Origin: Xestospongia bergquistia
Taxonomy: Eukaryota > Porifera > Demospongiae > Haplosclerida > Petrosiidae
Direction of reading: 5' to 3'
DNA: 64,000 nt
Assembly (NCBI GenBank): GCA_963965975.1
Contig: OZ014419.1
Span: 868,001-932,000, forward strand
Made by a program: the position numbers and the translations under genes. The notes beneath the pieces are model-generated. The model worked only from the letters and a program-made list of their open reading frames with translations. It did not search any database and was not told the DNA's origin. This document shows, piece by piece, positions 1-64,000 of the stretch (position 1 is the stretch's first letter; each line of letters begins with the position of its first letter).

Positions 1-1048
1 AATGGCATCTCTCCTTCAACTTGATTTAGCAAGACAGAGTCTTAGTCAATGTGGAGACATCTCTAGTGACTGTACTATGACAAGTAATACAACAGAATTA
101 AAGGCTATACTTCAAGATATTGTTTGGTTTATGAATTATTCAAGTCTACAGTTAAACACACTTACAAAGACTATTAAAGGACATGGTATACAAATTAATA
201 GTTTAAATGAAACAGTTAATAGTTTGAAGAACTCTCTGTGGAAATGTTGGCGTCCAAAATCTTGTCTTGATATTAAAACAGCTTGGCCTGATAGTACCTC
301 TGGTATTTACAGCATTTATGACGAGAGTAATAATGGGTCTTCTCATAATGTCTATTGTCATATGGAGGAGTTGTGTAGTTCTGAAGGAGGATGGACAAGA
401 ATAGCTTACCTCAATATGTCTGACTCTACAGAGAATTGTCCTCCAGGGTTTAAACTGTACCAGCCAGGAGGTGTTAGAGCTTGTGGAAGACAAAATTCAA
501 GCAGTGGGAGTTGTCAGTCAGTTAAGTTTCTTTCTTATAGTATCAGTTACTCTCAGATGTGTGGTAGGGTAGTGGGGTATCAGTATGGATCACCTGATGC
601 AATTCATAGTTCTAGCAATCGTGGAACAGGACATGATGATATCAACAGGTATTATGTTGATGGGGTCAGTCTCACACATGGCTTTCCTCGTCAACATATC
701 TGGACATTTATGGCTGGAAATTCTGAAAAAACAAATTCACATTACGATTGTCCATGTACTAACGGTAGTACACAAACTGTCCTGTCTTTTATTGGAATTG
801 ATTACTTCTGTGAATCTGGTAATCCAGATACTTATTGGCAAGGTAAACTCTATTCTGCTGATCCTCTCTGGGATAAGAAGGGATGCTCAACAATTGAACA
901 ATCATGTTGTCAAGTCACTGGTCTCCCATGGTTCCACAAGACCATTCAGTCTCCTACTACAGACTATATTGAGTTGAGAGTTTGTGGAGATGAAGGCACA
1001 GACAATGAGGATGTCCCTGTTAATTACTATGAAATATACATTAAATGA
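1..1048 (+). CDS. Fibrinogen-like secreted Cys-rich protein, copy A (5' end outside window)
   Basis: The reading frame is open from the left edge, so the first ATG at position 2 is internal. The visible 348 residues match the full-length copy at 5381-6607 almost throughout. There is a helical stalk rich in N-glycosylation sites. A fibrinogen-type start follows (SCLDIK, SGIY, VYCHMEELC, GGWTRIAYL), and then a Cys-rich domain containing VRACGR, CGRVVGYQY, DGVSLTHG and a final YYEIYIK. The stop is TGA at 1046-1048, and an AATAAA-type signal lies near 1090. No intron is visible. Family knowledge suggests an extracellular lectin-like or recognition protein, but only the N-terminal subdomain resembles fibrinogen; the ligand is unknown. 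Confidence 0.75.
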   Translation, partial: MASLLQLDLARQSLSQCGDISSDCTMTSNTTELKAILQDIVWFMNYSSLQLNTLTKTIKGHGIQINSLNETVNSLKNSLWKCWRPKSCLDIKTAWPDSTSGIYSIYDESNNGSSHNVYCHMEELCSSEGGWTRIAYLNMSDSTENCPPGFKLYQPGGVRACGRQNSSSGSCQSVKFLSYSISYSQMCGRVVGYQYGSPDAIHSSSNRGTGHDDINRYYVDGVSLTHGFPRQHIWTFMAGNSEKTNSHYDCPCTNGSTQTVLSFIGIDYFCESGNPDTYWQGKLYSADPLWDKKGCSTIEQSCCQVTGLPWFHKTIQSPTTDYIELRVCGDEGTDNEDVPVNYYEIYIK

Positions 1049-1131
1049 ACAGACCATGCATTATTATTGTTGTTAATTACTTGTTATGTTAATAAAAAAT
1101 AATGAATGTAGTCTGGTCATATATAGTATAG

Positions 1132-1440
<309 letters not shown>

Positions 1441-1834
1441 TAGGATAAAAACTATGTAGTTGAAGTGAACACGACATTTGAGGAAATCAATGATGTCATA
1501 ATTATAAAACGAATTAATTAATTAATTATATTGTCTGTTTATTAATAGGATTTCCAGACATTATTGTATTCTGATCCTCGTTCTGACAGTCTTGATAAAG
1601 GGAATCTTAAAACAGCTTTTGATGGTGCAAGACACTAAGTCTATAATAACTCATAACAATAGCTATATACATCTCTTATGAATATATTAATAATGCCCAC
1701 TGGTAGAGAAACTTGTTGCCCAGTCTTTGAAATTATAATATCAACATAATAGTCTGTTAATATACATCAGTACAACATACAATAACATTAGGGATAGTAC
1801 ATTGAAATGAATTATAATAATGTAATAATATATA

Positions 1835-2056
1835 TACAAGTATACTCAGTATATATATGTATACAAGTATACTCAGTATATATATGTATACAAGTATACT
1901 CAGTATATATATATATATATATACAAGTATACTCAGTATATATATGTATACAAGTATACTCAGTATATATATGTATATAAGTATACTCAGTATATATATG
2001 TATACAAGTATACTCAATATAAATATGTATACAAGTATACTCAGTATGTGTGTGTT

Positions 2057-2105
<49 letters not shown>
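1835..2105. repeat. AT-rich 27 bp minisatellite followed by (GT)n and (GA)n
   Basis: About eight copies of a unit of roughly 27 bp, with core tatacaagtatactcagta, are followed by a short GT run and a GA run at 2070-2105. They lie in the PRPF40 copy A intron before exon 2199. Copy B keeps only two or three degenerate units near 7350-7460, so the array length changed after duplication. Confidence 0.85.
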
Positions 2106-2108
<3 letters not shown>

Positions 2109-2889
2109 CATCTATCTATCTATCTATATCTATATATAGATATAGATATAAATCTTTACACATACTGTTTACTGTACAATTTCTTATTTTTTGTTCAGCT
2201 AAAAGACAAAGCTGAAGCCAGAGAGAAGGAGAGAGCTAAAGCAGAGGAGAAGAAGGTACTACTACTATCATCAATATCTTGTATTCCTTTACTTACCACT
2301 TGTAGCAAAGAAAACGTGAAGTCACTTTTAAACTGATGTTAAAAGGATCCAAACCTTCTCTTCAGTTCACAGACACATGGGAAGAGGTAAGTACATAACA
2401 TTATTTCTGATCCTGTAATTGTACATGTATAGGTAAGGAGTCATTTTGAAGGAGCGTCTGCATTTGAACAGAAGAGAAAGCAAAAGAGAAAGGAAAGAAA
2501 GAGAAATCAAGTCATCGTTCACACAAGAAGACCAAGAAACACAAACAATCAAGATCAAAATCAGTACAAGACTTCACCCACCATGTCATCATGTTTTGAT
2601 GGTCTTTTCATAGGTCTCATCTTATTCTGAGGAGGAGGAACGACCACGTCATCATAGTCGACGTCATCGCTCTCCATCTCCTAATCAATCTCGATCTCCA
2701 TCACCTGGTGATAGCGACAGAGAAAGTAAAAAAAGAAAACACAAGAAAGTAAAAAGAAACAACAAAAAATAAATTATAATATTCTGTTCTTCTAGAAATC
2801 CAAGAAGACACGTCATCACGCAGTAAGAGTATCAGTATTAAATATTTTGTAATTTAGACTCAAATGCATTTATTAGAGTTGTCTTAAGA

Positions 2890-3205
2890 TCATTTACATT
2901 GTATTATTGTTTATATAGCCTCAGTCCTCATACTTTGACATATTACATTGTATATTGTATTATTGTTTATATAGCCTCAGTTCTCATACTTTGACACATT
3001 ACATTGTATATTGTATTATTGTTTATATAGCCTCAGTCCTCATACTTTGACACATTACATTGTATATTGTATTATTGTTTATATAGCCTCAGTTCTCATA
3101 CTTTGACACATTACATTGTATATTGTATTATTGTTTATATAGCCTCAGTTCTCATACTTTGTCACATTACATTGTATATTGTATTATTGTTTATATAGCC
3201 TCAGT
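2890..3205. repeat. 56 bp tandem repeat carrying a 3' splice site (6 acceptor copies)
   Basis: Six acceptor-like stretches (tgtttatatagcctcag) occur at a regular 56 bp spacing, with TAG-CCTCAG near 2916, 2972, 3028, 3084, 3140 and 3196. Only the last runs into coding sequence (PQSSESEG). Each unit therefore contains a copy of the real intron end and the first bases of the exon. The homologous array in copy B has 15. Confidence 0.9.
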
Positions 3206-3546
3206 CTTCAGAATCTGAAGGTAAGATACGTAGTTCAAGACATAGTAAACGAAAACATGATGATCGTGAGAATGAAAGTCCACAACCAAAAAAAACCAAA
3301 GTGAGATTAACTAGATAGCTAGTTAATAAACTATTTTAATGACTGATCATTCCCATACAGGGCTACTCCTTTGAGAGTGAAGGAGAAATCCAGGATGACT
3401 AACTCAATTACATATAATTAATTGACTGTTCTCTCTTATTGCATAATTTCTATTACTTTTTTCATGAGCTTCCAAATACCAAATCTTTTCATCATAAATC
3501 ACTACTCATACAATATTGTATAATACAATGTTTAGTAGATAGATTA

Positions 3547-3895
3547 TTAATGAGAATGATCTGGAACACGTTTCCTGATAGGAGAGAGAGAGAGAGAGAG
3601 GTGACAAAACTATGAATGTTTAACTTACCTAGGAGCAGCTTTAATAATATTATCAACTCTCAATATCATTTCTGCAGCTTCTGATGCTGACAAAAGGACT
3701 TGACGTTTCACAAGATACGACTCTACAATACCGAGTATATTCATTTCTCCTACTGTCCCCCTTGCCATGTCTAAGAGAGAAATAACAAGACAGCCAGACA
3801 TGATACTAACCTTACCTAGACCCATATTACTTTTGCCTTCATCATGAAGAGCTTTCAATTGTGAAATAAGTTCAGAACTATCATAGCCAGCATTA
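3547..3895 (-). pseudogene. CCT2: CCT2 3' end, truncated duplicate (unit A)
   Basis: This is a nearly identical copy of the last three CCT2 exons at 9511-9875. The 28 bp terminal exon is at 3547-3574 (RKRVPDHSH and stop). The exon encoding [38 protein letters not shown] starts at about 3628, and part of the preceding exon ends at 3895. There homology stops abruptly inside the exon at CAG and continues into fibrinogen-like sequence. No upstream CCT2 exons are present, so this is a gene-end fragment left by the segmental duplication. The intact gene is 5.7 kb away. Confidence 0.9.
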
Positions 3896-4157
3896 TCAGT
3901 CTTTTATTGGTAATGATTACTTCTGTGAATCTGGTAATCCAAATACTTATTGGCATGTTATACTGCTGATCCTCTCTGGGAAAAGAAGGGATGTTCAAGA
4001 ATTGAACAATCATGTTGTCAAGTCACTGTTCTCCCATGGTTCTACAAGATCCTTCAGTCTCCTACTACTGACTATATTGAGTTGAGAGTGTGTGGAGATG
4101 AAGGCACAAGCAATAAGGATGTTCCTGTCAATTACTATGAGATTTATGTGAAATAAA
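3896..4157 (+). pseudogene. Relic: 3' end of a fibrinogen-like gene
   Basis: The sequence matches the last ~90 codons of the fibrinogen-like genes ([17 protein letters not shown], then after a small deletion and frame change ADPLWEKKGCSRIEQSCCQV and NYYEIYVK with TAA at 4154-4156). The 3' flank differs from that of copies A and B and the ending resembles the minus-strand copies (YEIYVK), so it derives from a third family member. It begins at the duplication junction. Confidence 0.8.
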
Positions 4158-5296
4158 ATGTCATTATGACTGTGATTGAAATAATTAGTGACTACTTCAT
4201 GTTATTATATTGTGTCTTTTAAAATCTAAAAATAATGTGATTTGTTTTATTTGCTACAAATTTAGCAATTTAAAACTACTAATTTCTAATACATTTTTTA
4301 TTACCAAACTAATTGCTTTACTTAGACTAAATAACCTCATATCTGCTACTTAAAAAATAGATTTTTAATCCAAGCCTCCATTTTCTTGAAGTAGTGATAA
4401 ATATACATAACCTTTTGACTCATATCTATTGCTGTTCTATTAACAATTATCTAAGTTCACTGAATTATCAATGTTATCATTCAGTATTTATCAGATAGAA
4501 ACTTAAGAAGCTAATATTTAGTTTCTTCTCTCATTGCATTATGTTAAATAATCATAGTAACATTTTATGACTGACTATATTTTTGTTAAGTATCTTTAGC
4601 TGAAATGTTTTCAATTGGTTGTCTTAGCTGTTGTTTGTTACTGGATGTCCCTCATTATCTCTCTATTCTGATCTAATACAAGTTAACATCAGTATGCAAC
4701 TACTGATGTTATAGATTATGAAACAAAACATAATGACATAAACAGTGCATATGTTGATGGTATCAGTCTCACACGTGGCTCTCCTCATCAACATATCTGG
4801 ACATTTATAGGAGCTTGTGGATGTAACTATTAGAAGGCAACTTTTAAAATTTGTATAGTCTATGTTACAATCTAAGCCTAAATGTATGTCACACTTCTCT
4901 GAGCTTAATATAAGAAATTTTCTTAAAATGTGTTTTCTGAATTTATTGACCTATGTAACCTCATTGTATACTTATAACCTATTACTGAGGTTATCTATGG
5001 TTGAATGGGAGGATGTAATAACCTTATATTTACTATCATTGTATAGTCAGACCATTTGTAAACTAGCTACTAGATAACAGATGATTTAATTTCCTTATAA
5101 GGGTAGACACGTTACCTTATTATAAGGTCATATGTATAGTACAAAACAGCTGAGCTAAAATAACAGCTATTTTATATATACACTTGACTAGTAAGCATGT
5201 ACAAGCCTGTATAGCACTTGTCATACCACACCAACATTGACCCCAATATTGGTCAGACCATAACCTGACTTGCCTGACCACTTGCTCTGGCTCTGT
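4158..5296. other. Intergenic, with an internal fragment of a fibrinogen-like gene at about 4690-4815
   Basis: This stretch is AT-rich with no supported gene. At about 4690-4815 a decayed piece corresponds to 6145-6270 of the intact gene (QYATTDAID through HYVDGVSLTHGSPRQHIWTF), with substitutions and small losses. The rest shows no recognisable feature. Confidence 0.6.
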
Positions 5297-5305
5297 TATA
5301 TAAAG
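5297..5305 (+). promoter_or_regulatory. TATA box of the fibrinogen-like gene (copy B)
   Basis: TATATAAAG lies 76 bp upstream of the chosen ATG at 5381, a normal spacing for a core promoter with a short 5' UTR. The minus-strand family member at 61187-62392 has a similar TATATAAA about 85 bp upstream of its ATG. Confidence 0.6.
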
Positions 5306-5380
5306 GGTGACATTTGTATTTAGACAATCATCTAACAAAACATTAGAGGATATTAGTGAGATACTAAATCTTTGAACAAC

Positions 5381-6607
5381 ATGGTGTTAAAAATACATAC
5401 AATATTGCTTTATCTTTTACTGATCTGGACTGTTGATGGATTTCAATACCAGTGTTCTTCCTCAAACTCATCTCTATCTCCATGGAGTACACTAGCTGAC
5501 TATATGACAAAGATGAATGAGCTGACACGTGGGTTTACCTCTCTCTCTCACTCACTCTCATCAATGGCATCTCTCCTTCAACTTGATTTAGCAAGACAGA
5601 GTCTTAGTCAATGTGGAGACACCTCTAGTGACTGTACTATGACAAGTAATACAACAGAATTAAAGGCTATACTTCAAGATATTGTTTGGTTTATGAATTA
5701 TTCAAGTCTACAGTTAAACACACTTACAAAGACTATTAAAGGACATGGTATACAAATTAATAGTTTAAATAAAACAGTTAATAGTTTGAAGAACTCTCTG
5801 TGGAAATGTTGGCGTCCAAAATCTTGTCTTGATATTAAAAAAACTTGGCCTCGTAGTACCTCTGGTATTTACAACATTTATGATGAGAGTGATAATGGGT
5901 CTTCTCATAATGTGTATTGTCATATGGAGGAATTATGTAATTCTGAAGGAGGATGGACAAGAATAGCTTACCTCAATATGTCTGACTCTACAGAAAAATG
6001 TCCTCCTGGGTTTAGACAGCACCAGTCAGACGGTGTTAGAGCTTGTGGAAGACAAAATTCAAGCAGTGGGAGTTGTCAGTCAGTTAAATTCCCTTCTTAT
6101 GGCATCAGTTACTCTCAAGTATGTGGTAGAATAGTGGGATATCAATATGCAACTACTGATGCTATAGATACAGTTTATGGAACAGGACATAATGATATCA
6201 ATAGTCATTATGTTGATGGTGTCAGTCTCACACATGGTTCTCCTCGTCAACATATCTGGACATTTATGGCTGGACTTTTTGAAAACGTCTCAAACCCAAT
6301 TGTTAATTGTCCCTGTGCTACTGGTACCACACAAACTGTCCAGTCTTTTATTGGTAATGACTACTTCTGTGAATCTGGTTGCCCATATACTATAGTATAT
6401 CCTAAACTCTATACTGCTGATCCTCTCTGGGACAAGAAGGGATGCTCAACAATTGAACAATCATGTTGTCAAGTCACTGGTCTCCCATGGTTTCACAAGA
6501 CCATTCAATGTCCTACTTCTGACTACATTGAAATGAGAGTTTGTGCAGATGAAGGCACAGACAATGAGGATGTCCCTGTTAATTACTATGAAATATACAT
6601 TAAATGA
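5381..6607 (+). CDS. Fibrinogen-like secreted Cys-rich protein, full length (copy B)
   Basis: A single-exon gene of 408 residues. ATG 5381 is chosen because it opens a clear signal peptide (MVLKIHTILLYLLLIWTVDG); the frame extends only to a TTG upstream. Residues 30-140 form a helical stalk with repeated Leu and N-x-S/T sites, suggesting multimerisation. From residue ~148, SCLDIK, SGIY, VYCHMEELC and GGWTRIAYL resemble the N-terminal subdomain of fibrinogen C-terminal domains and intelectins. The rest has about 16 Cys and strongly conserved blocks (CPPGF, VRACGR, CGRIVGYQY, HYVDGVSLTHGSPRQHIWTF, CPC, DYFCESG, ADPLWDKKGC, YIEMRVC) and does not match the usual fibrinogen end. It is likely secreted and may act in recognition or adhesion. 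Function is inferred. Confidence 0.85.
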   Translation: MVLKIHTILLYLLLIWTVDGFQYQCSSSNSSLSPWSTLADYMTKMNELTRGFTSLSHSLSSMASLLQLDLARQSLSQCGDTSSDCTMTSNTTELKAILQDIVWFMNYSSLQLNTLTKTIKGHGIQINSLNKTVNSLKNSLWKCWRPKSCLDIKKTWPRSTSGIYNIYDESDNGSSHNVYCHMEELCNSEGGWTRIAYLNMSDSTEKCPPGFRQHQSDGVRACGRQNSSSGSCQSVKFPSYGISYSQVCGRIVGYQYATTDAIDTVYGTGHNDINSHYVDGVSLTHGSPRQHIWTFMAGLFENVSNPIVNCPCATGTTQTVQSFIGNDYFCESGCPYTIVYPKLYTADPLWDKKGCSTIEQSCCQVTGLPWFHKTIQCPTSDYIEMRVCADEGTDNEDVPVNYYEIYIK

Positions 6608-6737
6608 ACAGACCATGTATTATTATTACTGTTTATTACTTGTTCTGTTAATAAAAGTTGAATTAAAGCTAATATGAATATAATCTGATCACAAGATACT
6701 AATATATATGTGAGATATATACTATATCTATATCTGA

Positions 6738-9366
<2,629 letters not shown>

Positions 9367-9510
9367 CTCAATTACATACAATTAATTGACTGTTCTCTCT
9401 TATTGCATAATTTCTGTTACTTTTTTCATGAGCTTCCAAATACTAAATCTTTTCATCATAAATCACTACTCATACAATATTGTATAATACAATGTTTAGT
9501 AGATAGATTA

Positions 9511-12500
9511 TTAATGAGAATGATCTGGAACACGTTTCCTGATAGGAGAGGGAGAGGGAGAGAGAGAGAGAGAGGTGACAAAGCTGTGAATATTTAACTT
9601 ACCTAGGAGCAGCTTTAATAATATCATCAACTCTCAATATCATTTCTGCAGCTTCTGATGCTGACAAAAGGACTTGACGTTTCACAAGATACGACTCTAC
9701 AATACCGAGTATATTCATTTCTCCTACTGTCCCCCTTGCCATGTCTAAGAGAGAAATAACAAGACAGCCAGACATGATACTAACCTTACCTAGACCCATA
9801 TTACTTTTGCCTTCAGCATGAAGAGCTTTCAATTGTGAAATAAGTTCAGAACTATCATAGCCAGCATTATCAGCAATAATAGTAGGTAACTAATAAGATA
9901 TAATAATACATACTGCAATCAATTATATAGTCTCCATCCCCTCTCACTTGTCTCAATGCTTTAGCAAAGCTTTCCATTGCCATGGACTCTTTACCAGGAG
10001 TAGTAGCTGCCAGTTTTTGTACAGCATCAGCCATCAACAACTCTGAACAACCTGTAATAATTAATACTATATTCTGATCTATTATAGTCAGATTACTTCA
10101 CCTCCACCATAAACTATTTTAGTCTCCTTAACAGTACGAGAGAGTACACAGAGAGCATCATGCAATGAACGTTCTGCTTCATCTAAGATCTGTTGAGTAG
10201 CACCTCGGACAACAATAGTACAAGCTGCTCCAAGAGCCACACCTGAGAATCTAATCAGCTAAAGAGAAATAAATGATTTTGAACAACAAGAGTACTATCT
10301 GTATTACCTTGTCTTCTCCGATCATAACTTCTTCAATAAGTTTACATTCACCTAATTTTACTTTCTCAGGATTACCAAATGTAGAGACTATCTCACCACC
10401 TTTAGATGACATTATAGTAACTATAATACGCTATTAGTAGTAGCATTACCTAGTACTAATGCTAGTCTCTCTATCCCTTCAAAGTCAGCATGTTCAATAG
10501 CCATTACTCCAGCATCAGCAAATAATTGTTCAGGATAGTTATAAATTAATTGTCTATTATTATTATGTTAATAAACAAGACATGTATTACATGTAACTGG
10601 TTATTTCTACCTGTTAATAAAGACATTGATTTGATGTTTCAAGATCATGTTAACTTTGTCTTTCATCTTTTCCTAAAAAATGTTTGATATTCATAATGAT
10701 CTACATACCAACCAGCTGGACTATATACACGTGTGGGGTGTGTGCATAGTAACATTTGAATATATATCCCCACTATCAGAACATAGTAATATTAGCATAT
10801 GTGCCATTAACAGAATTATAGTAATATTAGCATACATTCCATTACCAGAACATAGTAATACTAGGATATACCCCCATTATCAGAACATAGTAATACTACC
10901 ATATACCCCCATTATCAGAATATAGTAATACTACCATATACCCCCATTATCAGAATATAGTAATACTACTATATACCCCCATTAAAAGAACATAGTAATA
11001 TTAGCATATGTGCCATTAACAGAATTATAGTAATATTAGCATACATTCCATTATCAGAACATAATAATACTACCATATATCCCCATTATCAGAATATAGT
11101 AATACTACCATATATCCCCATTATCAGAATATAGTAATACTACCATATACCGCCATTATCAGAATATAGTAATACTACCATATACCCCCATTATCAGAAT
11201 ATAGTAATACTACTATATACCCCCATTAAAAGAACATAGTAATATTACCATATACCCCATTATCAGAATATAGTAATACTACCATATACCCCTATTACCA
11301 GAATATAGTAATACTACCATATACCCCTATTACCAGAATATAGTAATACTACCATATACCCCCATTATCAGAATATAGTAATACTAGCATATACCCCCAT
11401 TATCAGAATATAGTAATACTAGCATATACCCCCATTATCAGAATATAGTAATACTAGCATATACCCCCATTATCAGAATATAGTAATACTAGCATATACC
11501 CCCATTATCAGAACATAGTAATACTACCATATACCCCCATTATCAGAATATAGTAATACTAGCATATACCCCCATTATCAGAATATAGTAATACTAGCAT
11601 ATACCCCCATTATCAGAATATAGTAATACTAGCATATACCCCCATTATCAGAATATAGTAATACTACCATATACCCCTATTATCAGAACATAGTAATATT
11701 AGGATATACCTCATTGGCAAAAGTGTACATTATTGATGGAGTGGTTATTTATATAAAGATAAGAAAATACTAACTTCAAATTATTATTACCTTCTCAGCT
11801 ATTTCTAGTTCAGCTATCTTCTGAGTTGAATCAACTCTCACTTTAGATCCAAACACCTGATAGAAAAACAAGTATATCCAATCTATCCATCCATTTATCC
11901 AATCTATCCATCCATTTATCCAATCTATCCATCCATCATCTAATCTGTCCATCCATTCATCTAATCTATCTATCCATTTATCCAATCTATCCATCCATCA
12001 TCCAATCTATCCATCCATTTATCCAATCTATCTATCCATTTATCCAATCTATCCATCCATCCATTCATCCAATCTAACCTTTATCTTATCAGTATCCATT
12101 GCAGTGTTAGCAATAAGAATACGAGCATTCTCAATTTTCTTTGGTTGATTGACTCCAATTTTCTTTTCCAAAAGAAAACCTACAAAGAAAGGATACAGTA
12201 ACTTTCCCCAAAAACACAGCCACAACATGTACTATGTACCAAACCAACTAACTCTCAACATCCCTTTCAAGTAAATTCCCTAATTATTACTACAGGTACC
12301 TATTACTACAAAGCTATTATTACTACAACTAATTTTCCAAGAAGAGTACATGCCAACATTAACAAAAAATTAACAAATATTTTACAAATGAACCCATTAG
12401 ACAAATATGTCAACTTTTTACTACATTATATAACAATGTTGTTATTGAACCTTCTTCTAGATAAGAGTCAGCTAATCGACCACCTAGTTTCTTGATTACT

Positions 12501-13625
12501 TTAATAGCCTCTAAATTACCAGATCCCTACACAACACGGGATATCTAATGAGCAGGGTCTTCCCTGTTATTACCTGCAATCTCAGAACAGCATCCACAGC
12601 TAACTTAGCAAAGTGGTCACGATGATGAACAAGGATCTTGGAACTGAGAGTGGTACGTGCAATATTAAGGAGATCTTCACGAAACTTTGCTTCATCAGCA
12701 CTTACAAGGGAAAGAGATAACTCCTGTCATTATTGGCACTATTGTACTATTACATACATTGGTAAACAAGGGTATGTTACTATAGAAGAGGTGACACATG
12801 TTATAGTGAATGAGGCTTTATATATATATCTCTCTTTCTCTCTCTATCTGTATACCTGTTATCTTTGGCAGCATCTGTGAGTGCTTGACGAGCACAGTCC
12901 ACAGCTTTTCTCCACCCACTAATAATTGTTTGCGGATGAATCTTGGCAGCAATCAAAATCTCTGCCTCCTACACAATACAATATTAATTACAATATTATT
13001 GTCACTAATGTACAATAACATTATATTATACTAACATATGTTATAATATGTCCTACCTTGAGGAGTTCACATGCTAATACAGTAACACTAGTGGTACCAT
13101 CTCCCACCTCATCATCTTGTACCAAGGATATATCTATGATCAATTTTAACCCTTTATTGACTACACTAATATTGACATACCCACAAGTACTTTAGCAGCT
13201 GGATTATCCACACCAATTGATTTGAGTATAGTAGCTCCATCATTAGTGACTTGAACACCTTCATTGTGTGGGCCAACAGACACTAGTATTTTGTCCTGAA
13301 AAAGAAGGCATCCATACAATACTAACTACTGATGATATGTGATAACAGAAATAACAATATTACACTAATAGATTATAATCTATAGACATAAACGTACCAT
13401 TCCCTTAGGACCCAGTGTACTCTTAATAAGATCTCCAATAGCAATAGCACCAACAAAGGAGGACTGAGTAGTAGTACATATATTTATCTTATAGTACTGT
13501 TCAGATATTTACCATTCTGGCTGTCTCTCCTTTCTCTTCCTGTGCCTCTCTCTTAAGAATCTGAATAGGTTGTAGTGATGCCTAGAAAGAGGAAATAAAA
13601 TACAAAGAAGAGAGGTACCTACCAT
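9511..13625 (-). CDS. CCT2: T-complex protein 1 subunit beta (CCT2)
   Basis: Subunit of the cytosolic TRiC/CCT chaperonin that folds actin and tubulin. I read 18 exons: 13623-13625, 13513-13581, 13398-13463, 13181-13295, 13057-13133, 12856-12968, 12574-12700, 12451-12526, 12079-12179, 11791-11856, 10611-10672, 10450-10553, 10308-10399, 10102-10258, 9948-10051, 9790-9889, 9603-9744 and 9511-9538. They join in frame to 533 residues (human 535). Group II chaperonin motifs are present: [10 protein letters not shown] and the nucleotide-binding [10 protein letters not shown]. The first coding exon holds only the ATG. The last is 28 bp and supplies the conserved RKRVPDHSH tail; without it the frame would stop at a TAA just past the 9603 donor. 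Two introns hold large minisatellites. The gene converges on PRPF40 copy B. Confidence 0.95.
10740..11705. repeat. ~35 bp minisatellite in a CCT2 intron
   Basis: More than 20 copies of a unit with core ccattatcagaatatagtaa, with variants accat/agcat and cccc/ctcc. They fill most of the 1.1 kb intron between exons 11791-11856 and 10611-10672. Less regular copies at the left end suggest outward homogenisation. Confidence 0.9.
11870..12075. repeat. ATCC-rich tandem repeat in a CCT2 intron
   Basis: Repeats of tccatccatttatccaatct and shorter tetranucleotide variants fill the intron between exons 12079-12179 and 11791-11856. They are simple-sequence derived. A spurious minus-strand frame of Asp/Trp/Ile repeats through it is not a gene. 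Confidence 0.85.
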
Positions 13626-13728
13626 TTCGGTTTACTCCACGTGGTTAACTTAGGAAACGTCTGTACATTTTTGTAATTTCACTTTAAAGGCGTGGCTCAT
13701 TTGGGAGGATGCTTTTGCAACAAGGAAG

Positions 13729-15846
13729 ATGTCTTATCGTGTTAAAGAAGTAAGCAGTGAGGTTCCGCTTGTTTCCAAACCCTTTCTTGCTGAAACTTAT
13801 CCTCAGGAGCGCCATGATGAGCCTATCATCAATAGTTCGCTACTTATCCTCCAGGATCTAGATAATGACACGTTCTGGAATCGTATTAAATCAAAATTTG
13901 GCTATAATCCTCCTGAATATAACATAGTGGTGTACCAAGATATAAGTGTGGAAGAACGTGCTGGGTTTGTTCTTTATGAAGGAAGTGATCTTGCTAGTAC
14001 CAAAGAAGCATTCCTTAAGTTACAGAGTACTCTCACACCTTTGTTACGTGAAGGGACAGTAATACTGACAGAAGACCTGCTTAAGGAGGTCATACTACCC
14101 AAACCACTTGACGAGAAATCCATGATCATACATTTAGTTAATTACATTGAGGCTCATCCTGATGCTCACCCAGAATGGTACACAATTATTAATTTATTAG
14201 AACCAGAACCAGAGGAAGATACTGGGAAACCAAGTGATCATTCCTCCTCTCCTGAGACTGTCACTCCTCCTCCAAAGGCTGCAAAGATGTCAGAATCACC
14301 TGAGATAATTGAAGATATTGTGTCATTTTTTAGTAGTATTATTGACCAAATTGTAGACATTTTTAGTTTCAGTAGTGACAATGATGCCTCTTGTGACAAG
14401 AAAATTAGTCAGAAAATATGGGAAGCATTTCAAGCACAATTTAAATCGAAGTCTTCTGCTGCTTCTTCTGTGTTTCGTGAAAAAATATTGTCACTATTTC
14501 ATGCCTTTAGTTCCAGTGAGAATATTAATAAAAGGCCACTAATGACTGCTGTTGAGAAGAATTTTATTGAGTGTGCCATAAGCCTTCTTCTAGCTGGTAG
14601 CAATCCTAATTTACAGCAAGAGAAGACACTTCTTACTCCACTGCATGTTGCTGTTGCAAATGACAAGCAAGTTATGGTCAAGTTATTGCTTGCCTTTAAT
14701 GCTGATCCTACTATTCTAAATGCTGATGGCAAAACTCCACTAGATTTAGCTGTTGAGTCGAAAGAAAAAAATGCTCGTAGCATTTTCACTTTTTTAGATG
14801 TAGCAAAAACGCATCAAGCAAAAACAAGAGATTATTTTGCTTCACATTCTACTCCACCTACTCCAAAGAACAGTTCTGATACTTTTCTTATTAGTTTAGA
14901 TGGTGGTGGAATTCGGGCCTTTAATATCTGCCAAGCATTAATTGCCATACAAGATAGAATGGAACAGTTGAATGCTAACTGTAATCAACTAATGTCTTAT
15001 TTTGATTACATTTCTGGCACTAGTTCTGGAGGGATTGCTGGGTTGGTTTTATCATATACAAATCATGATGTTTACACTGGCCGATATCTTGTTTATAAAA
15101 TCATAGCTGATGTCTTTGATAAAGACAAATCAAAACGAGGAAAGCTAATGGATAGCTATCTTCAAAGTCTTTTTGGAGAAGAGAAAGTCATGGCTGACCT
15201 TGATCCCTCTCAGCGAATGATAGTTACTGGTACTTTAGCTAATGCTGATCCTAACAGGCTCCATCTCATGACAAGCTATGGTGAGTCCAGAGATGGAGAA
15301 TTAGGTCCAAATGAGCGAAAAGTTTGGGAAGCTGGTCGTATCACATCAGCAGCTCCTTATTACTTTCCATGTTTTCAGGATAAGTTCTTAGATGGTGGTC
15401 TTATGGCAAACAATCCTACATTAGATGCGATGACAGAAATTATTGAACAGAGTAAGACTTCGGTTAAATTTGGTTGTGTTCTCTCCTTGGGAACTGGTTA
15501 CATGTATCCACCACAACATGTCAAACATGTTGACACATTTGTTCCCTTATTTTCGTTCAATGCCCTCACAAGGATCCCTAATGCATTCAAAGGTCTCATT
15601 AGCCTTTTTGACCACTTTATAGCTCAAGTCACACAGTCTGATGGTCAAGAAGTCCAGAGAGCAAAGGCTTGGTGTAATAACAGTGGGTGGCCATATTTTC
15701 GTCTCTCTCCACCCCTATTTGAAGGTATCGATCCTACATCTGCAGACAGAGAAGCTGTTATTGACATGCTTTACAACACCCAGATGCATCTCCTGTATAT
15801 TCCTGATCAAATTGATAATATTGCTAAAGCTATATTATCAAAATAA
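13729..15846 (+). CDS. Ankyrin-repeat patatin-like phospholipase (iPLA2/PLA2G6-like), first of a tandem pair
   Basis: 705 residues in one exon. The C-terminal half is a patatin lipase domain close to calcium-independent phospholipase A2: oxyanion motif DGGGIRAF (residues 391-398), nucleophile GTSSG with Ser432, and the catalytic DGG at Asp555 in FLDGGLMANNPTLDAM. Both dyad residues are present, so hydrolysis of phospholipid acyl chains is expected. Residues ~265-375 hold two or three ankyrin repeats (LTPLHVAVAND, GKTPLDLAVE). Residues ~40-170 form a domain shared with the next gene (FWNRIKSKFG, GFVLYEG, EDLLKEVILPKPLD, HPEWYTII) that I do not recognise. A low-complexity linker separates them. 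The ATG follows the CCT2 start by about 100 bp, so the two are transcribed divergently. No signal peptide is seen. Confidence 0.85.
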   Translation: MSYRVKEVSSEVPLVSKPFLAETYPQERHDEPIINSSLLILQDLDNDTFWNRIKSKFGYNPPEYNIVVYQDISVEERAGFVLYEGSDLASTKEAFLKLQSTLTPLLREGTVILTEDLLKEVILPKPLDEKSMIIHLVNYIEAHPDAHPEWYTIINLLEPEPEEDTGKPSDHSSSPETVTPPPKAAKMSESPEIIEDIVSFFSSIIDQIVDIFSFSSDNDASCDKKISQKIWEAFQAQFKSKSSAASSVFREKILSLFHAFSSSENINKRPLMTAVEKNFIECAISLLLAGSNPNLQQEKTLLTPLHVAVANDKQVMVKLLLAFNADPTILNADGKTPLDLAVESKEKNARSIFTFLDVAKTHQAKTRDYFASHSTPPTPKNSSDTFLISLDGGGIRAFNICQALIAIQDRMEQLNANCNQLMSYFDYISGTSSGGIAGLVLSYTNHDVYTGRYLVYKIIADVFDKDKSKRGKLMDSYLQSLFGEEKVMADLDPSQRMIVTGTLANADPNRLHLMTSYGESRDGELGPNERKVWEAGRITSAAPYYFPCFQDKFLDGGLMANNPTLDAMTEIIEQSKTSVKFGCVLSLGTGYMYPPQHVKHVDTFVPLFSFNALTRIPNAFKGLISLFDHFIAQVTQSDGQEVQRAKAWCNNSGWPYFRLSPPLFEGIDPTSADREAVIDMLYNTQMHLLYIPDQIDNIAKAILSK

Positions 15847-16045
15847 ATGGTTTAGACCAATACGGAAAGTTGTACTAATTCACTAGACTATAATGTGTGC
15901 ATTCCTTTAATTTCTTTATTACATTTTTATGGTTTTAACGTTTATATAAGTCGGTTGTAGCTAACGTTTAGTTAGAACAATTATTGTTAGCATTTAGCAT
16001 TATTATTATTGTTAGCAGAAAAGGTGGAGAGAGAACTGGTTTTCC

Positions 16046-18510
16046 ATGGCATGTACAGCAAGCAAGACAGATACTTTAAAGGTAAGCTATTTACCAATAC
16101 TATAAAATTGCCTAGAGCTATACTGTGATAGACGCTAAAATTACTACGTTGTTATTCTATTATGATAATTTCGTCATGGTTGTTGTCAAAGTGGTTTATA
16201 ACAAATGTTTATAAGTTTAAAAATTTCTTTTTATTTCATTCATAGGCTGGGATAAAGAAAGTTTTAAGCAATGAAGGTGAAAAATTGTCACATTTTGTAG
16301 TTAGGACAATAGAGTCTGGTGTCCAACTTTGTGATACGTCTAAGGCCATTGAAACAAAAGTCTACCCTTTGAAAGGTTTCCAAGGACCTATCAGTAGCTT
16401 TGTTATTATTCTCCAAGGTCAAGATAATGGAAATTTCTGGAATCATATCCGATCAAAGTTTGGCCATAATCCTCCAGAATTCCAGATAGTCGTGTACCAG
16501 GATGACATAGTTAAGGGACGCGTTGGGTTTGTTCTTTATGAAGGAGATGATCTGACTAAGACTAAAGAGGCATTCATTGAACTGGAATCTTCTCTCATGC
16601 CTCTTCTTGGTGAAGGGACAGTAACATTAACGGAAGACCTACTCAAAGAAGTGATACTTCCCAAACCTCTTGACAAAAAATGTATGATAATGCATTTAGT
16701 TGATGTCATAGAATCTAATCCTGATGCTCATCCAGAATGGTACACAATCATCCAGTTGCTGCAAAAAAAGGAACCAGTGTCTCCATCTACAGAAAAATCT
16801 GGTGCCAAGGGCTTTTTCTCGACATTAAAATTTAAGTCTAAGAAAGCCGAATCAGCTGCTGTTTTAAAGCAAAAGAAGTCAGGAGGGTCATTGGAAACTA
16901 ATTGTGATGAACATGATGGTGGTGATATAAATGTCGGTACATCTGTCACCCCAAAGCTTGAGGATTTCAATTATGCTAAGAGAAAAAGGAAGAGTGCTGT
17001 AGAAGACTTTGCTTCTCTTTTGGTTCCAGTTGGAGCTGTCCCAGAAGGTCTCAAAGAGAATGATGATGATGATGTCAGTGAGAAGGTTTGGCTCAAATAC
17101 AGAAGACGAACTCGTCTTGTCAAAAAAGAACGTCTGTCAGTAGAAATTCGTGAGAGCAAAGGAGAAATCTTTGATTCTTGTGATCAAGAAGGAAAGACAC
17201 CATTAATGACAGCAATAGAGAAAGGTTATATCAAAAGTGCTTTCAATTTTTTACTGGCAGGAAACAATCCAAACTATCAAGACAACCACTCAGGCAATAC
17301 AGCTCTTCATATTGCTGTCCAAATTCAAAATCTTGTGCTAGTTAAAATGCTACTTGCTTTCAATGCTGAACCAACCATCATTAACAAGGAAGGAGAAACA
17401 CCATTAGATCTTGCTCGCTCAAATGAGGCATGTGAAATTGTTGAAGTCCTAGAAAAGTGTGCAAAGCTTCAAGCAAAGACAAGGGATTATTTTGCCACTC
17501 ATTCTAGTCTTCCCAGACGTGGGAAATCACGCAATAGTCAGTTCTTACTTAGTTTGGATGGAGGTGGTATCCGGGCCTTCAATACAACTCAAGCCATCAT
17601 TTGCATTGAAGATCGACTTAAGCAATTGGATCCTAAACAGAGACCATTTATGTCACATTTTGATTATGTTGCTGGTACTAGTGCTGGATCTATTGCAGGA
17701 TCTGTATTGATGTACACAGATGTTGATACTCGTGCTGGCCGATATCTGATCTATAAAATCATAACTGATGTCTTTGATAAAAAGATAACACAACGTGGAG
17801 AACGAATAGATCAGTACCTTAAAGACGTGTTAGGAGAAGAAACAACAATGGCTGATCTCAAGGGTCCCCAACGGATGATAATAACTGCAACTTTAGCCGA
17901 TCGCAATCCAAATAAACTTCATCTCATGACTAGCTATGGTGAATCAAGAGATGGACAATTGGGTCCAAGGCATCGTAAAGTTTGGGAAGCATGTCGCATC
18001 AGTTCTACAGCTCCCATCTTCTTCCCAGCATTGGACGACAAGTTCTTAGATGGTGGTCTCATGGCAAACAACCCTACTCTAGATGCAATGGTGGAGATTA
18101 TGGATCAAAACAAGAAGGATGGAAAACCATGTAAAATTAGCTGTATTGTTTCTTTGGGAAACGGCATTCCCAAAGTGAAGTCTGTGGATAATATTGAAGT
18201 GTTCCTTCCAGGGTTTTCTATGAAAGCTATAACAAGTATTCCTAGTTCTCTAAAAGGTCTAGGAAGTTTATTTTCACACTTAGTGACTCAAGTCACACAG
18301 TCAGATGGACAAGAGGTGTATCGTGCTAGGATACTTTGCGACAGTCTTGGTTCCTCTTATTTTCGTGTGTCTCCACCACTTTCTGAGAATATCGATCCTC
18401 TTAGTACTGACAGAGAAGCTATTGTTAACATGATCTATAACACTCAAATGTATCTTTTAGATATACCAGATCAAATAGATGCCATTGCTAAATGTTTACT
18501 GTCCAAATAA
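16046..18510 (+). CDS. Ankyrin-repeat patatin-like phospholipase (iPLA2/PLA2G6-like), second of a tandem pair
   Basis: Two exons, 16046-16081 and 16246-18510, give 766 residues. ATG 16046 is preferred because its 12 codons end at a GTAAGC donor and join in frame to the TTCATAG acceptor; without it the long frame has no ATG near its start. Motifs are DGGGIRAF (Asp450), GTSAG (Ser491) and DGG (Asp614), so the catalytic dyad is intact. Ankyrin repeats are at ~330-420 (GKTPLMTAIEKG, GNTALHIAVQ, GETPLDLAR). The N-terminal domain matches the first gene, while the linker between it and the ankyrins is longer and rich in Lys/Asp. The pair arose by tandem duplication; the genes are 199 bp apart on the same strand. 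Confidence 0.85.
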
Positions 18511-18739
18511 TTACACATTTTTGTTATATTTTGTGGCCAATTGTCCTTGTAATTGAATATCATATTTTTCATAAGTAATTAGACAAAAATGTTGTAAATG
18601 CTTATGTTGTGCCAAGATATGCATGTTACTATAAAAATAAAAGAAATTGTGGCAACTCATTTTCTTAGAAGTAATTAGTCAGTGATACTAGCACAACATT
18701 TGGGAGTACTGCCAGGAAATTCATTATAGTGATAGTTTA

Positions 18740-20593
18740 TTAACAAATTAAATTAGAAAGAAAACAATACCTATGAAAATATAATGTTTAAATTGTTCTG
18801 GTATATTGTGTAGTGGAATGCTTTTTTCATTTGACATTAAGAGACCCATCTATGAGTTGTCAAATAAAACACATTGCACAATAATACCAACAGTCTTACC
18901 TGTTATCAAGGGACATTTTCCTAACTCTTAACATTTGTGAATCTAAACTGGCAGACATAGAATGTTCCTGATATTTAGAGACAAGCTTTTGTTCTGTAAC
19001 TGTGATTGAGGATCCCTTAATTTGAGAAGCTGACAATTGCCTGAATATGTACCAAGTAACAAAGTGTTTCTGTGTGTCATATGCCATACCTTGTTAATTT
19101 AGCTTTAGAATCCTTAGTGTAGCTAAGTTCGTCAGCAGCAGAGGCAGGTCTGATGTGTGACAAAGGTCGGTCTTCTCTTTCTGAGACAGATCTAAAAAAT
19201 TATGCTTATAGTGCAGTGAATGCTTGTGATGTTCATATTACCTGTGGTTATGTGAAATTGGCCCTGAAACTAAACCTAATGAAATCTCTGTAGCATGCAT
19301 CTGGTGACTGACAGAATTCTGTTGCAATCTTAATTGTCCTTTCTCAAGAACAATATCCCTCTGCAATGAAGATAATGAATCTGTTCAAATTTTTACTACA
19401 ATTTACTTTTTGAGCTTTAGCTACTTCAATACTATGAGACAAAGTTGAGTTCACTTTCTCATGAGCTTCTATCTTTCGGCTATGAACTAATGAAACCAAA
19501 TTTCTAATTTCACTTCTGACTGCTTTAGACGCTTGTATTGTATCAGTTACATTAGTAAATAGCTGTGCTGGAACTTCAACCTCAAGTTTTTCTTTTGGTT
19601 GAGGATAACTTGTAGTGTAATGTCGTTGTTTAGTGACAGATGAGCTGGATACGACTGGGCCATCATATATCTGTATAATAAATGAAGATAAGTTAGGATT
19701 GATGTAGCTTTAAACCTTAAAACTTTGTGCATCCAGATGTAAAGATTTTGATGAGGAAGATAGTTTGTTTTTCAGTAGTTTTCTAACACTGTCTAATGAA
19801 TGCAGTTGGTGTCTAATAGTCTGGAGATGGCCTTCCAGCTCTCTCTTGCAACTAGAGAGAGTACGAGCTTCCTCCCGAAACAGCTTCACTATTACATCCT
19901 TAATGAAGAAAATAAAATTATTACAAAAAATAAATGACGTACTTCATTGCCCCTTGTTCTTTTCTGATGAGTACTTAGCGATTGTTGATTTGTAGATAAA
20001 GTTTTCCGAGTGTCTTGGATAGCTAGTTCTAATGTCCTTCTTCCTTTGTTCATTTGTTTTATTTCCTCTTCTACTTTCAAAAGATACTCATGCAATTTTG
20101 CTACTTGGTATTTAATGGCTCGTGCATATGCTAAAGAAGTTGAGTTGGTTTGATGACGTAGCTTTTCAGCTACTATGCTAGCTTTAACAGTTGGAGATGA
20201 TTTCTTAGTTGAAATGGAAGTTGATGTCAGAGGCTCAGTCTGCTGCAATTGTCCAGTTTCTGCATTCACTGATGGTTGTACACCAATACGAGAGTGACTT
20301 TCTTTACTACTTTTAGTTTGCATCCCACTAGAGGTAGTAAATGTCAAAGGTCTATATTGCTTGGGTGGTTCAGCAGGTTTTGGCTTTTCCACTCCACTAT
20401 TAGTAATAGTCACAGATGGTTTGACTAATAATTGAGAGGGCTGTTTGATTTCTTGCTTTCCTGTGCTACTTTGTGTTGTTTTTGATGCAGCAGATGTTTT
20501 ATTTGGCCATGGAGTTTTAGGAGAATGATGAGGTGATTGTCCTTCAAGTTCAACATAAACAGGGATAGTAAATTTAACCGACTTTGTAGACAT
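18740..20593 (-). CDS. Coiled-coil protein, possibly tektin-like
   Basis: Spliced gene with ATG at 20593. Exons read as 19943-20593, 19716-19898, about 19407-19672, about 19242-19370, about 19091-19193, about 18901-19043 and a short last exon 18740-18770 (least certain). The first third is low-complexity Ser/Thr/Pro/Lys (SVKFTIPVYVELEGQ near the start). The rest is heptad-rich helix (YLLKVEEEIKQMNKGRRTLE, FREEARTLSSCKRELEGHL, QASKAVRSEIRNLV). Paired helices with regularly spaced Arg/Leu resemble the tektin family or a tektin-like ciliary microtubule inner protein, but the tektin nonapeptide is not clearly present. It shares a 233 bp divergent intergenic region with HADH. The family call is tentative; the coding call is firm. 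Confidence 0.6.
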
Positions 20594-20826
20594 CTTCTGC
20601 AAAGAATTAATATTTGCAATGATTTAAACAAGCACAAAATTGTGCTAATATAAAAATATTAACACTATAGCTTTATTTCTGCCTACTTCAGTCCGCCTCA
20701 CTTTCGAAAAATTGTTCCGATATTCATTACGCTGTTATTTCTTCGTGTTACCATGGCGACCCACGACCACGTGATACTCGTGGAGCCATTGAGTATAAAG
20801 TTTCCAACATCTCCTTCTTTACTAAA
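20594..20826. promoter_or_regulatory. Divergent promoter region between the coiled-coil gene and HADH
   Basis: 233 bp separate the two opposite ATGs. No TATA box is obvious. The segment has unusually high local GC for this window (ccatggcgacccacgaccac near 20751) on the HADH side. Confidence 0.45.
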
Positions 20827-22865
20827 ATGCTGAGAATTGCAAGCAGTAGAAGTCTCTCTCGAAGAAATCTACTGTTTTTATGTTGTGCCAACAGGAGAGA
20901 TTTGTCCACTTCACAAATGGCAGGATCTCCTATAAAGAATGTAACAATCATTGGGTCTGGACTCATGGGAGCTGGAATAGCTCAGGTAAATAATTACTTA
21001 CTATTTTTACAAAAAATGGTCCTTAGCAAACTTACCTAATACTGGCCTGGAACATTATTTCAATTTTATTTTTGGTTTGTATAATTAGAATGATTCACTT
21101 TCATTATGGTGCTACTAATTTTCCTTGTCATGATGTAACTGTAGGTGTCTGCCCAGACGGGTCACAATGTCAAACTGGTTGATTTATCAGATGATTTACT
21201 TCAACGAGCTGATAAACGTATCAGAGGTAGTTTACAAAGAGTCGCAAAGAAACAATTCCGTGAAGATCCACAGGTACAAGTTGTATACAAATGTATTGTC
21301 ATAATTCTCTACCATATACCTCATTATTCTCATCAACGATTTAATACCTTTCAAAATTTTGCTCTTATGCGCAGTGGCTAATCTAATGGTGTTAGACCCT
21401 CCTACTTCACTACCTAATTAATATATTTTTATATATTCAAAGTTTAAAGTGTAGGAGTTAATTTTCCATTAAAGTATCTTGACATTTTGTTATTAGTAGA
21501 ATACACACAACCTTTTAAGCATAAATATTTTCAATTAAGACTCATTAATTGTTCAATGGCATATACCATTCACTGTAAATAATATTTTAATTAGAACAAA
21601 TTATATTTATTGTATGTGTTAATATTTAGGCTCAAGAAGATTTTTTGAAGGATACTATGTCTCGTGTCCAATATACAGTTGATATGGAGGGAGCTGTTAG
21701 TGATAGCTGTGACCTCCTGATTGAAGCCATAATAGAGAACATGAAAATAAAACAGGAGATGTTTGTTAAGTTGGATCAGGTAGCACCAAGGTAAACAAAA
21801 ATAGGACTAGTAGTAGATGTAATATTTTTAACTTAGCATGAATGCTATAAAATTTGACATTATTAAAAATTAATGATGCTCTCATTTTCTTATTATAGGT
21901 CTACCATCTTTGCTAGCAATACATCTTCTCTCTCTATTACCGAAATAGCTAGCGTTACTCAACGAAAAGATAGATTTGGTGGCTTGCATTTTTTCAATCC
22001 TGTACCAGTAATGAAATTAGTTGAAGTAAGACTACGTTAGTAATACACTCTTTATAATAACTACATTAGTAATATACTCTTTATAATCACTACATTAGTA
22101 ATATACTCTTTATAATAGCTACATTAATGATATTCTCTTTATAATGACTACATTAGTAATATACTCTTTATAATGACTATATATTAATGATATACTCTTT
22201 ATAATCACTACATATTAATAATATACTCTTTATAATCACTACATATTAATAATATACTCTTTATAATCACTACAGGTGATAAGGATTGCAGATACCAGTG
22301 ACGAAACATTTCAATCTTTAATGGAGTTTAGTAAAGCTGTCAAGAAGGTCCCTGTCTCTTGTAAGGTAAGTCAATTTCCTTCTCATTCTATCAACTATTC
22401 ATAATAATAGGATACACCTGGATTTATTGTTAATCGACTGTTAGTTCCATATTTGGCCGAAGCTGCAAGACTTCTAGAAAGAGGTAAGCATGTATCAGAT
22501 TTAATCTCTTATCAAATGTTCATATAACACAGGTGATGCTAGTCCTCAAGACATCGACACTGCCATGAAGTTAGGGGCAGGTGATAGAGAAATAGAATTG
22601 TTCAAACATCTCACTTTGTTTTCTATAGGTTATCCAATGGGACCAATAGAACTACTTGATTATGTTGGTTTAGATACTACAAAGTTTATTTTAGAAGGTA
22701 CCAATGACTTATGATTGCTATTTATGAGGTTAATTATTAATAGGTTGGCATCAGAAGGACCCGAACAATCCTCTATTTAAACCAACTGAAGTAGTGAACC
22801 AACTTGTTAGTGAAGGAAAATTTGGTGTTAAGAGTGGAGAAGGATTTTATAAGTATGACAATTAG
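20827..22865 (+). CDS. HADH: Mitochondrial 3-hydroxyacyl-CoA dehydrogenase (short chain)
   Basis: Oxidises L-3-hydroxyacyl-CoA to 3-ketoacyl-CoA with NAD in matrix beta-oxidation. Nine exons join in frame: 20827-20985, 21145-21273, 21630-21790, 21899-22025, 22276-22365, 22411-22483, 22533-22580, 22629-22697 and 22744-22865, giving 325 residues (human 314). The N-terminus is Arg/Ser-rich without acids ([17 protein letters not shown]), a mitochondrial targeting peptide. The Rossmann motif is [13 protein letters not shown]. The catalytic pair is His180 ([14 protein letters not shown]) and Glu192, the usual 12 residues apart. The C-terminal helical domain includes [25 protein letters not shown] and GEGFYKY. 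Intron 4 is filled with a short tandem repeat. The gene ends 135 bp from the convergent FEM1 gene. Confidence 0.96.
22030..22275. repeat. Tandem repeat in HADH intron 4 ending at the splice acceptor
   Basis: About eight units of 27-30 bp (core atactctttataatcactac, then attagtaat) fill the intron. The true acceptor CACTACAG at 22270-22275 is itself a variant of the repeat (CACTACATTAG in other units), so the array abuts and probably includes the functional splice site. Confidence 0.85.
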
Positions 22866-23000
22866 TGAAACAGATGTGTGTAGACTGTAGAGGAGTGATG
22901 ATTTAATCATATTCATAGTTCTTGAAATGAAATAATTAATTAACAATTTATATAAAACAGTAACACTATAATTATAATAATCACATAATTAGATAATTCC

Positions 23001-25028
23001 TTAAAATTTAGGCAGTGTTATCCAGTCACTTGCTAAAGATTCTACACTAACATAACTATGAAATCGTAATATACTATTCTCTTGAGCAGATAATTTCTCT
23101 GGTTTGTATGGTACACCTTCTCTGCAGATCACTCTACCAGCAAGACAAGATAGTTTGGGTATTATTAGAGGGAATGGAGATTCTTCAGAGGGATATGCTT
23201 CTTTGAAAACCTCAGCTGGTGTTTTGCTTTCTTTGTTAAGTGCATCATGATGAACATTATAATGAAGGAGCAGAGCAACTATCACTTCTCGTAATGTCTT
23301 ATTGGGTAATTTGGCAGCAACATGAAGTGGTCGGTCGCCATGATGATCAATATCATCAATAGAATTAACAGCCCCCCAATCTAAAAGAGCTTTAAGAAGA
23401 CCGGGTAATCGTTTACTCGTCTGCCAATGACCAGTACGGATTTTGAGAGATGCTGCTGGATAGATGGACACATGTAGAAGATTGCTTTGTGTTAAAACGC
23501 TAGCAGTGTCCACAAATGATTGCCCTACTCTCTCCAAAGTGTCAGAATAATTTCTTGTCTCTTGAATACCTCCTGGGAGTTCTAATTGTCCCAATTCACT
23601 GTTAATCCAACAAGAGAATATCTGCAAGAGGCAATAATAGATCTTAAGTATTCCTGCACTAGAATCAAGCATGTTAGTCTGAAGGCATGTAAGAATACCC
23701 ATTTTCAATTGCTGGAGAGCATAGTCAATGTATTTATCCCACGTTGGTTTGTAGTCATCCTTTACCATCGCTTCGATAGCAGTGCTAAACTGTACCATAT
23801 ATTCTACACTACCTTTAAGATCATGCTGCCAATATTTGTCAAAACCTATGTGCTGCTTGGCAATTTCGTAATGCTGCTCAATGGCTCTTTCCCATAGTTC
23901 CTCTGCCTTCTTGTAATGCTTCCGTTGGAACATTTTTATCCCAGCAAGAAATACCCAGTTGTAGCTGTTAGAATTACCCATACATCTTTCGTGAATTATA
24001 AGACATTGGTAGAGGGACTCCACTTCAAAGTTGTCATCTTCAAGGAGGGCTTTCAACTGATCTTCATTAATAAGCTCTTTTCTATTGCCATAGGCAACAC
24101 CAGGGGATAACGATGCAAACAAATGATCTCTCTTATCACTACTCTTTCGTGCTTCAATCCACAGATCAATGACACCTTTCCTGCTGTCTGTATTGATGTT
24201 AGTCCAAAACATTCGTGCAGCTGCTCCAAGAAGCAGCAAAGCATCAATTTTGCAGGCAGATGGGCATGTAGAAAGTGAAATAAAGACATCGACAACTGGT
24301 TGCCATCCTCGTGCAGCTGCCAAGTACAGTGGACAAGGTACTAATCCTTCTGCTGGCTTTTTAGGATCCGGATCCGGAAAAAGGGGATCAATCATTTTAT
24401 GGAGCATTAGTTTGATCACTTCAACTTGGCCATGCAAGGCTGCTAAATGCATTGGAGTATAACCATCATGTGTCTTGTGTGTGATATTCACTCCTTTCTT
24501 CAAAAGGAACTCTACTATGCTAACATGACCATAACGAGTTGCATTGGAGAGAGGAGTGTAGCCAAAATGATCAGCCTTATTTAAATCAGCACCAGCTTGA
24601 ACTAATGTTTTAACAATGTCGGTGAGACCATTGGTACAGGCTGCATTAACTGCTGTTACACCACGTGTTTTGAAACCTTGAACTTGTTTCAAGTCAAGCA
24701 GATAGAGGTCTGGATACACGATATAACTGCCATAATTAATATCAATTACATCTTTGAATACTTCAAGAAATAGTTGAAGGATACCAATTCTTCCTTCTAA
24801 AGCAGCTAAAACAAGTGGAGCCGTACGATTGCTTATAGGATCAGGGTTGAATGCTTTTGAACTGAGAACAGCTTTCTTTCCTTCTTGAGTAGCACTTTTA
24901 CTTGTAGCTATCTCTTCTAAGAATTTCCTCAGTGAATCGCGAAATCCTTTCTGAATGAAAGTGCACATTTGTTTGTGTTCATCATCATTTAGATCATACT
25001 CAATAACTCCTGTCTTCTGGGTAGCCAT
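23001..25028 (-). CDS. FEM1: FEM1-type ankyrin substrate receptor of CUL2 ubiquitin ligase
   Basis: 675 residues without coding introns. ATG 25028 (MATQKTGVIEYDLNDDE) is chosen over the longer frame because a GTGAG donor and CTTGTAG acceptor between 25035 and 25090 indicate a 5' UTR intron. N-terminal ankyrin repeats occupy ~75-250 (GVTAVNAACTNGLTDIV, GYTPLSNATRYGHVSIVEF, GYTPMHLAALHGQVEVI). The FEM1-specific helical/TPR region begins at KIDALLLLGAA and includes AYGNRKE and SLYQCLIIHERCMG. Further ankyrins (GDRPLHVAAKL) and a C-terminal LSCLAGRVICREGVPY follow; this fits the VHL-box region of FEM1A/B/C that binds Elongin B/C and CUL2. FEM1 proteins recognise C-terminal degrons. Slightly longer than vertebrate paralogues (617-669). 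Confidence 0.9.
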   Translation of the reverse strand: MATQKTGVIEYDLNDDEHKQMCTFIQKGFRDSLRKFLEEIATSKSATQEGKKAVLSSKAFNPDPISNRTAPLVLAALEGRIGILQLFLEVFKDVIDINYGSYIVYPDLYLLDLKQVQGFKTRGVTAVNAACTNGLTDIVKTLVQAGADLNKADHFGYTPLSNATRYGHVSIVEFLLKKGVNITHKTHDGYTPMHLAALHGQVEVIKLMLHKMIDPLFPDPDPKKPAEGLVPCPLYLAAARGWQPVVDVFISLSTCPSACKIDALLLLGAAARMFWTNINTDSRKGVIDLWIEARKSSDKRDHLFASLSPGVAYGNRKELINEDQLKALLEDDNFEVESLYQCLIIHERCMGNSNSYNWVFLAGIKMFQRKHYKKAEELWERAIEQHYEIAKQHIGFDKYWQHDLKGSVEYMVQFSTAIEAMVKDDYKPTWDKYIDYALQQLKMGILTCLQTNMLDSSAGILKIYYCLLQIFSCWINSELGQLELPGGIQETRNYSDTLERVGQSFVDTASVLTQSNLLHVSIYPAASLKIRTGHWQTSKRLPGLLKALLDWGAVNSIDDIDHHGDRPLHVAAKLPNKTLREVIVALLLHYNVHHDALNKESKTPAEVFKEAYPSEESPFPLIIPKLSCLAGRVICREGVPYKPEKLSAQENSILRFHSYVSVESLASDWITLPKF

Positions 25029-25443
25029 TATTAAGATACTACAAGAAAGAAAACGATGCCTGGTATTAGTGATATAGCTAGCTAGATAACTCACATTGTA
25101 GCAGCTCAATGAAGTCCAATACAAAGAAGCACTAATATTGATATCCTGTCATACCATTTATGGTGTTGTACAAAAGTTACAGTCAGGTTTATTACAATAG
25201 TAGTCTTGTTGATACGAATAGTTTATGAAAACTGTAGTACAAAGCTGTAGTGACAAGTGTGAGTAGGAGACTAGTTTAAACCAGCAAAGTTGTGACAGGG
25301 CTAAATATTCTTGGCAAGACAACAGAGCTAAATCCATAAATAAATCAAACGGCTACTACATATTATGGACATCATTATTTAATAGTTTAACAAATAGAAA
25401 CTTATTAACAATATTAAAGAAAGACTTTTCAAAATAAAGTCAT
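25029..25443. other. Intergenic between DIS3 and FEM1
   Basis: Includes the FEM1 5' UTR intron (about 25035-25090) and presumably the FEM1 promoter. No other feature seen. Confidence 0.5.
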
Positions 25444-28356
25444 TTATTTATTTTTTTTCCTTTTAGATTGGGGTAAATCTTCTTGATTTCGATCATTATC
25501 TCCCTTCACTGGCTTTCCTCCTCCACCTATTTCCATATTTGGAATTAAAGGACTAATTAAATAAAGTTTCAGTTTTGATTGTTGAAGGTCCTTCTTCTCA
25601 ACCGCAATTTTCACAACTATTTTGTCAAGCAGACAAAAACGAACACCTTCCACAGTTAATGAAGGGGTTACCTCGTCATACATCAATGTAAGTTCTTTCC
25701 CATCTGTTCCTTGATCAAAGAAAAGACTGCTTTCAATGCCATATGTTGGAACCAAAACTTGTAGAGCATTACGACGTACAAATAAAACAAACCCATCAAC
25801 AATAGTTCCTTTATCTTTGAAGTATAACTGTGTGTGGAGAGCAACAGAGGAACGTTGTGCATATTGTGCCATTTTGTGACGATGATTGAGATGATTAGTT
25901 AGTTGCTGAGTACGATGTTTATCCAACAGAGCTGGATAAGTGACGTCAGCATTGATGGATACAGCTAATAAACGGTGTACTATAATATCAGAGTATCGTC
26001 GAATTGGTGAGGTAAAGTGAGTGTAAATGGGAGAGGCTAAACCGTAATGAGCAAACTCCTCATATGGTAATGTACCTGAACAAAAATACAGTGCCTGCAT
26101 CATACATCGTGTTGCAAGAATACGCAACATTGTATTGAAGTAGCTCTCCTCAGGAAGGTGAGCTATGTCCAGGGAGTCTGCTAAAGCCTTGGCTGTATCT
26201 ACTGCTAAAATTACTCCTTTTCCACTGGCAGCTTTGAGAAGGGTATCATAATTAGAGAGGGGTGGAGAAGGGTGTCGACGCAAGAGTGAACAATGAGGGA
26301 ATGTTTCATAGATTTGACGAGCTACTGATATATTGGCCAGCAACATAAATTCTTCAACTAAAGAGTTGGTGTCTTTCAGTTCTTTAGCTTGAAGATCTAT
26401 TGGGTCGTGTGTCTCACTATCAATTTCAAATCTAATCTCAGGTGATGCTAATGTCAATGCTCCAGCATCACGTCTTCTTTGTTTTAAGATTTTTGCTAGT
26501 AAGTTCAGTCCTCGGAGACCCAAAGTGACATCATCATTCTGATTAGGATCATCAATTCTCATTTGTGCTTCAGCATATGTGAAAGCTTCTCGGGAACGGA
26601 TAACACTTTTAGTGAACTTTGTAGAGACAATGTCAGCCTCAGGAGTCATTTCCCATAGACAAGAGAATGCCAATCTATCTTTGCCACATTGTAAAGAACA
26701 CAAATTAGAGCTCAAAAGTTCAGGAACCATGTCAATTCTCTTGTCTGCTAAATAGACTGTGGTGCCACGATTAGCTGCTTCTTCATCAAGAGCAGTTCCG
26801 GGTCGAATAAAATATGAGACATCAGCTATATGAACACCAACTTCACAGTTTCCATTGTCCAATTCTCGGAAGTGAAGAGCATCATCAATATCAGTACAAC
26901 CAGGTGGATCAACACTGCATATTGGCAGATTACGAAGATCCTTTCGTTTAGTCAACTCATCATCTGCTATCGACCATGGCATCTGAGGCAAGTCTTTCAA
27001 AACAGCAGGAGTAAATGGAAGATGAGGAACATCATGTTCAAGAAGGAGGACTTCATTCTCAGTCTCTTTATCTCCAATAGTGCCCAATTCCTTGACAAAG
27101 TGACCACGAGGAAAACGAGATGATCGTGGCCATGCATCAATACTGACTACAATTCTTTTTTCAAGTAAAGCTACTCCTTGTCTGGTTTCCAATCGAATTC
27201 GAGGTATGCGCTTGTCAGCTGGGATAAATGTATGTTTAAATCCTTTCATGCTATAAAGAGGAAGAATAGTACCACAATATGGCCGCCAATTTCGCTTTAT
27301 AACACCAACTACTTTTCCAGTAGGTTGGACTAGTGATTTATCAACAATGATCTTTGCTACAGTATCAATTGGTGTGGTATCCATGTGTTCTTCTTCATTT
27401 TCTTCTTCATCATTTACAGGACTTTCTTTGGTCACTATATCCAGTGGATGAGACCATTTTGACTCAGGAAAAAGTTCAATAGCTACTACATCTTCATGTA
27501 CAGCTCTATTCATATTTTCTAAACTTTGAACTAGTACCCATCTGTCCAAAGAATGTACACTTACAAACCCTTCCTGATAATTTTCTCGAGAGCCTTGAAA
27601 TACACCCTGGAGATATTTACCACTTTTCAATCCACTTTGAATAACTGAGAGGGGCAGATGTTCGGGAAAGTAGATTTTCTTATGGGCAGAATCTGTTGAC
27701 TCCTGTTCTTCAGACTGAGCTAGACGATCAAGTAGGTGTGGCACTGATGTGAGGGATTGTACATATTCCAATACAGTATATGCTTCAATGCCAGCTGCCA
27801 TTGATTTCTGCTTATTCTGACGATCATTAGTTAAAAGAACTACTCTAGTTGGTTCAGATGAGTTTGTTATTGTCTTAAGATGTTCATTGTACCATTGAAC
27901 ACATACTCTAATAGCTCGGTCATTACGATCATTAGTGCTCTCTCCTTCTCTTCGTTCTACATACGTGTCTTTATGATGCTCATTTGAAAATACAAAAAAT
28001 CTTCGTGTTTTATTAGCAATAATGTCTCGAAGTCTTTTATAAGTGCCAGGATTTTGATGTTTAACTTCTTGTAAGACAATTTGAGTTAGAATAACGTTAC
28101 TGATAGCTGGGTCTTCGAGAATATCGACTTGATGAAGACAGACGTTCGTGTCGGGTAAGATATAGTGTGGGAACAAACACTTGGTTGATTGTGAGTGTGG
28201 TGTTGCCTCTAATATATACAGATCATATGAAGAGGAGTGACATATTGAACAAGTAGTTACACCACAATGGACGTCATCTCGGAGATAGTGCTCTCGAACA
28301 ACTTTGAGCACATTGCCTTTCTTAGTTTTCTTGACAAATGTTTTTGACGTCAACAT
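25444..28356 (-). CDS. DIS3: DIS3/RRP44, catalytic subunit of the RNA exosome
   Basis: 970 residues in one exon, starting MLTSKTFVKKT as in human DIS3 and ending with a Lys-rich tail (SKRKKNK). The CR3 motif cysteines are Cys31, Cys36 and Cys39. The PIN endonuclease domain starts at YILPDTNVCLHQVD (Asp69) and includes DRNDRAIRV and TNDRQNK. Cold-shock domains follow, with GVIKRNWRPYCG and PADKRIPRIRLETRQ. The RNB 3'-5' exonuclease domain has the catalytic SVDPPGCTDIDDALHF (DIDD at 489-492) and HFTSPIRRYSDIIVHRLLA. A C-terminal S1 domain completes it. All acidic catalytic residues I can check are present. It should degrade or process RNA in the nucleus and cytoplasm. The human gene is intron-rich, so the intronless state is notable. 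No poly-A tract or other retrocopy mark is seen. Confidence 0.97.
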   Translation of the reverse strand: MLTSKTFVKKTKKGNVLKVVREHYLRDDVHCGVTTCSICHSSSYDLYILEATPHSQSTKCLFPHYILPDTNVCLHQVDILEDPAISNVILTQIVLQEVKHQNPGTYKRLRDIIANKTRRFFVFSNEHHKDTYVERREGESTNDRNDRAIRVCVQWYNEHLKTITNSSEPTRVVLLTNDRQNKQKSMAAGIEAYTVLEYVQSLTSVPHLLDRLAQSEEQESTDSAHKKIYFPEHLPLSVIQSGLKSGKYLQGVFQGSRENYQEGFVSVHSLDRWVLVQSLENMNRAVHEDVVAIELFPESKWSHPLDIVTKESPVNDEEENEEEHMDTTPIDTVAKIIVDKSLVQPTGKVVGVIKRNWRPYCGTILPLYSMKGFKHTFIPADKRIPRIRLETRQGVALLEKRIVVSIDAWPRSSRFPRGHFVKELGTIGDKETENEVLLLEHDVPHLPFTPAVLKDLPQMPWSIADDELTKRKDLRNLPICSVDPPGCTDIDDALHFRELDNGNCEVGVHIADVSYFIRPGTALDEEAANRGTTVYLADKRIDMVPELLSSNLCSLQCGKDRLAFSCLWEMTPEADIVSTKFTKSVIRSREAFTYAEAQMRIDDPNQNDDVTLGLRGLNLLAKILKQRRRDAGALTLASPEIRFEIDSETHDPIDLQAKELKDTNSLVEEFMLLANISVARQIYETFPHCSLLRRHPSPPLSNYDTLLKAASGKGVILAVDTAKALADSLDIAHLPEESYFNTMLRILATRCMMQALYFCSGTLPYEEFAHYGLASPIYTHFTSPIRRYSDIIVHRLLAVSINADVTYPALLDKHRTQQLTNHLNHRHKMAQYAQRSSVALHTQLYFKDKGTIVDGFVLFVRRNALQVLVPTYGIESSLFFDQGTDGKELTLMYDEVTPSLTVEGVRFCLLDKIVVKIAVEKKDLQQSKLKLYLISPLIPNMEIGGGGKPVKGDNDRNQEDLPQSKRKKNK

Positions 28357-28753
28357 TGAGCAACACGTTGTTTGTAATGAATATTCATTTATGATTATTA
28401 TAATTAAATAATAATTATTAATAATAATAATAATATTTTAAATCATGTTTTTTTAGTTTTATGATTTTATGAGGATTGGAGAGTATCATTATTGTAATGA
28501 ACGTTGCTTTAGTTGATCATTTTAGTTGGCTATTTTATATCAGACTTATTAGATATTTTCCTTCTTTATGTGACTATACTGCCACTGTGGTAAGTGTGGT
28601 TACGAGTGCTGGTCCACACATGCGCAAACTATATATGTGTATCCGTGGAATAAAATTATAGCCATGCTGTTTTACATAATATTACAGCCTCCTTGTATCA
28701 CCAACACAGCTAGCAATTGCTATGTTAGTGGTGTCCTCCAATGTCTGATGAAC
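28357..28753. other. Intergenic upstream of DIS3
   Basis: AT-rich, with no gene recognised and no clear promoter motif. Confidence 0.4.
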
Positions 28754-28817
28754 CACCCTAGAATCCCTGTAATCAACCAGCACTGGTTGATTACAGGGAT
28801 TCTAAAAAAATAGGGTG
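28754..28817. repeat. Long near-perfect palindrome (hairpin)
   Basis: The arms 28760-28780 and 28783-28803 are perfect 21 bp reverse complements (outer end AGAATCCCTGTAATCAACCAG) with a 2-base loop. Outer CACCCTA (28754-28760) and TAGGGTG (28811-28817) extend the symmetry across an A7 insertion. It may be a MITE-like or recombination remnant; no coding content. Confidence 0.9.
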
Positions 28818-29050
28818 CATACCTATTGAGGGTAGTTTCCATACCATTATTACTGTATTACATGTACATATACATGTATACCTATTGAGTGTAGTTTCCA
28901 TACCATTATTACCATATTACATGTACATATACATGTATACCTATTGAGTGTAGTTCCATACCATTATTACCATATTACATGTTACATGTACATGTATACC
29001 TATTGAGGGTAGTTTCCATACCATTATTACCATATTACATGTACATGCTT
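28810..29050. repeat. ~62 bp tandem repeat
   Basis: Four copies, diverging slightly, each with tacctattgagggtagtttc and an ACATGTACATATACATGTA palindromic segment. Immediately adjacent to the hairpin at 28754-28817. Confidence 0.85.
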
Positions 29051-30110
29051 ACTATTTGTGGTAACTTTACTACCCCAACTGGACTTGAATCAGCCAGTGT
29101 CACCTTTCATAAAAATCTGGATTTTGAAATGTACCATTTCATGCACTCAATTCAGTTCTAATTTGCCATTAATAAAATTATACAATAGCCATTTACAGAT
29201 ATTGCTGTGTTATATGTAAATCTACTGCAACTGATAAATAAAATTTAATTTTAACAATTAAATGCCAAAATAAAATAAAAAAATTAAAAATAACTTGATT
29301 GACTCAGTTTCTAACATACTACCTCCAATCATTGTTTTGTTCATCCATTGATCAACTATGGCTACATAACGTCCATAAAATATGAAGAGTTCTTTTGACA
29401 CTCCTTCTCAATACTCTTGTTCTTGGCACATTCTATGATAAAGTAAGTGAGTGCAGTTAGCACTAAGACGGAAAAAAAACTCAATAGGTGAAGATCTCGA
29501 CAGTCAGTCAAAGGAGGGAGAGAGTCCAGTCAAAGGTTTCCAGATAATGGTTAGGCGGGAAATATCACGAGCACGCACCTACCAAGGAACAACAAACGCG
29601 TGACCACTACTATTTTGGCGGGAAAATATTACATTGCAGTTGCACGCGTAAAGAGAACAGCAAGACATTAATAGATTTTTAATTAATTATTAAAAAAAAG
29701 ATTATTAATTAAATGGTATAGCTTTTAGCTAAAAACATTATTATTAATAAAGTTCTTTTTAAAAAAAATTCACAATAATAAAAAATAATCCATATTGGTA
29801 TAATAATGTATAATACATTAGTTGTAAAAAGATTAATAAGAATTCAATGTCATTGTAGCTGTAAAAAATCAATTCTTAACTAACTTGATTTTTATTAAAC
29901 AAGTTCAAAGTTAAAAAAATATAAAATGTTTGATTCGAAGATTAATAAATAATTTTAATTGAAGTTAAGATGATTGATTGACTTTTGACAAAGTTTAGAT
30001 TAAAAATGTTTTTGAGAACTTCAATATAATTAATAAATTTAAAACAATATACAAACAAACTATAAAGAAAAACATTAAAAAATTACAGAAAAAAGAAAAT
30101 TAAAAATTAA
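29051..30110. other. Gene-free AT-rich stretch
   Basis: No supported coding region. 29650-30110 is extremely AT-rich with many A runs. A GC-richer patch at 29470-29650 contains GGCGGGAAATAT twice with variation (29550 and 29617). Confidence 0.5.
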
Positions 30111-30117
30111 AATAAGA

Positions 30118-30318
30118 CAGTTGAAGAGTCCCCAAGAGTCCTCCAGTCAGTCCACAAGAGTCCTCCAGTCAGTCCACAAGTAGTCCTCCAGTCAGTCCAC
30201 AAGAGTCCTCCAGTCAGTCCACAAGTAGTCCTCCAGTCAGTCCACAAGAGTCCTCCAGTCAGTCCACAAGTAGTCCTCCAGTCAGTCCACAAGTAGTCCT
30301 CCAGTCAGTCCACAAGTA
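30118..30318. repeat. 22-23 bp minisatellite
   Basis: Nine copies of AGTCCTCCAGTCAGTCCACA with G/TAG spacers. The unit is GC-richer than its surroundings. A minus-strand Trp/Thr-repeat frame through it is an artefact. Confidence 0.9.
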
Positions 30319-30560
30319 GAGAACATAGAGAAAGAGAAAGAAAGTTATCTGAAACAACTGGATTACTAAAGAATGGATAGATGGAGAGGTAGCTCACCTT
30401 TTCAACAGTGCTGCTCCTGCAGGGAAAGAAAAAGAGTAGTCATGAACTGGTAGTGACAATGAATGGATAGAGAGTGAAGAGAGACAGAGGAAGTGAAAAG
30501 GGACTACCAACCTACACACACACAGCACACACACACACGCACCCTAGAAGATCAGAGGTT

Positions 30561-30623
30561 CCCCCCGCCACCTGGCGGCCTTGGATTTTAAAAAAAATTT
30601 TTTGGCCGCCAGGCGGCAGGGGG
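30561..30623. repeat. GC-rich inverted repeat with AT spacer
   Basis: Arms 30561-30580 and 30604-30623 are reverse complements at 18 of 20 positions (CCCCCCGCCACCTGGCGGCC on the left), around a 23-base spacer that itself contains TTTTAAAAAAAATTTTTT. Strong GC in an AT-rich region makes it stand out. It could be a non-autonomous element end pair or a stable hairpin. Confidence 0.85.
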
Positions 30624-30779
30624 AATATGATTTTTAGAGATTGTATGAGTGTGTGTATGGTGTAGATAGGCTAGATAGCCCAAAATAAAATTAAAAAAAA
30701 ATAAAAGAAGAGGAAAGAAGGCTTGAAGGAAGACAGGAAAGAGTCCAATGAGCAGGAGAGCGACTCATCTTTTTCATCC

Positions 30780-31195
30780 AGAGAACATCAGAGAAGAACA
30801 GTCAAGAACATCAGATCTAGAGAACAGTCAAGAACATCAGAGAAGAACAGTTAAGAACATCAGAGAACAGTCAAGGACATAGAGAACAGTCAAGAACATC
30901 AGGCCAATCACAGTAAGAACTTCCAAGTTGAGTCCTGTAGAAATGAAGAGTGAAAATAAAAATCTTTACACAAACAAAGAATTTAGAAATAAAATTAAAA
31001 AAAAAAAGAAAAGTAAAGAAACAGATAAAGATGACATAACTAAAAAGAAAAGATGATCCAGCGATGAGATGAGTCGATCCAACGAAGTGACGAGATGATC
31101 CAGCGATGAGACGAGTCGATCCAACGAAGTGACGAGATGATCCAACGATGAGACGAGTCGATCCAACGAAGTGACGAGGCGAGTCGTAGAGAACA
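30780..31195. repeat. Two minisatellites: GAACAGTCAAGAACATCAG type and a ~42 bp GATCCAACGA type
   Basis: 30780-30905 has five to six irregular copies of agaacagtcaagaacatcag. 31055-31190 has three to four copies of a ~42 bp unit (gatgatccagcgatgagacg, agtcgatccaacgaagtgac). Their motifs differ from those of 30118-30318. Confidence 0.85.
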
Positions 31196-31926
31196 TAGAG
31201 GCATGAAAAATGGAGTACCTTTTATATTATCAAGAGATCTTCCTCACGCTTCAATTTGACAATCAGTCAAGAAATCGCGTGAAAAATTTGTCACCTCCAC
31301 CACCACCCGCGTGACCAACGTTAATTGATTTTTAATTGATCTAATTAACAATTAATTAAAAGTCTTCAACAGTATTCTACAACTTGTTACTAGAAAGAAA
31401 TATATTTGTAATACAATGTCTATATGTGATATAGGATACAATATTTCTGTCAGAAAATTCCAAACTAGTCAGTTTAAAGGTCTCAAAGTCATTTTCTGTT
31501 ACAATACATGTATATCAATATATATTATAAATTAGTGTATGTAGGAGACAGCTATCATAGTGTATCTGACTAGCTGTATGAACTCAGATCTGCCAGTGCT
31601 ATATACTAACAGAGATTTATAAAAACAGACTCTATGGAACTTAAGTGCATTTATCATCAGTACTATAAGCCTATTGATTTAATTATGTATTAATGTAATG
31701 ATCTTGGCGTTGCTTAAAAAAATATTAACAACACTAAAAATATATGGAATTATATTAAAACAGTCTGTGTTACTATTAATAGCATGTTACTATTTATAGC
31801 ACAAGCACACAAATTTTGACCTTATGTGGAGGAGGTTAGACATGTATGTGTTATTGTCGTACATAAAGATGGATATTTGACAATGGAATATATAGACTGT
31901 ATCCTTTGGAACTGTACAGGGGGAAG

Positions 31927-31965
<39 letters not shown>

Positions 31966-32648
31966 GGTTAATTTGCAGGAAATCCTGGAGCCTAAGTGAA
32001 AGCCCCAGTGGGTGAGTGAGGAGGGATCGTTTGGGCAACACACAAAATTTTTTAAAAAATAAATTTAGATTATTTTGTGCATTAATTTCTGTGTACACAG
32101 AGTCAGACAAATAGTATTGATAGTCTTGATGTATCTTACATGTACTATTCCAAAAATAAAGGCAATACTTGATAACTACATTTGACAATTCTGTAATACT
32201 GAGTGTGACACTAAATAGTATAGTTGTCTGCTTGTGTCAAAATATTAGTTTTATTGTGTTAATTTCATATTACTAATGTAAAATATAATTGTCTCTTTTT
32301 AACAAATAAAAGTCCTTACCTAAACACTACTATCAATCCACAATAAAAATTTAAAAGGGGGTTAAAAATTTGGATAATGGCTAATAGCTGTGGAGATTAC
32401 AAGATGTCACATCAGATGTATCAAAAGTGAATGCTCCAGGTTGTGAATTGAGAAAGAGAAGAGAATGCTATGAGTCATACTAGTATTAAAAACTGTGGCA
32501 ATTGTCACAATCATCATATGATATTATTTATACTATATCATTATATGCTAATTAGTTTTATAATCAGTTATTTCAAATACAACATAACAGGCAACTGCTA
32601 GTTCAATAAAATACAATGTGTAAAAAGTGACATGTAATGGACAAAGAA
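31196..32648. other. Gene-free stretch downstream of VPS45
   Basis: No supported gene. A (GA)n run lies at 31930-31960. Minus-strand frames over it are low-complexity. Confidence 0.5.
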
Positions 32649-35366
32649 TCACACTTGATGACGAAGCCTGTCTTTAGCGGTATAAGCAGGATGAGAGCGA
32701 GGGATCTCACTCAGGAAACTACACGAGAATAGGTTATTGGTTCACTAATGACTAGGGTTTTACCTTTCAGAATTGATTATTGTATTACTGCCAAGAATGA
32801 TCCTCATTCCTTGATTAGTACTGTTAGCTTGAGCAACAGCCAATGCTTCAGCAAATGTAGCTCCACCCACAATAAAAACGATAATGTCTTGAGGTCTGTC
32901 AGGGGTAGATTCACCAGAAAAAGGATACAAATTTTCTCGTAGTTTTCCTTTAGCTAGAGAGTCAAGAATATCAACAAGGAGAGGCTTATGGCGAGTGTAG
33001 ACATTTTCAACACCCTAGAGAATACAATATATTTTAGTATGAAGAAATTTGCAATCTACCTTGAGTCCTCTAAAGAACTTCTTCATTGCTAAAGGATTAC
33101 TTGACTCAAATAAACCTCCTGTTCTCTTAGCTTGACCACAGTGATTTAGAACTGAATCTATCAACTAGTAGGAGAGAGAAATGAACACATAACAAAATGG
33201 AACAATAGTTATAAATGCTCTTTCTCTCTTTCTCATCAACTTACCCTTCTTTTGTGTTCAGAAACTCCTCTCTGATCAAGCCGTCTCATCAATTTATCAA
33301 GGTCACCCTTTGATTGCGACTCATAGCGAAGAGCAAAGAGTATCACAAGACGCAAGCAGTCAACTTCACGTATTGCAGGATTTTGAATAAGAGTCTCAAC
33401 ATTCTACAATAGAATGGAACATAGCAACCAATGTCATATGATTTATGTACCTTAAAATGAGTACTCCTGTCTGATTGGGTGACAATATCTTGTTCAGTTT
33501 CAGAGATACCCATGAGGTGGTGTTCTGACACAAGTCGCGATAACTCACTCACAACTGCTACATGTTTAGATACAGTACCAGATAATTTACGAAATTGAGG
33601 ATAATTTTCAACAAATGCCTAATTTGAAAGGCAACTTTAAGAGTGGGACTACTATAGTAACTAATGTACCTTCATATCGGCAATGGATTCAATCTTAGCA
33701 TGGCTTTTTTGTTTCTCTTGAAATGAGTCAACCATTACTTTGATGTTTGCTCCAATATCACCAAAATTTAAGTACATATTCTAATAATAGACCATAACAT
33801 CAACAGCATATAGTGTATAGTCATGCCATATACTACAATACAATGACAGCCATTCACATTGCTATTCTTAAAGTAATTATCAATATTAAAAAGATACCTC
33901 TCTAAAAAATTCATCATTTTCAGGAGACAAAACAATTTCCTAACAAAGTAGATAAATGAGTCATTTAAAAGAATACCAATAGAATTACTAACATGAAGTT
34001 CTTTATTGATACCAGGAGCTGAAGATAAATCGACTCTGTGGTTTTTAATACCCAAGAGTTCATGGACCATTGCTTGATAAGTCCACTGTTTGTTATGGAA
34101 TATATTTGGCAGTAATTAAAAAGTGAGAACAATGTTGCTTGTTCATTTCTCATACCTGATTAAGGAGAGGTGTTACTGGATCATCTTTACGATCCAAAAT
34201 AAGTAAGAGAGGTTGTACATCAGAACGAAAGTCAAACAATTCTTTCTCTTGACGATGATTAATGCTTCGCTAAAAACAGAAACAAGAAGTTATTATGCTA
34301 GCAATAATAAAATTAGACTTACATAAAGATCTTCTGCTAATCTCTCAGTGAAATGAGACGACTGTGTATACCTAGTGAATACTGAGAATAAATGTGCCCA
34401 AATTTATTTGACCAACCTTATCAAGGGTTTCTTCTTCAAGGAGAGCAATACCGATAATATACCATCACATATTCTTTTATATTCTGGTCCTCCCTAAAAG
34501 AGCATTATAAATACATGAAGGAAGCCAACTCTTGTTGATTCCAAAATACACTTGGCAAAATGTGTCTTTATCTACAGTGTATGTACTATACTCACTGGAA
34601 GTATAACTTACTGTAGTAAAGTGGTCAATACCAAATGAAAACACATGTTGACTGACAGCAAGATAATCAGCGAAAAACTCCTAATTTTATAGGCAATAAT
34701 ATAATTGTTTCGACAATTAAGTACCTTGACTTCTCGTACAGATTCATGATCATCTGCTTGAGCCAATCTTTCAATAGAGTTTCTATCAGTTCTGTTAGAG
34801 AAATAGATAAAGTAGGCACCATATTTGGGACTACGTAGCTCCTGACACAACAGATCAATGTTCTCCTAAAGAAAGTAAAGTCTTAATTGGTATACCTAGT
34901 GGGTGGAGATTATCTAGATAACAAAAATCAGGGAATCAGTAATTCTCTAGCAATATCTATGAGATTTCAAAGGCTATAACACATACTGACTAGAAATTAA
35001 ACAAATATAATTTACAGCAGGTTTTGAGATTTCAGGTGATGTTAATATCCTAAGTTGTCTATTAGTTATTATGATCATTGATTTAAGAGCTTACTCCACT
35101 GGGTCTTATAAAGCAAATAGCACTGAGATGTTTCATAGTTTCCCTTCCTCCATTGGAAAGTAGTTCGAAAAGAAAAACCTCTTTCTGTAAGATCTCGGAT
35201 TGAGAGTAAACCATGCTCACTATACTGATCTGAGAGAGAGAGTAAAATAATACAAACAGTCTTTCCTGCTAACAGTTTCTTTATCCATGATGAGGGTCTT
35301 CATTCCTACTCCAGCATCAGCTATCATACGAGATATATACTGTTTAGCAGCTCGAACCACATCCAT
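32649..35366 (-). CDS. VPS45: Vacuolar protein sorting protein 45 (Sec1/Munc18 family)
   Basis: SM protein that binds syntaxin-16-type SNAREs for endosome/TGN fusion. Many small exons read on the minus strand reproduce VPS45 from [19 protein letters not shown] (ATG 35366-35364) to a final [10 protein letters not shown] segment and TGA at 32649-32651. Landmarks in order: [133 protein letters not shown] and [18 protein letters not shown]. Most introns are about 40-140 bp; the one between IRPSG and ENID is longer. All checked junctions keep frame. No truncation seen. Confidence 0.94.
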
Positions 35367-35596
35367 AATGATTGCTCGACTGTTACAAAAGATTTGTCAG
35401 AGATTTCAAGGCCCTGCCCAAGTATAGTAGGTGTGGCTCACAGAGCTTTATAAATGTACGGACGTACACGGAAACATTCTGACCAATTAGAATTTTCATT
35501 GAGACACCTATTCTAGTGAAATTAATAAAATAACTCAATAACGTGATTAAGTTTTGTTATAAATATCGTTTTGTTACAATGGTGTCTATTTTATGC

Positions 35597-37363
35597 TTAA
35601 TGATGAGTTTGTAGGTGACGATTTAGAGATCTTTTGGACATATAACGATTACTGCAAATACTACAAGTAAATTGTTGGCTTTTGACCTTATCTTCTATAG
35701 TAGTATTATCATTAGCAGCTGCAACAGATACCATATTCTGATGTCGTTCTAGACAGCTAAGTGAACCATACCTTTCACCACATATTTTGCATATGTTACC
35801 AGCTGAAAGGACAGACTTAGATTGCTCAGTGGGAGTGGGAGCGTTGTAATCCTTACACGTTGACATACTTTTCCTTTTGGAATTTGCATACTTGTGTTTT
35901 TTAGTACAATGTTGTCGCAAGATGGACAAGGAAGTGTAACTTTTATCGCACATTCCACACTTGTATGTACAATGAACAGCAAGTTTATGTTTCTTCAAGT
36001 TATGTAGCTTGACATACCTTTTACCACAAGTATCACAACAGTAATCAGAAGACACAACACTGCTTTCCATTTGGTGTGTATTACTACCAGAACCACCAAA
36101 TTTGTTAAAGCCATCATGTATGCTTGAGTTAATGCCATGTTTAGATCTCTGATGCTTTGTGAAGTTACCTTTGCCAACAATATACTTGCCACACACCTCA
36201 CATTTGTGATGATGCTGAGATGGAATGAAGTGATAATTTTTTTGGTGTCTAAGTAGAAGGTCTTGTCGGGTAAAAACAGCATTGCAGACATTGCAAATGT
36301 AAGATGAGCCCTTACCAAGGTTTGAATGTTCAGGATGGATTTTATGTTGATGTCGGCGAAGAGTCAATGCTGTAGCAAAAAAATGATTACAATGTTGACA
36401 ATGGTATGTATTGGTAAAGATAGAATGTTTATCTTGTTGGTGACGTCGAAGATTCCTCATACTTTGGTAACTGTTGCCACATTCATTACACACAGGGCGA
36501 GATTTCTGGGTATAGGATGAATTAGCTATGTCTGAAGATGCTACTGGTTGAGGAAGATCCTGTTTTGTGCGAGTTTCCTTTGACTGATGTGATAAGGTAG
36601 TATTAGTTCGATGTTTTTCTATTTGATGTTCAATAAATTTGTTTAGTGTTTTAAAGCTTGCAGTACAATGTTGGCATGCAAAACTTTGGTTATACCATCT
36701 GTATTGGTATTCCTTGAAAGGACTATCAAATAATTTATTCATAGCGCCTTTACAGGTTTGAGCATGGATTTTTAAGGACAAGAACTTCATGTACCCTTGG
36801 CCACATTCCTCACATACAAATGGTACCTTCACTACACAACAATGGGCACGAAATTTTTTCAATGACGAGTAACTTTGTGCACATTTTTTACATAGGTGAG
36901 GATTGTTGGTGTGAAATTTCTTCTGGTGAATGAACACAGAAGCCATCGTACTGAATTTAACATCACAGTTATTACAATCAAATGGTTTCCTGCCAGTGTG
37001 TATTTGTTGATGATATTTTAGGAGGAAAAGCTTACCAAACGTCCTACTACAATCTTTACAGGAATATTGTTCATTAGTAGTTTTCTTGGAAGTGCTGGTA
37101 GAGCTGTCTGCAGCTGTTTGATCAATTTCCGCTTGTTTATGAAGGCATTGGTGAGTCTTGAGGTGTTGCAATTGTACGAAACCTTTTTTGCATTTAGCGC
37201 AAACGTGTATCGTCCCATTATGATCAGATGTCAGAATTTGTTCATCAGAAGAATATAAATCTGTATACAGACATTTGGCGTCACTGTTATGGTCATAAAT
37301 ATCATCAACTTCGATGATTGCTGACTCAGCTGAAGGTGATGACCACAAGGACTGACCATTCAT
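35597..37363 (-). CDS. C2H2 zinc-finger protein with about 14 fingers
   Basis: 588 residues. The frame extends upstream to a GTG, but TTTGTAG at about 37390 is a good acceptor, so the coding start is taken as ATG 37363 (MNGQSLWSSPSAES). Fingers start with HVCAKCKKGF and end with FTCSICSNRYMSKRSLNRHL. Two look degenerate: one lacks a second His (CKKCAQSYSSLKKFRAHC) and one ends HQNM. Linkers are irregular rather than TGEKP, unlike tandem KRAB-type arrays. No KRAB, BTB, SCAN or SET domain is visible. Likely a DNA-binding nuclear protein; target unknown. It lies 230 bp downstream of the divergent VPS45 start region. Confidence 0.85.
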   Translation of the reverse strand: MNGQSLWSSPSAESAIIEVDDIYDHNSDAKCLYTDLYSSDEQILTSDHNGTIHVCAKCKKGFVQLQHLKTHQCLHKQAEIDQTAADSSTSTSKKTTNEQYSCKDCSRTFGKLFLLKYHQQIHTGRKPFDCNNCDVKFSTMASVFIHQKKFHTNNPHLCKKCAQSYSSLKKFRAHCCVVKVPFVCEECGQGYMKFLSLKIHAQTCKGAMNKLFDSPFKEYQYRWYNQSFACQHCTASFKTLNKFIEHQIEKHRTNTTLSHQSKETRTKQDLPQPVASSDIANSSYTQKSRPVCNECGNSYQSMRNLRRHQQDKHSIFTNTYHCQHCNHFFATALTLRRHQHKIHPEHSNLGKGSSYICNVCNAVFTRQDLLLRHQKNYHFIPSQHHHKCEVCGKYIVGKGNFTKHQRSKHGINSSIHDGFNKFGGSGSNTHQMESSVVSSDYCCDTCGKRYVKLHNLKKHKLAVHCTYKCGMCDKSYTSLSILRQHCTKKHKYANSKRKSMSTCKDYNAPTPTEQSKSVLSAGNICKICGERYGSLSCLERHQNMVSVAAANDNTTIEDKVKSQQFTCSICSNRYMSKRSLNRHLQTHH

Positions 37364-37611
37364 TTCGTTTTGTAAGTAGTAGAATGTCCACCTACAAAGT
37401 CCAATATCACAAAAGCAAGTGACTTTGAAGAGAAGGTTATCTTCACGACTACGGACTTTAACTAGCTTCACTTTTACACACTTTCACAGCACGTGGATAT
37501 ATGAATAATTTCAATTAATTATTATTATTATTATTATTATCATTATTATCATGAATAATAATAAGTTAATCAAAGGAAAACTACGGTCAAAAAAACTACC
37601 ACTAACTAATA

Positions 37612-38397
37612 TTATAGAGCTATTCCTCTCTGCTCGAGCATGGCCTGCAAAATAAGTTCCAAGCATTCTGCCACTTTATTATTAGCAGCACAACACAATG
37701 CAGGTATGTTGTCTATGAGAGATCTATGAACACTCAAAATATAATAATGGCCACGTACCATTACAATCTCTAGCATTAAGATTAGCTCCTCTATTTATTA
37801 ATTCCTGTACAACTCTAACAAGACCAGACTTGGCAGCAATATGCAACGGACTGAGCAGAAAGATATAGTTATAAGACAAATGGCACTTACGTTTTCTCCT
37901 CTGAGTTAGTCTTCAAGATCAAATCATGTGAACACTTGTCCAATATTATCAAGGCACATTCTTCATGACCCTATAATAAATTAAATATAATATTATTAGT
38001 GAGTTTGTGTTACTTTCAAAGAAGCAAGATGCAATGCCGAGTTGTTTCGTTGATCTGTTGATTCTAACGAGAGCTGGTCAAGAGGCAGAGCCATTAATAC
38101 ATCTAGAGATTAAGACATAATGATAACAGAAAAAAATAAATTGCTATCCGTACTGAGTACACTAGCATGACCAGCATCAGCTGCCATCATGACAGGAGTA
38201 CGTCCAGAGTTATCAGCAATACTGACTTTGGCGTTATAGCGTAAAAGGAGTTGCATGCATTCCACATGATTATTAAAGGCAGCAGCATGGACAGCAGTTC
38301 GACCTCCTCCATCTTGAGTGTCCACAGCCCCTTTTTCCATCCTCTCCAATAAGAGATCAGCACACGAATCATTGTCATTAATACTGTGGGTGTAAGT

Positions 38398-38428
<31 letters not shown>

Positions 38429-41400
38429 GTAAAGGTCATGATACATTGAGTCTTACATTGCACAATGAAGTGGAGAAAAACCATTGCCAGCCATAATATC
38501 ACCATCTTTCTGTATAAAATAACAATTAAAGTATCAGATCAGTATTAAATTTACCTACCTCGACCAAACTTTCCAAACATTTCTCATGACCTGTATACAA
38601 TTATCAAATTTGCCTTATTGCTACACATACAACATACCATTATAGGCTGCCCAGTGTATAGGAGAATAGCCATTCTTATCAGGAGTGGTGGATGAACCTT
38701 CAGCTTGTAACAGCATGTCAACTATTGTCACATGTCCACAGGAAGCAGCAAAATGGACTGGGGTACGACCCTGTTGATCTCTACAATATAGGGTCATTAT
38801 TAAAAGTATGATGTTAGTATTGTTACTCACCTTGCAGTGGGATCAGCATTAGCTTGTAGCAATATCTCAACACACTCATCAAACCCACATACAACCTATA
38901 ATGCATCAATAAATGATAAGACTGTTGGTTCTACTCACAGCACGATGTAAGGCAGTACACATGTGTTTATCAGTACAGTCCAATTGAGTACCATAATCAA
39001 CAAGAACTTGGACAACATCCTTATGACCATTGGTGACTGCCAACATAAGGGGAGTCCTTTGATAGAGAGGAATAAATGAAAGATATAATACATGTTAGTG
39101 TATATACCTGCCATAATTATCGACAACATCAACTTGAGTGTGCTTAGTGAGGTAACGTAACATGATTTGAACACATTCCACATGTCCATTGGCAGCTATG
39201 GAAAACTGTAATTATTAAATACATAGGGAAATGTACTATACCAGCAGCATGAAGTGGTGTCCTCTTAGTGACTATATCATGGACCATTAGAGAAGCTCCA
39301 TTTGAAAGTAAATAATCAACTATGTCTCTAATGTAAAAGGGTTAAAAATACATACCCACATTACACAATATTATATACCTGTGACCTTGAAAGGCAGCCA
39401 AATCAAGTGGTGTACGTCCTTTGTCATCTTTGTGATCCAGAAACATTTGATATTTATAAACAAGTTCTTGAAGCACTTCAAAATGACCATTGTACGCCTA
39501 CACACATAATAACGATGTAACATCTCATCTGTCCATCCACTTACAGCTAGATGTATAGGTGTTGTCTTGGTCTCTCCAGTAGTAATGGCAGAAGGATCTC
39601 CAGGAGCATAATCAATAAGCTATAATAAATTTACCAATGAGAGTATCTAATGTAAAAATTTCTTTACCATTTGTACAGACATACGATGTCCGTAATTAGC
39701 AGCATAATGAAGGAGAGTATACCCATTACTGTCAGCAGTAAAAGGAGTAGTTCCAGTGAAACTACGTAACAAATGGGCTACACAACTAACAAACTTATGA
39801 ATAATTTATAATCTATAAACTATGTACATACTTTCCATCAGCATCAGCTGCAGCAGCATAATGCAGAGGAGTTCTCTTCATGTTGTCTACCACAGTGAGG
39901 TTGGCTCCATTAGCTACTAATGAAAGAACACATTGGTATTGAGCAGTGGCAGCTGCATAGTGAATGGGAGTCCTAAAACAGAGCATTAACCTCTATCATC
40001 TAGTGTACTTATGTACCTCCCTAACTTGTCTTTAGCATTGATTTGACACCCTTCAGCAATCATCATGTCTACGCATTCAATGTTACTATAAGAAACATCA
40101 TAATAAGTTATACACACCAACATTCAAATGACCTTACCCTCCACAAGCAGCTGCATGAAGGCAAGTCCTTTTATCATTGTCAACTTCAGACACCACAGAG
40201 TGATCTAAACAGTAAAATGTATTCCATAAACAGATACTCCATTAACATTTAGACAGTTCTCTATTAGAACAATACAATACACTAATACAATACTGACCTG
40301 AAGTCAAGAGGTTCTCAACACAGTCAGAATAGCCACTAAGACAAGCCATGTGAATAGGAAGCATGCCTCCAGCACCTCGTCTAATACATTGCAATATCAG
40401 TGAAAAAGATCAAAAGATCACTTGGTCAATAATAGAGCACATACTTTGATATGTTGGCTCCATAAGATATGAGAGTCTTCACAACAGAAGCATGGCCATG
40501 GCGAGCAGCAATATGCAAGGAGGTATTGTTCTCTTTGTCTTCAATATCCACACGAGCTCCTGATGAACAAATAATAGTAATACTATACAATACTACTACT
40601 ATAAAGTACCATGACTGATTAAAGTCTCTGTACGTAGATAGAAACCATGGACAGCAGTCATATGGAGAGCAGTATGACCATTACGATCCTACACTTACAA
40701 TTAATTAACAGTTGATTATAGGGGTCTTGTACCTTAATATTAGGGTCAGCTCCTGCCTTGACTAGCAGCTCCATACATAGTGCTCCATGATGTGACCATG
40801 CAGCATAGTGTAATGGAGTCTGGCCGTTAATGTTGATCTGATTGACAGTAGCATGATGCTGGAGAAGGACGTCAACAACCACATCTTGTCCATTATTGCA
40901 GGCAACATGGAGAGGAGTACAACCATGTGCATTGATTACATCAACCTAATAAGAGAGAGAAAGAGGGAGAGAGAAAAAAAAAAGGGGGGGGGGGAGGATT
41001 ACCACCATATCTTACAAATATTCAACTTACATCAGCTCCTAATTCCAATAACATCTTCACAGCATGAACTTGTCCACCAGCTGCAGCAGAATGCAAAGGA
41101 GTGTATTGCTATTAAAAGAAAACATTACTCTCTCTATTCTAAATTAAATGTCATTATACTTTCTTATCTTTAGCATTGATATCCCCACCACTTCCAACAA
41201 TAGTATTAATACAGTCTTGATGACCTAAAATATATATAGAGGGTAACATATCTGTTAATATATTGGAATATAATTTACCCATAAAAGCAGCAAGATGTAA
41301 TGAAGTTCTATCTTTCTTATCAAGGGCTTTGACGTTGGCTCCTTTGACTAACAGCAAGGAAACCATCTAGAAAATTACATAGGATAAGTATTGCTGAATA

Positions 41401-42502
41401 GAACATGTGAAATATTGAATAGTTTATCATAGTAAGTGATGATTGCTTACCTCTAGATGTCCATTATAAGAGGCATGATGAAGGCAAGTTTTACCAGAGC
41501 GATCAGCAATGTCAATATTAGCCAAGTGACTGATAATGGCCTCTAAATAGAGAGAGAATTTAGTGTTATATTATATGAAGACAATATATTTACCAGCACA
41601 AGCAATGTGGTTGTTATGAGCTGCTAAATGCAAGGGTGTCATCCAGTTCTTTTCTCTAGCCATAATGTCAGCCTGGTTCTTGATAAGCTCACGAACAGCA
41701 GCCTGATATATATAAAAGAGAGCGAGAGAAAAAAAGAGAATATTTTGATAAATAAGAATCCCGATTACTCACGTCATGGCCTCGAGCTGCAGCATAATGC
41801 AAAGGAGTTAACCATTGAGAATCTTTGACATTCACTTTACCACCTAAGATGTTATATACATTAACACAATGATGCATTAGCTAGAATGTTCTTGTATAAA
41901 CTGTCTAATTAAACACCCAACCAGTAAACCAAATAAAAGTTCATAATAAGTGAAGTTTGTCTTACCAGCTACAATAAGTGCATTGATACATTCTGTATCG
42001 CCCATGTAAGCAGCTGCATGCATCGGAGTTCGTTTATCTTGATCCTGAAAGAACAACATTTTATGCTACGTCAACTTATACAATATTGAAAATATATATC
42101 TTTGTTTATCAACTGTCCATCCATTCATCCATTATCAACTGTCCATTCATCCATTTATTGGCTCAATTGTCTATCTGTTTATCATCCTTTCTATCTATCC
42201 TTCAAATCAATCCATCCATCCATCCATCCATCCATTTTACTTGTGCATTAACTTCTTCCTTTTGTGTTATCAGCTCTGTTAATTGAATCACATTGCCTTC
42301 AAATATGGCCTGAACAATAGGCATATCATAGATCTTAGGTGCTCCAAGAGACAACATCTTGGAGAGTTGCAATCTAAGTTGATTCCCTAGATTCTGTTGT
42401 CAAAACAGAACAACAATATGAAGAATACAATTTAATTATTAAAAACTTATATTATATAATATAACTAGGGCTGCCATTGACCTCATCTTCTTCACTCATC
42501 AT
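37612..42502 (-). CDS. ANKRD28/44/52-type regulatory ankyrin subunit of protein phosphatase 6
   Basis: A long gene of about 30 small exons encoding a string of some 26 ankyrin repeats. It starts at ATG 42502 or 42499 (MMSEEDE). The next exon reads QLRLQLSKML then MPIVQAIFEG, and DQDKRTPMHAAAYMGDTECI follows, the same order as human ANKRD28. Later landmarks are WLTPLHYAAARGHD, KKDRTSLHLAAFMG, GQTPLHYAAWSHHGALCMEL, DQQGRTPVHFAASCGHV and GRTPVMMAADAGHA. The C-terminus VAECLELILQAMLEQRGIAL and TAA (37612-37614) matches the place where vertebrate proteins continue into a longer tail, so this one ends early. Family role: scaffold for PP6 with SAPS subunits. Which paralogue it equals cannot be said; it probably predates the vertebrate split. 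Confidence 0.88.
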
Positions 42503-42745
42503 TAAGGATAGGTAACAATAATAGATTACAGCACAAACAGGGTCTTAGTTGTAAAAGATAACAGGAAAGGTCAATCTCAACAAAGAATGTAGTTTTGTCT
42601 AAGTCATTTCCTGATTGGAGCAACTCACCTCTTTGGGTGGACAGGGGCAAGGTCAGAACCTCTAAAAGTACTATTAAGTATACTAGAATATACGGAAAAA
42701 GGTGGGGCTGTAGATTGAGCCCGGGAAATTTGATTATAGTGAGCT
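42503..42745. promoter_or_regulatory. Divergent promoter region between the ankyrin gene and ZCWPW
   Basis: 243 bp separate opposite ATGs. No TATA box is evident. Confidence 0.4.
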
Positions 42746-44950
42746 ATGAACGACAGAAAATCAACCATACTAACAAGATCTGCAAGGAAACAAGGTAAAA
42801 TAACTGTTATATAATAAATAATAAATTCAGATTAATCAAATTCTTCTGAATACAGTAATTATTCACAGCAATAATCCATAGATTGTAATAATTTATTATC
42901 CTTGCAGCTGGTCTTCCGTCTCCACCTTCACTCTTTGAAAATGACTCCTACAAGCAAAATCTTGTTGCATCTGATGAGAAATACATTACCATAGCGCATT
43001 CCACATCTATGGACAACTGCAGCAACCCAAACAAAGAGAAGGATAACATTTCAGAGACCAACAATCAATTTATATGGGTACAATGTGATGACTGTCAAAA
43101 ATGGCGAAAAATTGATAAAAAGTAACTAAAGAAAAAACTATAAGGTGATGCTTTTATACTTACATTCAGTTTTCAAGATAGTCTTGAAGATATGTGGTAT
43201 TGTCGTATGAACACTGATCCCACATGTCAATCGTGTGATATCCCCGAGGAGGACTGGGAATTACCTGGCAATGGATGGATCTATACATACCAGGGACTTT
43301 TACCCGGACAGCTAGTGTGGGCAAAACAAAATGGATATCCCCCGTAAGTAACCATTCAAATTCTGCTAAATGTTTATTTGTAGATGTATTAGTTGGCCAG
43401 GTATTGTCAGTCCTGATCCTTGGTGTTTTGGGACATATATATCCTTTGAGAAAGATGCTGAAGGATCACTGTATCACGTTGAGTTCTTAGGCAAAACAAG
43501 AACACACTTGTGGTTGCCTGAAGAAATGGTAATTTAATTTAATTTCAAATATTACAAATCTTGTACACTTCAGGTTGAGCCTTATCGTGAAAAATGCTCA
43601 CTGTATGGTAAAAGTCATCCCAGAGTGGATTGGAAACATAACAAGTGTTTACAACATGCAATCAGTGAAGCCGACAGTTTAGTTACTTTGAGTAATGAAG
43701 AGAGGTTGGGCATGTGTAAATTTACTGGAATCAAGAAATTTAAAGAAGAGTTTATTCAGAATGAAAGTGAGTGATGTTTTAAGATGGCATTATCTAGTAT
43801 ATTGTATTATTCTATACAGATATATCTGATGGGGCTAATATTTTAAAAGAGAAAAGTAGATCGAAGAACAGAACAACTTCTAGATCAAGAAAAAAATCTA
43901 CACGCTCTCCAGTAAAAATTAAATCGCCAATTAAGGCTAATTTGTTGCTCATTTCCAATCCTCCAAGTCTTCTAGAATGTCTAAAATCATCTTCAGATTT
44001 CCAGTTGTTTGACATCAGAAAACTGTCACAATTTCTTCTTTCACATAATTCAGTATTTCCTGCCTTACCTACTGTAACTCAAAAAGTGAAAGAAGTACAT
44101 AAAAGCAGTTTAGTACCTGTTGTTATGACCCAGAATAACACAATGCCGTCCACATTGTCTATAGGTGGGTCAAAAGCTAACTCTCAGGTACTGCAATCAG
44201 AGGTGACTAATATGACAAAATCAACCTCCAACCTGGAGCCTAACTTGTTGTTATCTGAAACTGCAAGAGGATTGTCTAATTGTCAACGTCAACACAATTC
44301 TCAACAGAGTCTGCTGACATGTAATAATGTCCAGTGTTCAGCTAAAAAAAGAAAACTATACAATTCACCAAAACATAAAAAGTGTAATCAAATGAATAAA
44401 GAAAGGAGTAAGAAACGAAGGGAACAACCCAGTAAATGTTCACAGTCACAATCTATTCGTCAATATTTTGAATCTCAAACAGCTGTGCTGGATCCTTGCA
44501 GTAACAATACACATAATATCTTAACAGGTACATGTATAATGATTATATCCTTTGCTCATGATCGTGCTACTCTAGATGAAGACCCACTCAGTGATCAAGT
44601 GGTGCCTAATAATGAACTAAATAATCCTAGAACAATTGTTGATATACAACTAGATGATTTGGAGTGTGATGCACAACAAAGCATGCAAGATATTGAAAAG
44701 ATGTTGGCTGATTTAGAAAGTAAATCTCAATACAATATGTCTCTTCAGGATTCAGAAAGGTTAGCTAGTTCAGATAATTTTCACATTAACAATACTACTT
44801 ACTACTGTCTTCAGTGACACCACTATTGACTTAGAATTTGTGGAGAATGAAATGTCTCAAATTAAAGGTAAGTTATAAAATAAAATACTTATTCATTACA
44901 ATTATAACTACTTATTTATTTATTATGTAGAATTGCTAGACAGCCTTTAA
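42746..44950 (+). CDS. ZCWPW1: CW zinc finger and PWWP domain protein (ZCWPW-like histone reader)
   Basis: Spliced gene. Exon 42746-42794 (MNDRKSTILTRSARKQ) joins in frame to 42908-43121. The CW domain spans exons 2-3 (FIWVQCDDCQKWRKI, MWYCRMNTDPTCQSCDIPEE). PWWP follows (LLPGQLVWAKQNGYPPWPGIV), using the acceptor at 43392/43393, which restores PPWPG; an earlier AG would insert residues. Then come HVEFLGKTRTHLWLPEEM and a long polar, Lys/Ser-rich tail. A 40-50 bp in-frame intron at about 44529-44575 is likely. The last exons read DTTIDLEFVENEMSQIK and ELLDSL with TAA 44948-44950. Vertebrate ZCWPW1 reads H3K4me3 (CW) plus H3K36me3 (PWWP) at PRDM9-marked meiotic sites. ZCWPW1 versus ZCWPW2 orthology is not settled. 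Confidence 0.88.
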
Positions 44951-45136
44951 ATCCTGTCACTTTATTGCAGTTATATACATCTCTTAATAGAAATAGTATT
45001 GTCAATGATTAACATCTGTTTAACAATAAATAAAATAGCTGCTTTAAAATGTCATATAACAGTAGTCATGATGATATTTAGTTCATATAAATTGTATTAA
45101 CTATGGAGACTATTATATTGAATTTTATTTTCCAGT

Positions 45137-45961
45137 TTAATTATTACCAACTTGGTTTATAGCATAGTACATAATAGTGTACCTATGCATATGTGCTTTA
45201 TGGATGTCATATTTTTTAGCACATGGTAAAATGTAGCCACAAATACCACATTTTATTAAAGTCTTCTTTAAATTGGATATATCTTGATCATTTTGGTGAG
45301 TTAAGTGATAATATTGTTGCCATATTGCTAATGGGTAAGGTGATAAGGGATCATGCATCATTAAATGAATGTTGAGATGCAATCTTGATGAAAATACACA
45401 AAGGCATTTGGTGCAGGTATAAGGACTTCCTATATCACCACAATCATACTCAATGTTGGTCTCATTAATCTGGCCATGTGAGACTAATTTAGTGTCTGAT
45501 AAATCTTTATCAAGATACTTATTATGAGGTTGTGGATAATTACTTGAAGAGGAAGTTTCAATCAAAGTTATAGTGGTCATGGTGCACTTTTTAATTGAAG
45601 GATTAGCATGAAAAAAATCTTTTGATGCACCTCTGATTGTAGTGTGATAATCACTGGAATTGAAACATAGAAAAAAGTGCTTCATCAGCAAATCAATCGA
45701 GTAAAACAGAGAGCAACAAAATGTACATCTAAACTGTAAAACCATATCTTTGATCTCAATATGTTCACATGCTACATGACTCTCAACATCATGTTGGCTT
45801 ACAAATATCTTCATACACAAAGGGCATACTCTCTCTTTTCCAACATCAGTGGTCAATGTCAAATGATCTTGAAGATGCATACAAAGTTGAAGAGCATTAG
45901 ATGGCTTGAAGATACAGTTATCAATGGGACAGATGCCAACAGCAGAATATCCAACCTGCAT
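45137..45961 (-). CDS. C2H2 zinc-finger protein with five dispersed fingers
   Basis: 274 residues from ATG 45961 (MQVGYSAVGICPIDNC). The frame extends only to a TTG further upstream, and the sequence before ATG reads like an acceptor, so an extra 5' exon cannot be excluded. Fingers: CPIDNCIFKPSNALQLCMHL, CPLCMKIFVSQHDVESHV, CTFCCSLFYSIDLLMKHF, CTKCLCVFSSRLHLNIHL and CGICGYILPCAKKYDIHKAH. The third has an irregular His/Cys end. Fingers are separated by long spacers, unlike a TGEKP array. Not assigned to a family. Divergent from TRRAP with 125 bp between ATGs. Confidence 0.75.
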   Translation of the reverse strand: MQVGYSAVGICPIDNCIFKPSNALQLCMHLQDHLTLTTDVGKERVCPLCMKIFVSQHDVESHVACEHIEIKDMVLQFRCTFCCSLFYSIDLLMKHFFLCFNSSDYHTTIRGASKDFFHANPSIKKCTMTTITLIETSSSSNYPQPHNKYLDKDLSDTKLVSHGQINETNIEYDCGDIGSPYTCTKCLCVFSSRLHLNIHLMMHDPLSPYPLAIWQQYYHLTHQNDQDISNLKKTLIKCGICGYILPCAKKYDIHKAHMHRYTIMYYAINQVGNN

Positions 45962-46086
45962 TAGTTTCAAACACGTGGTTAATTCGAGGTATTATTTAGT
46001 GCGCATGCTCGTCACTGTGGCGCTGAGTTATGTATTTGAGACTTAGCTGTTAAATAGGTTGGGCTGGTGTATACTTATAATCTTAT

Positions 46087-49000
46087 ATGGCTGATTCTAG
46101 AGGAGTTATGTCAAAATTAAAAAGTCATTTAACCTGTCTGATCGATCCAGCAACAAGTGAGCTCAATTGCAAGTGTAATTATAAAATAAATGAATTTTCA
46201 TTGTACAAAGTTAATATTGTATTATGCTATGCATAATCGCCCATAATATATCATATTAAATTTGTTCTCATTACTTTTGTGTTGCAGCTGATGACATCAA
46301 ATTAAAAGGTGCTCAAGATGTTAGCGAAAACTTGGAGGTGATTATAATTCTAATTAATGCCCTTACATAATTAAATAAAACATTATAATTATGCACAACA
46401 AAGACAAGAATAATACTACATGACTACATGTTGTATTGTAATGTGTCACTGTATATAACATACTATAGTGACAAGCTATACAAAAGCGTTCAGTATAAAA
46501 CTGAGTACTTATATTATATTTTTATTTTCAGAATTTTGTCATTTCCCAACACTATCCTGGCTTCCTTGAAACAGCAATTCCTATATTTCTTCAATTATTA
46601 AAGGAAGGTACAGCAACTGTTAAATTTGACGTCTCTGTTTGAGATAAACATAATATATTATCACTTTAGGAGAACCTCAATTTATAGCAGACAGTACAGC
46701 TCAGGTACCCTCATATTTAATTCGTTATATGCTGACATTATAGATATGTAATTAACATAGCAATTAAGAAAACTTGTTCTGGAATTAGTACATCGACTAC
46801 CAGCCAATGACCACCTCAAGGGACATGTCAAGGTTAGTTATCATTATTAGGAATATATAATATTTTCCTTGTTAATTATGTAGGTTTTATTATCAGGGAT
46901 GTTCTCGCTATTAGAGGTATGGATGCTTCTGTTTATCACATGACCTTCACATGATTTATAGATGGAGAATGAAGAGAATGTGTTGGTTTGTCTTAAAGTC
47001 ATTATTGAACTTCATAAACAATTCAGACCCTCTTACTCACCTGAAGTAAGACCACAAAAAATTAATAATGACAAATATACTCATTACTAGTAGAAATAGT
47101 ACATTATTCTGTAATGAATAACATGTAAAAAATAATTATTGACTTTTCTTTTGTTCTTTACAAGATTACCAAGTTTCTTCAATTTGTGAAAGTCATCTAT
47201 ACTGATTTACCCAAAACAATGGTATAGTAGTACTCATCATTACAATAACTATTAATAATTATTAATATTAATGATATAGCATTGGTCACGATTATAATAA
47301 CTGTTAATAAATTTACAGAGTGCTGCATTAGAGTCTCAAGAACCAGAGGCTATGGATATAGTTGGGGGTGGAGCCACAACAACTGCTACAGCTGGAGCTG
47401 CCGGAGGAGAAACCAGTAAAAATCCGGTACATTAAATGCTACATTAGTCATTCTATATTGCATATATTTTGTTATTATTATTATAGTCTGTGCTACCGAA
47501 GGCATCATCGTCATTAAAGGTTTTAGCTGAGCTACCTATTATAGTGGTTTTAATGTATCAGGTATTTAATCAAGTTAATTTAATATAATATAACTTTATA
47601 TATAATATAGTTATATAAGCAGACTGTTCACCAATGGGTAGCTGAACTAATTCCACTCACTATTAAAACCATTACTCTTCAACCATCAGACAAAGCCAGG
47701 TATAGTAAGATTTTGACTTTAATTTATGGAAGTGTTGATGTGATAATACTGGCTTCATAACAAGACCCCTCCCTTATATTTGAAAAACATACTAAGGGAA
47801 GGGTTTGAGGAACAGTTATAAAACAAAAAAATGCAATAATGATGGAGTATGATAAACTATATCAAAGCATATCTCATAAATATGTTAGTTGAGCTACAAA
47901 TTTTTATTTGGATTGGAAAGAATGAATAATTGTTGTATTACAAATTCCATGTCTTGCTCAATATAATGGATGATGGATGTGGTTGATAAGTAATGCACTG
48001 TGTTGTTATTGAGGACTAATGACATTATAATTGTGGTACAAACTTTCATTTAAATGATAATTGTAGTACAAATTGGATTCTCCGTAGTTGGAGTAAACAG
48101 AGCATATTTGGTTTGATGTCTGATTGAGTTATATGGTTGCGTGGTTCCAATATAATTATAATTTCTTAATTTTATTTAATTACCCATTGTAGGTTATCTC
48201 CTAATTTCAATAAGGAAGTCTATGTAGATTTTGTGGCTGTTCAGATTAAGTTTCTATCTTTCTTAGCATACATAATAAGAATTTACCAGGTAATTCAATA
48301 CACTTATTGTTTGTAGTGTTATTGATGTACTCTCCCATAGGATCAGGTTAACCAATATGCTTCCAATATGGTGCAGGGAATGCTGGCTCTCTTGCGTAAC
48401 TGTCCTCAAGAAGTTGCTCATTTGCGACGAGAACTCTTGATAGCAGCTCGACACATTTTAGCAACAGATCTAAGAAATAGTTAGTTATTTTGTGCATGAT
48501 TTTGTAATGGTAGTCTGGAGAATGTATTTGTAGATGGTACATCACGTATTTTTAACCCTCAAATAGTAATAACATTTGGGGATTTAAAAATAGTTTGCAT
48601 GGGGCAATTTTTTGTACTCATCTATTGAGTAATGTCATATTTTAAACCCATTCTAGTATATTCCAGTATATTCTAGTATATTTTTCTTTTTTTACAGGAT
48701 TTGTGCCATGTATTGATCAGTTGTTTGATGAAAACTTGTTAATTGGTTCAGGATGGACAGCACGTGACACTGTTCGTTCTTTAGCTTATAGTATTTTAGC
48801 AGATCTTGTCCATCACATTCGAACTAGTCTCTCATTACCTCAACTATCTCAAGCTGTGTATTTGTTCTCCAAAAATGTCCACGATGACACATTTCCTGTC
48901 AGTATACAAACAATGTCATGCAAGGTTAGACTAGACAAGTATAATTATAGTCGTTTATAATTGTGTGTGTCAGAGCAACAATGGAGACTATGTTCTTATA

Positions 49001-52000
49001 AATAGGTATCTTGGGAACAATATTACTATTGTTATCATTAATTATTGCCCATGGGCTTAGTAATGTAAACAGAACACATTATGATATATAGTAGTGATTA
49101 AACTGATATGTATATGATGATGGTTACCTCTGATCACACGCTATGTATTTAGACTTACTTTATCTTATTTGGGGAATTTTAAAATGTTGAAATTAAGAGG
49201 AAGAGAACTAAAAACTGTAACATGATCATTTATTACACAACAAAATGTCAACATTATCCTATCAGATAGTTCAGATTCTTTATAAGCTGTTGTAAGCATA
49301 AACATCATATTCTCAGAACTAGTGATTCCTGGTACTGGTTGACTAACCAAATAATCTTGTTAGGGTATTAAATATTTCAATTTAATTAACAATACTACTC
49401 TATCATATAGCTTTCTATAATAATTATTATAACAATATGTATTATCAGTAATGTCGATATGTTTGGGTGTATTTCATAGTTGAAATAATTTGGCTCAGTA
49501 TCCATATTGGATATCTATTGTACATGATGTCATAATTTTAAAGTAAATTTCATTAGTCTCACAATTCTAAGAAAATTATCCATACAAATTCATATTATTG
49601 GATGTCTAGTTTAGTAATTGAGCTTTAATAATATACTAATAACAAATGTTTGTTATCTTTTCTTTAACAGCTTTTATTAAACTTAGTGGAATGTATCCGT
49701 CAGATGGGAGATCAGGATGCTGTGGGAAGAGACGTTTTGATGAGAATGATGGAAGTCTTTGTTCTTAAGTTTCAATCTATAGCTCAATATCAAATGCCAG
49801 AAATACTTGACAAATGGTACAACAATACATAATTATTGTTGTATATTTTCTAATACATATTTTAATATAATAGTAGTCATTTTAATTCTTGTTGTTTAGC
49901 CATCCTCAGAGTGAGATGGCAACTATTGCTCAGGAGATTGCCAATAATGGGTCTTTAGGTAGTAATGGAGGAACTGATGCTCGTCGGATGTCTGGTTCTT
50001 TATTGAGTATGTCCTTTTCGTCATTCTCTGGTAAGCAATAATTGAATAGCAAGTAGAAATGCCTTATATGGTAACTAGTAATTGTTAACCCCTTGTATTA
50101 TAGGTTACACCTGATACTGTATAATTTTTTAATAAATGAACACTTTGGAAATTTTCTTATATTGCTAAAACAGAGGATGTCCCTTATATGATGTTTGATG
50201 TTCTATTTTTATAGGTGGGAGTGGCTATCTTAATCAACCCACTGGTCTCTCAGTGCCAGATTGTAGAGGTATCGTCAAGACTCTTGTTTGTGGTATGAAG
50301 ACAATTACATGGGGAGCTGGTTCTTGTAGATTACCAGGTTCAACTGTAGATTATGGTATGTTTGGTAGCATTGAAATAGAGTCCTATTGTAGTTGTCTGT
50401 TGACAACATTGAGCATTATATTTTGACTGATCATTATTGTTAACATATTTGCGAGCATACTTTTGTACTTTTTTGCCTTACAGCTAGCCAACCTCAGAAA
50501 TCCTTTCATCCTCATGAAGTGGAGGTCTTCGTTCGTCTACTTAAACATGGTCTGTTGGCTTTAGACATATATCGTGTTACCGTTTTACCTAATGGAGCTT
50601 ACATGTTACGTAATTCAAAGTAAGCCGTAAGTGAAAAGTATTCTTGAGTTACAATGTAATACTGTATTGGGCGTCATTGTGAAAAAAGTGGGATGACTTT
50701 ACTCATGTTACTTATGTAGACAATAGAGACCTGTATATGCAAATTCGCTAAAATATTAACATTCTAACATGTTCTAATGAATTGTTTCTGTAACAACAAG
50801 TAGAACAATAGTCTGATAATGATGTTTCCTTTTTTTATCATGATGTATGAGGTGTATGAGTAAAACCACTAGTGGTTTACTCATTTAATCATAGAAGCCA
50901 CTAGTGATTAGATTCATAACAACAATTCACAGTGGAATCTCCTCCATACTGGACCACCTGTCCGCAATATACTGATGTATTAGTATGGAATTTGAAGGAA
51001 TGTCACACACGCATACCCTCTCTCCTGCCATAGGGATGAAAAAAGGAGAAAGTATTTATCAGAACACTTATATGTTTAAGAGGAATTATTATATGCAGCA
51101 TACATCTTCCATAGTTAATGTAATGTCATTCTTTTAGTTGTCAGACTGTTAAAACAAAAGAAGAGAAGGAAGTTTTGGAACACTTTGCTGGTGTGGTATG
51201 TTACATTGATTATCACATCAGATTCACGTGATGTCTTTCATTTAGTATACTATGTTGAGCACTCCAATATTTAAGGAGATATTCTCTGAAATGATTGAGT
51301 ATTTAGTGGAGAGAGTACAAAACAACTATGCTTTACAAGTAAGTAATATTATATATTACATCACATTATTGTGTAAATTATTTGTTCAAGAGAATGCAGT
51401 ATCCATTGACTTCATTCTTTTTTAATAGATCATTCCAAATTCATTGACTTCATATCTATTGACTTCATTCTTTTTTAATAGATCATTCCAAATTCATTTT
51501 TGGCTAATGCAACAACGTCTGCTACTTTTGCTGGTATCCTTCTGAACTTCCTGCTAAAAAGAATGGAAGAACTTGGAGGTATACGGTCTCTTAAATAGCT
51601 TAACTCTCTAGATTTATGGATATCTTTCTTCGCTAGCTAATACTGACAAGTCAAACCTGTATCTCAAAATGTTTAAACTTGTTTTTGGTTCAGTGACTTT
51701 GTTTGCACAAGAGAATGAACTCATGTTGAAAGTAATGAATTCCTAAGGCAATCAGTTTAATAAATGTTTCTACAACTCTAGCCTCATCTACATGAAATAG
51801 TTAATCGTTCCATGACATTAGCTAACACTTGTAAAGAGCCATGCAATTATTTCCTTCTACTTCGTGCACTATTTCGTTCCATTGGAGGAGGTATAAACTA
51901 AAATTACTTTTTTTAAATACACATGTTCAATGTACAGTCTGAGTACTGCTATAGTATGATAGGACTATCATAGTAATTTGAGAACAAACATGCACTTTAC

Positions 52001-52663
52001 ATGACACAAACATGTACATATGGATCTTCTGTTATTACATGACACACAATAATTAGTTTATGCTGACTCATAATTTATTTTATTACATTAGGTAGCCATG
52101 AACTCTTGTATCAAGAATTTCTTCCTCTTTTATCAAATTTACTTCAAGGTGAGTTACAATGTGTTATTTTAAGGAAATAGACTCATTTGATTTAATATTA
52201 GGACTTAATCGACTTCAGAGTGCTCAACATCGTCAATATATGAAGGATCTCTTTGTGGAACTGTGCCTGACAGTGCCCGTCAGATTAAGGTAGGTTGTCC
52301 GCTCAAGTCATAAGGTATATTATTATATTAATAGTAATATTGCATATGATTACATGTACATGTAATGTACATGTAATGTATACTACTTGGCACATTCCTT
52401 CTATTGGTTTAGTATTCTTTTATACAAGTTCATTATTATTTCCTTGGGTTATGTAAACATGTGTGTTTAGTTATGCGTTGCAATTTTCAATTTGTTGGCT
52501 TTTGTTTATAGATTGAAATAAACAAAACCTTTCCTAATTCAGGAAATTGAGTACTTACGACTAGGAAATCAGTAATATGCTACCTATAGTGTGTGGGGGG
52601 GGGGGGATATGTCTGTGTGAGGATGGAAAAGGTTAGAATTAATGAGGTATGGATAAAAGACTT

Positions 52664-52703
<40 letters not shown>

Positions 52704-55700
52704 ATTAATGAGGTATGTGATAAAAATACTTTGGCCAAATGACTGTAAACCACTACATTTGCTAGTGTTTATTCAATATGTCATCATTTAATGCTGTTAC
52801 AAAATTATAGAACACAAAAACAAGACATAAATATTTTAATATTTAATCCAAAATTTTCCATTCCATAATTTCCAATATGAAAAAAGCTCCTCTTCTTCAT
52901 TGTCATCAGATTCATCACTATCATCTCTTATTATTGATGGCTCTTTTTCTTTAAACTTCTCTTTTCGAACCCAACCTGGAATATTAATCTTGGGGTTGTC
53001 TGAGGTAGCATCAGACAGCCATAGTGTCAACACTATGTAACCTGCTATACAAATTAATATTGCATAAAATATTTCCAGGATAAAATAGCCGGCATGATCT
53101 ACCAGTGCTCCAGTTACAATTGTCAGGATTGAAAAGACTAGGTTATAATTGCTTCTAAAAATTCCATATGCAGTAGCGATGTGGTCTTCTTCAACTAATA
53201 GTGCAGGGAGAGGAGAAAATGCTGGTCCTGCAAGAGTGTAAGATATCGAGTAAATGACTCCAACTAGAAATGGTATATAAATTTCATTAAGACTGACAAT
53301 TAAAATGAGATGAGTGGCCAGTGCTGTAAGAATCCCTCCCATAAGCCACAACAGGTTGAATCCAATTTTGTCTATGAGAATACCTACTAGTGGTGTTAGT
53401 ATAATAGTAGCTCCAAATATTAAAGAGTTGGCAATATTAGCAATGTCAATATCCAGTCCATACTTTTGAACATAGAACACTTCACCTATACTTACAAAAG
53501 AGAAGACAGTTGGAAAATAAGTGATATTAACTGCTACAGCTAGCCAGTATGTAATAGAGAATTGTCTGATGTTTTTCAACTTTATAGTTTTAAAGCCTCT
53601 GTGTTTCTTTCGCTGTGATTTTTTCTCTCCTTTTTGATCCATTACGATTACAACAAAACTGAAAATCAATGCTCCTAACAGACCAATGGCTGCAGTTGAT
53701 AGTGTAATGCCTAGACGAAGCAGAGGATTTGGTATAAAATTCAATACATTATATATCAACTGAGGCAATATCAATGCCAAAGCTCCACCAAGTCGACTGA
53801 AAGCAGTATCAATAGACATAGCAAATGAGAGCTTGTCTTTAAACCAAAGTGCTTTAAATGCATGACTCACTATTACTGTGAGATCATTTCCAGCTCCTAT
53901 AAAGAACCGACCAACAAGCATGATATAGTAGTGATTAATAACAGCTCCAATAGCCCATATAACTTGTCCTAACAATGCAGTACTAACAACAATGATGAGA
54001 CCCAGTCTTAGACCCAGTAGTCTATCAATAATAATGCCACCAACTAGACATAAGACTATATTAGGCCAGGATGAGACAGAGAACAACAGGTCATACCATG
54101 TAGTATCAACATTCATCACTTTAATAATAGTATCTTCCAGTCCACTGGGCATTTCAACACAGAAGTTTGTGACATGACGAATAGAGCACAAAAACAGCAA
54201 AATAAAGTATCTGTAAGTCCAATGACTAGGATTACAGCAACATTTCCTCAACCAAGTAAAGAGAATAAGTTCACACATAGTTTTCTCTCTTCCCTAATTT
54301 GAAGCCAAACATGTGCAGACAGTTGGTAAATACTATAGCAACAGGAAATAACCAGCCCTTGCTAAATATATAATTTATTATGATAACTACAACAATTGCA
54401 ACCATACTTACTATCTTCCTTTATCAGTTAGACCAGTTCACAGTACAGAGTTATAAAAGCATTTGTAAATTAATTTTTGATTATCATCAAAATTTAATAT
54501 ATACCAACACATAATTAAATAATTCATTGCAGGTATGATGAACTAATTAAATAATTTTATTTTTGTTGTGACCTATTTTGTTGACAAAAGTCTTAGGAAG
54601 TGATTGTTTCACATCAACAATACCTTCTTTTTTTTGTTGTCTCCTACCTGATCCTGACATATTGATTTTCTTATTAGGACTTATCCAATCAATTAATGAT
54701 AATATCAATAGGATCATTATTGCCAAGTACAGGAGAAAAGTAAAGAAAAGCTCCAGTATCATATAGCCTACATTGTCAACTAAAACTCCAGTAGTAATAG
54801 TAAGAACTGAAAATACAAAATTATATGTACTCTTTAAGATGCCATATGCAGTACCAACTTGATTTTCTCTTACTAAAAGACCCGGCAGAGGTATTAAACT
54901 AGGTCCTATTAAAGTGTAAGAGATAGAGTACATTATTCCTGCAATAAAAGGGAACATTTTCTGTCCATAACTAACCATCAACATTAAGTGAGTACAAAGT
55001 GCAATAAGAAGACCTACTATTGCCCACACACTATTGAATCCAAGTCTGTCTACTAGAATACCTATAATAGGACTTACTAATACCACACTGCTGAAGACCA
55101 GAGCATTGGCAATACTAGCTGGAATTAGTCCCAGTTTGTACTTTTGTATGTAGAATCCTTGCCCAATGCTTGTGAATGAAAAGAGAGTTGCAAGATTAAG
55201 TGTTAGTACGACAACTATTAACCAAAATACAAGTGGAAAGGATTTGATGTCTCGGCAATTTATTGTCCTCTTGAATTTTCTATCTTGTTTAAAAAGTTTT
55301 TCTCCTTTAAAGTCCATGATTGCAATGATAAAGGTGGCAAATAGAGCTACGAGAAGACCTCCAGCTCCTACTAGGAATGTATAGACCAGACAATGACGAG
55401 AAGTTGTTGTGAATGTTGCAAACCATTTAAAGAGCAGTCCAGGTACCACTAACGCTAGTAGTCCACCCAGTCTACAAAAAGCCATATCAATGGATATAGC
55501 AAAAGACATGTGATTTCTGAACCATATAAATTTCATAGCATTACTAACTACAACAATTAGTTCATTACCAATACCCAGAAAGCAACGACCAAGTATCATG
55601 AGCCAAAAATAATCAAAGAATATTCCCAGTATCCATATTACCTGACCAAATAGAGCAATGCTTACAACCAGTATATATCCCAATCTAACACCTACTATCT

Positions 55701-58700
55701 TATCAATCAAGAGACCTCCTATTAGACACAGGACAACGTTAGGCCAGGCTGTGACAGAAAATAGGAAATCATAATGTGTGGTGTCGTAGTGTTCAATCTT
55801 AATAAGTTTCTCTTCAAGTCCTGCTATACATTCAATACAGTAGTAGGACACAAGATGAATATAGCACTGTAAAAGGAGAATAGTCAGTCGATATGGCCAT
55901 TTATAATGCTTGAAAAAGTTCAGAAATCTTTGCTGTAGGGCGGTCTTCTGCTTCATTCAACTATAGAAGGATATAGTATACGCCCACGTCAATTTTCTTT
56001 GGAACTAGCTCCTCCCCTTTAAGCAACAAGGCTAGCAAAAATGGGAGAGGAGACAAATTCTTCCTTGGAAAGTGAAGTCACCCCTTTATTGACGCCATTA
56101 AGAGTGCACAAATTGAAGCCATCTACTTGTTGCAATCCACAAAGTCGGTCCTATCTTTATGTATGTCTGTTACTAGTATGCTTCATACAGTTTGTCAACT
56201 TTTACATCACAGAGTATACTAGTGGATTGGAAGACACTATTATTAAAGTGATGCAAGTTGATACTACACAATATGGCTTACTGTTCTCAGTCTATTCCTG
56301 GCCCAACATTATCATGTGTTTAGTGGGCGGTGTCTTTGTTGACAGAGTTCTAGGTCTAAGGCTGGGTTATGTTCTGTTTGTTCTCACATCCACTCTTGGT
56401 CAGTTAGTGTTGAGTCTTGGAGCATTCTCTGAGATATATTGGATAATGTTAGTTGGGAGATTCTTTGTTGGAATCGGCAATGAAATGGTTAAAGTTTTGC
56501 ATAAATCATTTGCTGCTGTTTGGTTTAAAGACAGTAATCTCAGTTTTGCATTAAGTCTTCAAGTCAGCACTGGACGTTTGGGTGGTGCATTAGCACTGGG
56601 TGTAAATCATCTACTATATCAAAGTTTTGATTTTATATCAATATTCAGGTATCGTTTAAGTGCTACATTTGGAGTAGGTTTTGGACTCTTATTAATTAGC
56701 TCAATATTTTCTTTCATTGTCTTCTTACTCGACAAAAGACGAGAGACTCATATGGAAGACAGCAGCAAAGGAACTAAACGAATAAATTTCAAAGATATCA
56801 AAGATTTTTCTGGCAGTTTTTGGTTAGTAGTAGGAATAATTTTTCTTTACTTTCCTGTCATCTTCTCTTTCGCAAGCATTGCTCAAGATTATTTCATGCA
56901 AAAATATGGTCTATCAATAACTGAAGCCAGCATAGCTAATGCTATAGTGTTTGCAGGTGTTACAATATGTGTACCACTATTAGGAATATTGGTTGATGGT
57001 ATTGGATTCAAAGTCTTTTGGTGTGTAGGAGGTGTTAGTCTGGCTCTGATAACTCATGTAACATTCATGACCAGTTCACCTCAATCATTCTACTTACCGT
57101 ATATAATTGGTCTCATCTCTTCTCTATCGTATTCCATTCTTGGTGCTTCTGTTTGGGCTCTTCCTGCTTATGTCATTCCTAAGCATCAAATTGCTACTGC
57201 ATACGGAATTACTGTGTGCTTTCATAATTTAGGGATGTCTATATTGACTGTTTTTGTTGGCTTTTTAATTGACAATGCTGGCTATATAATATCAGAATTG
57301 TTTTATTCACTTGTTGTCTATATTGGACTACTACTAACACTCTATCTGGTAGTGGTAGATTTTAGCTCTAATAAACGACAGAGGATGAACAGATCAGGGT
57401 CATGGATTAGACGAAAACAAATGGAGAATCAGAATGAAAAAACTATAAATTAAATATGCCATTAGTTGCTATTAGTATAATCATTTCTATTTTAATATTA
57501 GATGTAATTATACATAATATAATATTATTTATATTAAATTATATTATTGACTTGTTGTAATTTAATTGTCCCTCTGCCAGCAATATTTATTATGATAATG
57601 TTAATTGAATAAAGAGCAAGTATTTTTACTTTCAGTTCAAAGACAACTATAATATTATTGTTTGATGTTATATGCTTTATGTCTCATATTCTATACAAAG
57701 TGCTCACTTACTACTGGTGGACTAGAATATATCATTTAAAATGATAGAGGTTGATAAGTACTCAGTATAATCTTCTGCATTTCTGTTTCTTCCTGGTCTA
57801 ATATAATATGGTGTCTAGATTGTGATATGATAATAGATAGATTACTGTGGTTGAGATTATTTTTAGTAGTGTGTGTGTGTGTGTGTGTGTGTGACAGCAG
57901 CTCGTATGAGCTGTTGGAACATTTCTGGACACTTAGTAGTTGATGTTAATTGGATACTTCTTTCTAGCTTATAGATAGTGGAAATGACTGTTATATCTTA
58001 TCAATCATTAGTAATTCTCTACTTACATTTTGGTCCAAAAGACAAGAAATTTTTAATTATGTTTTATCTCTCAAAGTCAGCGTCTGTAAACTTTGAAACC
58101 AATAGGTCTGACTTTGAATAATTTACTATATGACAGTATCTAGTCAGAAAATTAAACTGGCACTTTTAATTTACAAATCTTAACATTATCCAATGTCATA
58201 ATCTTAACAATTCTATTTGTGTCAGTTTTCTTCACACGTTCACTCTCTCTACTTTACTTCCTCTTCTTTTGACTGCAGTTCTCTTCTTCCATACCTTCAT
58301 CTCCTAATGGATCCTTTAGTCTCGGCTCTTAATGGATCTCAAACTCTTATCAGTCAAGGTCTACGTACACTAGAACTATGTGTAGATAATCTTCAACCTG
58401 ATTTTCTCTATGAACACATACAACCAGTGAGAGCTCAGTTGATGCAGGTCAGATCTAATTGTGATTCTTCGTATCTTTTAATGTTTTAATTCTTTATCAA
58501 TTCAGGCATTATGGCAGACACTTCATAACAATGATGAAAATATTGCTCAAGTAGCTTTCAGAGTGTTGGGTAAATTTGGAGGTAGTAACAGGAAAATGCT
58601 GACTTCACCACAGCAGGTAAATTAATGGTTAATACATATTCCATCTGTATTGATTTGCTTGCTTGTAATTGAGTAATTTAATTGAGTAATCTGTTTGTAA

Positions 58701-59816
58701 TTAAGTGAACATTGTAATTTCATTGATATGTTCTCTGTTTAGTTGGAATACCATGAAAATTTGATTGATGGTTCTGGAATACTGGTAACATTTCCTGATG
58801 CTGAATGTCCAGTTGAGATTCCTGTAGCAAAGGTAATTTAATTGTCATATTAATTAATGTACTGACTTAACTGAGTAGGCTGTGGAAGTTGCTGTAAAAC
58901 TGTTAAAACCTCATACAACTGATGTGTTTTATCGACAACAAGCATGGTTACTAATACAAGTAAGTATTACAAGATGATACACGTTCTTTCTATATTATTG
59001 ATGTACATCTTTCTCTTCTCTCAGAGCTATCTTATAAGTTCCATTAATTTAACTGATGTGGATACTGATCTCTATCAACTCCTTCGTCAAATTCACTATC
59101 AACCTGTGGAATTCAATGCTAATAGACTCAAACACATTTCTTTGCCACAATGTACTAATAAAATAGCAAGAACAACATTTGAAACTGCTCTTAAAGGAGT
59201 CTTCAGTAAGTAACTCTACAACTATAATACTGTATACACTATGTCACTAAATATATTAGATAATTGTGCTATATTTTGTTTTAGTTCATTTAAATTATTG
59301 TATCATATAAAGATAAATGTGTTTTTTAGTTCAATTTTTTTGTTACTGTCTTCTTTTTTTAGTTGCTGCCTGTTTACGTGACTTAAGAAATGAAGCTGTT
59401 GTATTTTTGGCTGGTATTGTTAGACATATCACTTCAGTAGCTGTTGTCCAACAATCCTGTATGTCATATAAGTTATATATATATATATATCCTATGTAAC
59501 TAACACTGATTAATTCAGTATATATATATATATCCTATGTAACTAACACTGATTAATTCAGTATATATCCTATGTAACTAACACTGATTAATTCAGTATA
59601 TATATATATATCCTATGTAACTAACACTGATTAATTCAGTATATATCCTATGTAACTAACACTGATTAATTCAGTATATATATATATATCCTATGTAACT
59701 AACACTGATTAATTCAGTATATATCCTATGTAACTAACACTGATTAATTCAGTATATATATATATATCCTATGTAACTAACACTGATTAATTCAGTATAT
59801 ATCCTATGTAACTAAC

Positions 59817-59851
<35 letters not shown>

Positions 59852-61036
59852 TATGTAACTAACACTGATTAATTCAGTTTATATATATATAGTGTGGTGA
59901 CATCTGTTTTTTGCCTTCTTTTTTCAGCTTCTTCCAACTTCCTCAAACAACTGTAAGTTCATTAACATATATATACTTTACTATAACTACTCTTTTATGT
60001 TTGTCTTTGTTGATAAAGCTAAATTACTATCTCATTTATATAATATGAGTAGATATACAATTCATTTCAGATCTATACTTACTGACTATATTTCTTCCTC
60101 AGTTCTCAAGATACTATGGATGTTTATGTTCTTTTGGATGCTGTAGCAAAATGTGTGGCTAGTGAAGAGAAAGAACTCTGTCGTATTGCAGAATTAGCTC
60201 TTACATTTATTGTTGAGACAGCTGCTACTATTGTTGGAGACAAAGAGAAAGCATGTGAACTTCCCTTGTTTGAGGTAGCTGTAGAGAAATTGTGTGGCTG
60301 TTGTTATGAGAGGGCCTGGTATGCCAAGAGTGGCGGGTAAGTTCTATATAACCCCTGTATTTATTACTTCTAATTATAATGTGGGTATATAAAAATGAAC
60401 TGTTTTTATTGTACGTGCTATATTTTCTGTTAATTTTAGATGTTGGGCTGTTGGCTTCTTTCTTGAGAAGATGCCACTGAAGTGGGTCATCAATCATCAG
60501 TTGACATTTCTTATGGCTCTCATGTTTGTAATACATGATCTTAGCAATGAAGTATGTATTGTTATTTATAATATGAGTGTATTATAATATATGTGTATTA
60601 TAATATAAGTGTATTATAATATATGTGTACATTATTGCATTGAATAATAGTGTCTTATCTTTAATGTTAGGTATCTTCTGGTACTGTTTTACAATCAGAG
60701 GAGTTGTTAGAGAAGATGTTAAAACTTTGTAATTCAACTTTATCTGAAGAGAACACTGTATGTTGTACTACATGTTGTATGTCATAACATATTATGGAGT
60801 GTGTAGTAGAGTCTTTGCCTATTGTAATGTCCTTTAATATGTGAAAAGGGGACATCCCTATAATAAGTCAGGCACAACAATGTTAAAATTGTATATTATT
60901 CTTGCACAAAATTTGAGTCTCTCTCTCTTTCTCACAATAGTCTTCACTAGAGCTAGTCCAGTCTAAAGCATTTAGTGCTGTCACACGTCATATTGTAAAG
61001 GAAATTATTACACCAAATGAAGCTGTTAGAAAACAG
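46087..61036 (+). CDS. TRRAP: TRRAP, N-terminal part (36 exons; gene continues beyond the last donor)
   Basis: A giant PIKK-family pseudokinase scaffold of SAGA and NuA4/TIP60 acetyltransferase complexes. Exons run from 46087-46156 ([15 protein letters not shown]) to 60951-61036, which ends at a GTGAGT donor. They cover roughly the first 1200 of ~3850 residues, all helical HEAT/TPR repeats. Landmarks match human [151 protein letters not shown]-type and [14 protein letters not shown]. Exon 52202-52289 splices to 58279-58447 with codon AG|T intact, so intron 25 (5989 bp) is a real intron holding three other genes. The FAT and kinase-like parts must lie beyond the window. Confidence 0.93.
50857..50885. 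repeat. Short palindrome in a TRRAP intron
   Basis: atgagtaaaaccactagtgg followed by tttactcat; the core AAACCACTAGTGGTTT is a perfect 16 bp palindrome. No other element feature nearby. Confidence 0.6.
51400..51500 (+). repeat. Duplicated 3' splice site and exon start at TRRAP exon 21
   Basis: ttcattcttttttaatagat continuing catccaaattcat-like sequence occurs twice, about 53 bp apart, placing acceptors at 51428/51429 and 51481/51482. Only the second joins a long open exon ([20 protein letters not shown]). Confidence 0.85.
52670..52700. repeat. (GT)n microsatellite in TRRAP intron 25
   Basis: About 15 GT units. A shorter (GT)n occurs at 57869-57892 in the same intron. Confidence 0.9.
52836..54278 (-). 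CDS. MFSD1-like major facilitator transporter, nested gene 1
   Basis: 480 residues, intronless, inside TRRAP intron 25. Twelve hydrophobic segments are split by a polar central loop ([17 protein letters not shown]). The loop after TM2 carries the MFS motif [42 protein letters not shown] matches the MFSD1 signature (VNTTKFMLLYAWYSWPN in human), and later blocks ([42 protein letters not shown]) also follow MFSD1. Human MFSD1 is a lysosomal dipeptide exporter partnered by GLMP. This copy has no N-terminal dileucine signal but has an acidic C-terminal stretch ([13 protein letters not shown]). Substrate is inferred only by family. Confidence 0.85.
   Translation of the reverse strand: MCELILFTWLRKCCCNPSHWTYRYFILLFLCSIRHVTNFCVEMPSGLEDTIIKVMNVDTTWYDLLFSVSSWPNIVLCLVGGIIIDRLLGLRLGLIIVVSTALLGQVIWAIGAVINHYYIMLVGRFFIGAGNDLTVIVSHAFKALWFKDKLSFAMSIDTAFSRLGGALALILPQLIYNVLNFIPNPLLRLGITLSTAAIGLLGALIFSFVVIVMDQKGEKKSQRKKHRGFKTIKLKNIRQFSITYWLAVAVNITYFPTVFSFVSIGEVFYVQKYGLDIDIANIANSLIFGATIILTPLVGILIDKIGFNLLWLMGGILTALATHLILIVSLNEIYIPFLVGVIYSISYTLAGPAFSPLPALLVEEDHIATAYGIFRSNYNLVFSILTIVTGALVDHAGYFILEIFYAILICIAGYIVLTLWLSDATSDNPKINIPGWVRKEKFKEKEPSIIRDDSDESDDNEEEELFSYWKLWNGKFWIKY
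54547..55956 (-). CDS. MFSD1-like major facilitator transporter, nested gene 2
   Basis: 469 residues, intronless. The start is ATG 55956 ([15 protein letters not shown]). It shares the family plan of its neighbours: [62 protein letters not shown] central loop, [15 protein letters not shown] and [20 protein letters not shown]. It is closest to nested gene 1, lies 268 bp upstream of it in the same orientation, and probably arose by tandem duplication. The N-terminus has no dileucine motif and the C-tail is basic. Opposite-strand gene 3 starts 84 bp away. Confidence 0.85.
   Translation of the reverse strand: MKQKTALQQRFLNFFKHYKWPYRLTILLLQCYIHLVSYYCIECIAGLEEKLIKIEHYDTTHYDFLFSVTAWPNVVLCLIGGLLIDKIVGVRLGYILVVSIALFGQVIWILGIFFDYFWLMILGRCFLGIGNELIVVVSNAMKFIWFRNHMSFAISIDMAFCRLGGLLALVVPGLLFKWFATFTTTSRHCLVYTFLVGAGGLLVALFATFIIAIMDFKGEKLFKQDRKFKRTINCRDIKSFPLVFWLIVVVLTLNLATLFSFTSIGQGFYIQKYKLGLIPASIANALVFSSVVLVSPIIGILVDRLGFNSVWAIVGLLIALCTHLMLMVSYGQKMFPFIAGIMYSISYTLIGPSLIPLPGLLVRENQVGTAYGILKSTYNFVFSVLTITTGVLVDNVGYMILELFFTFLLYLAIMILLILSLIDWISPNKKINMSGSGRRQQKKEGIVDVKQSLPKTFVNKIGHNKNKII
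56041..57453 (+). CDS. MFSD1-like major facilitator transporter, nested gene 3
   Basis: 470 residues, intronless, on the TRRAP strand inside intron 25. The N-terminus [20 protein letters not shown] contains EVTPLL, which fits the [DE]xxxL[LI] lysosomal sorting motif; human MFSD1 has EARALL at the same end. Core motifs: [76 protein letters not shown] and [20 protein letters not shown]. Twelve transmembrane segments. This copy is therefore the best candidate for the ancestral lysosomal role, with the other two diverged. It shares an 84 bp divergent promoter with gene 2. Confidence 0.85.
   Translation: MGEETNSSLESEVTPLLTPLRVHKLKPSTCCNPQSRSYLYVCLLLVCFIQFVNFYITEYTSGLEDTIIKVMQVDTTQYGLLFSVYSWPNIIMCLVGGVFVDRVLGLRLGYVLFVLTSTLGQLVLSLGAFSEIYWIMLVGRFFVGIGNEMVKVLHKSFAAVWFKDSNLSFALSLQVSTGRLGGALALGVNHLLYQSFDFISIFRYRLSATFGVGFGLLLISSIFSFIVFLLDKRRETHMEDSSKGTKRINFKDIKDFSGSFWLVVGIIFLYFPVIFSFASIAQDYFMQKYGLSITEASIANAIVFAGVTICVPLLGILVDGIGFKVFWCVGGVSLALITHVTFMTSSPQSFYLPYIIGLISSLSYSILGASVWALPAYVIPKHQIATAYGITVCFHNLGMSILTVFVGFLIDNAGYIISELFYSLVVYIGLLLTLYLVVVDFSSNKRQRMNRSGSWIRRKQMENQNEKTIN
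57454..58278. other. Remaining part of TRRAP intron 25
   Basis: AT-rich, with a (GT)n run at 57869-57892 and a good polypyrimidine tract and CAG acceptor at 58271-58278. No further gene seen. Confidence 0.6.
59480..59890. repeat. Tandem repeat in a TRRAP intron, each unit ending in a splice-acceptor-like TTCAG
   Basis: Nine full copies and one partial copy of tcctatgtaactaacactga followed by ttaattcag are separated by TA runs of two alternating lengths, giving a higher-order period of about 90 bp. Each unit has a good branchpoint-like CTAAC 13 bases before TTCAG. It lies in the intron between exons 59363-59458 and 59928-59952; the first unit starts near the donor. Confidence 0.88.
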
Positions 61037-61186
61037 GTGAGTCTTAGTATCTACATGAGTAATTATTAGCTAGTGAGAAAGTAGGTAAATGTTTTTAACT
61101 CAAAAAAAACTTAATTGTATTCAAGTAAATCAATATCTAAAACATCAATTTTAAAAAAGGAAATTAAAAAATGCTTATGTTCAGTT

Positions 61187-62392
61187 CTACTTAACATATA
61201 TCTCATAGTAATTAGCAGGGACATCCTCATTGCTTGTACTTTCATCTCCACACACTCTCATCTCAATGTAGTCAGTAGTAATTGAGCTGAGTGTCTTGTT
61301 AAACCAAAGGAGGCCTGGAGTTTTACAAGCTTGTTGATAAGATGCACATTTTCTACCATCCCAAAGTGGGTTATTTGTCCACAGTCTTCCTACCCAGTCA
61401 AGGTTAGGTATAGTTCCCGATTCAGTAAAATAGTCTTCACCTACAAATGATTGAGTGTTTGATACTGAATCACTACCAGCTATAAATGTCCAGACATGTT
61501 TACGAGGAGAACCACGTGTGAGACTGATACCATCAACATAGTGACTGTTGATATCATCATGTCCTGTTCCATAAGTTGTATCTAGCCCATCAGGTGAAGC
61601 ATACTGACACCCCACTACCCTACCACACACTTGAGAATACTTGATACCATTAGAAGGGAATTTAACTGACTGACAACTACCACTGTTTGAACTCTCTCGT
61701 CCACAAGCCCTAACACCTCCTGACTGGTACGGTCTAAACCCAGAAGGGCAATCCTCTGCAGAGTCAGACATATCCAGATACGCTATTCTTGTCCATCCTC
61801 CTCCAGAACTACACAACTCCTCCATGTGACAATAAACATACACTGGTCCTTTCTTACCACCAATATGGTAATATCCAGATATACTATGAGGCCACTTGGT
61901 CTTAATTTCTTTGCAAGAGTTCAAGAAACGTGAAGACCTACAATAAGACCTTTCTTGTTTACTCTCATTTACAAGTGTGATAATGCCGTCAATTGCTTGT
62001 TGATTTTGTAAGACATTGGTAGCTATAGCTTGTAATGAGATATCAAGCATGTCTGATATATTATTTAATTTCCTCAAAATGTTTTTTAGAGTTTGTTCAC
62101 TTGAGCTACAGTTACCTAGCTGACCATCAGATGATGTTATGACTTGTCGTACTAGATCTAACTGGAGAAGAGTAGCCATACCTTGTAAAGATTGTGTTAA
62201 AGAGGCAAAATCTTTGTAGTAGTTAGTGGCAAGGTCATTGACTATGTTGCTAATATTGGTGAGGAAAGAGGGTGTCATTTTGCACGTGTTATCAGGTGAA
62301 GGTGACTTGATGTCAACTGCTTGACCATCAGAGATAAGACTGCAAAGAACTATTGCCCAAATAAAATGGACAGTAAATGATGACAAGATCAT
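61187..62392 (-). CDS. Fibrinogen-like secreted Cys-rich protein, minus-strand copy 1
   Basis: 401 residues, single exon, complete. The signal peptide starts MILSSFTVHFIWAIVLCSLI. Residues 30-150 form a Leu-rich helical stalk (SLQGMATLLQLDLVRQVITS, LRKLNNISDMLDISLQAIAT). From ~165 comes the fibrinogen-type start (SCKEIKTKWPHSISGYYHIG, VYVYCHMEELC, GGGWTRIAYLDMSDS), then the Cys-rich domain with VRACGR, VCGRVVGCQYASPDG, DINSHYVDGISLTRGSPRKH, DPLWDG-like NPLWDGRKC and YIEMRVCGDE. Compared with 5381-6607 it lacks the CPC segment and the CC pair, so two to four Cys are gone together, hinting at lost paired disulfides. A TATA box lies at 62475-62486. It is antisense to TRRAP, just after exon 36. 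Confidence 0.85.
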   Translation of the reverse strand: MILSSFTVHFIWAIVLCSLISDGQAVDIKSPSPDNTCKMTPSFLTNISNIVNDLATNYYKDFASLTQSLQGMATLLQLDLVRQVITSSDGQLGNCSSSEQTLKNILRKLNNISDMLDISLQAIATNVLQNQQAIDGIITLVNESKQERSYCRSSRFLNSCKEIKTKWPHSISGYYHIGGKKGPVYVYCHMEELCSSGGGWTRIAYLDMSDSAEDCPSGFRPYQSGGVRACGRESSNSGSCQSVKFPSNGIKYSQVCGRVVGCQYASPDGLDTTYGTGHDDINSHYVDGISLTRGSPRKHVWTFIAGSDSVSNTQSFVGEDYFTESGTIPNLDWVGRLWTNNPLWDGRKCASYQQACKTPGLLWFNKTLSSITTDYIEMRVCGDESTSNEDVPANYYEIYVK

Positions 62393-62984
62393 TATTGCTC
62401 AAGAAGAGTTGATTGGTGAAAACCAAAAGAAAAGTATTCTCTAAATTTTATTGCACTTAACCTGCAAGAACTGGCATTTATATAACTTTACCCTTGCATG
62501 CGGTATGGGACTGTGACTCCTCTATTTAACTGAGGGAGTTCCAATATAGATAACCTTTCTTTGACTGATAGTCTAAATTTGTCTAATGTATAGAAGATGA
62601 ATGAGAGGGCAGTTTGTGGTATTGTAACTTCACATTGACCAGTTAATACATCAATTAAATCCTAGTAACCACAATATTCACCTTCCTACCAGATCAAACA
62701 TGCTATGACATTTCATCTTTCTCTTTGAAGATAGGTTAAGGTAAATCTTATTTTTTGCTGTGATTGTTTGAGTGAGGACACAATTAATGACATTGCTTTA
62801 AAAGATTAAAATAACTAGAATATCATCCAGACAATGAATAAAACAATCATTATTATATACAATGCTATAATAATTGCTATTGTAGGAGAAATTGAAGGAA
62901 AAAACATTAACATAATTGCTACAAAAGGTTTTTATCTGGAGCTGAAAAGAGAACTTATTTAATTTAATATCAATTTGAGATGTT
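62393..62984. other. Intergenic between two fibrinogen-like genes
   Basis: Holds the promoter of 61187-62392 (CATTTATATAAC at 62475-62486) and otherwise AT-rich sequence with no gene. Confidence 0.55.
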
Positions 62985-64000
62985 CTATTTAACATATATT
63001 TCATAATAACTAACAGGGACATCCTCATCCCCAGTAGACTGATCTCCACACACCCTCATCTCAATATAGTCAGTAGTGTTAAAGTTGAGAGCCTTGTAAA
63101 ACCACGGAAGACCAGGAGCTTGACAACAAGTATTTTCAAGGGAACCACACCCACTACCATCCCAAAGAGGATCGTCTGTGTAAAGCCTATAAAACATGAA
63201 TTGGCCATTAAGATCTTGATTTCCTGACTCACAAAAGTAATCATTTCCTATAAAACTTTGAAGATTTGTTTTTTGAGTACTACCTTGAGAACAGGGACAA
63301 TTAAAACGACCATCAAGATAAATGCTTGAATCAATAAGACCAGCCATAAATGTCCAGATATGTTGACGAGGAGAACCATGTGTAAGACTAATACCATCAA
63401 CATAGTGACTGTTAATATTGTTATGTCCTGTTCCAAGAGTTTTATCTACAGCATCTGGTGATCCATACTGATACCCCACTACCCTACCACACACCTGAGA
63501 GTAACTGATGCCATTGGAAAGAAACTTAACTGACTGACAACCAGCGCTTGAACTTTGTTTTCCACAAGCTCTAATACCTCCTGACTGATACAGTTTAAAC
63601 CCAGGAGGACATACCTCTGTGGAGTCAGACATATCCAGATATGCTATTCTTGTCCATCCTCCTCCAGAACTACACAACTTTTCCATATGACAATAAACAT
63701 ATATTGGTCCTTTCTTACCAACAAGTTGGTAATATCCAGACACACTATGAGGCCATCTCATCTTAACTTCTTTACAGGAAGTAAGTAGAGGTTTTTGTTC
63801 TTTGTTCATTTTGTCAATAGCCTGTTGATTTCGTAAGACATTGGTAGCTATAGCTTGTAATGTGATATCGAGCTCATCTGATATATTGTTTAATTTCCTC
63901 AAAATGTTCTTTAGAGTTTGTTCACTTGAGCTACAGTTACCTAGCTGATCATCAGATGATGTTATGACTTGTCGTACAAGATCTAACTGGAGAAGAGTAG
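62985..64000 (-). CDS. Fibrinogen-like secreted Cys-rich protein, minus-strand copy 2 (5' end outside window)
   Basis: The frame is open to the right edge: upstream of 63902 it continues LLQLDLVRQVITSSDDQLGN as in copy 1, so no start is visible. The C-terminal domain retains the CPC segment (RFNCPCSQGSTQ) and the NTCCQAPGLPWFYK pair missing from copy 1, so it is closer in that domain to the plus-strand genes, while its stalk matches copy 1. A mosaic of the two is possible. It ends YYEIYVK with TAA at 62985-62987. No signal peptide can be checked. Confidence 0.8.
   Translation of the reverse strand, partial: TLLQLDLVRQVITSSDDQLGNCSSSEQTLKNILRKLNNISDELDITLQAIATNVLRNQQAIDKMNKEQKPLLTSCKEVKMRWPHSVSGYYQLVGKKGPIYVYCHMEKLCSSGGGWTRIAYLDMSDSTEVCPPGFKLYQSGGIRACGKQSSSAGCQSVKFLSNGISYSQVCGRVVGYQYGSPDAVDKTLGTGHNNINSHYVDGISLTHGSPRQHIWTFMAGLIDSSIYLDGRFNCPCSQGSTQKTNLQSFIGNDYFCESGNQDLNGQFMFYRLYTDDPLWDGSGCGSLENTCCQAPGLPWFYKALNFNTTDYIEMRVCGDQSTGDEDVPVSYYEIYVK

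Follow-up and report, generated by a model that had tools for sequence, protein, structure and literature searches.

The gene and its surroundings

The window analysed here is a stretch of 64,000 nucleotides (C9:868001-932000) from a sponge genome that was searched over 146 Mb in 21 contigs. On its forward strand, positions 5381-6607 hold an intact single-exon gene with an ATG at 5381 and a stop codon at 6605-6607, encoding 408 amino acids; the open-frame analysis needs no intron. A search of the window locates four genes and two relics of the same family, the number already given by a sequence-only reading of this DNA. The parts of the gene and its relatives are collected in Table 1.

Table 1. 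Parts of the 5381-6607 gene and related features in the window (window positions)
Feature	Position	Strand	Basis
Close paralogue, 3' part; start lies left of the window (whole gene C9:867819-869045)	1-1048	+	85% protein identity
Relic, C-terminal fragment	3885-4153	+	
Relic, core fragment	4687-4815	+	
Local duplicate of window positions -560 to 3899	4990-9873	+	DNA self-comparison
TATA box of the 5381-6607 gene	5297-5304	+	Sequence
Putative signal peptide	5381-5440	+	Hydrophobic N-terminus
Stalk, residues 26-145, heptad periodicity, coiled-coil-like	5456-5815	+	
First fibrinogen/intelectin-type subdomain, residues 146-205	5816-5995	+	NF040941 and intelectin-1 profile match
Head core, residues 206-295, history decoupled from stalk	5996-6265	+	Distance and divergence comparisons
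Variable loop with CPC and CESG, residues 296-345	6266-6415	+	
Conserved C-terminal block DPLWD ... YYEIYIK, residues 346-408	6416-6604	+	
Poly(A) signal AATAAA	6650-6655	+	Sequence
Paralogue with another stalk type, no CPC segment, four cysteines lost in all	61187-62392	-	
Paralogue cut by window end, stalk close to that of 61187-62392	62988-64000	-	

Other genes in the window include two tandem open frames (13654-18510, plus strand) with ankyrin repeats and a patatin-like phospholipase domain, 68-76% alike in the DNA that aligns, and a single open frame on the minus strand (25444-28437) that encodes a Dis3-type exoribonuclease, with domains of the PIN, cold-shock, RNB and S1 types. Three related transporter-like frames lie in a row at 52836-57453, two on the minus strand and one on the plus strand; two of the three were scanned and both match the major facilitator superfamily. 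Minisatellite-like arrays are found at 2891-3218, 8353-9177, 10745-11710 and 59484-59884, with periods of about 56, 70 and 78 bases as judged from the spacing of self-matches. The first two are copies, differing in length, of one array within the local duplication, and possible charged coding stretches rich in lysine and glutamate (1821-2336 and 7500-7990) are duplicated alongside the lectin-like genes.

Architecture of the family

The family was characterised from 58 distinct frames in the fetched loci, taken in order of similarity to the window gene, starting with the closest. A frame was kept if it was complete, reached 300 amino acids and had a hydrophobic start; this gave 39 members, with 19 frames dropped. 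Alignment A1 contains 38 of the 39, one being left out for an early stop. A TATA-like site within 160 nucleotides upstream occurs in 29 of the 39 members compared with 15% of random stretches, and poly(A) signals in 32 of the 39 compared with 30%.

A signal peptide predicted from the hydrophobic start would make this a protein of secreted type, in agreement with the sequence-only reading; because members were picked partly for a hydrophobic start, the signal-peptide evidence from the family is not independent. All 38 aligned members end with the last motif of the head, which leaves no part capable of anchoring after it. Residues 60-144 of the 5381-6607 gene show a 3.5-residue periodicity reached by 2 of 500 shuffles, and in 26 of 39 members no more than 25 of 500 shuffles reach the heptad periodicity of this region. 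This pattern is consistent with a stalk that would oligomerise as a coiled coil. A stalk shared by the whole family had been proposed, but stalks differ wholly between subfamilies.

The fixed blocks noted earlier for the head recur throughout the family when searched with relaxed regular expressions: [RV][AVG]CG[RKM] in 37 of the 38 aligned members, and [DE]G[IV]SLT, [DN]PLW[DN], E[MLI]R[VIA]C and the end motif [ED][IL][YF][VI][KR] in every one. From residue 146 onwards the protein has 14 cysteines, each kept in at least 37 of 39 members. The gene at 61190-62392 is short of four of them: its CPC segment is gone, and so are the cysteine of CESG and one of the CC pair. This joint loss suggests that the four would form two disulfides in the other members. 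The expression CP[CS] scores 38 of 38, yet the 61190 gene is without a real CPC.

Residues 296-345 around CPC form the most variable segment of the head and, as predicted, sit between invariant blocks. That the CPC stretch is the most variable of all holds at the level of segments but not in 16-residue windows, where residues 162-177 of the first subdomain are more divergent (0.40 compared with 0.35 around CPC).

Copies in the genome

A protein search of the genome gives at least 102 scored matches among 751 first-look candidates, the weakest with an E value of 4.9e-71, and 92 of the 102 have no internal stop. A DNA pattern for DPLWDG is found in 309 places in the 146 Mb and its reversed control in none, and a pattern for Y[FY]CE[ST]G with a few near variants in 352 places compared with 14 for its control; each such place need not be an intact gene. 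Chance likeness is excluded by the E values and by the 309 DPLWDG places against no reversed ones. The family is thus very large, with hundreds of motif-bearing loci, and among the matches listed there are clusters on contigs C9, C5, C2, C4, C1 and C11. The copy number, like the mosaicism of heads and stalks described below, is a larger feature than those noticed first and comes to light only when the search goes beyond the window.

The same genome has 151 counted matches to the ordinary fibrinogen domain PF00147, which is also expanded. Among the matches listed, most are on C8 and C15 and none falls inside the clusters of the lectin-like family with the CPC loop. Most of the listed matches on C8 and C15 hold an in-frame TAG, and many start near profile position 30. 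The TAG may be a 3' splice site, hence of an intron that is absent from the lectin-like family.

Sequence relationships of the head

The fibrinogen-type start that had been recognised in the head is borne out by profile searches. NCBIfam model NF040941 (GGGWT) scores 35.4 bits against the 5381-6607 gene, above its cut-off of 30, and matches the first subdomain in 38 of 38 members at E <= 0.1; the likeness covers that subdomain, but the model is only 46 residues long. NF040941 is intended for bacterial and archaeal annotation, and pattern-based searches of contigs from viruses and prokaryotes yielded no confirmed relative. When the A1 profile is compared with PDB, intelectin-1 is the best relative (E 3.5e-9 over about 85 residues), followed by other X-type lectins; matches to the fibrinogen beta and gamma chains are weaker and lie in part over the stalk. 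Vertebrate intelectins (X-type; PDB 4wmq, 6usc, 4wmo and 7e1e) resemble the family over the first 80 residues or so (hhalign E 8.5e-10) but nothing aligns past them, and hhalign gives no counterpart in intelectin-1 for the C-terminal part. Intelectins have the C-terminal motifs GGGY.P and EH.CIG. At the sequence level neither of these motifs from the glycan- and calcium-binding region is found in any of the 38 members.

The first subdomain is also of the same type as in canonical FReDs (PF00147; the heads of ficolin, tenascin and fibrinogen), from which the family differs further on. The usual fibrinogen end consists of a calcium-site pattern and a W-C-LNG pattern. Regular expressions find neither in the 38 members, as had been stated for the calcium site, and the letters LNG alone occur in two. 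PF00147 is absent at E <= 10 from the two window genes tested, which fall below the cut-off for a canonical FReD; it is matched by 13 of 38 members at E <= 0.1, with a best value of 0.0037. The genome's own PF00147 set is a separate one. At E <= 0.1 the 38 members together match 23 Pfam families, none of them an IgSF family.

The remainder of the head had been described as an unrecognised cysteine-rich C-terminal domain of about 230 residues. Such a domain exists and is unmatched by sequence in Pfam, NCBIfam and PDB, but it comprises about 190 residues when the fibrinogen-like subdomain is set aside. A profile built from it in 11 of the 38 members (A4) finds no relative in PDB, the best E value of 0.76 belonging to an unrelated enzyme; the best Pfam value for the whole 5381-6607 gene is 0.12. 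The C-terminal part shows no link by sequence to a known sugar-binding site. Structures predicted from just the four window sequences are of low confidence, with mean pLDDT values of 32.1 and 39.8, and give no clear structural match.

Mosaic structure of the genes

Segments of the gene were compared among 23 relatives, all of them from the C9 cluster or related to it and located on C2. Stalk distances between pairs of genes correlate at 0.95 with those in the first subdomain, at 0.48 with those in the C-terminal block and at 0.07 with those in the core. The correlation of the first subdomain with the core is 0.037 (0.111 at third positions alone), compared with a mean of 0.776 and a minimum of 0.569 in 500 random deals of the columns. 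In a PHI-like test of 22 genes with 140 informative sites, gene 61190 being left out, none of 1000 shuffles falls to the observed value. Linkage shifts near residues 186-218, 282-305 and 338-346, within or beside conserved blocks, but the positions of the junctions are rough because windows in these blocks vary little. The stalk and the first subdomain share one history and the core has another; the genes are mosaics.

When the segments are sorted into classes at fixed distance cut-offs, there is no association between stalk and core (an adjusted mutual information of 0.09, which 88 of 500 shuffles attain). The loop and C-terminal classes reach 0.23 and 0.31 with the stalk, values found in 0 of 500 shuffles, so the decoupling is incomplete. 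The 23 genes show 21 distinct combinations of modules, a figure that hangs on the clustering cut-offs, with the core alone split into 18 classes. In one of ten hand-picked pairs in which stalks and heads were compared (L024 and L029) the heads are 3-6% apart in nucleotides over codons 193-312 and the stalks 53-67%.

The reverse arrangement is seen in pairs with near-identical stalks (silent divergence under 0.12), which make up 57 of 741. Their mean silent divergence is 0.065 in the stalk, 0.049 in the first subdomain, 0.282 in the core and 0.424 in the loop, and 0.207 in the C-terminal block for 51 of the 57 pairs. The pairs were selected by low stalk divergence, for which the first subdomain, unused in the selection, serves as a control. 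Silent divergence exceeds that of the stalk in the core of 56 pairs and in the loop of 53, and in the core of all nine disjoint pairs.

The local duplication in the window serves as an internal control. Its copies differ mostly by 0-10% in bins of 100 bases. The three bins that cover 6601-6800 and 7401-7500 reach 11-13%, and repeats lie in the last of them; bins inside repeat arrays are averages of several alignments. A patch in the head at about 6001-6400 stands out with 15-22% at 6101-6400. Between the two duplicated genes dS rises from 0.033 over the signal and stalk to 0.157 in the first subdomain, reaches 0.356 in the core and 0.381 in the loop, and drops to 0.177 in the C-terminal block. 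Synonymous changes differ between the stalk and the core plus loop with a Fisher p of 1e-6. Among 12 hand-picked pairs examined for local jumps, those on C11 and at C9:6.40 Mb jump in the loop, and a second pair at C9:6.40 Mb jumps in the core and C-terminal block. There is no loop jump in L014 with L013, in the L047 pair or in the C9:6.62-Mb pair in L048. Because silent sites jump together with the protein, the patches are better explained by transfer from diverged paralogues than by accelerated change. The direction of conversion is best decided for the window duplicate only.

Selection on the loop

Across 133 pairs no segment has a dN/dS as high as 1, and the loop stands at 0.46. In close pairs, each segment being restricted to its own, the loop reaches 0.89 in nine disjoint pairs and 0.88 in all 19, compared with 0.29-0.41 (disjoint) and 0.32-0.53 (all close pairs) in the other segments. 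Loop and core differ with a Fisher p of 0.003 on raw counts, uncorrected for site numbers. One of forty 15-codon windows has a ratio of 1.10, and it lies in the signal peptide. The loop had been expected to evolve as a recognition surface, and its ratio is indeed raised but never above 1; this is relaxed or mixed selection, short of demonstrated positive selection.

Comparison with known systems

The closest described counterparts by layout are in Placozoa. Trichoplax sp. H2 has up to 31 genes called intelectin-like, a name assigned through PANTHER (Kamm et al. 2019; PMC6321704). According to the part of that report describing them, the proteins have about 250 amino acids, are encoded in genomic clusters and mostly carry a signal peptide. 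They have a short fibrinogen-type domain at the N-terminus only, ten shared cysteines, no coiled coils and a C-terminal part that is conserved among them and cannot be aligned with vertebrate intelectins (PMC6321704). Some have been placed in secretory epithelial and mucus cells (PMC11452194). The sponge family has the same layout by this description, with its signal peptide judged by hydrophobicity, an N-terminal FReD and a conserved C-terminus of its own. It differs in scale (309 motif places compared with up to 31 copies), in the long heptad-patterned stalk, in having 14 conserved cysteines rather than ten, and in its mosaicism, of which the placozoan description, in the part available, makes no mention. 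The sponge and placozoan genes, compared by description only, may belong to one family. The family had been called the best candidate for an undescribed system, which is too strong because the placozoan genes share the described layout (PMC6321704).

In another sponge, Dysidea avara, two tables list five and one fibrinogen-like genes that respond to microbial patterns (PMC6208332). These are annotated as PF00147 in the part of the source consulted and are therefore probably ordinary FReDs. No printed description of the sponge lectin-like family was found in the open-access library searched.

To our knowledge, snail FREPs are the nearest known fibrinogen-type proteins diversified by gene conversion. 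In Biomphalaria these secreted recognition proteins are described as owing their diversity to gene conversion and to point mutation (PMC12074976). Both groups are fibrinogen-type and of secreted type, and the gene conversion in FREPs has its parallel in the mosaicism of the sponge family, but FREPs carry IgSF together with fibrinogen domains, and the sponge family is without IgSF. One of them, FREP3, is reportedly diversified somatically, to judge from the title of PMC3313920, whereas the mosaicism of the sponge genes is seen in one assembled genome only.

Interpretation

The reading preferred here, with a probability of roughly 0.55, is that the family consists of hundreds of secreted, single-exon, lectin-like recognition proteins that are oligomeric and owe their diversity to ectopic gene conversion in the germline. 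The coiled-coil stalk would oligomerise and present disulfide-rich heads, each composed of an intelectin/fibrinogen-type first subdomain and a C-terminal domain that carries the variable loop. Such heads may bind microbial or other glycans and might agglutinate or opsonise their targets, in what would be a defence role. Conversion in the germline would move patches of core, loop and C-terminal block among paralogues, with junctions in or beside the conserved blocks, and such transfer would join promoter-plus-stalk modules to different heads.

Tandem arrays undergo conversion by default, so mosaicism alone is no proof of a recognition function. Promoter, stalk and first subdomain might simply have been homogenised within the arrays while the heads retained an older divergence, in which case the diversity would be unselected. 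Among same-stalk pairs mean silent divergence is indeed smallest in the first subdomain, and no segment has a dN/dS above 1, and this possibility keeps a minor share of the weight. It sits poorly with L024 and L029, whose near-identical heads are borne on unrelated stalks, with the window duplicate, where both flanks are close and the head patch is far, and with a loop whose ratio in close pairs is roughly two- to threefold the values in the other segments. Errors of assembly or of haplotype phasing could also produce mosaics, since the arrays are repetitive, but it is hardly credible that they account for those seen here: 92 of the 102 frames are intact, local jumps occur in clusters elsewhere too, and the silent divergence of 0.28-0.42 in the heads of same-stalk pairs exceeds that expected from errors between near-identical alleles.

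Other functions for such proteins are conceivable. The heads might be polymorphic ligands for adhesion or allorecognition, serving self/non-self or species recognition rather than the binding of microbes, a role that accords with the secreted, oligomer-like build and the high diversity no less well than defence does. It is unlikely, as the proteins end at the last motif of the head with nothing able to anchor them, and the intelectin-type first subdomain points to lectins. Components of extracellular matrix, mucus or a feeding glue, with no recognition role, would match the very high copy number, the secretion-type start and the cysteine-rich domain; such proteins need neither a variable loop between invariant blocks nor a lectin-type start, and the proposal is improbable. 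At the opposite extreme, promoter-plus-stalk modules and head cassettes might be recombined regularly, in the germline or even somatically, so that every individual would have a lectin repertoire of its own and an anticipatory recognition beyond the vertebrate and snail examples. This is a speculative idea and very probably wrong.

Under the preferred reading of germline-diversified recognition proteins, the family would be a variant of the recognition proteins diversified by gene conversion, with a C-terminal domain unrecognised in the searched libraries and a putative function. If such a repertoire is real, segment-wise diversification of secreted recognition proteins exists in a sponge. The scale of the family, with hundreds of loci and compact single-exon genes, makes it well suited to direct tests, and it offers a defined, conserved and presumably extracellular domain that sequence searches of Pfam, NCBIfam and PDB do not recognise.
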